NCBI GenBank assembly: GCA_003693705.1
Contig: RBZT01000364.1
Span: 21,500 to 85,499, forward strand
DNA: 64,000 nucleotides
Direction of reading: 5' to 3'
From: Polymyxa betae
Taxonomy: Eukaryota > Endomyxa > Phytomyxea > Plasmodiophorida > Plasmodiophoridae
Both the position numbers and the translations under genes were made by a program. This document shows, piece by piece, positions 1 to 64,000 of the stretch (the stretch's first letter is position 1; each line of letters begins with the position of its first letter). The notes below the pieces were generated by a model. The model was not told the origin of the DNA. It worked only from the letters and a program-made list of their open reading frames with translations, and ran no database searches.

Positions 1-122
1 TCAATTTTATTTTCGAAAATGAGCATCTCGAATTGCTATTTATCGTGTTTTACAGTTTTACTCTTTATTCGTTTTGATTAATTGCTTTTTTTCACGCGTA
101 GGTTATTTTGTCGCATTGGAGT

Positions 123-1163
123 CATGACCAGCAGCTCGGTGGACGAATTCTTCATGTTGGTGGCGGCCAGCGCCGTACTGTTAGCCTTTCAAGGTTTTGC
201 TACCTGCCTTACACTGCATTCTCTAAATGCCTCCTTAGTCCAATATGGTACGATAATGTCCAGAAGGCGAAAATTATTCGCCGATTGGTGGGGAATGGGT
301 TTCATCGGCATCTGGAGACATCGTTGCTTTTGAAATCGGACATTCCTGCCCCTTGTAATGTTTCTCTAATGATAATGGAGTTCCTGCCAACAGGCGCTTA
401 TGTCGACCCAGACGAAATTGAGGTATTGCTGTATCTCTGTTTGTTGCATTCTGGCAGTTAAAATCCCTGTAGCGGTTGCGGCGGTTTCGAAATATCGATG
501 TCTCAGTCATTGGCGATCCAATCAATATTGAACATCCAGCGTCAATGTCGACACAAAACGTCGTTTTTATCCATGTAAATAATGTCACAAGGTGCTAAAC
601 AATTTCCCGACAAAGGTTCGTTCTGAATTTTTGTTAGAGAAAATTCTGATATGCAATGGTTCAACATTTCCGTTCCTATCCATTTGCGATATCAGCTTCC
701 TGCACACGGGACCAGTTTCATGGATGTCGTCTTCCCCCCTCCCTCCGTGTTCGTTTCGTATTCAGGAACCGAACGTTCGCCGAGGTGCCCGAAAACCGGT
801 TTGTAATCTAGCGCTATTTGTTCTTACACTAATGTTGGAATAAGGCACGATATGGCCTCAACCATTTTTGGTCGAATCTCATTTGCAGCAATGTCCTGGA
901 TGGAACAATGTTTTGATAGAAAACTTTGCTGAAGATAGGGATCTGGAAAATACTGGTTAGCCTGCTTTTCGTGTTTATTTATGTGTTGACATGTTTCAGA
1001 GGCAAGCGTTCCAAGAGGCAATTCTAGTCAGCACCAGTTTGTACAGCTTGTGACATTTGCGTCGACTTCACTTGGAGCAGCTGTCATTCTCGTCACCATC
1101 TGGATATCAAGCAGGTCATCTGCAATGCAATCGAAGCCCGATATTTCCAAAAAAGCCCAATGA
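123..1163 (+). CDS. PIGX: PIG-X/PBN1: GPI mannosyltransferase I stabilising subunit
   Basis: PIG-X is the ER membrane subunit that stabilises PIG-M, the enzyme adding the first mannose to GPI-anchor precursors. The exons fit this family in order. A hydrophobic N-terminus starting MTSSSVDEFF is the likely signal peptide. Then comes a block ending FLPTGAYVDPDEIE (exon to about 422), then NISVPIHLRYQLP (about 662-700), which matches the VPxHxRYQ core of PIG-X/PBN1, then a PPPSVFVSY block. The last exon begins about 999 with EASVPRGNSSQHQFVQLVT and ends in one TM helix (GAAVILVTIWI) and a short basic tail. At least four short introns are needed. The exact first exon is uncertain because the frame at the first splice (about 200-238) does not close cleanly, so the start at 123 is a choice. 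Identity rests on motif order and topology. Confidence 0.72.
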
Positions 1164-1496
1164 AATGTTCAGTTTTTTACAAGAATGTTGCCCTGGTATT
1201 GCATTCATAGGTTATCTTTCGAAATCGCTTAGCGATATTTCTCTTTGGCTTGGACTATTTCTGTTGCTAGTATTAGCGAAACGAAATATTGAAAATCCTG
1301 CTTTCATACTTCAAATCGTTTGGGTTGCACTTGCTTTTTCACCGATTGCTACTCACCGATTGCTACTCTTCGTTGCTTGAAACTCGTCACAAAGTTTCTT
1401 TACCTACCCATGAATCCCGACCAGGATCATGTATGTATTGCTCTGTCGTTGTAAATGACACCTAACTGGCTCTAGAATGCACCTTCGTATCCTATT

Positions 1497-2030
1497 ATGT
1501 CAGTCAATGCAGCCGACATTCGACAGATGTCCAAATTAGCTGCAGATTCGGAACGACACCGTCATATGGCGCTTTGCAAATCCACATGTAAAGATTCTCA
1601 TGTAGTTCAAACGATGTTCAATGCAATGCGACCTGAGGCTTATATCCGACCCCATCGCCACCGGGATATCGAGAGCCGAATTCGTTATATTGTCTTACAC
1701 GGAACCATCGCCGTGGTGATGTTCGACGAGAATGGACTCATTATCTGGGCCGATAAATTTTCGTCTGGTGATAGGTTTCTAGCTGATATCCCTGGCTGTG
1801 TCTATCATACTGTGATTTCCTTGGATCCAGATGCTGTTATTTACATGATTAAGCCAGGACCATTCGGTGGATCGGGAGATAAGATATGGCCGGACTGGGC
1901 TCCTGAGGAATTGGAGAAGGACAAAGCCAACCAATATCTGGTCTCGTTGAAATCTAAGCTAGCGCCGTTGATTGAAAATGAGATTCCAATCAGATCTGAT
2001 GCAAATATTCTAAAAAATATTTCGATTTAA
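1497..2030 (+). CDS. WbuC-family cupin-fold metalloprotein, intronless, bacterial type
   Basis: This is a single uninterrupted 177-residue frame. It has the layout of bacterial WbuC-type cupins: an N-terminal helical part, AMRPEAYIRPHRHRD carrying metal-ligand histidines (about residues 44-58), a VLHGTIAVVMFDENG strand pair, and a second motif IPGCVYHTVISLDP with the third histidine. It ends in KPGPFGGSGDKIWPDWAPEE, which resembles the conserved tail of the family. In bacteria these proteins occur in O-antigen and other sugar-biosynthesis loci, and the substrate is not established. The gene lacks introns while both neighbours are intron-rich, which suggests later acquisition. It lies between PIG-X and ISWI on the same strand with its own 330-bp upstream gap, which argues against simple contamination. 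The family call is fairly firm; the function here is unknown. Confidence 0.72.
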   Translation: MSVNAADIRQMSKLAADSERHRHMALCKSTCKDSHVVQTMFNAMRPEAYIRPHRHRDIESRIRYIVLHGTIAVVMFDENGLIIWADKFSSGDRFLADIPGCVYHTVISLDPDAVIYMIKPGPFGGSGDKIWPDWAPEELEKDKANQYLVSLKSKLAPLIENEIPIRSDANILKNISI

Positions 2031-2637
2031 GATCGGATAATGCTGGTTGTTATGATCGATCCAGTTTTCAATCACCTGGTAGCGGAAAAGTTTTGTTGCA
2101 ATAATTTTTATCGTCTTCCTCAAAAGTTACTATACGAGGACTTCTAAAATTCTTTGCGATGTTATTAGTTGGCGATTCTGTATCCGATCCAGATTTCGCA
2201 CTGCTTGACGAAAGTAAGATTGAATGATGTTTCTGCGAGACTCGAACTCCTTCGAGTTTGAATGGAGGATGAATGCTTAATAAAAATTCAAACCCTGTTC
2301 AGTCTATGCCTCAGCAATCCTTGGAAAGATAAGTTCTGAGTGCTGCTGACACTGAGAACCTGAGAGGAGCCACAAATATCAAATACAGAACAGTGTCGTT
2401 CTTGTCCAAGCAACTATCTCGCCAGTCATCTCAGGGTTCCACGACTTTTCGTTTCTTTATTCATCCAATTAAACCTTGCGATTCCAATAGCCGACTGCAA
2501 ATGCAGGCTGCCAGCTAGGAATACCACTGAGGCCAAATGAATTTGTTGCTGTAATTTTTCATGTTTGCGATGTTGGCAGTGCGTAGCCGCCTAGTATCAG
2601 GCCGGCTCTGCTATTGTGTGTCAAAAATCTGTCGATA
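2031..2637. other. Intergenic stretch upstream of the ISWI gene
   Basis: I see no convincing coding exon on either strand here. It lies between the cupin stop codon and the ISWI start codon, so it should contain the cupin terminator and the ISWI promoter. No repeat or RNA gene was recognised. Confidence 0.5.
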
Positions 2638-6879
<4,242 letters not shown>

Positions 6880-7132
6880 TCTTTCAGTTCCAATCATGTT
6901 TATCCAAGGTCTTAAGGATCGCGACCAATACTATCGCTTACCAAGGATTTTATTCGTGTCTGTAATTGAAATAGTATTTTATACATTGTTGCTAATATAG
7001 CTTAATTTGACATGCTGTAGCCCTGGTAGCGCTCTCCTTTGATTCAGGATAGACCAACCATTGTTGAATGGTTGACTTCAGCGTGGCAGCTCTCCGTCAT
7101 GAAATTAAAAATGATCAGGCTTGCTACAATAT
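6880..7132. other. Convergent 3' intergenic spacer between ISWI and the VPS13 N-terminal segment
   Basis: The spacer is 253 bp between two stop codons facing each other. It is AT-rich and no exon is recognised. It matters because one end of the inverted VPS13 segment must lie here if the segment was flipped. Confidence 0.5.
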
Positions 7133-10100
7133 TTAAATTTTTGAAGACATAGGTGCTAATGACACGAGAGCTAGTTTGAATGCATTGGCTTGGTTGACGT
7201 CCATAGACACAATAATGCGGCTGACGTCGATTGATGCCTGCGTCAGCGATGATGTAACAGCAGCATTTGCTGAAACTGGAGCGAGCAGAATGTTCCCATT
7301 GGTGTCAGTTATGGAAAAATCTGTTAATGTCATCGATAAAGGCGAGATAGCAACAGAAGGCAAATGGAAAGAGAGTGAAGGGCTGGATCTATAACCAAAA
7401 ACTGTCGGAAGGCGCCGAATGTGGTACGCATCTTGCAAAGGCACGAAAATAATAACTGGGGATATATTGACTGCCAGGGACGATGGCTTCCATTTCAAGT
7501 CGCTAGACTCTCTGTCTTCAGGCTCCGAAGTGTTTGGTTTGAATTTTATTGGTAGAGTGCTCCTGAGAATGGTTATATTAGCTGACGAAAAAAAGAGAGA
7601 TGGTACGACTAACCTATATATCTGAAATAGTCTGATAAAATCGCAGAAAACGGAATCCCAAACTAGTTTTGCAGGCGAAATATTAACCTAACAGAAATTC
7701 ATAATAGCTCATATATAGGTGAACAACTTACTGAGACATCTCGTTTGGCTGAAATTTCAATATCTAGGAAAGCAGAAATTTCTGTCGACAACAAACAGCG
7801 AAGTTGTCCCCGCCGTGAAATATCAATAACAACTCTCATTACAGTGAACTTATGAGCATCTGGAAGACTTCCCGAAGCAGACAGGCGAATGATTTTTAAG
7901 GAGAGAACAGCATTAACGAACATAGCATCGAAAAAGCAAAGCGTCCTTGTTGGCCGAAGCCCAATCAGTGATAAACGAAGCTCATTTACAGAGCAAAAAT
8001 ACTGGATGATGTCTGCTAAAGCAGCTCCGGACAAGACAATCAGATAAATGTGATGGAGACAAAAAGTAGCCAGCATATCTTTGAAGGAGAACGAATACCT
8101 TTTTGTCTGAGGAACCATCTCGCAATTAAGTTCGTTTACTGAGAAACAGCTGGAAGTCGACGGTTGCACCATTTCCCTAAACATATGCGCTTTTAGTGCC
8201 AATGACAACATTTTCACAGTTGCTGAGGAGCAGGAAATCCTTCTGGTCTGAGCTCCATATTCAGCTGCCAAACCTGCAATCTAACAACGATTTCAGAGGT
8301 AAGAACTGAAAAGCGACCTTTCGGGTTTTACATGGAAGGAGACAGAGTTCAGATTCGAATAGAGTTCATCTTCCTTCCAATCTGGCATATCTTCGATATG
8401 AAGAGTTAAACAGAAATTTCCAAGCACTATCCCAGATGTGGAGTTGAGCTTCCTCACTAATGAGGTTGAGCCTTTCTTGGGTTTTTCAATCGGAATGAAC
8501 TTGAACAGTTGTTCGAATAACACGACCGATGACGAAGACTTCAAATTTAAAAGCACCGCTGCCGATCGTATAAATATAGTATTGTACTGGTTGTCCTTGT
8601 CGGCAAATGAATGCAGGCATATTGAATTTGAGTAATCCTGCACTCGTTCTCTTATGGGAACGAAATGCGTATCAAACCCATGTCTCTCTAATGATTGTCG
8701 AAATTTGTCCGAAAGATCTGTTGCAGAGAGTTGAATATTCAAAAAAGGCATGAACTCCTTGCAGTCGTCATCCCCAGTTATAATAAGCAATGGTAACAGG
8801 GTAGATTGATCAACAAAGTTGAGAGATTGTAACGAGATCGAAAGTCGCTGATGTGAAATTTCTTTGATTGCAAGAATAGACAGATGTCTAGCATGCAGAG
8901 TGGCGAACATGAATGATATTGAATAGAAATGAAAAATCACGGATGGCGCTTGAATTGAAAGAATCATAGTATCGCTGGGCATATATTCACCTGCATGTGG
9001 TTAGTTTTCAGGAATGCAAAACGAATCAGCATACTAATATCAACCACAGAATTATTGTCAGGGGGCACAGCAAGGAGATCCCAAGCCCAAGAGCCCCAGG
9101 AATTGCTCCTTGGTTCGTCTGAGGCGATCGACATCCCTCTGAACATGTATAAGTAAACATTTACAGTGTACAGCTTGCGAATACCTAGAAGTGGCAGGCG
9201 CAACCAAATCAACCGGATGTTTCGTAGATGTTGATTGAATCGATTGTGACATTGCCAACAGCAATTGAATTTGCTCAGCAGAAAGTGAAATTTCGAGAGG
9301 CGAAAGAGCTAAAATGTCTGCCTAAATGGAATTATAAAACCTGTCCAAAGGAAATCGAACAAATCTGTTACTTGAAGTTTTGGTCCTGATTTCGGGACCG
9401 GTGTCGAGATCGCAGTCCTACGAACGACGCGAACAGATGGTGTTCGATACATTCTTATCCGAATGTCAAGATCTGCTGATAGAATCAGCTGCCACAGGAA
9501 ACCATGTCTTAGAGAAATTTCCAACCTAGGCCTCTCAGCACCGTCCGAGTTGCATATGATGGCCGGCCATGGCTACGTTCCTGTAATCTAGCTTAGAACT
9601 CATAGTTTAGGTTCCCCTCATCCTAACATCTTGAAGAGAAACTTCTAATGTACACAAAGAAATCACGTAATGAGTGAGACGCCACGGGGCAGAAGGAGGT
9701 TCGATCTGAACAGCCTCCCATTCCACGTTGGTCGGGCGAACATTTGCCGACGCAAATGAGATCTGAAGACAGCCAAGATCAGGACTAGACAATGTTAATG
9801 ATAGATCTTCGATATTGACAACAGCATTAGCAACAATACGTTCTGTATATCTAGTGTTAGCGAACCTTAAAGTAAGCACAAGAAAACGAACCTAATAGCG
9901 ACTTCGTCCATGAATTCGATTCACCTCCTTGGTTAACCGATTCGTTGCTATTGCCTTCGATTTCGATAAAATCCGAATCGATGGCACCGTCTTGAAGGTT
10001 TGGTAATGTGCCAGGTTCTTCCTTGGGTTTCGATAGCTCCCGATCTATCGAAAGCCTGATCTTCATTTTTGATAAAGTAATTTCTACACTTTTTGTAGTG

Positions 10101-10488
10101 ATCGAGGTCCAGGGGATTCGAATCTGAAGCCTGAGACGATTCGTATAAGCGGTTCCTTGAACGCAACTCTACACGAATTGCACTGTACTTTCCAATCAAA
10201 GCGTAATCAATTCGAAGTTGTTGATCATAACCTAACATACGCTTTACATGCGTTAGAACGAAAGAGAAAACAAAAGGTAAATCACCCACCTGTAAAACAT
10301 CCAGTCGTAATTCAACACCCTTCAGCACAACGTCTCCGCCTGAAGCACTTTTCAGAATTCCCCACGTCAGCTATTTAGTCATTAATACTCCAAAGCGAAA
10401 GATTCAAGTCCGAATCAATCTTATCGAGATACTGGTTGGCGAATTTCATTATCAAGCCGGACAGCGTCCGCTGCATGCTGCCCAGCAT
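7133..10488 (-). CDS. VPS13: VPS13 N-terminal third (chorein domain and adjacent repeats), partial
   Basis: Reading leftward, an ATG at 10488 opens with MLGSMQRTLSGLIMKF and DSDLNLSLWS, then an intron, then GDVVLKGVELRLDVLQ. That is the chorein start of VPS13 lipid-transfer proteins (ANQYL..LNLSLW..GDVVLKN). The next exons carry RSRNRLYE and an acidic insert, then ERIVANAVVNIEDLSLTL at about 9830-9780. This matches the repeat in which VPS13 has a bridge strand followed by an aromatic WxAV segment. Further exons contain PLEISLSAEQIQLLLAMSQS and a WAWDLL motif (about 9080), then long beta-rich exons (8982-8293, 8271-7699, 7498-7133). The frame ends at a TGA near 7133, convergent with ISWI. Roughly 950 residues are present, far short of a full VPS13 of about 3,000. 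The missing remainder lies on the opposite strand just to the right. Known role: bulk lipid transfer at membrane contact sites. Confidence 0.8.
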
Positions 10489-10534
10489 CTTGGCTGTCGT
10501 ATTTTCCGTTCAGCCAGTCACTAGCGGGGAAGCC

Positions 10535-13500
10535 AAATGAGCGCATTCAATCGAAACATGCCACGACGATGGCTACAGAGATGTCGACAATGCCGATATA
10601 AATGATGGATTTGTCAATGACGATCGCCGAAAAGCTTTTACGCCATCGACACGGAGACAGTGGGTGCAGCCCGCCCTATGTCGTCTCCCATCTGGAATCG
10701 TTGTCATTATCCCCCCATGTGGTCTGGCGTGTAAATACTGACTAGGACGCCTATGGGCAATGCCATATGTGCTCATGCAGAATTCAGCTCCACATTCACT
10801 GAGATTTCTTGTAACGTCGAATCAGTGAGGGCGTCGCTGAAGGGGAACAGCCCCAGCACTCTTCATATTGCTATTGATACCATCTCTTCGACCTATTTTC
10901 AGAACCATGACGTCGCCGTCTCAGTTTGGTGCAGTTTGATCATCTGCTGCGATTTGCTTATTGGTGTTAGATAGCCTCCACTTCAGTGAAGTCTTTGTGT
11001 AATGGGTCTGAGCGGGATTTGCTGAAACTACGAAATGGCCTGTCATTTGATAAAAGGAGGAATGGCGCCCACTTAATTTTACGCCCTTTAATTGCCCTCA
11101 TCGATATCGATTCCTTGAACGCTGGTGCTGAAGTTGTTACTGCTGCCATACCACTTCTTCCACCGAAATCTGTAGCATCCCCGAATCAGGCAGTTCAACC
11201 TGCCTTGGAAAACCTTTGTGTTTCTGTGGCCTCAACTGAAGTTGCAATTGCCGTCGACCCTAGTGCTGCGTTTGCTTTGTCTTTCCAATCAATGGAATAT
11301 CACTATAACTGTTCCTGTCGAGGAAAGCTCAGCGGACGTGTTCGCATCAGTCGACTCAAACTTCTGACGATATTTTGGAAAAAGGAATGCGATGATTATC
11401 GAACCTCGATCTCAAGTGATATCGATCTAGAAGTAATGCTAACTCCCAAGCTGGATCAAGTCGCGTTGACGCTGGAATCTGCTCTTACTTTCACTATCTC
11501 GTTTGCCATGATCGCGTTAGGTCAGAGGCTGCTCTCCAAAGTCGCACAACAGAAATTTTCTGCACAGAAACCCAACAAGACCGTTACTCCTAGGCTCGGT
11601 TTGAATATGCGATTTCACAGTATTGCTTTGGTAATTACTGGCGACAATTTCGACAGTATTACATTAACTGTAGCCCATATAGATGTGGGCAGCGAGAAAG
11701 TAACAATTGGGAATGTGGCCCTTCTGTATTCGGATCGTACGAACACGTCTTCGATTCTGTCATGCGTTTCTTCACCCGTCGCGTCCATCGATATAACTTC
11801 TAATTCCATCCTCGTAGAGCTGACAACATTTCGTGTTTGCGTCCCGCTTAAATTTCTAGCATTCTTGGCCTCTGTGCCGTCATCACCAAGCAACAGCAAC
11901 GTGGAGGCAGCGGAAATTATAATCTCTAAGCGGCGAAACTCATTACGTATTTTATTACCACTGTTCGATTTCCGACTCCAAGAGCAAGAGCAAACTTCAG
12001 TGTTAGCAATGGTTCAGATTTCTGACCTTTTTGCTCTCTGTTTGCCAACGATAAAAGAAGCTGACCACGTCTACTCTAACACGAACTCATTACGCTGCAC
12101 GTTCAGCGTAACCATTGCCAACAATGTTTTACTTCAGCAAACCCTAATAAGTCTCGAGCAAGTTTATTCAACCAACGAATTTTCAAGGCTCAATAGTTTC
12201 TATCCGGTGTCCCGAAGAGAGTCTTTATCAGTTTCTACAGATTCGATCAATATTCAGCTCTATTCTGAACAGATCAAGCCGATCCAATCTATCTTAGTGT
12301 CGCTTAACGGTCTTCCATCATCCCAAACTCGCAGCGGCCGCAAACACAGCATAACGGCACATGTTTCATCTCATGATGATTTACGCTCGCTTTATATTGA
12401 CGATGGCGCCTTTGAGCCGAAACCTGGTCGCATCACGCTGTCAGATAATGAAATCGCATGGTGCTATTTAACCTCTCGCTGTATCACTCATGTATCTCTA
12501 AGCGCTTTACACATTGCATTTGAAACTACGTTGACGCTGTAATCAAATCCTAGTTGTCTGGGTACGTTTGCTAATTTGGAAACAGATCTGCCGTAGACGT
12601 TGTCACCAATGAACGTTTTATCGTTGATCGAATCAGAGTCGATTTAAATCGAGCAACCGCGCATCAAGTCGTTTACTCTGTAATTGCGGAATCATGGGTC
12701 ATCTCATGGGCAGCATCGTCGCTATTAACCCCAGCTGATCTTGTGCAAATCATGCGAATTGATTCGATATCAGGGCCCACCGTTTCCAGTAGGTTGTTTT
12801 GAGACATTTATTGCCCATGATTGCACTATCACATTAGCCTTAGTTCCTTGTAACTCACATTATTATTGCTGCTTGTTGAAATCGCAAAGGAAAGTTCTGA
12901 CTATGCCTTGAACAGGAATCGCATCTTTAATTGTGCCCTCGCTATGTGTAACGTTAACATCAAGGAAAGACGGTTTGGAAGCGGATCATGCCATAATATC
13001 TGCTGAAGAGCTGCGCTCAAAGGCATTTACGACCAACAGGCTTTCAGTTATGACCATGCATATGAACCGTTTCAGGGGGAGTATTTTCCGGTATTCTGAC
13101 TTAGCCGAAGTCCCAATTGCCTTGACACATGAAATTGGCATTCTAATGATCAATAACGCAAATTTTCCTGGATCTGTAGTTCCGATTATGTTGCAGCAGT
13201 GCGAGAAATCTCGGGTGGTTAAAGTATCAATATCGAAAAAGCTGAGGTTGAATGTCAGCAGTTATGGTATCGATGCACTTTTATATGCTATTGAATCATT
13301 TCGTGATACACCTCAATCCGTGCCATTCGATGCAATCATATTCGCCGCCAACACCACAAAGCCTCATCACTGTAGTCAGATTCTCCTTCGTAATGATATA
13401 GGTGTCCCCATTCAGTATCGGCAGGAGGGTCAATTATCAACTGCTCTGTTATCACCGGGAGAGATGCATAACTTCACTTGGCCTTCGTAATTTTTTTCAT

Positions 13501-16500
13501 GCTTGATGACGCTTTTCTCACTTATGATAGGGTCATGAGGCAACAGTTGCGAATATCCTGTCATCCTGGAATATGGTCAGATCCTTTCACTCTAAAGAAT
13601 GCCACTGCAATTCGTTTACCGAGAAAGCAAACTTTCACCGATTTGCTTTTAAAGCAAGATGCGGCTCTGTATTCGTTCGATGCTCAACTTCATGTCGCAT
13701 CGAAATTGACTTTTGCCCTTGAGTTGAAGATTATCACCATATCGGATGACGATTTAGAAGAAACCTCTACCTATACCCTGACATTATTGCCTGAATCAGG
13801 AATCACACCAGTTCCTTTATGGCTGCCAAACGATCGGTCTGTCAATATCGAATATCAACTTCGTCCATGCATAGATGGCATCGAATGGCTCTGGGTAAGA
13901 ATAGAATCGTTTCAATTCCACTTTTCCTGCTCGTTTAATTCCTTGGATGCTTCTGCTTTGCCTCTCGTCCTTGGCTTCTTTTTTTATCTTTGTGTGATCT
14001 TTTGACTTAGTCTATAGAGTACGTTATCAACAGGTAGCGTGATCGTTTTTGAAGATGTTGACGGAAAGCACAAGCGCTCCGCCTGGCTGCATTCTGATGG
14101 TCGCACTATACGCCTGGCTCCTGCCGTTAAAGTCACTAATCAAACCGAATCAAATCTTTTCGTTCGTCTTTCTCAAACCGAGCCAATTCAAATTGATTCC
14201 CATCAATCTGTGCCCGTTTACGATTTTGATGAGAGATTACAATTGGCGGCTGCCATTCACATTGAAACCATTGATGTTGCAGAAACCGCTCTCCTCCTAT
14301 TTCCGAAGGAAGGCGAATCAGTTGCAACGTGCGTAATGTTGCCGTCGCAGCAAATGATGATTGTAGTTGCTACGTTGGATCCAGATCAGGGCTTACAGCT
14401 TGACCTTTTTTCCAGCGTCACATTCCGCAATCTGACAAGCCAGCCTTTCTCTGTGCTGGATCGCAACGACTCTGAGATTTCTATAAGCCCGAACGGTGTC
14501 GTCTCGACTTTTTGGGCAAATCCAATCGATGCTCGCTTTTACGTCGTCTACAGTGATGACGCTTTACGCAGCCAACAGCTTCACTGCAAGAGGTAATGTG
14601 CTACACATTCGCTTTTGACGTAGTTGCTAACCTTATTTACTCAGATCGGGATCTTTTGCTATTGATTTGTGTTCTGCTGTCAAGCTTAGTGTTACTAGGA
14701 TTGTCATGGTAATTCATCGCGTTTTTGCTGAATTCATTTTGTTCATTATTTACGTTGCAGTCAGTATCATGGACCACAAGCACATCATCGAAATCGTACG
14801 ACTCATCATCACGATGCGAGATAACACTGCAATCTCGATATTGCTTACATAATCGCTGCCCCTTCCCCATCTTTGTTCGTCCAGAATCACCAACGCCCGA
14901 TGCTATCGAGGTTATTACCGGTAACAGTCTTTTGTGGAAGCTGCGCCTTCAAATATTTACCTTTCTGTAGTGGCTGCCGGAGACAGCCATGATATTTTGG
15001 GCTGGTGTCTCGGTGCGCCTCCAATCCAGGCAATACGAGAGCCTCCTTCATTTGAATCTGGAGCCTGGCTATCTGACAATTCAGCATTGCGTCTGACCCG
15101 ATCAGCCGCTGATAAAAATCGATGGGGATGGTCAATGCCAATTAATTGTTTTGCAGGAGGTATCATTCTCTACTTAGATGATTTCTGGCTGATATTGCCT
15201 GGTAGAGAATCGTCAACAACGAGCACTGATTAAACTACGTAATCGCCAATCCGGCTTCGATATCGTTCTGTCGTGTGTTCGATTACGCGAAGACCATGTC
15301 ACACATCTGGTCTTGCTCAAGTTCTGACAATTATTCAACTTTGTTCTATTACTAACTCTGTCATAGCGATGTGCAAGTTCCACTCGTACTGGTGAACGCT
15401 ACTCCATATAAGCTCTCATACTTTGCATCATCGCTGAGATCTCCTACTCCGTCAAACCTGAACTTCATTAAAACTGATATCGAACCACATCAAAGCACTC
15501 AGATTCCTCCTGGTAAACACAACCATTACTTTCTTTTAAACTAACTAGAAAAACAGAGGTATCCGAAGATGAGCGGATCTTCACGAATGGCGTTACGCCA
15601 ATGGCATTGCATATTCGTGGAGTCGGTACCGAATGGTCTCCAGAACCCATTCTGCTTCGTAATGGTGTTCGTGCTCAATCTTTAGAACTGCCCTACATAT
15701 CATCAGGGTCATTGCATGTCCCGCAACCTCATATGCTAGGAAGCTCGCCAGCTCGAGCGGTCAAATCATCCAACAAACTGTTAGCTCTAGAGGTAAACAT
15801 GAACTGTTAACATTTTCGACGGCTCGTTTATTTTCTTCATTATATCTAGCTTTTGCCATAATTTTGCTATAAGCTTGTTTAGCTTTGAATAAAAGTTCTC
15901 AGATCTGTGAGATAATCCAATAATCATGTTGTTCAAGGTGGATTGCCTAGACCGGAATGGGACACTGGTTACAGTGATCGGTGTAAAAGACCATTCAGAA
16001 GAAGCAGTAGCGCTTCCAGAACACTCGTCGATATTGGAGATAGCTGCAGACTGTATTGAGGTATGCTTCCTGACGGCTTCAGCTGGCGCCGGATTCGCTG
16101 TCATTCTCGAGGATGTGGCCCTTTGCATAAATCAGCAGTTTGAACGGGTGTTTGAGTGTTTCTCATTTCGATTTGCAGTTAACAATTTCTTAGCGCTATG
16201 CCCGGATTTTACACGAACTCTCGAAACCGTTTGTGCCTTGCCGAACTGCTTCTCTACGAATTCGTTCCTTTCAACTGGAACACACGGCTAATCCTGTCGA
16301 ATATCCCATCGTCGCGCATAAGGCAGATCATGAGAGCAACAGTAGTTCCATTGAAATCCTTGTCTGTTTTGGTACCCAAATTGATTCGAATGATGAGCAC
16401 CAGCAAACCCCGCTTATGTATATTATGCATGCGGTTCATATTCAGGTTGGGAAGATGCTCCCTTCCTCGCTTGCAATGACCTCTTTGTGCAGAAATTGAG

Positions 16501-18331
16501 TATCTCGTTAGCGCCTTTTCGCTTATATATCGAAGACGCCTTCATATCAACGGTAACGGAATTCATCCACGAGCTCACGAGATCAATTTTCAAGATATAT
16601 GGCCAAACGGAATCTGCTTCTCAACCTGTTTGAACCCTTGTGCTAATTGCTTCCATCCAAATGACAAAGATCTAGGTGCAGGCTAGCGTAGGATGGCGCT
16701 CGGATCCGGAATTCGTTGCCTTATTAAATAACTCAAGTAAGCCTCGATTTGCTGTGCACCATTTATATATCAGCTCTATCGAACTCAGGTTGGTTGTGAT
16801 ATCTGGCTATTTCTTAGTATTTCTTGTTATATTGACTGTCAGATTGACGTATTCCGGGTCTCGGCCGTATTTAGCCTGCCAGTCCTTACCGATCACGCTT
16901 GCCGCTTTGGAGCTATCGTCGGTTCTATCTCCTACTGACCGTCTGATCAAGGAGCTTTCTGCGAATTATCTCGCCGTAATTCTTCTTCGTTCTCATATAA
17001 TCTCCTCTAAAGTACAATCAGGATGTGATCATGATTGCACCAGTTCTGTTCGGCTCAATGGATTTGTTGGGAAACCCAACGCAGCTCATTAGCAGCATAT
17101 CTCGAGGTATTGGAGATCTTGTCAGATTGCCAACTCGTGCCTTGACTCAAGGTAGCCTCTACGGAACTGTTCATGGCATTTATTCTCAGCATTCTTAGGG
17201 CCAAGGGCTTTAGTTTGGGCTACCTTGCAGGGTGTCGGATCACTGCTTCATAATATGAGCGAAGGAACTTTGACTTCAGTTAGCGGATTTGCCCACAGTT
17301 TGGCTCGGAATGTGGGTGGAGTTTCGCCTGATCACTACCATCTTTTTCAAACAAATCGCAATTCAGCAGCTGTAAATCAGTTTCTGACTGCACTGCTCGT
17401 TGTGCTAACCTGGTTCAGATTCATCAACGTGGGATCTCGACAGGGCTGGTTAATGGCGCCACCAGTCTTGCTACGGGCTTGGTATTAGGCGTAACAGGTT
17501 AATACACGAATTCTCCATCCATGCTTATCATGTGAGACTAACGCATGCTGACAGGAGTTGTCAGTGCACCCATACGTGGAGTTGCCCGCCAAGTAGGTTT
17601 ATTAATTTAAACATTTTAAGGTAATTAATGTATATAGGGTACATGGGGATTTGTAAAAGGCGTGGGTGCTGGGCTAGCTGGCCTAATCACAAAGGTAAGA
17701 TTTGAGTGGTCTCAATCTGACCTTATAATGATTATTAGCCCGTTTCTGGAGCGTTGGATATGGTTAGTGAAACTAGCCGAGGAATAGCTGCTAGTGCTGG
17801 TCTGTCACCAACCTTTCCTGCGCTTAAGTACCAGCAAGAGCCAACTGCTCATGTAAATCATCTGTTGATCTGATATTGACGGATTGTGATTGTATATAGG
17901 ACGATATCTTTGGCCAAATTTCAACTCTACGTTTGAAAGCAATATCGCAGAATATGCAGGAGAGCTACAGAAAACACATTTACGCCAATAGCGTCCTTGA
18001 TGCAGGTTCTTATTATATTATTGTATTATTATGCTTTCTGTGATTATCACCATTCGTTTGTTTCATAGCTGTCTTACATCGCTTATTTGAATCTTTAGAT
18101 GGAGCATTGTTATACGAACGTGCGTTGATTGTTTGCACGCATGCAACAATGCATATAATAGCTCCTGGATCGGACCGGGTTGTACAATCTTTGGCATATA
18201 ACCAGGTTCAAGTGAATTTCTCGGGTTCTCACTCTGTTGAAGTTAGACATAAGGGAGACGTTTTGTTTCATTTCAAGACAGACCATACGACCAGACAGTC
18301 GTTCGTCAATTGTATATGCCAGAGTCTTTAG
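10535..18331 (+). CDS. VPS13: VPS13 middle and C-terminal two-thirds, partial (no chorein start)
   Basis: The large exon 10986-12542 is a beta-rich VPS13 repeat region, and coding appears to begin upstream (NDDRRKAFTPSTRRQW, about 10605-10655). Then follow ILLRNDIGVPIQYRQEG (about 13380), the VAB/SHR-BD region (IVFEDVDGKHKRSAWLHSDG, about 14042) and ITLQSRYCLHNRCPFPIFVR (about 14825-14880), which is the family's SHR-BD signature. The C-terminal half has VPLVLVNATPYKLSYF (about 15370), the ATG2_C/VPS13_C helices SISRGIGDLVRLPTRAL (about 17090-17150), VSGFAHSLARNVGG and GFVKGVGAGLAGLITKPVSG (about 17645-17755), and a terminal PH-like domain ending at 18331. At least ten introns of 40-70 nt interrupt it. 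No start codon or chorein domain belonging to this strand is visible. It is either the rest of the gene whose first third is inverted next door, or an independently expressed half. Confidence 0.82.
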
Positions 18332-18485
18332 CACAAATGGAATGCATAATGGCTGAAAACAGGACGATGACCACAGTTTATGCATCCATTTGAAGGTTTG
18401 ATATGAAGTCTCGTCTACACGGAGCAATAAATCGCCTGATAGCGGTTGCTTTGTGGTTAATGCTTAATGCCATTGTTTAATTCAT
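18332..18485. other. Convergent 3' spacer between VPS13 and Lon
   Basis: This is a 154-bp spacer between two convergent stop codons. It is AT-rich and probably holds both polyadenylation regions. Nothing else is seen. Confidence 0.4.
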
Positions 18486-20949
18486 TTATACTGCCTCAGC
18501 TGTCCGTTCCAGTATCACTTTCACATCAGACTCGGAATGCTCCAAAGCGAGAGCATAGATATCTGAATAATTACTGGCATAGTGAACACAGATCTCGCCT
18601 TTCACATAGTTAGGCAGCTCTTCAAACTCGGCCTTGTTTTCTGCTGGAAGGACAATATCAGTACAACCAGACCGTCGAGCTGCCATGACTTTCTCTCGAA
18701 CGCCTCCGATTCGTAATACTTTCCCGGTTAAAGTCACTTCACCAGTCATGGCTAAATTGTTGGTGACTGGGCGGTTCAAAGCCAAAGACAATAAAGATGT
18801 GACCATTGCACAACCGGCGCTTGGTCCGTCTTTCGGGGTCCCACCGCATGGTACATGCATGTGAATGGCACATGTGTCCAGCACCGAATTTTCAGGGTCG
18901 ATTTTGGCTAAAAATGCCTTTGCGTATGACAATGCAATATTTGAAGATTCGGTCATGACTTCACCCAAGTGTCCAGTAGTCTTTAGCGACGCCGAACCTT
19001 TGCTTGCGATGCTTTCGATATATAGTGTTTGCCCACCATGAGACGTATATGCCAATCCCATAACAACTCCAGGAGGTGTTCTGTCATGATAACGATCGCT
19101 CATGTAAACAGGTAAGCCTACGTAATCGCAAAGATTCTCAGGAGTTATCACGATTTTCTCTTTGAACTCTGCAGCGACCTGCAATGTCACTTTTCGGAAA
19201 ATCTTATCGAGGTGCTGGCGAAGATTACGAACACCCGCCTCCCTGCAGTATCCTCGAATTAAAACACCAAGCGCTTCCTCAGTGATTTCTGCCTTTTCGT
19301 CCGTGAGGCCGCAATCGGTGAGTGCCCGAGGCACCAAATACTTTTGAGCAATGGCAATCTTTTCTTCCGTTACATAACCAGAAAGCGAAATGACCTCCAT
19401 TCGGTCCAACAACGGCCGAGGGATCGTTTCCAGAGTGTTGGCGGTCACTAGAAACAGAACTTTGCTGACATCAAAGGGAACGTCCAGATAATGGTCCAAA
19501 AACGAATTGTTCTGCTCTGGATCTAACACCTATAAACATGTTAGCAAAAATAGCATTCCAAAAAGACAATAACTCTACCTCAAGCAAAGCTGATCCGGGG
19601 TCTCCGTTAACGCCCCTTCCAACTTTATCGATTTCATCGATAAGCAAAACAGGATTGCTAGTCTGCGTCACTTTCAAAGCCTGGATAAGCTTTCCAGGCA
19701 TGGCGCCGACATAAGTTCTTCGGTGCCCTTTGATCTCAGCAACATCGGTCATACCGCCAACAGAGAACCGGAAGAATTTCCGATCGAGGGCTCGGGCGAT
19801 CGACTTTCCAATACTCGTCTTTCCAGTGCCTGGTGGACCAACCAGACACAGAATCTTGCCATTGACGGTACCTTTCAAGCTGCCGACAGCAATCAGCTCC
19901 ATGATGCGCTCTTTAACGTCGTCCAAACCAAAATGGTCGTCGTTCAGGACTTGCCGAGCTTTATCCAGATTGAAATTCTCAGGTGTAGAGACACCCCAGG
20001 GTAAGATAGTAAGCCAATCCAGATAATTTCTCGTGACAGCGAATTCAGACGATGAAGGCTCTAGCCCGCTCAACTTAGCACATTCCTCGTTGATCGTGCT
20101 CTGGACGGGTTCAGGGATTTGTCGAGTGCCGCATCGAGCTTGGAATTTTGATAGCAGGACGTCTTTCTCGTCTGTCTCCATGCCGAGCTCCTTCTTGATC
20201 GATTTCAATTGCTCCATCAGCACGAAACGTCGGTGGGTTTTGTTGCCGCCCGGGTCCATTTGGCGATGCAATTGCGATTGTACCTCTCCATAAGCGATCT
20301 CCTTCCTTAGCAATTGCAAAGTTAATTTCATTCGCTCGGGAATCGAAGTGCATTCGAGCACTGCTTGTGCAGCGGCATTGTCTACATTGGTAATCAGACC
20401 AGCAACACAGTCGGCCAGATCGCCGGGATTGGAGACGTCGACTTGCTCGACAATGGTGGAAAATTGCTCCTTAAAGACCGGGCGAAGTTTCAGAATCTCT
20501 TTGCAGGCCAAGACGATTTCGTTAGTCAACGCGGTTAAATCTTCAGTGTATGCTTCGTCGGCAATCGTTTCCACAGCAACCTGAAATGGGTCGGTGGCAA
20601 CAGCTTCAGTTGCATAAATTCTATTCAAGCCGATAACGACGACTTGCGATTGCCCTTGCTTATGAGGAAACACGCGAAGCACCTGGGCTAACAGCCCGGT
20701 CTGATGAATATGCTCGATTTTGTTAAAGGAGCAATCGTTCGAGACGTCTTTCGACATAAACAGGCCTACATTCATGGGCAGGCCGTCGCGAAGTACTTGC
20801 AAGGTCGAAGCGAACTTTTCGTTCGGTACTACAATCGGGGCAACAATCCCTGGGAAGATCGGCCTGCGATACAGCGGCAGTGCCAGCAGCGACGGCGGCG
20901 TCACGAGTCCGCCAAATCGCCGCCTTTGGATCAGCCTCGAGACAGTCAT
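18486..20949 (-). CDS. LONP1: Mitochondrial Lon protease (ATP-dependent)
   Basis: Lon degrades damaged proteins in the mitochondrial matrix. Two exons (20949 to about 19580 and about 19529 to 18486) are joined by one intron of about 50 nt that splits the sequence after DPGSALLE and before VLDPEQNNSF. The order is a LAN/N domain starting LPLYRRPIFPG, coiled linker helices, and Walker A (GPPGTGKT, about 19830). Walker B is LLIDEIDKVGRG (about 19625), followed by sensor and AAA lid. The C-terminal protease domain has the catalytic serine in PKDGPSAG (about 18825) and lysine in TGKVLRIGGVREKV (about 18700). The length of about 820 residues is normal for a Lon with a short leader. The ATG at 20949 gives MTVSRLIQRRRFGG, an arginine-rich leader typical of mitochondrial import. 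An upstream exon cannot be excluded, because a minus-strand MKAAPVFRSVMLAAPRAQS peptide lies near 21080. Confidence 0.95.
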
Positions 20950-21350
20950 TGCAACCACGATTGTTTATGACGATAACAGCATGAGGACCCACAGACTGTC
21001 AGGACAATGCCTGTCCAGCAACAGTCACATCCGTCATGATTGGGCACGAGGCGCAGCCAGCATCACTGACCTGAATACGGGCGCGGCCTTCATCGCCACT
21101 CTGAGACAGCACCCTTCTGCCTTCTATTCGGTTCTGGAATCGACGCGTGATATCGAACAATATCTCGTTCTATAAGCGCTTCCAATTTACAATCACAGCT
21201 GAATTACCAGCTAAAATTATAAAGTACTTACCCAGAGATCGAGTTTGCATTGAAGGAAGATTCATAAAGCTGTCTTAAAATTAGCAAATTCCGATTTATT
21301 GAACGGAGATCTGGTTTTTGTATAGTATAAATGAGAGGGCATAAACACAT
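20950..21350. other. Lon upstream region and eIF5A 3' flank
   Basis: The region is about 400 bp between the Lon start and the eIF5A stop. It must hold the Lon promoter. A 64-codon plus-strand frame at 20981-21175 (MRTHRLSGQC...) is open, but I recognise nothing in it and do not call it a gene. Confidence 0.35.
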
Positions 21351-21887
21351 TTACTGAGAAACGGCCTTGAACGAAACGATCATGCGGATCCAAACAGCAG
21401 TGTTGGGATCGACACCTTCAGGGGCCTGCAAGACTGTGACGAGAACGTCCTTGTCACCAGCGGCGAAAGCCTCCTGAATGCCATTGGACATTTCTTCGTC
21501 TTCCGGCAATTTAACGTCCTCGATGGGGTTACCATCTTCATCCATGATGTGGACGAAGCCATCGGCAACATCGATGACCTGGAATTCAGTCTTTGTGACA
21601 ATGGGGACCGAGACGTTGTGGGAAGTAGGAGTCATATCTTCATACTTCTTGTTGGTCAGCACATCAACACCAACGATGTTCATCTTGGCGTGTCCGTGCT
21701 TGCCGGTCTTCGAGGTCGACATCGACATAATCTACATACGTCGGTTAAAAACGATATCGAAGGGAGTCCGGGCCGTACTGACTTTGCATGGGTGGCCCTT
21801 GATTTGGATGTATCCTCCCTTCTTCAAGCCGCCCGCCTTCAGCGGCGTCATCTTGGCCGCATTCTCGCCCGCTTCGACGTCGCCCAT
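21351..21887 (-). CDS. EIF5A: Translation factor eIF5A
   Basis: eIF5A promotes elongation through stalling motifs and termination, and it carries hypusine. Exon 1 starts at the ATG at 21887 ([20 protein letters not shown]) and covers the [13 protein letters not shown] strand. One intron of about 50 nt (around 21731-21780) follows, then [12 protein letters not shown], the hypusination loop with its modified lysine in TGKHGHAK. The OB-fold C-domain follows and ends at [10 protein letters not shown]. The total of about 160 residues matches eukaryotic eIF5A. The hypusine loop is intact, so the protein should be a substrate for deoxyhypusine synthase. It is transcribed in the same direction as Lon, about 400 bp upstream of it. 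Confidence 0.96.
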
Positions 21888-22712
21888 GATTTATAAAGAC
21901 GACGATCGGGTTTGAATCGGGAACTACAAGTCCGTTACGCAGTCCGAGTTGTTATGGGGCCCAGTACGAAGGTATTGCGACGCCCCTATTATCGGCAAGT
22001 CTCGACGCTTCCGGGAAAGGAGTGGCGACTGTCGTTCGTCGAGTTTTCCGACAGACACCCGAGGCAGGCGCCGATGTAAGCACCTTTGAAGGATCCGCTA
22101 CCTCCGACTTGGCGCGATTAGAACAAATCTCTTTAATCCACTTTCAATCTGTTATCCGAAATTGGTGAATTGTTCGGACGTTTTCGTTGTGCTTTTTGCC
22201 TCAATGTTTTAACGAACAACAGCAACTCAAAGCCTATGTCATAAAAAAGGTTTTAAATCAGACGTATATGCAGTCGCCATGTCGACTCTTGCATTTTGCG
22301 TCCTCACATTGCTTTTTATCTATTACGCCTCGAATACAATCAGATTTAGTGGGCAATCAAGTATAGCTAGTACGTCATACTGTTAGAAAAACGAGTCCAA
22401 AAAGGACCGAGTAATCTTTAGCAGACTTGCAATAAAACGAAATCGTGACGCTTTGCAGGAATGATAAATAAAGTGTAAATATGCAGGAATAACATACTTC
22501 ATCTTGAATCTGTCAGAATTTGCTGTCGACCGTTATTTTACGGAAAATGTCGATCAGAAGCTGAGTCTAAACATATACTTATTTTGCTAAAGTATATTAG
22601 GGATTGACGTCGATTGAAATATTATGTTAGTATGGAAACATGATTAGAGAAAAAAAATGCTATATACATAGGCGCTTCGTAGAGATGGATGATTTGGAAA
22701 GCCATCTGAAGG
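21888..22712. other. eIF5A promoter region and long spacer
   Basis: The first 280 bp upstream of eIF5A are GC-richer than the rest. They hold an open plus-strand frame (about 21889-22167) without an ATG that reads like protein (YGAQYEGIATPLLSASLD). It may be an exon of an unrecognised gene or chance. From about 22170 to 22712 the sequence is AT-rich with no gene seen. Confidence 0.3.
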
Positions 22713-23230
22713 CTACCTCGACATCTTCAACGCATTCTTGTTGGGCTTCGAAGACCTCCTTCGTACAGCATCACTGGGTCGCCTTCTTTTACTTGGCAAT
22801 ACACACTCCTGCGGGCTTATGCTACGACTTCGCCGTTTCTTTGGCTTATCGCCGAGAACGTTGAGCATCTCTTCTGCTTCATCGCTAACATTGTCAATCT
22901 ACAACATAGCAGCCACCATGAAATATCCTGGACCACCATCGCAAGCATAACTCGAACCTGGTCTAGTGTTTGATATAAACGCTCTACGATCAAACGAGGC
23001 TCTTGCTCGATCTGCATGATATGTTCTTTTAAGCGAAGCGCAAGCAGTGCTTCTTCGTACCGGAGATGGCCAGTGATCATAACCTGCTCGACCTCATCAT
23101 GATCAACATGCTTCAATGGCAGAACGGCCATCATATCGCAGATCTGTGCAGGAGTTAGGGAATATTGAGACGCACGGGCCTGGAACAACGCCACGGCCTG
23201 CGACAGACCAGAATCGTCAGAATCTGACAT
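22713..23230 (-). CDS. Small protein with acidic N-terminus and basic, NLS-like tail; unknown
   Basis: Two exons are joined by one GT-AG intron of about 60 nt near 22900-22960. Exon 1 begins MSDSDDSGLSQAVALFQARA and forms a helical region rich in Leu, Glu and Met (LRYEEALLALRLKEHIMQIE). Exon 2 (IDNVSDEAEEMLNVLGDK) runs into a strongly basic tail with KKRRSRSISP and KRRRPSD, both good nuclear localisation signals, and stops at 22713. The total is about 150 residues. I do not recognise the family; the shape suggests a small nuclear protein or a subunit of a chromatin or transcription complex. The start codon lies only about 90 bp from the start of a plus-strand gene, so the two probably share a bidirectional promoter. 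Confidence 0.6.
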
Positions 23231-23318
23231 CGAGGACAGGAATGAATCCTAAATGGGATAGAATCGTCACAGAATGGTCAATGACAGAATTGATGGAAGG
23301 ATGGCAACCTCCAATTAG
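23231..23318. promoter_or_regulatory. Probable bidirectional promoter
   Basis: These 88 bp separate two divergent start codons (minus at 23230, plus at 23319), which leaves no room for separate promoters. Inferred from layout only. Confidence 0.35.
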
Positions 23319-23797
23319 ATGAGTCGGGTGCGTGGGCCGCGCCCCAACCAACACAAGTGGGCTCGTCGACAATTCAGCCGGGACTTTGGCACGTGGCAGC
23401 GTATGGCCGCCGATTGGCTTAAAGATACTGTCCTAAGAAATCCGCTTCACAATTTATCGCGGTCGCTTTGATCATATGGGGTCGATCGGTCGTCTACCTT
23501 CGATTGTCAAGTGTGGTTTCTGATCGGTACGGTTTCAGGGTTGCCTTACAGTCTCTTGCTTTTACCGTACGTCGAACATTACGTTCAAGTTGTAGCGAGA
23601 TCCTGTTTACTCTGCATCACTGGTTGATGGTCACGAGTAGCTTTTGTCTCTACGCTTTCTTTGCAGTTGGTCAGTCTCACGTTAGATTTTATTATATTAC
23701 TTGCGTTGAGCTGAACGCATCCACACAAAAGTGTCCCGTTCAATCTTCATTCATAATTACTATAACCAAACTGCCCAAAGAGAGTTTCTTTCTGTGA
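23319..23797 (+). CDS. Possible small one-TM protein, spliced; unknown
   Basis: An ATG at 23319 opens MSRVRGPRPNQHKWARRQF and continues RMAADWLKDTVLRNPLHNLSR, a basic segment that reads as coding. A GT-AG intron (about 23460-23539) is needed to reach a hydrophobic stretch (FTLHHWLMVTSSFCLYAFFAV, about 23600-23665). The exact splice phase and 3' end are not settled, and the frame after about 23670 looks less like protein. A basic N-terminus followed by one TM segment would suit a small mitochondrial inner-membrane subunit, but that is only a guess from shape. No family was recognised. The 3' end touches the tail of the cathepsin Z relic on the other strand. Confidence 0.4.
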
Positions 23798-24600
23798 TTG
23801 ATCCTGAGCGGGAATTAATCACGTGAAGTTCATCATCTTGAGTGCTGATACCGCCCTGTAAAATGGATGTAAATAGTAACATAAAGGGACGGCAATCCAT
23901 TCATACCAGTAGCAGAGATTTCAAATCCCGAAGTTGTTGTTGCTTCGAACGATTTACAACCATCCATGTTCACCTTTTTGTCTACGATTAAGTACCAAGA
24001 AAGAACCTTCAAAAACAATTACCAGTATGTCCCCCATGAGTTCCGAACAGTCTAATTGTAACTTGTCAACGAAATCCACACAAGATATTGGGTAGTAGGA
24101 GCTCCTATAGTGACCATGTGTGTCCTATAAGCCAGGTGCTTAGGAGATAGCACAGCCTGTTGATACTTGATGAAAATCAACGAACTACATCCTTTAAATG
24201 ATGTGGCGTTACGCTTAATATGTTTCTCTCTTCATTGTTGAATTTGCTGGTTGAGATCCTTTGGGCGATACGTATTCGGTCAAATCAGCCATCGGATCAT
24301 TTCATGCGGTCGGGCGCTTCTCACAACTGCCAAATTAACCCAACCTTTGGAACAGCAAACCTTTGACCAGGGCTGACTCTCGAAAACTTTTGACCGGGCA
24401 TCTCTCTGATCTCTTTTGGCCGACGCCGATTTGAAACTATCCTTGTGGTTATCATGGCCAGGAAATTCATAATATCCAGGACAACAAGCCTTAGAGACAC
24501 CATCGTTTGAGTTGATACCAGAATAAGCCAGATTCATTGACCCAATGTGGTCGCGGATAACAGCCAATGTAAAACGTTATGACTTGAAGGAAGCCTGCCT
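23790..24600 (-). pseudogene. Cathepsin Z-like relic with internal deletion
   Basis: This is a second copy of the cathepsin Z gene that lies to the right. Its 5' half (24600 to about 24250) matches that copy's early exons: ARSKVFES against TMPGRRTFE, then VVRSARPHEM against [10 protein letters not shown]. Its 3' part (about 24110-23790) matches the last exons: NSWG followed by an intron, a GEHGW-like exon, and the final exon with the DDELHV block. The segments for the catalytic-cysteine exon, [15 protein letters not shown] and the histidine exon are missing or reduced to scraps (AAGCGTAACGCCAC near 24205 matches the KRNA codons of the good copy). Frames are broken. It cannot encode an active protease, and the papain-fold active site is gone. 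Confidence 0.7.
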
Positions 24601-25266
24601 CTTAACGCCAGCCATGCCCAGAGTGGCCCAATTGACCGGTCTATGATAAACTGAGAGGCTCCTTCAATACTTTGGAAACATTTCGGCCTCAGGCTATAGA
24701 GGGGTTCGATCGTTTCCAGGGGATCCCATTCCTCAACGTTGCAACTAGACTGCTACTCTGCAACAGCAGGCGGCGATCAAGCGATGTTTCATCTTGTTTG
24801 CATAACTGGAGTAGCCCTGATTGCTGATGATCATGGTGAGCAGCACGCTCCATCATGCATATTGCCAAAACCCTGGATTTGGCTTCTGTAGAACCTTTTG
24901 TGAAACGAGTCTGCTCAATTTGGTTAGGGTTACTTGGATTGTAGGGATCGACCGTGTTTGTACCTTCAACTGGTGAGTCGTCTGTTAGGTAAAGTGCAAA
25001 CACAATCTCTTGCTGTAAGCTGAGCGTACATCGGCTCATTCTCATTACTTGTGATGAGCCCGAGTTGTGTGTATCCCAGTTGGTGCCTATACGCTTGTAT
25101 TGCCAACAATACGTAGATACTTATATCAAAGCGATTGTTGGTCGGCATGATTATCAACTCCTAACGCCCATCGCTTACCGTAAATTGGAAAAACGTTCAA
25201 TACATGAAAGTATCCGGTTTAATTATACTATAATCAAACGACTCAGGCAGCCTTTAATTCTTTCTG
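24601..25266. other. Spacer between cathepsin Z copies, including duplicated upstream sequence
   Basis: The 24660-24860 part shares scattered stretches with the region upstream of the intact copy (about 26850-27050), for example TGATCATGGT followed by a purine-rich run. This suggests the duplication unit included upstream DNA. A 118-codon minus-strand frame (25045-24689) is open but resembles nothing I know. Confidence 0.35.
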
Positions 25267-26695
25267 TTATTGGTCCTGAGCGGGAATAACGACATGGAGT
25301 TCGTCATCTTTCTGGAGAGTTGGAGTCGCCCTGTAAACGGATGCAATTAGTAACACAAAAGAGCGACAGTCCTCACATACCAGTTACATCCAGACTCGAT
25401 AACAGCGTTATTTTTACCTCGAACGATTCGGAACCATCCGTGTTCTCCCCTAAACCAACGATTAATAAACGTTCAGAAGTATAGCAAAGTAGTACCAGTA
25501 TGTTCCCCATGAGTTCCTACCAATCTAGCAGATTTGTCAAAATAAACTCAAAATGGATCCGCTACTGCAACCTACCCAATACTTCGTGTCGGTCTTGTGA
25601 TCGTAACCCCATCCGGCAATTGATATAATGTGATTAGCTTCTTGGAACTGATCTATAGTAAGAAGATAAATTGGCAGAACAACTCTTAAATCAAGAACAC
25701 AGACCAGGAGCGTTGACGATGCCTCCGGTGTAGTCTTCTAAAGCATTAGCGTCAATCTGGCAAGCAATCGGACCACGGGCGTAGATTTCTGCCATCTGAC
25801 AATTGTTAGATGCAGGAAATAGTCGGTTTAGTAACTACCATCTCCTGCTCTCCGTGCGCTTCGCCATACTCTTCAACAAACCATTTTGGATAATCCTTGA
25901 CAGGGAAGCAGATACCGGAATCTGGGCTGCAATTTCGGCATTCTATGGTTGGTCAGCGCAAATGGAAACACTTCAAATAAAGCTCGATTACGATCCATGG
26001 GATTACACTCGTCGTCTCGGGCTTTATATTGTTGGCACGTATCTTCAGGAATACCATTATCGTGAACCCATTCCTGAATCATTTAAGCACATAGCAAAGT
26101 GAGCACAGGAGGTATTTACGTAAGCACCACCGCCATCACCTCCGTTGCATGAACCGGCAACATCAGTACCACAGTTCAAAAGAACTTGGATAGACAGATT
26201 GACTGCAGCAAATCAGCATCCAGATGTCACATTCTGAGACAATAGCCTCGTCATTACTCTCAGGGAAAGTAGCGTTACGCTTAATCTTGATTCTGTCAGC
26301 AAGCGCAGACAATGTTCCATGAGCCCAGCATGAGCCCTAAAAATGATCGCAAAACAACAGCTTTACATGATCGTGTGGACCTACACAGTATTGAGGAATA
26401 TGCTGGTTGAGATCCTTTGTACAATAATTCACACCCGAAACATTACGCCAATCAAAATGCTCGGGCAAATCATCCATCGATAACATCTCATGCGGTCGGG
26501 TGTTTTTTACAACTGCCAACAATTAAAAATTAGTGCCGACCAGAAAGCAAACGAGACCAGGAACTAACCTTCAAAAGTTCTGCGACCGGGCATCGTCCTG
26601 ATCTCGCTGCGTCGAGGACGATTGGATGAAAATCCTGTTGTTACCGTGGCCAAGATAGCTACATTAACCAGGACAACAAGCCATAGAGACGTCAT
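25267..26695 (-). CDS. CTSZ: Cathepsin Z/X-type papain-family cysteine protease
   Basis: This is a lysosomal or secreted carboxypeptidase of family C1A. The ATG at 26695 starts a signal peptide ([20 protein letters not shown]). A very short propeptide follows, as in cathepsin Z, then [20 protein letters not shown] and [14 protein letters not shown] is the diagnostic cathepsin X mini-loop. After an intron comes [15 protein letters not shown] with the catalytic cysteine. Later exons hold [41 protein letters not shown] and [12 protein letters not shown], then [22 protein letters not shown] with the catalytic histidine, RNSWGTYW with the asparagine, and [11 protein letters not shown]. It ends [11 protein letters not shown]. 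At least eight introns of 36-60 nt interrupt it. Catalytic Cys, His and Asn are all present, so it should be active. A deleted copy of the gene sits immediately downstream. Confidence 0.88.
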
Positions 26696-27592
26696 CTTTG
26701 CCAATGCAACTAAGAATGGACCAGGTCAAAAAGAGCCGACTCGGTTCCGGCTAGCACCCAAAGTGAAACGTTATGTCGCCAAGGGGTTGCTCCTCGACGT
26801 TAGCCAACGCCGCCCTGAATTGCCCTTTCATGGACTGATTCTGTTACATTGGTGACGATCCTTCAAGACATTCGGCCTAAACGTTTACAAGATTCGACTC
26901 ATGGCAATCAGGATATTCTATATCTGTGTTTTTTTCCTACAAAAGTGCAACTGTAGACTGCGATAAACGACCTTTCCATGCTGTTCACCTGGTTGCAGCA
27001 GCCATCAAGAGAACTGATCATGGTAAGCGTGATCAGGAGTGTCGTCCAATTGCTGAATAGGCTTCTGCTTGGAGCTATTGTGGGTTCCAAGATAAAAGTT
27101 TTCAAGCGAACGTAAAGCTCCTCAATCTCACATCAAGAAGTAGCTGCTCATTTTAGAATGTGATGGTAAATTCGATGTTGAAATTTGCAAAAGTTAAAAA
27201 AATGAAACAATCAATGCATGTGTATCGCCAGACTAAGTGAAGTAACAGTATCGATTTGATTCAGTTTCTTAATCGTTTTCCGGAATCTCATTCGTTTGCT
27301 GTCGTAGATGCCAGAGATGTTTTAAGAGCTTCCTTGACAGCTCATTCTGATGAGTTGCTTAATCTATAAAAAAGTTTGGTAATTGTAGTTTATAGACTAA
27401 AAACCAATCCGAAGTGAGAAATTGGCTTTACTACAAAGCCACCAGATGATCTTATCATCCTTCACTCTATTATCTGTATCGCCCAGCCATGCTATTTACG
27501 TCTAAGCTCGCTGGAGGCTGGCAGGTACCTGCTACGGAGATGTAGTCGGTGGCCCAGCCACCCCATCTGGGATTGAGGGGCCACCCCGAGCT
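26696..27592. other. Intergenic region between divergent genes
   Basis: The region is about 900 bp, AT-rich from 27100 on, with no convincing exon. It must hold the cathepsin Z promoter and the promoter of the plus-strand gene at 27593. Confidence 0.4.
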
Positions 27593-29812
27593 ATGGATGT
27601 CCCATGGCAGTCCTCATGTAATCTGTCTCCAGACGATGATCTCATCGAGTATTCGGTGAAGCGCTGGGCCCCATTCATATGTCGGGAGCAGCGTCGCATC
27701 GTCTCGATCTCGACCGATGACATCCTCCATGAGTACGCCCGGCGCCTGACCAAGCCGGTGTCGGAAATCATCGACAGGTATCGCAAGATTCATAACAGCC
27801 GTCGTCGTCATCGCCCTAAACGTGGTCTTTCGATGATATGGAATGTCAATACGAACCGCCCTCGTGTTGTCTTTTATTGGACCAATGGACGCTCCCATTT
27901 CTGGTGCTGCGATCCGCTACAGCTCTGCCCAGCTCGATTCTTAGGCGATTATAGAAAGCCTTCAAAAGAAACCTTCGAGGACATGGTCAACTATTCGCTC
28001 AACGTATTAAGCTACTTCGACCCGAGCCCCGTCATCGAAGGCGCTCGCCATCGGCCGGCACCAGAATATCTCGTGGCTCTCTACGACGATGAAGATTCCA
28101 GCGCCAGCGAAGAAACCTTCCGACCTTCATTGCCGACATCGTCACGAACGCCTTCGCCTGCACCGTCGACTATGGACGATCCGATCATCCCATATCGCCC
28201 TGACGAGACAGACGAATCATCGTCTGATATTGATTTATTAGATTCAGACGAGGATAAAAATGACATTCCTGAGCGACCACAACCTTTAGATCTTCAACAA
28301 AGCGAGAACGTCCTCCCAGATGCCGCCACTGCTTCTACGCAAACGCCAGTGAGAACACGAAATTTCGACGACATCGTCTTCGACAATTCCGATATTGATA
28401 ACGTAATCGCCACGATTCAGGGTGTGAAGCCCATGACCGGCAACGATCTTCTTCAAACGGTGCAAACCATTCGCCATCGATCGATCTTCTCTCCGGCCGC
28501 TTCGTTTTACTCGCCATTGATTCCAGGCAACATCACGTTCCCTGCCAATGTTCGCCCTGTCCCTATCATGTTCGACATCCCGCGTCCTATACAGCCCACT
28601 AGATTCCATGCCGAAACGCAGACCGACAACGAGCTCAGCCAATCCTCGATCGAGGTGGCCCCGACTCAAGACCAGCCGTTGGTTTCTTCTGATACCACAA
28701 CGGATGCGATCCAGTTACCGGATGAAGAGGCTCCAGCTCAGTCGGAAGCTCCGGTCTGTGCTGATAATACCATCAATGTGGTGCACTCGCCGGTAGTTAC
28801 AGGTCCCGATGAAAGCCAGCCTCTGATCTCTTCTGGTGACGCCGTGGCTGCTCTACGATCGTCCGATGAGATGGCCCGTGTCCAAGATGAGCCGTTGACG
28901 TGCTCTGACTGCCAGATGGAGACGGAACCAACGGCTTTGCCGTCGCAATTGAAGGGCGAGCATTTGATGACGCAGTCGGATGAACCGGATTCGCAATCGT
29001 CGCCGTCATCGTTCTGGCGTCAGCATTTCCCGTACATTCTGCATTTCTGCACCAAGTCGGCCGATGTGTTCGAATTTGGCAGCAAATTCGAGTCCTATAT
29101 TCGTTTCGATTACGAGGATATCAGCGGATCCCCTCGTCAGGTCGTTGCGATTGCCATGAGTACACTAGCGCCTTCCATTCTTGTTAAATGGATATGCAAT
29201 CAATCATTGATTGAAGGTGATGCATGTTTAACCTCGCTCTCTCGCACCTTGCTAATGGTTTGAACAGCGCCGTTTGCTTCCACATGCAAGCAGCAGTACG
29301 CCTTGGTACCGTTCGCTGAAAACCAGGGAATCTGTCTATGCTTGAATGAATCTGCCTGGCAGGAGTTCGGACACGCTGCGCTTCTCGAGGCCATTCGTAG
29401 GAAGCCGGAATTAACGGGTCCTGATGAGACGCTGGCTGAAGCCTGGAGCTCTGTCTGTAAACGCTATCTCGAAAATATGCAAAAGAGCTATTCGATTGAA
29501 CGATTTCATGACGACATCATAGACGCGTTGACCCACGAGGAAACCCGATCTGATAATGCAAACTTGGTTCCAATTCCGACACAGACAAGGGCTTCTGGTG
29601 ATTCCGAGAAAATCGAAATGCTGCCGCTATCAGATCTGTTTAATGTCCCTACGCAGCCGAAATCGACAGAAATAGAAGCTCCTGCTGCTGATTTTCAATC
29701 GCAAGCTCTAGGCCACGAGATCAGAGAAGAATCACAACCGATTGTTGGTGATGGCATTTCGCAGACTCTCAACTATCTTCTGGATAACGTGGCCTCACAG
29801 TTAGCAGCATAA
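27593..29812 (+). CDS. Large acidic, mostly disordered protein; unknown
   Basis: Two exons are present: a 1.6-kb first exon starting MDVPWQSSCNLSPDDDL, and a second from about 29268 to 29812. The intron is probably about 29217-29267 (donor after SLIE, acceptor before APFAS). The N-terminal 130 residues look folded and basic (SVKRWAPFICREQRRIV, RHRPKRGLSMIWNVN, FYWTNGRSHFWCCD). A long Asp/Glu/Ser/Pro-rich region follows (about 160-470), then another folded-looking stretch (SSFWRQHFPYILHFCTKSAD, KQQYALVPFAENQGICLCLN) and a low-complexity tail ending in NYLLDNVASQLAA. About 720 residues. Tandem PLVSSDT/PLISSGD phrases near residues 360-420 suggest internal duplication. No catalytic motif was recognised. 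Likely a scaffold or regulatory protein, but this is unproven. Confidence 0.65.
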
Positions 29813-30073
29813 CGTTTTTTATTAATATCCATAATTAATTCACTGTTTCACTTTCAACTTCTCGCCAAAAGCAGAGCCTGCTTTCTGAATTCTCTTTGCA
29901 AATATGAAATGTTGTGTTTCAATTTTGAATGACTAACTTTCTGAGTTTGCCCTTGACTTAGAAAATTTTCATTGTCCAATATTAGCGTCCAAGAGCTCGT
30001 CACCTAAAAGCAACAGTGACTCAACTGAGGAATCCATTTCTATAATTTCTTCAAGTTATTCAGTATATGTTCT

Positions 30074-30295
30074 ATGCTATGTGCCGCTCTGTTGGCTACG
30101 ATCGTGATGGTTTCTGGTATTGCTCAAGCTGATACCACAAACGGATCCCAGATGCCGACAGTCTATCTGATCATGGTCTATGGCGTCGTGGTGATTTTGC
30201 TATTCGCTGTTGTTTATTGCTTCATAAGAAGGCTATTTTCATGTTGCCACAGCGTTCACGAATACTTCAACGGCGGGTACGACTACAACGTCTGA
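30074..30295 (+). CDS. Small secreted or single-pass membrane protein; unknown
   Basis: A 73-residue single-exon frame. MLCAALLATIVMVSGIAQA fits a signal peptide with cleavage after AQA. A short Thr/Asn/Ser-rich linker follows, then a strong TM helix (YLIMVYGVVVILLFAVVYCF), then a basic, Cys-rich juxtamembrane segment (RRLFSCCH) suited to palmitoylation. It ends NGGYDYNV. An upstream ATG at 30067 is in another frame and ignored. Family unknown; a tiny type I membrane protein is the most that can be said. Confidence 0.5.
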   Translation: MLCAALLATIVMVSGIAQADTTNGSQMPTVYLIMVYGVVVILLFAVVYCFIRRLFSCCHSVHEYFNGGYDYNV

Positions 30296-30545
30296 ATATC
30301 AATAAGCTCATCTATATAAAACAAGCTCATGAATTTCAAAAGTGCTGCTTCTGACAGACTAACACGTAAAATCTGTCTAAACTTTTTAGCATGTTCGAAA
30401 TGGTCTCTTGCGATGTTCATCCAAATGGAAAAAGCTTTGCAAAAATCGAGGAAAGAATGCCGATATTAGGGGACAGGACATATAGATGACGGTCATCGCG
30501 GACTCCGTCGCGGGGTCGCTTGATAGAAAATTTGCCAGATTCACG

Positions 30546-30983
30546 ATGTCGGCGTCGACGATCCCCCATGTCCAGGTCTTCGGACGTAAGCGTTCGGCCG
30601 TCGCCGTCGCCTACACTAAGGCCGGAAAAGGCCTGATCAAGATCAACGGAACTCCCATCGAGTTCGTTCAGCCTGAAGGTCTGCGCTTCAAGGTCATGGA
30701 GCCGGTCATGTTGTTGGGCTTCCCCCGATTCGAGAACGTCGACATCCGCGTCCGGGTCCAGGGTGGTGGTTTCACCAGCCGCGTTTACGCCATCCGACAG
30801 GCTATCGCCAAGAGCCTGGTTGCGTACTACCAGAAATACGTCGACGAAGCCAGCAAGAAGGAGATCAAGGATGTCCTTCTGAGCTACGACCGTAGCCTGT
30901 TGGTCGCTGATCCCCGTCGCCGTGAACCCAAGAAATTCGGTGGTCGATCGGCCCGTGCCCGTTTCCAGAAGTCCTACCGTTAA
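30546..30983 (+). CDS. RPS16: 40S ribosomal protein S16 (uS9)
   Basis: uS9 is a small-subunit protein whose C-terminal tail reaches the P-site tRNA. The 145-residue frame from the ATG at 30546 begins [20 protein letters not shown], matching the VQVFGRKK start of eukaryotic S16. It continues through [17 protein letters not shown], the [19 protein letters not shown] helix and [12 protein letters not shown], and ends in the invariant ARFQKSYR. The length equals the usual 146 or so. An in-frame ATG at 30486 would add 20 residues absent from the family, so 30546 is preferred. There is no intron, and the GC-rich third positions are typical of a highly expressed gene. Confidence 0.97.
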
Positions 30984-31336
30984 ACTGCTTATGCGAAAAT
31001 ACATTGTACTTATCTTTTTACTCTAACACATTCGAATCTGTTCTTTTCAGGCGGTATAGAATTGTGGATGTTCTTTGATATGACGAGCTGCGTATGCTAT
31101 TGTTTTTCAATATTTGAGATCACGCGAATCGCTCCTCTTCTTAATTGGTATACTGAAAAAATCCAACTTCAAATCGTCGTTCCTGCTAATCCTTTGTAGA
31201 TTGTAAATACTGATATCAGCATGCATACAGTTGTTAAATGTATTTATTAGCTGCGAATAGTCATCCGCACTATATTTGTTGAGCTATTTAACCTTTATGG
31301 TTGCTGCGATTGACTTTGCTACGTGTTTAACTAGAT
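30984..31336. other. Convergent 3' spacer between RPS16 and XRP2
   Basis: An AT-rich spacer of about 350 bp between two stop codons facing each other. No gene seen. Confidence 0.45.
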
Positions 31337-32691
31337 TCAAACGGTAGGCCTAAATTGTTGGAAGAAACACTTCGCCATATGCTGAGAAACAGATGTATCG
31401 GGAGCCACGAAAACGCCTTCGCGTACATGAGCAGGACGATTGTCTCCAATGAACAATAATCCAACGCTCGGATACATTTCTGCTTTCTGCTTGATAGATG
31501 GGGCAACTTCTTTTTCACCATTTTGCATAAATAGCAGTTCTGAACGAGATTTCAATTGACTAACACTTTTAATCGAACTCGTACCTATCTGCGTTCGGGT
31601 CAATTTTGCCTGTCTCGTCTCAGCCAGTTTGAATGCATTAGTACGCGTTAACTCCTGCACTATTGCCATAGCTGTATGATCGGCATTATCAACGACTAAC
31701 AAGAACCAGGCTTTCTGCTGATTGTGGTCTGGGCCCTAAGAGAAGGACTGTCAAACGTGGTATTGAAATTGTATCCGCGAGATCTAAACTGAAGAAATAT
31801 AACCAGGAAAAGGAATAGACTGAGCGTTAGAAATCAACCGAATACCAAACTAGCAGATTACCAAAGTGAGCGGGACAGGAGATGGAAGCTGAGTCTCTTC
31901 AAATCGAATGTCAGGGCAGACAGCGCTCGGGTTGACGCCAAGAAACTCGCCCTCTTCATTATTGAAATTGCCGATCTCCCAATGCCGTTCGCCATCGGTT
32001 TCGTTGAAATCGTGCACTCGCCACCAGTTATTGTCCCAGATACATAAATTGGCGGAATGGAACTGTTCGCTGAGGCTGAAGTACGACGCCTACTTTACTT
32101 AGCGACAGAATTAGAGTGAGAATCCGCAAACGTACCTGAAAGCAAGACAGTCGAAGCCGAGTCGTTGTCTCGATCGACGGCTGCGTTATGGAGAAAAGCA
32201 TCATATCAATATCAGAACAATCTCGTGTTCGAAGCTGCTGACAGGCAGCCACAACCCGGCATGCTTTACAGTCGCGAAAGAAAACGCTGAAAGAACGTTA
32301 TATACGTATTCGATTTTCTGAAAAGAGTTATATGCCACCTGGATTCACATGGAGCAATGAAAATTCGACAATTGGTAGCGAAATCGATCGTAACTTGAGC
32401 GCTATTATCAAAGAGAAAAATATTACAGTTATCGACAGTATCTATTATGAATTGTTGCCCTGCGATTTGCCTAAATACATTTATGAATGCAAACTGACCA
32501 AAGCATATCGCCTACTACCCGGGACCTCTCACAACCGTAACATCCTTCAGACCTGTTACCATGAAATCTTTGGGGTTCAACTTGGCTTGCGGTTTGGGCG
32601 GCGGCGATTCAGACTGCCCAACGGATGCGACGACATCCGGTTGCTTTGACAGGGGCGGAGTCTGGCCACGCTTGGAGCAGAGATTCCCCAT
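31337..32691 (-). CDS. RP2: XRP2-like protein (TBCC domain plus NDK-like C-terminus)
   Basis: XRP2 is the GTPase-activating protein for ARL3 and delivers lipidated cargo to cilia and flagella. The ATG at 32691 gives [10 protein letters not shown], a glycine-2 myristoylation and cysteine palmitoylation site like that of human RP2. The TBCC beta-helix follows: [20 protein letters not shown], then [21 protein letters not shown] and NCRIFIAPC, then [23 protein letters not shown] (about 32270-32210), which holds the QQLRTRDC arginine-finger motif. Next are [18 protein letters not shown] and [20 protein letters not shown]. The C-terminal exons (about 31790-31337) hold the NDK-like part ([19 protein letters not shown]). 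Four or five short introns interrupt it. The conserved arginine suggests an active GAP. It supports a flagellated life stage. Confidence 0.9.
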
Positions 32692-33197
32692 GACGTCTGC
32701 AGCGGTGCTCCTGAGACCTGCAGTCGCTACCCATCGATCATCTAGAAACCTCTCGGCGTTCGAAAGTCACAGCAAACCTAAGACAACAACATCAATACTA
32801 TCGATAAGAGAAGTGTTGTAAAAAACAAACCCGAAATAGAGACACGACGTAGCCGACTGACGTCATTGACAGTACAGTAGCTTACATGAGTTACACTTAA
32901 AGCGAACTTCATAAATAGAAATTGCGCAGTCGGGAAAATTGGCGCAACAAGCGCAATATCGGAATTGCGCACAGGTATTGCGCACAGTGCCCTCTTGTCT
33001 TGTTAGGGTTTCGTCATCGTTTAGCCTCACTCTGATAGTCTCTAATTCTGTGTCTCTCGTTTTTTTTATTGTCGTCGTCGTCGTCGCTGCAGGCGCCTGC
33101 TGACAATTGACTTTGTTGCTGCAGTCAGTCAGCGAGTTTGTAGGCAGCAGACGTTGAGCAAATCGTTTTATTCGGCCACAGCTGCCGCTCGATGTGA
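32692..33197. promoter_or_regulatory. Divergent promoter region with a cluster of TGCGCA/GCGCAA sites
   Basis: The region separates the XRP2 start (minus) from a plus-strand gene at 33198. At 32920-32985 there are at least five TGCGCA or GCGCAA cores in 65 bp (AATTGCGCAGT, TTGGCGCAAC, GCGCAATATC, AATTGCGCAC, TATTGCGCAC). The density suggests a transcription-factor binding cluster; E2F- and NRF1-type sites share such cores, but the factor here is unknown. A GTC triplet run follows at 33075-33090. Confidence 0.4.
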
Positions 33198-33743
33198 ATG
33201 GTGGATCTTATCAATCCTTCTCGGAGCCCTTCGCCCAAGCCCAACAGTCATCACTCGTCGGCCATTGTTGCTGGTCGGTTCGTCGTCTCGGATGCCACTT
33301 CGGAAGATACCGTTGCTACCTCGTCATCGCCGTCAAAGTCGGTTACTTCATGTTGCAAGCGTCGCATTGCTGGTCGATTTATCGTCGTCGATGAAGACAC
33401 AACTATGCCCAATCAATACAACAACCAGGCATCTCGCTTCGAAATTCTTGATCTACCGGTCGTCCCCGAAGGTCGGGAAGCAATAGAAGAGCCTCTGAGT
33501 TCCTTGCTAAGGAGTCTCAGCGATCGCGTCCTGGTAATAGTTTTCTGTTTTTCAGTCCAGGTACAATATCCCATACTAACGTGAAGGCAATATCAATAGG
33601 CAGTTGAGCGAGAGAATGACCGTCTTAAATCGGAAAACGCCAATCTACGAGCAGAGATGATGCGAATGCATTCTCTGATAGGACAGCACGGAGACAATTC
33701 GATTGCTGCTAAGGATCTAACTGATATACTCCTGTTTTCGTAA
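33198..33743 (+). CDS. Leucine-zipper protein with three RF-x-V/I motifs, TSC22D-like layout
   Basis: Two exons: 33198 to about 33536, and about 33600 to 33743. The N-terminal half is low complexity and holds three separate RF-x-V/I motifs: AGRFVV (residues 25-30), AGRFIV (58-63) and SRFEI (79-83). In animals RFx[V/I] peptides bind the CCT domain of OSR1/SPAK kinases. The C-terminal half has LSSLLRSLSDRVLAVERE and NDRLKSENANLRAEMMRMH, a short leucine-zipper coiled coil. This order, disordered RF motifs then a zipper, resembles animal TSC22D proteins, partners in WNK-OSR1/NRBP1 signalling. Orthology is inference from layout, not alignment. About 160 residues. It lies downstream of a TGCGCA cluster shared with XRP2. 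Confidence 0.65.
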
Positions 33744-33849
33744 TATTAAATTATTAGATTAGGTACTCTTTCATAAGCATATTGCTGAAACCCAAAAACC
33801 TTTTGCTTGCTCATGATGCTTCTCAATTTGTAGAAGGGGTTGAGTTTAT

Positions 33850-34134
33850 TTAAGCAGTTTCAGGTGTAGCTTTAGTAGCTGCCGTCTCTTGAACCTCATC
33901 CTTTTTAGCTTCGAGATAGGCAGTCTTAACGGCGTCAGAGAGCTCATCGCTTGGGGGATCGACTTTGTTCAAGTCGACACCTTTTTTGATCGTGGAGTGA
34001 AGTTTGATCTGATCGGCAACAATATTCTTCTCAACGGGGACCTTCTTGTTTTTCAGAGAGACCCCCTTCTGAATTTCCCGAAGCAGAGCAGCTGGCTTCT
34101 GCTTCTCAACCGGCATGACGATAGGTCGACCCAT
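33850..34134 (-). CDS. Small actin-binding protein with two WH2-like motifs
   Basis: A single-exon protein of 94 residues. AALLREIQKGVSLKNKKV (about 15-32) fits the WH2 consensus, an amphipathic helix LLxxIQxG followed by LKK. A second, weaker copy is KLHSTIKKGVDLNKV (about 44-58). WH2 and beta-thymosin-like peptides bind monomeric actin. Two such motifs in a protein of 94 residues recall amoebal actobindin, which sequesters actin and slows nucleation. The tail is acidic and Ala/Thr-rich, and unlikely to be folded. It sits one gene away from ARPC2, which is suggestive but probably coincidental. Confidence in the WH2 call is moderate to high because the first motif is canonical. Confidence 0.75.
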   Translation of the reverse strand: MGRPIVMPVEKQKPAALLREIQKGVSLKNKKVPVEKNIVADQIKLHSTIKKGVDLNKVDPPSDELSDAVKTAYLEAKKDEVQETAATKATPETA

Positions 34135-34507
34135 GATGCTAAGAGCGAAACTTGATGTTCTATGAATTGATTCAGTTAGCTTGTGAGGGAGGCACGCGAC
34201 TCGATCGAAACAGTCCGATATCCATTAATGAATCACCATATTTCTCCGGTAGGAGCACAACCATAAGTGCCTTCGATGAATTTACAATTAAATTTCGGTA
34301 GACTGGGTGGGTATGGAAGACCATAACTCTGATAGAGCGAAATGCTCTCTCATTGTCATATTGCAAATTAGGCGAAAGCAGCTCAAATACAAAGAGAAAA
34401 CAAAACCATCAAGAAATACAAAGACACATTTTTAGTAATGATTATCACATTGCAAGTGATATTTTAAGAGTAATATATAAATACAGAAACTGGGTATTAG
34501 ACAATGA
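34135..34507. other. Intergenic spacer
   Basis: An AT-rich region of about 370 bp between a start codon and a stop codon on the minus strand. No gene recognised. It should hold the promoter of the WH2 gene and the terminator of RAB5IF. Confidence 0.4.
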
Positions 34508-34999
34508 CTAAGGATGTACTAATGAATATGCAGTGATCCACGAGACCTAAAAATATCTATGAGCTATCAGGAGTATTGTGTAAAAGTCGTACCAGGAAAC
34601 TGGCATATGAAGGCATCCCTCCTTCCGTAATCATATCCCAGGGATTGAATTCATCCTGATCAACTTTCAGGAATTGGAAATAGGCGAATGTCGAGACCAG
34701 ATATAAAACAGCAAATCTATCCCGAAAAAATCAATACTGAGCAGAAGGTTGCTTTTAAAAATCATACGAAATGTTGCCCAAAGCGCCAGTTACAGGAACG
34801 ATGCCGAAAGCCAATCCGACGACAACAGCTAGGATCTGCCTTAACCAATACAGCACCGATTCCAGTTCAACCTATGCTGAAATGTCAAGTTGTGTTTCCA
34901 GCAGAACCGAAACCCGCCCCGCTTGACCTTTGTCCATTCTTGCTCAGGCTGGAACGCCTTAACCCAGTCGAACCCAGCCTTGCCTTTACCGACACCCAT
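34508..34999 (-). CDS. RAB5IF: RAB5IF/RCAF1/OPTI-like membrane protein
   Basis: A small membrane protein that in animals acts in ER multipass-protein insertion and in respiratory-complex assembly. It begins MGVGKGKAGFDWVKAFQPEQ and continues EWTK. A GT-AG intron of about 60 nt follows, then VELESVLYWLRQILAVVVG and LAFGIVPVTGALGN, which matches the family core (YWxRQIxAVxxGxxWGxxPxxG). After further short introns, FLKVDQDEFNPWDMITEGG and PSYASFL match its DEEEYGGTWELTKEG region. The last exon is VSWITAYSLVHP, with the stop at 34508. Two to three TM helices are expected. The pattern of conserved residues is convincing despite the small size. A long plus-strand frame over the same bases is a shadow. 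Confidence 0.78.
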
Positions 35000-35150
35000 G
35001 CTTTCTCTATTCAGGTTTATGAGATGAAAGGGGCCGCTCTACGTAATAGGTTTTCCAAATTGCGAAAAATATTTCAATATTGTTTTTTTTATCCAATATT
35101 TTAGGGCTAACCGCAGATCACAACGAGAACTGAAAATTGTATTTGAATGG

Positions 35151-36080
35151 TCAAACTTTCTGCTCGAAATTTCGACCAGAAAATGTCTTTTTCTTTTTAT
35201 CTTTGCCGTCGTCTTGTTCGACCTTGGCCCGATTAAGAATCTTGAGTAGAGACACCACCCTGGCACGCATCCTGAGATGGAAGTACGCTTTGCTGCATTT
35301 AATGTGGTATTGGACATATGTTCGGAATCCTGAAAACACAGCTGCTGCAGATTCGACTTTTAGTGGCGTATCAACATGGCTCGGTAGCATTCCAAACGAA
35401 ATAAAACCAACATTGCCAATCGGTCCATTCACCGAGAAAGCATCCTGTATTTCTTTCGGAGGCGCCATTGAAAACTGAACCAAAGGCCCAGCAGGCACCT
35501 TCCGCTTAGCTTCGGCGAATTCGGTTAAGAACACTGAGCTGATAACAGCATCGGAGCGTTCTTTAACGCCTAAGGAAAAAACACATACAACCCGGTCGTT
35601 TTTTGGGATCAAAAAGACGACGCAATCGGGATGTAGCGAGAATCGAGCCGGCTGCAGTTGCATTTGGGTATTTTTTGATAATGCCCCAAAATACAGAGAA
35701 AATGGGGCTCCAGAGACAACTTGTCGCAGACGGCATACAGCTTGGATCAAGTCGTTAACATGAGCAGGATCGATATTAGCCAGATCCATTCTAAGGCAAG
35801 CATCGCTGCCATCTTCAGGTCTGATCACCAGATCACCATACGTATCTTTCAGAAACTGCTCGACACCCAATCCAACCAGGTCTTTGTAGATGGGTACAGA
35901 CAAAGATAAGATCAGGATGTCATGAGGGCCATCGGGAGTGGCGCGCGACGATCGCAGCCAATAATGAGCGCCGTCAAAATCGCAGATCTTGACATCGATA
36001 GCGGTGCGCTTCTCTGCCGCGAAAGCAGCGGCAATGGTCTCCTCCAAGATCCGATTTCGCGTCTCAAGCTGAACTAGCAT
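35151..36080 (-). CDS. ARPC2: Arp2/3 complex subunit 2 (p34)
   Basis: ARPC2 is a core subunit of the Arp2/3 complex, which nucleates branched actin. The single-exon frame of 309 residues opens MLVQLETRNRILEETIAAAF, matching the start MILLEVNNRIIEETL of the family. It holds the first alpha/beta domain (VKICDFDGAHYWLRS, LSVPIYKDLVGLGVEQFLKD) and the second (DRVVCVFSLGVKERSDAVIS, VFLTEFAEAKRK, GNVGFISFGMLPSH). It ends in the long C-terminal helix HIKCSKAYFHLRMRARV and a basic KDKKKKTFSGRNFEQKV tail. The length is close to the usual 300. There is no intron, unlike most neighbours. Confidence 0.95.
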   Translation of the reverse strand: MLVQLETRNRILEETIAAAFAAEKRTAIDVKICDFDGAHYWLRSSRATPDGPHDILILSLSVPIYKDLVGLGVEQFLKDTYGDLVIRPEDGSDACLRMDLANIDPAHVNDLIQAVCRLRQVVSGAPFSLYFGALSKNTQMQLQPARFSLHPDCVVFLIPKNDRVVCVFSLGVKERSDAVISSVFLTEFAEAKRKVPAGPLVQFSMAPPKEIQDAFSVNGPIGNVGFISFGMLPSHVDTPLKVESAAAVFSGFRTYVQYHIKCSKAYFHLRMRARVVSLLKILNRAKVEQDDGKDKKKKTFSGRNFEQKV

Positions 36081-36512
36081 GGTTAGAAATGGGCTCTGGA
36101 ACAGAACATCTGTTCCAAGACATCACAAAGGTTACGATCGAGGCCGCGCCCAACCTTAATAACAGCCGAACTGCTATCGAAAGCATTAGCCTGAACAGAA
36201 GCTAAACACAACCGTTTGCTTGGCTGAAGGCAATTGTGATGTTAACCTTTGCTGATTTGTAATGCCTATTAGTTCAGAAACTTCAATTAAACGAAAAAAA
36301 ATCTGATGGTATTTTCTCAAAAGTCTGAATTCCTCCTGTCTTCAACAGAAATTCTGAAGATGCTGAAGCTTTTATATGCAACACATCAGCATCGCTTACG
36401 TTATACAATTTCGCTGAGAATAATAATCATTTAGCTGTACTTCATTCAAAATTCTTTTGTTCGAGTTCAGATTGTATCAAAAAGACCTAGAAACATTTAG
36501 CGATGAATTTAG
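36081..36512. other. Intergenic spacer upstream of ARPC2
   Basis: AT-rich, about 430 bp, no exon recognised. Contains the ARPC2 promoter. Confidence 0.4.
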
Positions 36513-37145
36513 TTATACTCTTGCAATAACAGCATTCTCAAGTGATCGAAAGTTTTTTATACAATTAGCAGACCGTCTGCGATAAGCATCAACGACGACG
36601 AAGAGGAAACCGGCCTCTGGACAGGCTACGAACAGTCCCACCCAGTCATGATACAATCGATTGATGTACTCGTTGATGATAATCAATGCGCCGGTCGACC
36701 CTGAGCAGAATACCATCGGTAGAATCAGCGTAGTCGAGATCGGCGGCATGATGATGCCAGCAATGATAGAAGCTCCACATACGCCGGCAGTGAGGTATGG
36801 CGCCACCATGAACGCTTTCAACATGATCACATCCAGTTGACGTTCACCGACCAATCTTCTAATGAAGCCTTTGCCGAGACGCAGCATGAAATCGATCTTG
36901 CGCTCCAGGTCGGTGTAATCTCTGCCCGAATCACTTCGAACAGGCCCTAAACGTTCTTTAAAAAAACGACGGGAAACAGCAGAACTGCATTTACTGGAAT
37001 CATTCTCAGGAACAGGAACAATGGCGTCCTCCACAGCCTCGGGTAAGGTCGATTCAGAGATGGTCGATGCCAGTTCGGGAGGAGCCGCATCGACCAGCAC
37101 GGTCGCGGCCAGCAAGCTGATGGCGATCACGAGCAGGAACCTCAT
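36513..37145 (-). CDS. Secreted or membrane protein of unknown function
   Basis: A single-exon protein of 210 residues. MRFLLVIAISLLAATVLVDA is a clear signal peptide. A charged segment follows (about 22-100) with RRFFKERLGPV and DLERKIDFMLRLGKGFIRR, then a strongly hydrophobic stretch (GVCGASIIAGIIMPP, TTLILPMVFCSGSTGALIII, about 120-160). A Cys-containing C-terminal region ends NFRSLENAVIARV. The hydrophobic core would form one or two TM helices. No family was recognised. If the organism is a pathogen, the signal peptide and lack of homology would make it a possible effector, but the hydrophobic segment argues for a membrane-bound product. Confidence 0.6.
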   Translation of the reverse strand: MRFLLVIAISLLAATVLVDAAPPELASTISESTLPEAVEDAIVPVPENDSSKCSSAVSRRFFKERLGPVRSDSGRDYTDLERKIDFMLRLGKGFIRRLVGERQLDVIMLKAFMVAPYLTAGVCGASIIAGIIMPPISTTLILPMVFCSGSTGALIIINEYINRLYHDWVGLFVACPEAGFLFVVVDAYRRRSANCIKNFRSLENAVIARV

Positions 37146-37710
37146 GGTGTCGAAGATAATCAGCTTTCGATATGCTCAGCGGAATCACCTGGCATATCTG
37201 GACTGCTGGACTCGGGGGGAGGCTAAAAATAGTTCTGGGCGGACGCGGGCATAGTGGCACCGCCGCGTCCGGGGTGTCGCCTCGTCAAGTAAGGACCCTC
37301 TGGAGAGCCCTGCCTTGCTATTGCGTCCGCAAGGCGTTCCACGAAGAGCGCTACGGTAGTCGTCTATCATGATCGTACAAAGTCATGGCTGGTTGCGGTA
37401 TCTCCTCGATGCTCTCAGGGTCGAGAAGAGAGTCGTTTAGTAAATTGTTGTAGATGGATCCTTGATCAGAAAGCATATTTAGCTTACAAAGATTACAAAG
37501 ATGTTATCACATTCGAATCCGAATGAAAGAATCTAAAAGAAGTGTATAGCTTTGCTCTATCTTGCAGAGAAGGGGGTTGATACTTTATCCATGTTGTTTC
37601 GTTCTGCTGTTTCTGTGTTTGTTGTAGTCTCTAACTTTATACTAATTATTTAATCGAGATGTTATTATTCAAATATTATAAATTACAAACAGGACCTAAA
37701 TATGGAAAAA
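37146..37710. other. Intergenic spacer
   Basis: About 560 bp. The part near 37200-37350 is GC-rich, the rest AT-rich. No gene supported; short frames on both strands overlap each other and look like noise. Confidence 0.4.
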
Positions 37711-38194
37711 TCATTGGCTGCGATCAGGATTAATTTCGGCGAAGAGAAATTGCCTTCCCCCAGTTGAATATATTCGATTGTCAAACTCATCTAGACCGAC
37801 AAATCTTGGCGTTAATCGAGAAAAGCCAAGGGGTAAAGATCCATTCACAACTCGGTATCGGCTGTTATGGGTGATCGTGGCCACGATAGGCGCAGTAATG
37901 GCTGCCAGCACAAATGAATGAAGATGGTATCGTCCGAAGATAATTCGAATTAGCCAGTTCGCAATTCGCAGCGCAAGATCGATGTTCTGCAGGCCACCGC
38001 CATCGAATCACTAACAGCCCAGAGCCATTTACATGATCTGAGTAACAACCATACAACTTTGGCATTTTGATGAAGCGTTTTACTGTAACAATACTCATCG
38101 CATCGAGAGCGTATGGCTTTGTCAAAGCGAGACGTTCAATCCAGTTTACAACTCCTCCAGCCCTTGAATAAGCAACGTTTTTTCTTTTGCCCAT
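37711..38194 (-). CDS. Small one-TM protein of unknown function, spliced
   Basis: Exon 1 (from the ATG at 38194, MGKRKNVAYSRAGGVVNWIE) runs to KLYGCYSDH. A 46-nt intron with donor GTAAATGG and acceptor CCTGCAG follows, in phase 0. Exon 2 reads NIDLALRIANWLIRIIFGRY, then a hydrophobic FVLAAITAPIVATIT segment and SLPLGFSRLTPRFVGLDEFD. It ends FAEINPDRSQ at 37711. About 147 residues with one TM helix. The basic N-terminus and single TM helix would fit a small mitochondrial membrane protein, but I recognise no family. Confidence 0.5.
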
Positions 38195-38211
38195 GGTTTC
38201 TGTCTTCGTGA

Positions 38212-38806
38212 TTACTCTTTCAAAGTGGCTTCTTCCGATAGTCTCATCTTTGAACTTCCAGGCGTTAGTGACGACGCTGCCTCTTTCGTAGCAGTTATGC
38301 TGCCCATCGACCAGCTGATGGGTTCCGTCAGCAGCAGCGAATCCGCCGTCAATCTTGGCTTGAAATCGTAGAACAGCTTCACCACCACCGGGCTGGACTT
38401 CGCTCCGCCTTTCAGGCCAAGGCAGCGAAACGATGGCGTCTTCAGAGGGATCTGGTTGGCTGGAATTGGGGGATCTCGATACAGCACCAAACCCTCTAAC
38501 AACAAGCTAAGCAATATAATCGTCTCTACGAATGGAATATTACAGACCGATACTTCCTGTTCGTTCTTGAATGGTTTGAGAAAGCCACAGCATCGAGTTG
38601 TCGATGTGAGCGTGGACCTGGAAGTGCATATGGGCCCAATTGACCAGGGCGATCTCGATCAAGAGCCAGCTGCTTGCAGCTGATGAAGTAACATCCGCGT
38701 CGGCTCGCTCATGAAAATCGTGAGCAGAAACGAAAGTGGTCGACGATCCTCCGCTGGTGCTTTTGCCCTTCTTTTTACCTTTAGACTTTTTGCCTTTTTT
38801 CGCCAT
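38212..38806 (-). CDS. Conserved-looking protein with Lys-rich start and beta-grasp-like domain
   Basis: It begins MAKKGKKSKGKKKGKS, a lysine-rich tail common in axonemal proteins. After a Ser-rich linker comes HMHFQVHAHIDNSMLWLSQT and IQERTGSIG. A 37-nt intron (donor GTAATATT, phase 2) leads into LLLLEGLVLYRDPPIPANQI, LGLKGGAKSSPVVVKLFYDF and KPRLTADSLLLTEP. The series LxxLxxxIQERxGxI, LxLYRDPP, LGxKGG resembles a ubiquitin-like beta-grasp fold. About 185 residues ending EEATLKE. It reads as a conserved protein, possibly flagellar, but I cannot name the family. The 5' end is 17 bp from the stop side of its neighbour's start codon, which shows tight packing. Confidence 0.55.
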
Positions 38807-39035
38807 GTCCCATAAGTACTTGCTTGATCAATTGCAATCTGAAAATATCTTTCAAATGACCAGAGCAATGCTTTTGTAGAAAAGTGTATGAAAGTATTGA
38901 AAGTTCTTATCGAGCAAAAAGAATGGGAATCGGTTTTGCCGTTAACATCGACAGAATTTGAAAGCAAGTTAACTTTCTGGAGGCAGGATAATACGATGGA
39001 AAGCATTGCGCTTCTGTTCAGAACGTTATGCTGGT

Positions 39036-39794
39036 TTATTTGTCAGTGGCCATAGCGGCGCGAGCCTTTCGAATAAATTCAAGTTTGTCAACATTTTCGA
39101 AATATTTCTTCAAAACTGGGAATTGTTTTAAATCGATTGCAAGATGATGAAACCAGGTCAGGATGATATAAAGATAGGCATCGGCAACTGTGAATTTATC
39201 GCCAAGCAAATACTTCTTAGCACCATCATCAAGCTCAATTTTGCTCAAATATTGCAATTTTGATTTAAACCTGAAACACACAACTCACGACCTGTAAACG
39301 ATAACGAAATGGTGAACAGCTGACTGTTTGATAAGAAATTCTCTCGTATCCGATGACAATCCTGGACCGAACAAAGGGGCGACTGATGCATGCACTTCAG
39401 ACGATAAATAGCTAAGCTTGGATTGCAACAAATATCGAGCTGATGTCCCGTTTGGAGGCGCCAGTTCAGCAGGTTGATTCTGGTCGGCGATCCATTGTAA
39501 AGTCACTGAATTCTCATTTAACAGAGTCTTATCATCCAGGACGATTGCCGGAACGTTCCCTTTCGGATTGACCGAGAAGAAATCCTTGCCTCTGTCTGGT
39601 CCAGTCTTGATCTGATGTGTTTTGAGATCAACCTGGTGCGTTTTCAACTTGTCTCCGAGAATCCCGGCTCTATAGGCAGCAATGTAGCTGGCAGCGCCAC
39701 AAGAACTAGGTGTATAGTACAGATCGGCGAAGAATCGGCATTGGACAAGCCGACGACCATGACGAATGGGGTTGACTTTTAGGCGACCGATCAT
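39036..39794 (-). CDS. Glutathione S-transferase, bacterial beta-class-like
   Basis: GSTs conjugate glutathione to electrophiles. The ATG at 39794 gives MIGRLKVNPIRHGRRLVQCR, an arginine-rich leader that may target mitochondria. The thioredoxin-like half follows: FFADLYYTPSSCGAASYIA, where S-C-G-A stands where beta-class GSTs keep SLAP and the catalytic Cys/Ser. Then come NPKGNVPAIVLDDKTLLNEN (cis-proline and glutathione-binding loop) and LQWIADQ. A 54-nt intron near 39285-39337 leads to the all-helical half (GDKFTVADAYLYIILTWFHH), with the conserved N-capping TVADAYLY motif. It ends IRKARAAMATDK. About 235 residues. The two-domain fold is clear; the class is judged from the LYYTPxSC motif. 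Confidence 0.85.
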
Positions 39795-40641
39795 GATCGT
39801 GTGGTGAATGACCAATCAGCAAATGCTTTAATGATGCGTTCTTATATGGTGGGACACTCAATGGGTCATCTGATGGGGTGACCTTGTAAGACCCCATGAC
39901 CCCATGGGCTACAGCCGTCCGGGCTAGCGTGCTAATCACAAGCATTCATACCGGTTGTGAGTCCAGCTTGGAAAGGCATTTGAAGAAATGCCACGCGGCC
40001 GACGTCCTTAAAATTTAAAGCGAAACCAAGAAGAATGCACATCCGTTTGGAGCTTCAGCATCTTTGGCAAGCGATTCGACGCAGGAACCTGTACAACAAT
40101 CCGCTTTCAGAGAAGACTAACAGTACTGGCTTTTAGATGTTCACAGCTAAAATTGTTGAAAGAAGACAGGCAGGATTCGAATTGGATCATGTCGTTTGTC
40201 GTCACAGAGTTCTAATCGCCCAGATGCTCTGAAACGCTGGACAGCGACATGCTCCCAGATAGGGCCAATCTAACAAGGTCAAGGTCCAGCAAAGCATCGC
40301 CGTCTCGTTCCGATTCGGCCAGGGCAATACCGATCTGGCCGAAGCTCCCGAAAGCTGCGTCTACCGCTAGTATCGCATCCCAATACAATCACGAGGAACT
40401 TCCTTCCATCGCCAGCGCAGGCAATCGACGAACGTATTCTCACTTTCTTTTAGGAATGAATCAATGCTTTCTATTACCAATGTTTTTGAGCTTTAGCCAA
40501 ATTTGCTCACTGACTGATGCTTTTATCAACCTTGTTTCTTAAAAAAAACCCGAGGATTCAATATTCTCATATCGTTTTGGAGAATGTCGTTTTGGACAAT
40601 TTCGAATTCCTTTTTCAATAGTTGCTGTCGGAGAATCTGAT
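39795..40641. other. Region with weak coding signals; possible zinc-finger fragment
   Basis: The plus strand at about 39940-40008 reads HTGCESSLERHLKKCHAADV, which resembles the second half of a CHHC/TRM13-type zinc finger (LExHLKKC). A Ser/Arg-rich open frame at 40249-40455 (LPDRANLTRSRSSKASPSRS) may be another exon. I could not join these into one gene and no start is clear. Could be a decayed gene or a multi-exon one I failed to resolve. Confidence 0.25.
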
Positions 40642-40809
40642 ATGTTCAGGAATCGGCAGGTGCTAGTCGGCTCAAGACGAGTGCTTTTCCGAACAAGGAC
40701 TTGCAAGTGCCTCCAAGTCCTATTACTCGCACTCATCATTGGCTCGATCTTGATCACGATGGCCATCTTCATCGCGAAAGTCATCGAACAATCGTCTAGT
40801 AAGCGGTGA
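40642..40809 (+). CDS. Possible tiny tail-anchored membrane protein
   Basis: An ATG at 40642 opens a 55-codon frame: MFRNRQVLVGSRRVLFRTR, then the TM helix QVLLLALIIGSILITMAIFI, then AKVIEQSSSKR and a stop. The frame also stays open upstream (VAVGESDMFRN). A basic N-terminal part followed by one strong helix near the C-terminus is the shape of a tail-anchored protein. It may instead be the last exon of the unresolved gene to its left, since CTTTTTCAATAG just upstream (about 40609-40620) is a good splice acceptor. Family unknown. Confidence 0.4.
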   Translation: MFRNRQVLVGSRRVLFRTRTCKCLQVLLLALIIGSILITMAIFIAKVIEQSSSKR

Positions 40810-41041
40810 ATTTTAGCTGTTATGGGATTAAACCACAACATAAATACTATATCAAGCTCTGAGCGTACCGTTAGGCAGCTCTTAAATTGTTAGTACAAAA
40901 ATATATTGCTGGAAGAAAATAAAAACAGATGTGAAGCTTAAGAGAGCTTGTTCAAAGTTGATAAACGATGCGGCACAAAGCTTCATCCAACGAACAGCAA
41001 AGGAGTCCCTCATCGTTAAACAGGCGCAAATCTATCGTCCT

Positions 41042-44000
41042 TTACTTGGAGTTATTAGCAAGAAAATTTTCAATCCATTTTTCGTTGATTTTCCCTACAC
41101 CTTTCAGATCGGCAACCTACAGGATTGAGTGAAAATTCGGTTGAAAGATTAAAAATAATCTTACAGTAGCAAACGTCTTCGAGTCTCTAGCCCCAATGAT
41201 GCTTTTCGCGATAGCCTTGCCAATACTTTTATAACAGCATAGTTCTTTAATATCCCCGCAATTCAGAGCTTGCACAAACTTCTCTTCTTCAAAGGGAATC
41301 TGTTTTGGTGGTGGTGGTAATGGTAATTGGACTGCAACAGGTTTTACTGGGCTTAGAAGCGAGTCGATGTTTTTATCATCCTAGTAGGTGTTAGTAACAT
41401 GACTAAATGAACAATGAGAGGCATTCGAAAGCAAATCATTAACAAACACTACATAATTACATCAAGTATTCAAAAGGTCTTACGCTGCAAGCGCGAAAAC
41501 AACTGAAAAGCAAATGTTCGAACCTTTCTCATAGTTTGACGACATTTTGCATCCAGTTCCTCCAATTTTGCACGAATGAGGTCATTGCTGGGCACTAAAG
41601 CCGAAGCTTCCCTCAAAAGATTTAAAGCATCATAATCAAGGCCCTTTTTAGAGAATTCTTTAGACACTTTAACAAAATCCCATGCCAGCTCAGTTTTCTG
41701 TTTTTTAATGTAGGCATCTGCATTCGAAGTTGGAAATGCAACCTGTGATCATATTTTGTCAGCCGCATCAAAAATCAAATTGAACTAGTCAAACCTCGGG
41801 GTCCTTCGAACCTTTCGGTTGTTCAGACTCAAGGCATTCAAGCGATCGTTTCTTAGTGATACCCGCTCCGTTGAAATTGTCTTGCCTCCCGTTGGCATTT
41901 TCTACAGATTCGTCAACAAACAACAAAAACTATGTATATAAGCCAATGCATAAGTTCAACCAGAAAATGATCATTTGATTAAAAAATGCAAGCTAGGATC
42001 GTACGACGTTTTAAAAGCGAACATTCCACAAATAGGCAAGAACCTTTGTTAGAGACATCGGCATGGCTTGAATTTGAAGCTTTACCGTTTGCTTTGGCGG
42101 TTGCCTCTGGAAATATGTCAGTCAGCAAACCATGACAAAGAAGGACAGAATCACCTGGTTCTATTGAAAGAGCTACTGTCTGAACTTCTTCAACAGCACA
42201 TTCTGTTGAAACAGAATGAGCGGTTTTGAAATAAAACAGTCAGAGTCCAGAAATGATAATGATCAAATTAATAAGCAAAATTCTGGAAAATCGCTAAGCA
42301 ACCGAGTTCTTCTCGTATGGTAAATTGAGTGCTGAAGACTGGAAAGACAATCGCATAATACCTCCATTGAAAGAGCCCTTGCTGGGTATGTCTAAAATTC
42401 ATGTTACAAATGGCAATACCAATCGAATGAACTCATACTTGCGCTCGAATTTGTGATATTCCTCGATTTTACAGCAAATGAGAGCGTGGTAAAAGAGGAA
42501 GCGAAATCGCTTTGACAGTGAAGTCAGAACCAGTTGAACACTCAAAGAGAATCTCTGATCACCTGGTGCAAGGAGGAATTGTACAAATCAGAGTGCTACT
42601 TGAAGTCCCTCCTAACGAATCCGATAACACTGCAAAAACGTTAAATTTAACGAACTTGACAGGAAAATATGCAAGAAAGAAAACAATGAAAGCGACGGCA
42701 ATAAAAATCGGTCTTTCATCGTAAACCCCTTTCATTACCTCGGGTAAGCTTTGACTCTCTAAACGGAATACGTTTCTGAAAAACGGGTTTTAAGAAGGGG
42801 TGCAAGTTGGAAAATCATGGACGATACCTTTCTGGCGTTGAGCGCCGAGATGCAATTGCCTGATTGTAAGTAAGCTTCAAGATAAAATCATCGTTCTAAT
42901 AAAAACGAAACGTTTGTTCTCCATTTAGGAGATATTGTATAAAGTGTGGAAGGACAGGATGAATTAGGTGAAGCGTAAAGGAGGATATCAAGCATACCAA
43001 GAGCAAATAAAGAGAGGTTGATGGCGTTTGATTCGTTGAGGCGGTCACCTAAAACCAACACGTTCAGAGATAAAGACACAACGCTTAACTCACGAACCCC
43101 TGTTTCCTGTTTGCCGGTTGTCTTCAGATCCTGCCAGATCAATCAGGTGAATTTTGGAAACCGGCATTTCCACTTTTGTTTTTTTATTCAGCATATAGAT
43201 CTGAAAGCAGAGCGTTAGTAACATACAAAGTACATACTCAAGTATTCAGACGGCAAAACACTCTCAAGGAAACACTCAAGTGGGACGGCGAAAAAGTAAC
43301 AGAACGTCGGTAATTTAGGGCAAGAATCAACTAGGACTTATAACGGAAGCCTTACGCGAATCACAACAACGGCATGCGATCGAGAGGAAGTATCATTAAG
43401 GTTTGTCGCTTTCGTTGTTCGATTTCTGCAACCGATTTGGAAGATAGAGTGGAAGTCGTCGAAATTAAGAATGTGCCTCTGACACAACAACAACAATGAG
43501 AAAGTTTGCATGTGGTAGAAACAGATCACCTCCTCGAGATTACAGACAACAACTTCCTTGTCGCTTGCCTCACGAAGTGGTAGCTCTTTGCCGGTCCAAG
43601 TGATGAGATCGTAGATCTAATGTACAGATTCAGATACGAAAACCGTTACAACTCGATGTGCTTCGAAAGAACTTTACAGAACACCTGATTGTCAGCCGCA
43701 AATGACAAAAGAACACGATACAGAACACAAAGGTTGTCAAGCGAAACCAATTATAAGCTTACCTTACCTTTTCCTTTATAATCTCATAGAATTGCATCGT
43801 ATAACTTAAGGTCGGTTCGTTTGGTTTCGCTCCTAACTGCTGCTTTCTTTGAAACAGGTATTCAACAGATCGCGGAATGATACCACGATGCTCCTGGGTG
43901 CCCACCATCGTAAACGTCTACCCGAATTCATGAGCTAGAATTACGAATATCGTCATCTGAATACCTTGCCGCTACCGGTAACTACAACAGAAAATATCAG

Positions 44001-44732
44001 TAAATGGTCGGAGCAGAAAACGGGAAAAATTAGAAAAGCGAGAGCAATGGAAAACATGCATGCAACTCAACGCATTCACAATTGTTTGATGGTGAAACAG
44101 CATTATGTTAGCTGATTGATTAACAACCATGTAAGTACACAAAGAAAGAGAAACAGTTATATTTGTACAGACTTCCGTAGGTAAAGATTGTAGTGTTATG
44201 GCCATCCAAGGCTCTTTCTACAGTGGGCTTCACCTCTGTATCAAAGATTTGATCCTGGGTGCTAGATTCATCATAGACGCCGTCCAGCCTGATGATTATT
44301 TTTGTAAGAGAATACAACGAAAGAGCGGAATCACCAAAACGTATAGTGAAATCATAAAGCAGTTTCATTAATACAACTGAACCTTTTATAAACCAAATTG
44401 ACTGAATTGAGATAAACTACCATGACCACTATTGAGAATAGCAAACCAAATCTTAATGCATTAAAATCTTGCTTGATTAGAAATGAAAAAAATACAATAA
44501 TGTTTGTGCTTCCACACAGGTTTGACCTGAATTCATGACGATTTTGGTTAACGCGGCCGAAAGAATTTTCGGTAGCTTCATGGAGGACGACAGAATTACT
44601 AGCGTTGAGCTCAACGCATCGACCTTCCTCGGTGGCTTTTAACGGCCTTACTCTAACAATAACTCTTACACGAGGCGTGTCATCGTCCTCAACAACTTTA
44701 TTTCGAGGCACACGTCTTGCCAGGATAGACAT
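41042..44732 (-). CDS. KIF22: Kinesin-10 family motor, KIF22/Kid-like, with C-terminal HhH domain
   Basis: Kid is a chromosome-arm motor that binds DNA and pushes chromosomes to the spindle equator. The motor starts RVRVIVRVRPLKATEEGRC (about 44665). Then come VYDESSTQDQIFDTEVKPTV, the P-loop TGSGK (about 43970) with TFTMVG, and IPRSVEYLFQRK. Switch I is NDTSSRSHAVVVIRV (about 43370-43415) and switch II is IDLAGSEDNRQTGNRG (about 43100-43140), then LNESNAINLSLFALG and RIPFRESKLTR (about 42750-42780). A helical/coiled middle region follows (KTELAWDFVKVSKEFSKKG, about 41700). The C-terminus has FVQALNCGDIKELCCYKSIG and ADLKGVGKINEKWIENFLAN, a helix-hairpin-helix repeat that is the Kid signature. 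More than fifteen short introns interrupt it. An in-frame ATG at 44813 would add 27 unconserved residues. Confidence 0.88.
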
Positions 44733-44957
44733 TCCTGTGAGCAGAGGAGTTTTGAAAGCCCGCGCCAAATTGAGGAGAAAATCTGCGATTCGATTTTGAA
44801 TCCAAGTGCACATTTGTTTACTTTTTTAACTGCGCAAAGTTGTAGTAAGTCTGTAAAAGTAAAAAATACCTAATTACTGAAAAATCTGCGCCGCGCTTAC
44901 TCTCTTGTGGAACATTCCGGTGGCGAAGCAACAAACCATCATTCGAGATTCAAAGCA
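44733..44957. promoter_or_regulatory. Bidirectional promoter between KIF22 and NudC
   Basis: The two start codons point away from each other. The spacer contains AACTGCGCAAAG at 44828-44839, the same core found upstream of other genes in this window. Inference from position and recurrence. Confidence 0.4.
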
Positions 44958-46008
44958 ATGAACGCTGCTCTGAACCAAGCCTGGAACCACGTCGCCTCGT
45001 TCGGAGGCGAACCTGCCTTTCTCGACGCTGTGTTCAAGTTCCTTGCCGAGCAGCGTCCTGGGTTCATGTCGTCGCCGCATGCTCTTTCCACGATCCAAAA
45101 GACGGCGAAAAAGTGGATTGAGCTCGCTGAGAAATCGAAATCGAAACCAGCGGAAAGCGGTGCTGATTCCAAACCCAAGGCGCCTGTTGTCGAAGAGCAG
45201 ACACCAATGCCTGCTCCGCCAAAAGGATCCAAGGTTGAAGAAATCAATGTAGATCGCGACGAGACAGAAGAGCCTACTCGAGGCCCTGCTCCTGTTGGAA
45301 ATGGAGGCGCTACTGATAAGTATGATTTACTCTAATGCATTCGCCGCTTCGCACTGCCATTGTGTGAATCAGTCGCCTTGTTCATTTTTGTATTTTTCTT
45401 ATTTTCGGATTTGCTGAATCTGGCTTTATCTTGAGCATCATTATTGTTTGGCTCGGTTAACCAAAGGTTTTTTACAGGTACATATGGACTCAGACTTTAC
45501 AAGAAGTCAACATTGCCATCCCCCTTCCTGAAGGCACAACATCCAAGTTGCTTGATGTTAAAATCACCTCTTCTGGCCTGCGGTATGGCCTGAAGGGTAG
45601 TAAACCGATCTTAGATGGTATCCCTCTAGCTCTATGAAAACCTCAGTATATTGATGTTATACAGGTGATTTCCCTCAAAAAGTGCTTGCCGAAGACAGCA
45701 CATGGACAATCGAAACTGAAGGCTCACGAAAAGTCTTGAGCATCTATCTGCCGAAAGTTGACAGAATGTCCTGGTGGGACTGCATCCTGAAAGGCGAGCC
45801 GAAAATCAATACCAAGGACATCGTTCCTGAAAACTCGAAGCTAGACGATCTTGATGCTGAAACCAGACAGACAGTTGAGAAAATGATGTATGACCAACGA
45901 CAGAAGGCTATGGGAAAGCCGACAAGCCAGGAACAGCAGCAGAACGACATGCTGAAGAAGTTCATGGCTCAACATCCTGAGATGGATTTCAGTCAGCTAA
46001 AGAAGTAA
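44958..46008 (+). CDS. NUDC: Nuclear distribution protein NudC (CS-domain co-chaperone)
   Basis: NudC helps dynein and LIS1 function and acts as an HSP90 co-chaperone. Exon 1 (44958 to about 45332) holds the N-terminal helical part ([20 protein letters not shown]) and a Lys/Pro-rich linker. After a 144-nt intron the CS domain starts [20 protein letters not shown] and [18 protein letters not shown] second intron (about 45620-45663) precedes [17 protein letters not shown] and [18 protein letters not shown]. The C-terminal signature is very well conserved: [35 protein letters not shown] and [11 protein letters not shown]. The start at 44958 is the first in-frame ATG. About 290 residues, complete. 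Confidence 0.95.
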
Positions 46009-46132
46009 TTGTTTTCACAATTGGCAACCTCACAAAATAAAAAGTTGACTATTTGATTTACATCTTGCTTGATTGGAATTTTACTAGAGAGACCGATTCT
46101 AAGAATCTGATCGAGGAGTCATTTACGCAAAA

Positions 46133-47368
46133 ATGCAGGTCCTTCATGTCTCTGTATTGCAAGCATGGATGCAGATCTTTCAGCGTTTGCCAAATGACGA
46201 TTTGAAACAGGCGTTTGCTGTATCATTTCGATCTTCGAAGTTGCTGAAGCAGCCAGAGTTTCTAACTGCTATGGCTAACTACTGTCTTGCATCGCAGGAG
46301 CTCAGCGAGATCGAATTGTTGCTGACCTCGGCATCCGTCACAAAACATTTGAATCGTACTGCTAAAGCAGGTAATGTAAATTTCAAACTTGCAATATTTA
46401 TTGTTCTCAATTTTAAAATAGCTTTAATTCTGAATCATCCGTCTTTATTGCCGCTTGTGGCTCCTTCATTGGATCATTTACCAGTCATTGCCGAATTACG
46501 GAAGAGGGACGTTTCTGAATGTCAGAAACTATTATGGATACTGTCAAATCTTTCATCGGCGTCCTTGACGAACTCCTTTAATGACATCATGGCAATTCTG
46601 ACTCGGCTGCTTAACACCCATCAACCTCACCACAAGAAAATCGCGCTGCCAGCTTTTCAAATCATTCTTCGGAACATCGACCTTCCCGTCCTTCGGTGGC
46701 AGTCCGGGCTGATATTAGAGTTTCTAAAAAGAGAAGTGCAATTGCGAGATGCTCAAATTGAGGACGTGGCCGTGGAGACTTACATCCAAGCTTTGACTAG
46801 ATTATTGCCCAGACAAAGGCCTCGTGGAAGCGAGCTCACCTCTGCGGTCGATCTTTTTCGGCGAGAGATAACCTATTTAGCTCTTGGGGGAACGTATCCC
46901 ACTTCCAGCTCGACTAGATCGATCGTGTTCCTTTCAGCTCTGCGGAAACTGTTTGCTCTTGCTGGTACCGAATCTGCTGTCCATCTCAAAGCTTTTATTC
47001 CAGCATTGTTTGTCTTTCTGGAGAACGAATGCGATGATGTTAAAAGAGTTGCTATCACCGTCCTGGACATGCTAATGCGAGTTTGTTGGCCCCAAATTCC
47101 ATCTCACTGCGGAAAACTGTTTGAAGGCATCTGCCATGCTCTGATCAAGCATAAGGTCAACGAAGGATGTAAAGATACTTTGGTGTTATTCATGGATCTA
47201 CTTTCGTTACTTCGGGAGCTGTCTCCTGATCGGTTTGATTTATTTGCCAGAGCATGCTCCACAGTTGACATTCTTGACAATGCTTTGCAAATGGTTCCTG
47301 AAATCGATTCATCGTCAAGGGAATCAAACTCTCTTATTGCATGGGATAATATTCATGTCTATAACTAA
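46133..47368 (+). CDS. Helical-repeat protein, possibly TTI2 (TEL2-interacting protein 2)
   Basis: The frame opens MQVLHVSVLQAWMQIFQRLP. One 51-nt intron (about 46371-46421, donor GTAATG) falls after HLNRTAKA; the frame stays open through it, so both forms are possible. The protein of about 395 residues is built of alpha-helical hairpins: LLWILSNLSSASLTNSFNDI, HKKIALPAFQIILRNIDLP, STRSIVFLSALRKLFALAG, DVKRVAITVLDMLMRVCWPQ. The segment HLKAFIPALFVFLENECDDV followed by a Trp-Pro turn (VCWPQIPSHCGKLFE) resembles the family of TTI2, which works with TEL2 and TTI1 in maturing PIKK kinases. That identification is tentative; an unrelated ARM/HEAT protein is the alternative. Confidence 0.5.
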   Translation: MQVLHVSVLQAWMQIFQRLPNDDLKQAFAVSFRSSKLLKQPEFLTAMANYCLASQELSEIELLLTSASVTKHLNRTAKAGNVNFKLAIFIVLNFKIALILNHPSLLPLVAPSLDHLPVIAELRKRDVSECQKLLWILSNLSSASLTNSFNDIMAILTRLLNTHQPHHKKIALPAFQIILRNIDLPVLRWQSGLILEFLKREVQLRDAQIEDVAVETYIQALTRLLPRQRPRGSELTSAVDLFRREITYLALGGTYPTSSSTRSIVFLSALRKLFALAGTESAVHLKAFIPALFVFLENECDDVKRVAITVLDMLMRVCWPQIPSHCGKLFEGICHALIKHKVNEGCKDTLVLFMDLLSLLRELSPDRFDLFARACSTVDILDNALQMVPEIDSSSRESNSLIAWDNIHVYN

Positions 47369-48191
47369 TGTATGGTATCGATTCTCAACACCTGTAATTA
47401 GTTAGACGTTACTCGAGATTGCCTTCTCCTCATATCGTCTTCCTTGTTTATTGCTTCGGTTTGCCTAGGTAGTGTCGTTTCCATGAACCTGGACTGAACA
47501 CTAAGTTCTGGATCTGGACTATGCAGAGGATAGCAAATTTGCATTTTAATTGACACTGAGATGATTTCGAAATTCGAATTGCTTCGTCATGCTCGTTTCT
47601 GAGTTTTGCGGGACCTAAGTTGATCCGCTGCAATACACTATTATCACGTTATTTATCCAATTTCCAAAAGATTGTCTCTGAATCAACAGTTATTTTCAAT
47701 TATCGCCATCCACGATTCTACGTCATGAAGTTAGTCCACAGGGAATGTAGATTCAATTTCCAATTGCAACTGCTCTGAGTCCCTTTGACCTTAAATACTG
47801 TGACCGCTTCTCTTCTCAAAAATGCCGTTTAAAAATTTCTGGGGTTTTCGAATTTTTGTTCAAGTTCATCAGAAATTACCTATCGATTTGGTTCCGTTTT
47901 ACTTTTTGGGTCCAAAAACGCAGCGGGAAACTTAAGCAATCACTGCGCAAACTTTACAATATGAAACTGCGTCAGTCCTAGAATGCTGTCTGCGCCAGTC
48001 CAAGAAAATGTTCCCTGGTTTTGCATTTCAGCGTTTGCATCTTGTCCCAATGCCACGATCGGTGCGGCGCGGCCAGGTTCTAAGTATTGCTGCCTGTTTC
48101 TTGTGTTTCACGTGCCCGTTATGCGGGCGCGGCCTCGCCCTCTGCCCATCGACTTCACGGCGTCGCCCTCGTTGCTGAATCGATCGGTTTT
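47369..48191. other. Intergenic region upstream of the cyclin gene
   Basis: About 820 bp. AT-rich, with no exon supported except possibly the last 100 bp, where the cyclin frame stays open upstream of its ATG. CACTGCGCAAAC at 47941-47952 matches the core seen in other presumed promoters here. Confidence 0.4.
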
Positions 48192-49330
48192 ATGACCAAG
48201 TTTGACGAATCCATTCTGTACTGCGATGAAGATGTCGGCGATGAAACATGGATGGAGCCTGGGATCTTCCAAGACGATTACGAGCCTGCTAATGAAGTAG
48301 CAGCTCCCAGTATCGACCCTGGATACCTGTGCGCCGAGATTCGACCCAAGATGCGATCAATTCTATTCGATTGGATGCAGCAGGTTTGCGAATGAATGCC
48401 GTACCTCTGATTTTAGTTTCAAGGCTAATGGCCTTGATGGGTTTGACATCTTTCTGGAAATGTTCAGAAATTTTCGACTAGGTTGCTTTCATTGCCGATT
48501 ATTGTTTTGGCAGAACTGTTATCGAACCCAATAGAACCTTCCGAGTGCTAATTTGTTTGCAAACATCTCAGTTTGAAGTTGCTTCGGTTGAAATTTGTTA
48601 TAGGTATGCCAAGAGTATGCCCTTTGCCGCGAGACCTTCCATTTGGCCACGACTTATGTCGACCGCTATCTGTCCTCCCGTCCCGAGATCACCCCGACGA
48701 AGTTGCAACTAGTCGGCGTCACCGCCCTTGTTCTTGCGGCCAAGCTCGAGGTACCCAAACTGTTCGCCGTTCTGAAACAGCACTCACGACTCGCAGGAAG
48801 TCCATCAACCGACGGTCGATGAATTCGCAGCCACATGCGCTGGATGTTGTACGATCTGCGATATATTAACAATGGAGAAGGACATGATTAATGCTTTGGG
48901 TTGGACATTAAGATATTCGTCAGCTCCAGCATGGGCCGCCTCCTATCTGCAAAGGTCCATTCATGATCACTATTTGGATGAACTGGTTCGAAAGGAACTT
49001 CTGAACGCCGATCATTACATGCGGTTGATGGAGATCATCGACTATAGTCGATTGTTCGTTGAATCGCTGCAGTATGCACCGTCAACACTTGCAGCTGCAT
49101 CGTTATTTTATGTTTTTCAATGCTGGTCGGAGGAAATCGAGCAAGCCATCATGATTAAATTCGCTGACGTGGATCATTGTGTGCAATGGATTAGCATGAT
49201 CGCTTCCCAGCTGCCGTTCATCGGATTACGGCCGATTCTGGGAGGATGTCGTGACGAACCATATCATCTATATTCTCGCCAAGTCTACCATCCCATGGCA
49301 TTGCAGATGTGTCTAAACAGCTGCCCATAG
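48192..49330 (+). CDS. E-type cyclin (cell-cycle regulator)
   Basis: Cyclins of this type activate CDKs at the G1/S transition. The ATG at 48192 gives MTKFDESILYCDEDVGDETW. The cyclin box starts IRPKMRSILFDWMQQ. A long intron (about 48382-48602, 221 nt) follows, then VCQEYALCRETFHLATTYVD, RYLSSRPEITPTKLQLVGVT and LVLAAKLE. After a 46-nt intron comes EVHQPTVDEFAATCAG and the hallmark LTMEKDMINALGWTLRYSSA. The second fold follows (ASYLQRSIHDHYLDELVRK, YAPSTLAAASLFYVFQCW). The MRxILxDW, RETFxLA and KLQLxGVTxLxxAxKLE motifs are all present. E-type is preferred over A/B because of the first cyclin-box wording and the MEK...LxW segment. The frame is open for 100 bp upstream, so the start could be farther 5'. 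Confidence 0.85.
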
Positions 49331-49593
49331 GCCATTTTCGTCATTTAATATAGAAAAATACAAAATTCCTATTTAATATGTTATATTTCAGAAGTTCACC
49401 TTGCCTCCTTTCCAAAACCTGTCCTGTAAATGGCAAGCAGAAAATTACTCTTTCTCGTGTGGGATAAATATTTTGTCAATACAATTAACTTATCGTTACA
49501 TATTCACATTCGTACTAAAAGACATTATGACATTACCAATGTAACAGCGATCCGTTCGCCCTTTTCCTGAAATCGCTCATTAATCATTTCGTA
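49331..49593. other. Intergenic spacer upstream of nicastrin
   Basis: An AT-rich spacer of about 260 bp. Likely cyclin terminator and nicastrin promoter. Confidence 0.4.
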
Positions 49594-52314
49594 ATGCGCA
49601 TCGCCGTTCTGGCGGTAGTCGTCGCCGGCGTCGTCAGCCTCAGTATTGACGACCTGGTGTACACATCTTTACCAGCCGATACCGCCTGCGTTCGCTTGCT
49701 GACCAGAACTGGGCAAGTTGGCTGCGGCGTTGGTGATAGTCGTGGTGTCCTCTATGATGTGGACGACGTGTTGAGCTGGCGCGTTTATGACCCTTCCCAA
49801 GCTATCTCTGTTTTGATGCCACATTCGGCTTTAAATCAAACTACGATTGATCGTCTACAGAGCAAGTCTAATCTGGCTGGAATCTTTCTCCATTCTTTAT
49901 CGAAAGCATCGCCTTCTGGTAGACTCTGCTTGTGTTTATCTGCGAAGCCATCGATATTGTTTAAAAATGTTAATTATGTTTTGGTAGAGTTGCTGTTTGC
50001 GCCCATCTTTGGTTGTTTTCGTTGTTTAATACGATTGCAGATTTCCATTCTCCAGCGGAGAAGTTGCCATTCTCGTACCTGTCTACGAATTCGACTCATA
50101 TCTGGAATCCATCCGGGACAAATCTCACTGGTTCAGCTTTTGGATTCGGTATTGTCACTGTCGCCGATCCAGACCTTCCAACTGTGATGCGTCTTGTCGA
50201 AGAAAATCGTAAACGCATTCAAGTACGTTGAATGTTTCATGGCCTCTGGTTCTACTGGCAAGTCTTCTCAAGATTATTACTGTAGAACTATTAGTATCTG
50301 CTGTAATTGTTTTGCGACGTTTATTCCACTATCAGTTTCTTGCTTTGCTATTTTACTATTTTAAGTTTCGCTATTGATGTATCTAACTTAAGCTTGGTAG
50401 AGCGGGTTGGATCCTCGTAACCAAGCACAGTTCAATTATCCGATGGATGCAGGCGGTAACTCTGTAAGCTGTCTTCAATCTGGGAACTGTCTTCCCATTG
50501 GCGGGTCAGTCCCGATATTGTCATCTCATTTTTTTATATTTTTATTCGCAATATGCTTTGCCATTTGAACAAAGCTCAGTCGATTATGGTATTCTTTTTC
50601 ATGTAAATTTCTTCCATCACTCCCACTATTTGCCCCTTGCCTCTAAGCGCTGATGTTTGGTTTGTGCAGATACAACGTTTGGTCTTCTCGAGCTAAAATT
50701 GACAACTCGACGACCCCGATCGTTGCGGCTGTCACCCAAATGGATGCATCAGCCTTTATACACGCCCATGCTACTGGTGCCAATAGCGCCATGTCAGGTC
50801 TGCTTGCACTTCTTGGTGCATCAGACGCCATCTCTCGAATCGAGGACCTCAACCTGGGGATGTCATCCCCTCAGATTGTATTCGCTGCCTTCAATGGCGA
50901 ATTCTTTGACCTAATAGGGTCGAGAAGCTTCGTCAAGGATCTCTCTTCGTTTAGCTGCAGATCGGTCTCGTCTATCTCCAACACACTGTGTAAATTTCTG
51001 GGAAACCTTTCATTCGTTTCATTTTGCGCTTTTAAATTCATTTCTGAAGCAGTAGATTTCTTGACCTGCCATTACCTGTTTTTTCATAGTTGCTGTTAAC
51101 TGTAGTTGCTGTTAACTGTAGTTGCTTGTAACTGTATAACTGAAGCTCGTAGGTCTGGACCCATATCGAATAGATACGTCTTTCTCATCTATTGCAAATC
51201 TGGTCAACTCGGGATCAAGTATCATCGAGATCTCTCAAGTTGGCAACGGGCAGCCATCCGATCCATTTTATTTCCATACGACCTCCAATACGCTTACAAC
51301 CGCAATTAACTCAGCAACCCAGGGATTGACAGTTAATCTTCAGCCAGCATCTGCCGTCACAACGATCGGTTTACCACCATCATCAGCTTTGGCTTTTCCG
51401 GCCTCTGTTGAAAAATTGGTGTTAACGGGGTATGATACCGAGTTTAATTCCCTCGTGTATGGCAGCGAGCTTGATGCCAATTTTACAGATTCTTCCATTC
51501 AGGTAGATAATGCCCATTCAACTGTCTATGTTCAACCTTCTTTTTGGATAATTTCTTTAATCCATTTCCACTTAATTAATCGATCCTTATCCCTCAACAA
51601 TTCACTTGCTATTGAAAAGTTTTCTTGCTGAGTTTCGATTTATGTCCTGGATCTTCGCTACATCACTTTTTCCATGGATTTAAGGTTCATGTAAAAGTGC
51701 TGATCCTATTTCTTTCAGCGGATATGTTCGGCATCCACAATCGTTGCGAGGACGCTGTTAACACAAGTTGGATACTCAAATGCACATTCGGTCAGGCTGG
51801 TAGAGACTTTTTGACATGTCTGACGTTCCTTCAGGTTTCTGTAAATTGCACATTAATCAAGGAACTGAGCGATTGTGTCGGTCCATTGGGGTTCGAGTGC
51901 GACATAGCTGGGAGGGTGATGGCATCTTCTGCAATCGCTGCTTCATCGTTTTCGAAGAAAGGAGCTGTATCGCACTACGCCTCCGTTTATCAGCAGCGAA
52001 CGCCATCCCAAGTGACCGACACGCCCCGTTTCGTTTACGACTGGTGGACTTCGCTGGGGCTGCACGCCTATTATCATGACGCCGTCGATCCCGACCTCAG
52101 CGTCGGTTCGGATGGTTTCTGGAAAGCGGCTGACGGTCCCGGCAGGCTTTGGACCGAATCAAACTGGGTCCGGCAGCGTGTTCGTTTATATGTGACTGAA
52201 GCGCCATGGACAGGTGCCGTTATGTTCGGTTTGGGATGTATTGTCGCAGCTGCATCCGTTGCATCGTCATTCTTTTTATCGAAATATGCATTACGAACTA
52301 TAAAAATGGATTAG
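49594..52314 (+). CDS. NCSTN: Nicastrin, gamma-secretase subunit
   Basis: Nicastrin is the large glycosylated ectodomain subunit of gamma-secretase. The ATG at 49594 begins a signal peptide (MRIAVLAVVVAGVVSLSIDD). The lobe opens ACVRLLTRTGQVGCG, a family hallmark. Then come FNYPMDAGGNSVSCLQSGNC and LPIGG, and after an intron YNVWSSRAKIDNSTTP, matching the nicastrin CLPLGGYNVW block. The peptidase-like fold continues with VAAVTQMDASAFIHAHATGA and IVFAAFNGEFFDLIGSRSFV, where the glutamate of NGEFFD aligns with the conserved Glu in FQGETFDYIGS. Further exons carry N-glycosylation sites (NTSW, NCT) and CEDAVNTSWILKC. One TM helix (AVMFGLGCIVAAASVASSFF) and a short cytosolic tail (KYALRTIKMD) end the protein. 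At least seven introns, some near 200 nt. Confidence 0.9.
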
Positions 52315-54310
52315 CAGAATTTCAGTAATGCTGGACTGACAGGAACAGGGTATTGGCAGGCGAGTCACGAGGCTGCTCGAGGGGTAAGGGCCTTCAAAAC
52401 CCTTCTCAGCTCGTTTCCCTCAACAACGCAATGACCGCGATCGACTTCGAAGCCCCTTCGCCTCGTCACGACAAAGAATCACAAAGTGCAAGAGGATTCG
52501 ATACGCGTTTTTGGTGCCCGAACTAAAAATGATAATTTAGTGAAATAACTGGTTAAACTTCGAATAACCAATTTCAAACCTTAATCGGGAATGGAATTGA
52601 TCTTCTGCATTAACAATTCAATTGTCCAGGGAGACCTGAATTGATGAAAATCGGTCCAAAACCCTCCTTTCTCAAGAAGAGCCATGGCTAATAAACTTCG
52701 ATCGGTGGGCGGCAGATGCAACACTGGAGAATAATGCAAGGACTAATAAGGTTTGGCGGCGCAAGCAAATTCTGTATGAATTGTAACTTTGAAGGGTTGA
52801 CTCGTTATATTCTTAACATGGCTTGTTAATTCAATATTTTCTTTTTATTTTTTTTTAATGGTTATACTTTACTTAGAGCATCTCCACCGCGGGTCTATTC
52901 CGAGGTCTAATGAATATAGACCCGTCACGGAGGGTAGTTCCGGGCTTCCGGANNNNNNNNNNNNNNNNNNNGGCCCTTTCGGGTCTCCCCCTGTCACTTT
53001 AGGGAATGACTTTCTCCGTGATTCAGAAAAGACCTCGGAACTTCTTCGCAGGTTTGCTCTTGATTCGAAAACTGCGCAGTCTTGTATTTGTGCGCGTCTG
53101 CGAGTTTGTGAGGGCTTTGATGTCCCTACCGTAGCTTGCATGCGGTTTGCTACTTTGCAAGGCTACAGGTAGCTGCAGGTATCATTCCGTCATAACACCT
53201 CTTAATGCCTGAGGGTCAAGGCCTCTCTTTCGAAGCGATGAGAATGACAGGGTCGAGAATCCATGACAAGAGCGTAATGTATGCAAGCTGCTAGCGGCAT
53301 AGTTTATATGCGAAAATCCAGTGAAACTCTTGCTGCTATTTCTTTTGGCAATCATGCATTTGGCAACTTTCATGCTTTAGTGAAATTACAATAGTTTTTA
53401 ACAAGAAGATGACAGCCCATACAACAAAGGAACATGACGCTCTTCTACATAGGATTGTGGCTTTAAAGGGTTTCAGATATGATCGAAGAGCTTATCCTTT
53501 GGTCGTTGGCGTGATTTTTTAACTGTTCAGACTCATGACGATTTTTCTATAATAATTAAACGTTTCGCCTCGTGCTGGGTCTATTGTGGCGTATGCTCAT
53601 CATCGGCATGATTCTCTGCTGCCTATAAAGCATGCTCCTGTGAGCAAAGTTGGTAACGCCATTGACTTCGGTAAAACAAGCATCGGATAGAGTATCTCGA
53701 ACAATTCGGCATTTTCATTGCGAAATCCTTGTTATTGAGTCGCCAAACCAATCGTACGAATTGCCATTAGTTCCTGATAAAGCTTCGAAATTTTGAAGGC
53801 GATGATCAGCGGGCCTTGATTCAAATGCTCTTTGACACATGTTTACACGACAGTCTGTGAACTCGATTTGGTTTGATGTTCATCAATAACCCCCCGTTAC
53901 TTCCTTGACCTGCAAAAGCTGATCGCTTCATTTGCGTCGATTAAGCATATCATTCCTGTATAAGGCAATCATTCTTTTGTCGATATTAGCATTGTAAACG
54001 CTTTGACTTCAACCCTGAGACATCCATAGTCCAGGTGGTCAGAATCCAGACTTTCACCCTGGGGACCGGGGTCGAGTCCACGGAAGGAACGTTTTTTGCC
54101 GGGAGAAGCAGGGTCCCCCTCCGAGTTGACGTTGCGGATTGCGTAGGGTTCGATCAGCCCTTTCGATTCAGTCCAGCTCATCATCCTGTCGCGGCCACCA
54201 GAGATCCTTGGCCGCGCTCCCGAGCGATCGCCATCGCTCGCTTCCGTCCAGCCGACGAACTCATCATCGATCCGGGACGGCGCCGTACTGGCTTCGGGCC
54301 CGCGACGGCC
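52315..54310. other. Gene-poor 2-kb region containing an assembly gap
   Basis: No gene supported. It contains a run of 19 N inside an imperfect palindrome (about 52898-53042) and AAACTGCGCAGT near 53069-53080. The last few hundred bases become GC-rich as they approach the tandem membrane-protein genes. Confidence 0.5.
52898..53042. repeat. Imperfect palindrome around an assembly gap
   Basis: TTCCGAGGTCT near 52898 is exactly reverse-complemented as AGACCTCGGAA near 53033, and TCACGGAG inside it pairs with CTCCGTGA. The arms enclose GC-rich hairpin-like sequence and 19 N (52953-52971). A strong hairpin would explain why the assembler left a gap. Confidence 0.6.
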
Positions 54311-54790
54311 ATGCTCTGGGCCAAGGTCATGGTCCGGCTGGCCGTAGCGGCCCAGGTCACGGGCCTCGTCCTGTGCCTGTGCGCTGCCCTCATCCAGTAC
54401 TTCTACGACGAGATGGCGCCCGGCGTCGTACAGGCCCCGAACGAGCGCTGCAACCGCCCGGCGGCCCTGTTCTGGTCCGTGAACCTGTCGCTGATCGTAC
54501 TGGCCCTCGTCCCCGTGGCTCTGTCGCTCTGGATGCTGTACGCCGATCGTTGTTGGTGGCGGGGGCCGCGATCGCCGCCCTTCTGGTCCGCATCGCGGCG
54601 CACGCCGCCGTACTGGCCCTGTGCCGGACCTGCCTGCTGATGCGGTTCGCTCTGGGCGTGACTGTGTCACGGCCTGCAGCTCTGCAGTCTGATCGCCTAT
54701 TATGAGTGTCTGAGGAGGCTGCGCGCCCGTATTGCCCTGCACGTGACGATGCCGTCTTCAGACCCGGATTTCTTCTGGCCCGTGCGGCTG
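54311..54790 (+). pseudogene. Four-TM membrane protein, frameshifted tandem copy
   Basis: From the ATG at 54311 the frame reads MLWAKVMVRLAVAAQVTGLV, a Cys-containing loop (APNERCNRPAALFWSVNLSL) and TM2. After LYADR (about 54548) similarity to the neighbouring paralog moves to the next frame (LLVAGAAIAALLVRIAAHAA, CRTC). It then moves back to the first frame at about 54660-54671 (GLQLCSLIAYYECLRRLRAR, ALHVTMPSSDPDF). Two compensating single-base indels about 110 bp apart would explain this. The GC content is far above that of neighbours. It is probably a recent pseudogene, or two sequencing errors in G/C runs of a functional gene. Confidence 0.55.
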
Positions 54791-55299
54791 AAGCCTTCGG
54801 ATTCTGGGACCTGATGACGCTGCTGTTTCGGGTGCTCTCTGTTCCAGATGCAGAACGACATATTATTTATCACATCACGTGCGCTATTAACGATCAAGCC
54901 CCCATCGCAGTTCCAAATCCGAGCTAATACACAATTTCATTGGAATCTTAAAAAGTTTTTTTTTTCAATTTTCTGCAATGGTCCTTTATGATACCGGTCA
55001 TACCACTGAGAAAATTCTGTCAATACTGCGGGGTTGTTTTCCGGACCTTAACATGGCGGAACCAGAGCTGCAACAAGTCATGGACAGTCGAAGTACAGTA
55101 TTACCTAGAAACAAGCCCCTGCCTGCGCTCAAACCTTGATACATAACTGCGCAGTTCGTGGAAACCGTCTTTCTGTACAAAAACTGCGCGCACTTTGTCC
55201 CACCACTGGGTCAATCACCGGTTTACCTCCGTCATTAATTGTGCCTTGACAGATCTTTTGGACAGCCGCCCAGCTCCTATCCAAAATCTCGCATACCGA

Positions 55300-55833
55300 A
55301 TGCATCAGCTGCCTCACAAGGCTGTGGTCCGCGTCGTCGTAGCGGCCCACATCTCCGGCTTCGTCCTCTGCCTGTACGTGTTCGCCGTCCAGGCGTTCGA
55401 CGGCGAGTTCCTGCCGGGGTTTGGGGCGACCTACCCGACCCCACCCGACAACATCTGTAACAGCAACGAGGCCCTGTTCTGGACCGTCTATCTGTCGCTG
55501 CTCGTACTGTCCCTGGTCGCCGTCGTGCTGGCGCTCTGGGCGCTGTACGAGGAATCGCGCGTCCTGATTCTGGTCACGATCGCCTGCGTTCTACTGCAGA
55601 CCGCCGCGCATTGTCTGGCTCTGTTCCTGTGCGGCAGCACCTGCGGCCTGGTCCAGTACGCCCCCGGGACGCTGAGCGTCCTGTGCCTGCAGCTGCTGGG
55701 CCTGGGCTGGTACTACTATCGGCTGCGGTCGCTGAACCCGCAGATCGTGTTCCATACGACGCTGCCGGACCCGTTGATGGTCGTTGATAAGAGAGAGGCC
55801 GCCGTTGGCGAGCAATGTCCAGTGGAGAGATAA
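55300..55833 (+). CDS. Four-TM membrane protein, tandem paralog; unknown family
   Basis: From the ATG at 55300: MHQLPHKAVVRVVVAAHISG begins TM1 (FVLCLYVFAVQAF). An extracellular loop with TPPDNICNSNEALFW follows, then TM2 (TVYLSLLVLSLVAVVLALWA), TM3 (LILVTIACVLLQTAAHCLAL) with a CGSTC segment, TM4 (LSVLCLQLLGLGWYYYRL) and a soluble tail (NPQIVFHTTLPDPLMVVDKR). 177 residues. It aligns along its whole length with the frameshifted copy 1 kb upstream (MVRLAVAAQVTG/VVRVVVAAHISG, ALFWSVNLSL/ALFWTVYLSL). The topology resembles claudin/PMP22-type tetraspans but I see no family signature. GC-rich, unlike surrounding DNA. AACTGCGCAGTT (55145-55156) lies about 150 bp upstream. Confidence 0.65.
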   Translation: MHQLPHKAVVRVVVAAHISGFVLCLYVFAVQAFDGEFLPGFGATYPTPPDNICNSNEALFWTVYLSLLVLSLVAVVLALWALYEESRVLILVTIACVLLQTAAHCLALFLCGSTCGLVQYAPGTLSVLCLQLLGLGWYYYRLRSLNPQIVFHTTLPDPLMVVDKREAAVGEQCPVER

Positions 55834-55916
55834 TCTTAGCGCAGTCTTCATATATGGATAATACAGGGCTGCTCACGCATCGTTCATTCGGGTTTCATCG
55901 ATTTTTTCCGAGCTGT

Positions 55917-56988
55917 ATGAAGATTGCCCCGTCGTACACAACTCCGCCGGACACCGAAGCCAACAGCATTGGTATGTTTTTGACATTGTAACGGAAAGAC
56001 AACTGTGAACATTGCAACATAAATGTCACAACGAGCAGTGTATCGAAAATGCACTGTGATCAGTGTGCTGCAATCGTAACGTAAAGATGTAACCAAAAAG
56101 GGCGATCGCGAAGTCAAAGATTTTTCACCCAACAAAAACGGATCAAGATTTGATATCCGAGATTAACGCAGTCCTTGGAAGAAATCGGCAAAATGGCGCT
56201 GCCGTCGCTCCCTCGCCGACCGGAAACAGATATCAGGTAGCGACTTTTCTTCTCCTATAATACTCTCGAATCAAGCTGGCCCTTCAAGCGCATATTGATC
56301 AGATTAACAGGGCAGAAGCTGCGGCCGTTTTTGACGTTCTGGACGGGATCTGGATGAAGCACGGGCTCAGATTTCACCGCCGTGCTGCAATACAATGCGC
56401 GTCATGGTTGACATCTTCAAATTGGCTGATTCAGATTCTTCTCGAGAATCGCATCCGAACTCCTTCGTATGAATTCAGTGGATCCGAAATCGCCGTGGTC
56501 AATGACCGCCTTTCTTCCAAATTCTGATTCGGGGTTGTCAAACTGTCCGTTCTTTATAAGCTGAGCTGCCATAGAATAAAATCGAAGCGCATTCGCCGAT
56601 CAAACTGGCCCAGCCGTGGTCCGAAATCCGTGATTTACGGCCATCGAATAAATTGGTGATCCAAACAGCAAACACCATCGAAGGATTGTCTGCGAATGCG
56701 CGTGTTCAACGTTACTGTAACGTTGACGCTGATCATTACGTTACCAAATCGGTCCAGCTCGTTCAGATGCACCACACTGTGCATGAAATCGCTGAGCGGT
56801 CTGGTGATGGTGGCGCCCGTCACATTTGGAATGAACTTGCTCTGGCAACGTTTCCGTTTGGTGGGATGGTAACGTTACCCTATGGTATCTGTACACTGGA
56901 ATCCGATTATGTTACCGTTTCCCAGCTGCACGTTCTTTCGTTGAATGCAGCCTGTTCTATCGGCAGGTTCTTGAAGGACGGCCTTTGA
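55917..56988 (+). CDS. Spliced protein of unknown function
   Basis: Possible start MKIAPSYTTPPDTEANS (55917) before an intron with donor GTATGTTT. The next exon (about 56110-56238) has TDQDLISEINAVLGRNRQNG and ends GNRYQ. A 40-nt intron leads to LALQAHIDQINRAEAAAVFD and VLDGIWMKHGLR (about 56277-56370), then HRRAAIQCASWLTSSNWLIQ. After another intron comes NKIEAHSPIKLAQPWSEIRD, then RVQRYCNVDADHYVTKSVQL and HHTVHEIAERSGDGGARHIW. It ends SIGRFLKDGL at 56988. The exons read as helical, soluble protein. The phase between the first and second exon is unresolved, so the start is tentative. No family recognised. Confidence 0.5.
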
Positions 56989-59900
56989 TTTCGCTTCGAT
57001 TGAAACTTTTTATATAAAAATGCAAATTTGCCGGTTGTACCAGCGATTAACTACATTGAGAAATCTCTTTAGATTTGTTGTGTTCTCCACTTAACCCTTT
57101 GGATAGACTGCAAGAATCGCTACAAGACGATGCTCAGCATTGTTAAAAATCACGTTTGAAGGATTCTGATATCGAATTTCAATCACTTCGAATCGATAGA
57201 TGAAAACATAATAATCAGCGAAGCAGGTCGAATCCCGTGTCAACATTCAAGGCTTTTCTAGTCACTTTTGAACATTACAAATGACGCTCGTCTATCAAAT
57301 CCGGTGAATCCTCCAGAACGGCGTTCAAAATCTTGCAACATTTTTGTTGAAAAAAGTTAAAAATTCAGCATGTAGGACAGTCAGAATTCTGGAAATCGTT
57401 CTGCGATTTCGGACCGGGGATGATGCGCGTCATAATCCCGTGCTGGCCCATCTCATTCCGATGCGAAACTTCTGCTCAGTCGCTACTGACTGTCATCCAG
57501 GTCGTTCAATTTGGCATTTCTCTTCGTCCAAACAATGTGTAGTGACTGGCGATTTGGCGGCTGTTCTGACAGAAGCCACGACTGCAGATTTTATGGATTC
57601 TGCATCACGAGTGCAATATCTCGCCGAAAGATGAAATCGATTTTCGAAAACGAATTGAGGGGTTCGAGGAAGACTGTCAGGAGAACTCGGTAGGGATCGA
57701 GATGACGAAGACGATCTGAACAAATATTCGTCAGCCGATCATAACCAGTTTGAGGTTGGCCAGCAGATCAGTTCCGGGGAACCGCTTGTCAAATGCGTCC
57801 GAGAATTGGCGCAAACTTCTGGTTTTGTGGTGGCAGTCAATGCTCACAGTTTCATAGACTCTTGAATTTTATGAAAATTTGCACCTAGTAGTCAAAGACG
57901 CTTGGCTGTTGCCTTTTTTTCAGAAATTTTGAGCATTTTGCGAGTCATTTTCAGTTATTTCGAAACACTGTAATTAAAAAACACGTCCCAAAGCCGACAG
58001 TTGGTTAAAATGAATTTCAATCAATGGTTTTAACCAGTTTATAGAATATTTGAATTAGATGTTTTAACAAAAGGAGATGTGTCATAGACGAAGTCTTCCC
58101 AGCCGTCTCCGTTCTTGTCCTGATTTCGATGTCAAGATGGAGTATTCAAGTCGATTCGGATGAATAAGTTTTCAGATCGTTTGAGGCGCTGTGAGTGTCG
58201 CTTACTGAATATTCACTGCCTACAAGTGCTATGAGCTTGTTTGAGTATTGTATAGTAGAATATTGGAAGATTTAACCTGTGATTACAACCGACCCATCCC
58301 TTTGTATTGGTCATTGGAAGGTCCCCAATAGTCAGCTACAACCCAGCTGTCAATTCATTTTATCAACCAGATCAAATTTGATAAAAGTAGATAAGCTCGA
58401 CCATATCATCATAATGTAGCATTATACAAATGTGTAATTACACTAATTGTATTTTCCTTCTTCTGTCGCCTCAGCGTAATGCTCTTTGTCTCCGCTTTGA
58501 GCGACGAACAGGCAATCAACCTGATCGGAATAATTCTTTATGGCTTAGACCGGGATGTCGAGTCATTTCTTATTTGTTTGAGAAGATTTCGCTCCGTGTA
58601 CGATGAACCTTCCTATTTTGAATGTTAAGGAAAAAAAGTCATAGAATAAAGGCAAGAAGATATTTATTAACTTTATCTAGACAGCCCTCTATCTCACATT
58701 GCACTCAAGAAGACGAGAACGTTGTGAAGAGCTGGATTTCATTTCCTGGCCTCGGGCCTGTTCTTGGATCGACGGTGCAGTTTCCTCGTTCTGCCCCGCT
58801 ATCTTTAGACTTCGTTTACAACAAGTCTCTTTACGAGCAGATTCGACGCAGCTGGAGAATCAGGTATTCCAATCTGCTTTATAATTTCCAGTTCGCAGGC
58901 CGTAAAGGAGAAGGGCGGAACATTCCGATACAGTCATGCCACTGTGGCTCCAGGCTTCCACAGGGAGGCAGGGCCTCCAAGGGGCTCAGCGTTGGCCCAG
59001 CCTTCTTCAAACGTCTGCAACCCAGCTCTTGGGAAAGGCCTCAACTGGTTCAGACAGGCATACTGTAGTAGCTCTACTCTCTATTCTCTACCTTGGATTT
59101 TTTACAATTCTCAAAATCCTCTATCGCGTTCATAAGCTCCGTTAAATTCATCATTATGAGTTCCGATCATCCTAAGACGAATCGAACCAGCATTCGGGAG
59201 ACTTAATATAATGAGAAAAAAATCGTATGCGATTGCCCAATGGACAATGACAACATTCGAAGATGTGATCCTGAAACATGCTTGCACTTGCAAGCAGAAA
59301 TTCGATACGCATGTACAGGAACAAGATGCTCCAGTACAAATAAAATAAAACCGCATGCTGTAAGGTTTCATAATATTTCAACAAAAGGAAAGAAATAATT
59401 ATGATTGTATAGGCTGCTTTTAGGGCTCCGACCGGGTACTAACGGGTCGGGTCCCTGCCTCTATCCGGTACCCGTCCATACAATATCCAAAAAAGGTTGC
59501 AAACAGACAAAAAGATGATGGGACTTTATTTTTTCAGACAGTACTTACCAAACATCAAGAAGAGGTTTCTGGTTTCAAAGAATGTCGCCGAAGCCCAATC
59601 ACGTCACGGCCGCAATTGAATATTCGCTCGACAGCGACTGAAGAGCCCGGAATCGACAAAATGTCTTTTGCCACAGCGCTGAGATTAAAAAACTGTTGGG
59701 CGTGCGCTTCCAGTAATCTAACGGATCAACTGCAGGATCCTCACATCGTAAATCGAAGTAATTTTCAACGCGCAGAAACAAAGTCCGTGCATATCAAACT
59801 ACCCGACGGGTAGTCGGGTCGGTACCACCCCCTATCCGGTACCCGACCCGACCGGTACCCGACCCGGTTTTTCAGGGTACTACCCGTATCCGGTCGGAGC

Positions 59901-60237
59901 CCTAGCTGCTTCTCATTATAGAATCCCAGATTCAACCCAAACGATGAAGGGATTATTTATAACCATGAATATTCCAAAAAGCAATCGCTGCTGCTTGTAT
60001 CAATATTTACGCTATATATTGATTAGTAAAGCAGTATTTAACTGAAATGATGACTGCTAACCTCCGGTTCCGATGAATATAGGTTCCGATGTACATTCAA
60101 CTCCGATGAACTGGACAGCCTCCGAGACTTCTCTGATTCTATATTTGAGGGCTTGTAATCTATCTAATATAATCATTCTGCAATCATCTTTGCAATCTCA
60201 GCATCAGCATTTAGTAGATTGCCTCATGCTCCAGATG
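56989..60237. other. Gene-poor AT-rich region with a MITE
   Basis: About 3.2 kb. Open frames at 57344-57634 and 58622-59068 exist but have no recognisable content, no good start and uneven coding character, so they are not called. A hAT-like MITE lies at 59421-59904. The rest is AT-rich and featureless to my reading. Confidence 0.4.
59421..59904. mobile_element. hAT-like MITE with 15-bp terminal inverted repeats
   Basis: The left end TAGGGCTCCGACCGG (59421-59435) is the exact reverse complement of the right end CCGGTCGGAGCCCTA (59890-59904). Flanks GCTGCTTT (left) and GCTGCTTC (right) form a 7-8 bp target-site duplication. TIRs starting TAGGG with about 8-bp duplications are typical of hAT elements. 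Near each end there are further inverted and direct CGGGTCGGGT/ACCCGACCCG units that would make long hairpins. No transposase is encoded, so it is non-autonomous and about 480 bp long. Confidence 0.85.
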
Positions 60238-60820
60238 AGGGGACACTGATGGATCCGAGCTGCGCGCAACGTCACATCATTTGCTGCTGACGTTGGGGTT
60301 TAGACCGACGGACACGCCCACCGACGAGCAAATTGCCGATAAAACCTTTTGTCTCTTATGGGTCTTATGGGGAGGGCTGTCCGTCATACGGGGTCGAATG
60401 ATGCCTGCAATGGCGCGTGATTTCGCAACAACTGCGTTGAGCTTTGTTAATCCAAGCTTCAATTCTAGTTGGCTGCGTGCCCTCGTAGTTTGTCATCCTG
60501 ACAACAATTCAGGTCCTGGGTTGGCTTTGGCCCCAGGGCCTGGATTAGCTGACTTTCTTCGGCCGGACCAAGCGGAGTGGGTGGGCGGACTATTACAATC
60601 CTTACAGAACGCAACACGCCCGGATGTTTTAAAGGCTTGTTATGCTGAGATCATCAAACTTCGCGACAATTTCTCTCAAATTCGGGCGTCGTTGATTGGC
60701 CGGGTTTCGAAAGAGAGGTTGAGAACCAAGGATTGCGCACAAACAACTTTGCGGCGTCACTGGCCGAATATCGAGTGCTACAATTGTTTGCATGAATGCA
60801 TTGGTCTTACAAGACTATAA
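60238..60820 (+). CDS. Possible gene (exon) of unknown function
   Basis: A 190-codon open frame with protein-like composition: SHHLLLTLGFRPTDTPTDEQ, FCLLWVLWGGLSVIRGRMMP, FATTALSFVNPSFNSSWLRA, FLRPDQAEWVGGLLQSLQNA, TRPDVLKACYAEIIKLRDNF. It ends CLHECIGLTRL. The frame has no ATG before residue 40 or so (MMPAMARDF), so either the start is internal or an upstream exon exists. PGLALAPGPGL forms a short Pro/Gly linker. The helical middle part looks folded. Family not recognised. Confidence 0.45.
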
Positions 60821-61160
60821 TCAATAATGTAGCATTCCATTTTTGAGCATAACGACTTGAGTGTTTTACAAGATAGCTTGGACATCACACGATATCGCAA
60901 TCAACAGCATTAACTTGAACAACTGTAAAAAGGAACACATTTGTTGATGAATAACAACTTAGAATAACAATCACTTAGTGAATAGTATATACAGCACAAT
61001 TTAAGATCAATAAAACTGCATACATTGTAGATTCGGGGACAGCGCGGCCTCAATCCTCTAGTACCGTAGACAAACAGTTTGACCGCTCACAGATAGCCGG
61101 CGACGCGATGATTTGCATTGTATTTGTTGCATTTTTGTTGCAATTGTTTCATTATCTTTG
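60821..61160. other. Intergenic spacer before the minisatellite
   Basis: AT-rich, no gene seen. Confidence 0.35.
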
Positions 61161-61365
61161 CAATGTTGCATTCAAATGTTTCATTTGTTTCATTTGTTGC
61201 AAATGTTTCATTTGTTTCATTTGTTGCAAATGTTTCATTTGTTTCATTTGTTGCAAATGTTTCATTTGTTTCATTTGTTCCATTTGATTCATTTGTTTCA
61301 TTTGTTCCATTTGATTCAAATGTTATAAATGTTTCATTTGTTTCAAATGTTTCATTTGTTTCAAG
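61160..61365. repeat. TTTCATTTG minisatellite with 27-bp higher-order unit
   Basis: The 9-bp unit TTTCATTTG is repeated about twenty times. Four tandem 27-bp units (AAATG + TTTCATTTG x2 + TTGC) occupy about 61198-61290. Because 9 and 27 are multiples of three, two frames stay open and translate as FHLFHLLQM or VSFVSFVAN repeats. No start or context supports a real protein. Confidence 0.8.
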
Positions 61366-61509
61366 TGTGATAGAATCTTCGACGACGAAACGATTTGGGC
61401 AACAAAAAAGTGAAAGTTTATATAGGTTCTAACATCCCTCCAGTAACAAGGTCGGCAGCTCTCCCGACCATCCTAAACATGCAGCCGGCCGTGGTGCCTC
61501 AATCCCGAG

Positions 61510-62665
61510 CGGGCTCCGCCACGTCGCGGTCGCCCTCCGCCATCACCCCCTCCCGAACGCGACTCGGGGTACAGCAAAATTGATCACGCAAGCGCTTGAA
61601 CGCAATCGCGCCGAGATGCTTGTTAGTATGTCCGCAACCATAATGCTCAACTGTAATAGCGCCCGCCGCGAATTCACGGATCGAACTCAATGATAGCGGA
61701 CGTCACTATGCTTTGATCGGCGCCTGATCTGGTTTCCATGCGCCAGGGAAATGGCGCCCTGGTTCCTCATAAGCAACCGTCGGATTCTTTTGAACGACTC
61801 CAACCAAGTTCACGAAGCAGTTCCCTCATTCAGACGATCTCTTGGGTGACGCTACACAACGTCAAGTATTCTGCCTCCACTGTGGAAAGTGTGACACAGG
61901 CTTGTCGCCGGCTCAACGACGTTCCCTGAAATTGAGCGCCGTGACTCCGCGTCCGTGGCAAAATCGGAACCCGCAAATGCCGTCAGAACCGGGTCGCCCC
62001 CTCCCAAACTGATGCCCAATTCGAGAGTTCCACGAAGGTAACGGAATACTAGTTTAATACCGATGACGGCTTGTTGTCGTGTCACACGACATCAAAACCC
62101 TAAACCCTAAAACCCTACCTGACGAAGTCCGAGAGGCGCAGCCTCTCAAAACAGATGAAGATGCTACTCCGGCGCAACCCGCCCGGGAGGCCGCTCCTTC
62201 CAAGACAGCTGCTTTGACCAGCAGCGGTCCAGCACGTCCTGTACGCTAGTGCCGCTTCTATTAAGCGTTGTTCGCGCAGCCCCTATCCTGTCCTGTCCTG
62301 ACCTGTCCTGTTTATGTGTCCTTCGTGATTATTATTCCTTTGGAAATAAAAGTGTGGTTCAATTCCGCTTGACCGCCGTCTGCCGACTTCCACTAGAGTG
62401 ATCATCACTCTTGTGCTGTAGGAGAGCTGGTATTCCATGCAAAAAACGAAACCGCGTAGGCGATATCGGGACGGGTACAGGTCGCCAGGTACATGAGGCA
62501 TCCCACCGCCTCACGATAGGGATAGCCAACGTCTGGCTGGCTGTCGCATATCCGTGACGCGGCCTCTGCCGGGGTATTCACCCATTTGCTTTCATGCATA
62601 CCGAGCCGTGTCAGGGCCTGTGTCCCTGCCAGAGTCCCAGGTAACGTAACTGCAGGCGCAGCCAA
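61510..62665 (-). mobile_element. Degenerate Ty1/Copia retrotransposon (RT end and RNase H), split
   Basis: On the minus strand, 62665-62405 holds the end of a Copia reverse transcriptase domain (PYREAVGCLMYLATCTRPDI followed by AYAVSFFAWN). After about 320 bp of unrelated sequence, 62085-61852 resumes the polyprotein with LVFRYLRGTLELGISLGGG, FAGSDFATDAESRRSISGN and, in shifted frames, RRQACVTLSTVEAEYLTL and LLRELGW. Then come NQGAISLAHG, KHSDVRYH and VADILTS, the RNase H tail. Several stop codons and frame changes show it is dead. No integrase, gag or clear LTR was found in the window. Confidence 0.8.
62086..62404. other. Insertion inside the Copia relic, with telomere-like repeat
   Basis: This segment separates two parts of the Copia polyprotein. 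One edge carries CCCTAAACCCTAAAACCCTA (62098-62117), an interstitial telomere-like tract mixing 7- and 8-bp units, next to the palindrome GTCGTGTCACACGAC (62077-62091). Near 62287-62312 there is a CCTGT(C) repeat. It may be foreign filler DNA from break repair or another element's end. Confidence 0.55.
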
Positions 62666-63019
62666 CTCTACGGAGTGCGAAGCCTATACAGGAGTAGAAC
62701 ATTCCGAAGAACCCTCGAGCTTCCACCAGTCCATTCCCAGCGACCAGCAACTTGGAAGATTCCTAGAACGTTCCTAGAAACTATTTAACTCCTGAATATA
62801 GCGTATCATTCCGATTACCACCTTTCGATAATACACATCAAGCCTTGATCTCAGTCTCTATTCTCGCCTTCGACTTCGACACCAACCGTATCATACTGGA
62901 CCAGACCCTAACAAGCCGTTGGAGGACCGCCCAGGCGTAGGCGTCCTGGGACAGATGCAGGCGCCGCTGGCCGCGATCTCGCACGACCCGGACGCCTAAA
63001 ATGAAAGTCAACGGGGAAA
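62666..63019. other. Sequence beyond the Copia relic
   Basis: No gene seen. It could include degraded upstream Copia coding or LTR sequence, but I find no matching LTR ends. Confidence 0.3.
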
Positions 63020-63259
63020 ATTTTAAATTGACCTACGATTGCTCTACGCTCTACGGATTGATCTACTCCGCGCACTTTTTAATTGCTCTATAAATTGATC
63101 TATTTTGACGGAAATCAGACAATTGACCTACAAAATGATCTACTTTCTCGAAAATGATCTATTTTTGACCTACTCCACGGATAGTTAATTGCGACCTACT
63201 AATTGATCAACTATCACCAATTTGATCTACAAATTGATCTACTAAACCCTAAACCCTAA
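63020..63259. repeat. Degenerate AT-rich tandem repeats ending in a telomere-like tract
   Basis: A loosely repeated phrase of the type AATTGATCTAC (variants TTGACCTAC, AATGATCTAC, TTGATCTAC) occurs about twelve times. It ends at CTAAACCCTAAACCCTAA (63243-63259), a second short TTTAGGG-type tract. The pattern resembles subtelomeric satellite DNA. Confidence 0.65.
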
Positions 63260-63300
63260 TCCAAGCTTTGTAAATTTGAATGGATGTGAGTGCCTGGTTC

Positions 63301-63709
63301 TGTATCGGTTTGGGAACCAACTAAGCAATCTAAGCGCTTAGATTGCTTAGTTGGGCGCTTAGATTGCTTAGTTGGTTCCGAAACCGATACAAAAATGTGA
63401 CTCGAACCCCGGACCTCCGGAGACGACCACATCTTAGTTGGTTCCCAAACCGATACAAAAATGTGTTCGTCTCCGGAGGTCCGGAGTTCGAGTCACGCTG
63501 ATGACTGAGGATTTTTGAGGGGTTTTCGGGATACTACGAAGCGCTTAGCTACTGGGGATATGAGGATGCCCTAGGGAATGTTGAGGAACGACTCGAAAGG
63601 AGCCTGAACACATTTTTGTATCGGTTTGGGAACCAACTAAGCAATCTAAGCGCAACCAACTAAGCAATCTAAGCGCTTAGATTGCTTAGTTGGTTCCCAA
63701 ACCGATACA
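63301..63709. mobile_element. Nested foldback element with 36-bp perfect inverted ends
   Basis: The first 36 bases (starting TGTATCGGTTTGGGAACC) and the last 36 bases are perfect reverse complements, and GTTC flanks both sides (63297-63300, 63710-63713) as a 4-bp target duplication. Inside, partial copies of the same end recur at about 63351-63392, 63434-63460 and 63610-63650. GACTCGAACCCCGGACC (about 63402) is mirrored by GGTCCGGAGTTCGAGTC (about 63479), so the element is a set of nested inverted copies. The TTCGAGTC core resembles a tRNA B box. No protein is encoded. Confidence 0.75.
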
Positions 63710-63917
63710 GTTCATTGAAATTAGATACTTATTTCTCGGTGAAAATGTGACCATAATGCACATATTAGAAGATTTCATTGATGCAGATTTTCGTCGCGGG
63801 ACTTTACAATCTCAATGTCCATTTCACTTGACGAACATTGGTTTCTCAGTTTGTCGATATCGAAAAAACAATGATCGTAAGGTCGAGATGGTAGCGAGCA
63901 GTGTAGCTATCACGTGA
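63690..63917 (+). CDS. Doubtful short ORF at the window end
   Basis: A 75-codon frame that starts inside the foldback element's end and continues FDIRYLF-like as IEIRYLFLGENVTIMHILED and DADFRRGTLQSQCPFHLTN. The part after 63715 reads moderately protein-like, so it could be an exon of a gene continuing outside the window. There is no recognised family and the start lies in repeat DNA. Confidence 0.2.
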   Translation: MVPKPIQFIEIRYLFLGENVTIMHILEDFIDADFRRGTLQSQCPFHLTNIGFSVCRYRKNNDRKVEMVASSVAIT

Positions 63918-64000
63918 AGTTTCAAACAATTGTGTGTGGAGTTTGAGTTTTTGTTCGATTTTGTATAAATCCGTCACGGACACCGCAATTCTGCAGCTGC

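What the first reader, a model, noticed from the sequence alone, without database searches (positions are those of the whole stretch)
7133..18331. VPS13 split in two, with its N-terminal third inverted relative to the rest
Seen: chorein-containing N-terminal exons run leftward from an ATG at 10488 to a stop at 7133, while the middle and C-terminal two-thirds run rightward from about 10535 to 18331. Each half lacks what the other has, the two sum to about one normal VPS13, and fewer than 50 bp separate them. Flipping about 7.0-10.5 kb would restore one collinear gene. So this is either a natural inversion that turned one gene into two head-to-head half genes, or an assembly inversion. If natural, a chorein-only lipid-transfer protein and a separate adaptor half would be a new arrangement.
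Basis: partly seen in the sequence, partly recalled or inferred. Interest (0 to 1): 0.75.

Follow-up and report, generated by a model that had tools for sequence, protein, structure and literature searches.

The report
VPS13B gene broken by an inversion
A large gene for a lipid-carrying bridge protein (VPS13B) seems to be present once in this parasite-like genome assembly, but its front third is written backwards relative to the rest, and raw reads are needed to tell an assembly mistake or recent break from a genuine two-part version of the protein.

Summary
The minus-strand gene 10488-7133 (10 exons, 954 aa) and the plus-strand exons up to 18331 (about 2040 aa) are the N-terminal third and the remainder of one VPS13-family gene, an ortholog of VPS13B rather than VPS13A/C/D. 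In Plasmodiophora brassicae, the closest relative found, the ortholog is one collinear 2499-aa protein: the left part matches residues 1-975, the right part lies within 1106-2465, in order and without overlap. A search of the host assembly (24.4 Mb, 541 contigs) showed no second copy, and both junction stretches match only themselves. No inverted repeat beyond chance and no Ns mark the junctions. Nine of nine dynein genes with both ends found are collinear, so the assembly is not generally scrambled. Against an established second gene, the right part has no clear start: its frame is open upstream to 10541 through an acidic stretch without ATG, and 10 ATGs precede the in-frame ATG at 10753. Assembly error and real inversion cannot be told apart here. 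I lean weakly to the working gene being collinear (assembly error, or a recent break). An established two-protein VPS13B remains possible and would be new. Raw reads or RNA-seq would settle it.

The parts
7133..10488 (-). N-terminal part of VPS13B, 954 aa; exons 10488-10389, 10339-10272, 10168-9892, 9842-9628, 9572-9372, 9321-9185, 9138-9035, 8990-8332, 8280-7732, 7687-7133
   Evidence: gene model; Pfam VPS13_N E=1.8e-18, 66.2 bits, below the curated cut-off of 80; P. brassicae residues 1-975
10602..18331 (+). Middle and C-terminal part of VPS13B, about 2040 aa; start codon uncertain (10602 or 10753); last exons approximate
   Evidence: P. brassicae residues 1106-2465 in three pieces; VPS13B C-terminal region
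10541..10659 (+). Open acidic stretch without in-frame ATG, possible linker of the collinear gene, or leader of the right gene
   Evidence: 12 of first 30 residues D, N or E against 2-3 in the other five frames; but no similarity to P. brassicae in that frame and codon scores that do not decide
7134..7150 (.). Most likely place of the left junction if the break lies in an exon (wider bound 6880-7150)
   Evidence: inference from the end of homology and the stop at 7133 and the ISWI stop at 6879
10489..10601 (.). Interval of the right junction, between the left gene's ATG and the earlier candidate start of the right part
   Evidence: inference
3448..6879 (+). Neighbour: ISWI-type gene (SNF2 and SLIDE domains), ends at 6879; start of range is only where I first saw it
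   Evidence: name ISWI from the domain pair, recalled
18486..20964 (-). Neighbour: Lon protease, convergent with the right part
   Evidence: (Lon_C E=3.6e-69), ORFs

Best explanation
This is the one VPS13B ortholog seen in a plasmodiophorid-like genome. In the assembly its 5' third is inverted by what looks like one balanced two-break event, with breaks between ISWI and VPS13B and in a poorly conserved linker inside VPS13B. My commitment, held weakly, is that the working gene is collinear and makes one bridge-like lipid-transfer protein of about 3000 aa, as in P. brassicae, and that the inverted order is an assembly error (about 0.4) or a recent or isolate-specific break (about 0.1), not an established pair of half-genes. 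Shown: identity, complementarity, order, no second copy seen. Inferred: which orientation is real. Lipid bridging between membranes is inferred from the family.
For: The closest relative found has one collinear protein covering both parts. The right part reads in frame upstream to 10541 through an acidic stretch with no ATG, and 10 ATGs lie in the 264 bp before the in-frame ATG at 10753 (base-shuffle mean 3.97; 9 of 2000 shuffles as many), odd for the leader of a settled gene. Inverting one interval accounts for both parts without overlap or visible loss.
Against: No Ns at either junction (one N run in the window, at 52953-52971), no inverted repeat between the junction intervals beyond chance, both junction stretches unique in the assembly. 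9 of 9 dynein genes with both ends found, and 2 of 2 VPS13-type genes on C1, are collinear. Both breaks fall where a viable natural inversion would need them (inference). The stretch 10541-10741 scores 1.2 on codon use, below the lowest (1.8) of 35 coding stretches, which include training data, and shows no similarity to P. brassicae in the open frame.
Confidence: 0.5

Rival explanations
1. A real, established inversion. VPS13B is now two divergently transcribed genes sharing a promoter of at most 264 bp; a 954-aa chorein half and an about 2040-aa C-terminal half dock end to end to rebuild the lipid groove, or act apart.
For: Clean junctions without Ns or repeats; both parts are open, with splice sites; a stand-alone start is possible at 10602 with a 46-nt intron 10700-10745, a usual length here, or at 10753; dynein control 9 of 9 collinear; ISWI intact.
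Against: No clear start for the right part and 10 upstream ATGs. No left-half homolog among the 7996 candidates scored, so no sign of the same split elsewhere. No expression data.
Confidence: 0.33
2. A real split whose two transcripts are joined by trans-splicing into one VPS13B mRNA, as described for Giardia Hsp90.
For: The right part lacks a clear start codon; precedent in Giardia (abstract starts only).
Against: Pairing of the left tail with the right leader is not better than shuffles (-93.7 against a mean of -96.4; 124 of 200 shuffles as low), and direct repeats are no longer than by chance.
Confidence: 0.05
3. Two unrelated VPS13-family genes that happen to lie head to head.
For: The assembly holds several VPS13-type genes: 6 VPS13_N matches at 5 loci.
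Against: Both parts match ordered, non-overlapping stretches of one P. brassicae protein, and no second VPS13B that could complete either was seen.
Confidence: 0.01

Closest known systems
VPS13B ortholog of Plasmodiophora brassicae (P0011, 2499 aa)
   Same: Homologous over both parts, in the same order; sister to the window in the tree, 100/98
   Different: One collinear protein there; two oppositely oriented parts here
Animal VPS13B / COH1 (P0001-P0003, P0013, P0089)
   Same: Same clade, 100/99, together with three rows of unsettled name and lgn1743; N-terminal and C-terminal regions match
   Different: Animal proteins are 3769-4011 aa and collinear; the middle is too diverged to align directly
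Giardia split Hsp90 (HspN and HspC)
   Same: A conserved protein encoded in two pieces in a protist (abstract starts)
   Different: There the pieces lie 777 kb apart and are trans-spliced; here they are adjacent, head to head, with no sign of trans-splicing

Membership tests
VPS13B | N-terminal VPS13_N (chorein) region | tested here: met
   E=1.8e-18 over left residues 9-191, but 66.2 bits against a curated cut-off of 80; animal VPS13B residues 6-211. The six-frame family search of the genome did not list this locus, presumably because its exons are short
VPS13B | Groups with VPS13B rather than VPS13A/C/D | tested here: met
   11-row clade 100/99 in a 26-row tree of the C-terminal region; 25 of 90 returned proteins were used, chosen by hand; drawing root is the midpoint
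VPS13B | VAB adaptor-binding domain | tested here: inconclusive
   14.5 bits against a cut-off of 22.6
VPS13B | Repeating beta-groove fold along the whole protein | not testable with these tools
   spliced models cannot be folded here and the P. brassicae protein is longer than the limit; not tried
VPS13B | One continuous reading direction and polypeptide | tested here: not met
   as assembled, the parts run on opposite strands
Trans-spliced split gene | Pairing or shared signals between the two transcripts | tested here: not met
   duplex and direct repeats at shuffle level
Trans-spliced split gene | Chimeric mRNA | not testable with these tools
   no reads available

The most novel reading that the evidence does not exclude
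A natural inversion turned the VPS13B lipid bridge into a two-gene, two-subunit system under one divergent promoter: a chorein half that takes up lipid and a C-terminal half that delivers it, meeting at the linker between two groove repeats, so that a lipid bridge is built from separate pieces.
Probability: 0.25. Interest if true: 0.75.

Novelty: new member of a known kind. Interest (0 to 1): 0.38.

Why it matters
If real and expressed as two proteins, it would be a natural test of whether a bridge-like lipid-transfer groove can work from separate pieces. If it is an assembly error, it marks a misassembly in this draft and returns the gene to an ordinary VPS13B. In either case it records VPS13B in a plasmodiophorid-like genome; a full-text search for 'VPS13' with 'Plasmodiophora' found no paper in the open-licence library.

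Tried and rejected
Inverted repeats at the junctions: 14 short pairs in 6400-11200, none joining the two junction intervals; longest inverted match between the intervals 8 nt, and 127 of 200 shuffles reach that. Trans-splicing signals: none. Whether 10541-10740 is coding: inconclusive. Open frame versus P. brassicae: 168 of 300 shuffles as high and 477 of 500. In one search frame +2 scored best (3 of 500 shuffles as high), but it holds stops and was one of six tried. Codon score 1.2 for 10541-10741 and 3.2 for 10541-10660, with other frames scoring higher. Twelve donor models anchored at the acceptor 10745 do not decide: best is donor 10683 (17 of 500 shuffles as high), then 10660 (44) and 10700 (89). 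Half-length homologs of the left part: none at E<=0.01 among 7996 candidates scored. Rfam scan of the window: no match. tRNA scan: none. Bacterial promoter/terminator scan of 6800-7300: none, and not suited to this organism. Unrelated paralogs: rejected. Dynein ends were paired by contig, strand and spacing (spans 9.8-13.4 kb); 2 of 11 N-terminal loci (C349, C237) had no C-terminal match and say nothing. The notebook entry calls two ORFs near 54-55 kb similar; I did not compare them.

Full report
What is there. On the minus strand an ATG at 10488 opens a 10-exon gene ending in a TAA at 7133; its nine GT-AG introns are 44-103 nt and the product is 954 aa. On the plus strand exons run from about 10.6-10.75 kb to a stop at 18331; the model forced to that end has 21 exons and 2040 codons, with approximate exon ends from about 16.4 to 18.0 kb. 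To the left, a plus-strand gene with SNF2 and SLIDE domains (ISWI by that pair, recalled) ends at 6879. To the right, Lon lies on the minus strand.

What it is. Pfam gives the left product VPS13_N at E=1.8e-18, although 66.2 bits is under the curated cut-off of 80, and gives the right product only a sub-threshold VAB match of 14.5 bits. By sequence the left product finds VPS13 structures in the PDB (6cbc E=1.2e-5; VPS13A 9yg4 E=1.6e-4). The first protein search, with the two products joined, returned 10 proteins, VPS13B ranking first to third; both parts score best with VPS13B among these ten (left 50.1 bits against 27.2 for the next protein; right 120.9 against 93.6 for a 5063-aa plant-like protein that matches twice and 65.4 for fungal VPS13). 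A search with the C-terminal region returned 80 proteins, the best being a single 2499-aa protein of Plasmodiophora brassicae at 47% identity over 88% of the searched region. A 26-row tree of the C-terminal region (25 of the 90 proteins returned, chosen by hand, plus the window) puts the window beside P. brassicae (100/98) in an 11-row clade (100/99) with all five named VPS13B rows and none of the rows named VPS13, VPS13A/C or VPS13D; some deeper forks are weak. The word '(mitochondrion)' on the P. brassicae record is as deposited; its contig is 1.37 Mb.

The organism. GC is 45.0%. Published GC is 45.1% for Polymyxa betae, 45.7% for Spongospora subterranea and 58.5% for P. brassicae (PMC6328671, passages). 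The assembly has 24,426,232 bases in 541 contigs, which equals none of those whose figures I saw: 27.09 Mb in 1001 contigs, 28.08 Mb in 2340 scaffolds and 31.51 Mb in 346 scaffolds (PMC12883290, passages). I call it plasmodiophorid-like and leave it unnamed.

One gene, first third flipped. Against the P. brassicae protein the left product covers residues 1-975 (27.5% identity, E=3.6e-93); the right product covers 1534-2465 (34.9%, E=1.5e-135), 1215-1417 and, weakly, 1106-1233. The matches do not overlap and their order is right. Between them lies a stretch where neither side aligns well, and the left homology reaches to about four codons before the stop. The P. brassicae protein finds 10 places in the assembly: eight at this locus and one in each of two VPS13-type genes on contig C1 (16 candidates scored, so this is the tool's view and not a proof of absence).

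Real or artefact: against an artefact. There are no Ns at the junctions; the one N run in the window is 19 bases at 52953-52971. No inverted repeat links the junction intervals beyond chance. Each junction stretch has one match in the assembly, itself. As a control on order, dynein heavy chains give DHC_N2 matches at 11 loci and Dynein_C matches at 9; all 9 loci with both ends are on one strand in the right order, spanning 9.8-13.4 kb. Of five VPS13_N loci, the two on C1 have C-terminal matches and are collinear; for the other three I have no C-terminal match to compare. The control would miss an inversion confined to the middle of a gene. The breaks also fall between genes and in a linker, where a viable inversion would need them and a random assembly break need not (inference).

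Real or artefact: for a collinear working gene. The relative is collinear. The right part's frame is open upstream to 10541 through an acidic stretch (12 of 30 residues D, N or E, against 2-3 in the other five frames; a comparison made after seeing it) without an in-frame ATG. The ATG at 10753 is preceded by 10 ATGs in 264 bp (mean 3.97 in base shuffles, 9 of 2000 as many). Against this, the stretch has no similarity to P. brassicae in the open frame and a codon score of 1.2, below the lowest (1.8) of 35 coding stretches. A start at 10602 followed by a 46-nt intron 10700-10745 would give a stand-alone gene. I put a collinear working gene (assembly error or recent break) at about one half and an established split at about one third.

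How it would work. VPS13 proteins are bridge-like lipid-transfer proteins of repeating beta-groove domains; human VPS13B has 13, and the last eukaryotic common ancestor is inferred to have had a VPS13B ancestor, with VPS13B-cluster members in SAR protists (PMC7613979, passages). A break in a linker between repeats should harm such a rod least; if both halves are made they might dock end to end. That is inference without direct evidence. Trans-splicing, known for Giardia Hsp90 (abstract starts), was considered; pairing between left tail and right leader is not above shuffles.

In print. Searches for 'VPS13' with 'Plasmodiophora' and with 'gene fission' found no paper. 'VPS13, chorein, protist, split' matched 3 and listed 2; in the passages I saw of those two there is no such arrangement. 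'VPS13B, evolution, eukaryotes, bridge-like lipid transfer' listed 4, of which I opened one. The library holds open-licence papers only.

Noticed in passing
52953-52971: A run of 19 Ns, the only one in the window, suggesting the contig was scaffolded. None in the 7.5 kb fetched from upstream on the same contig.
   Followed up: partly
61117-61413: Minisatellite with a 9-nt step.
   Followed up: no
63298-63717: Cluster of near-perfect inverted and direct repeats of 26-55 nt; neither tRNA nor Rfam scan found anything there.
   Followed up: no
54001-56000: GC-rich patch, 58% against 45% for the window; two ORFs there (54130-54702 and 55147-55830, plus strand) have no Pfam match.
   Followed up: partly
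23786-26699: Direct repeats about 1.5-2.2 kb apart at 72-93% identity, perhaps a tandem gene duplication.
   Followed up: no
49531-50184: ORF with a nicastrin small-lobe match, E=9.8e-12.
   Followed up: no
L001 and L002 (G000 C1:176701-185857 and C1:45458-53874): Two further long VPS13-type genes on the same strand of one contig, about 130 kb apart; both collinear.
   Followed up: partly
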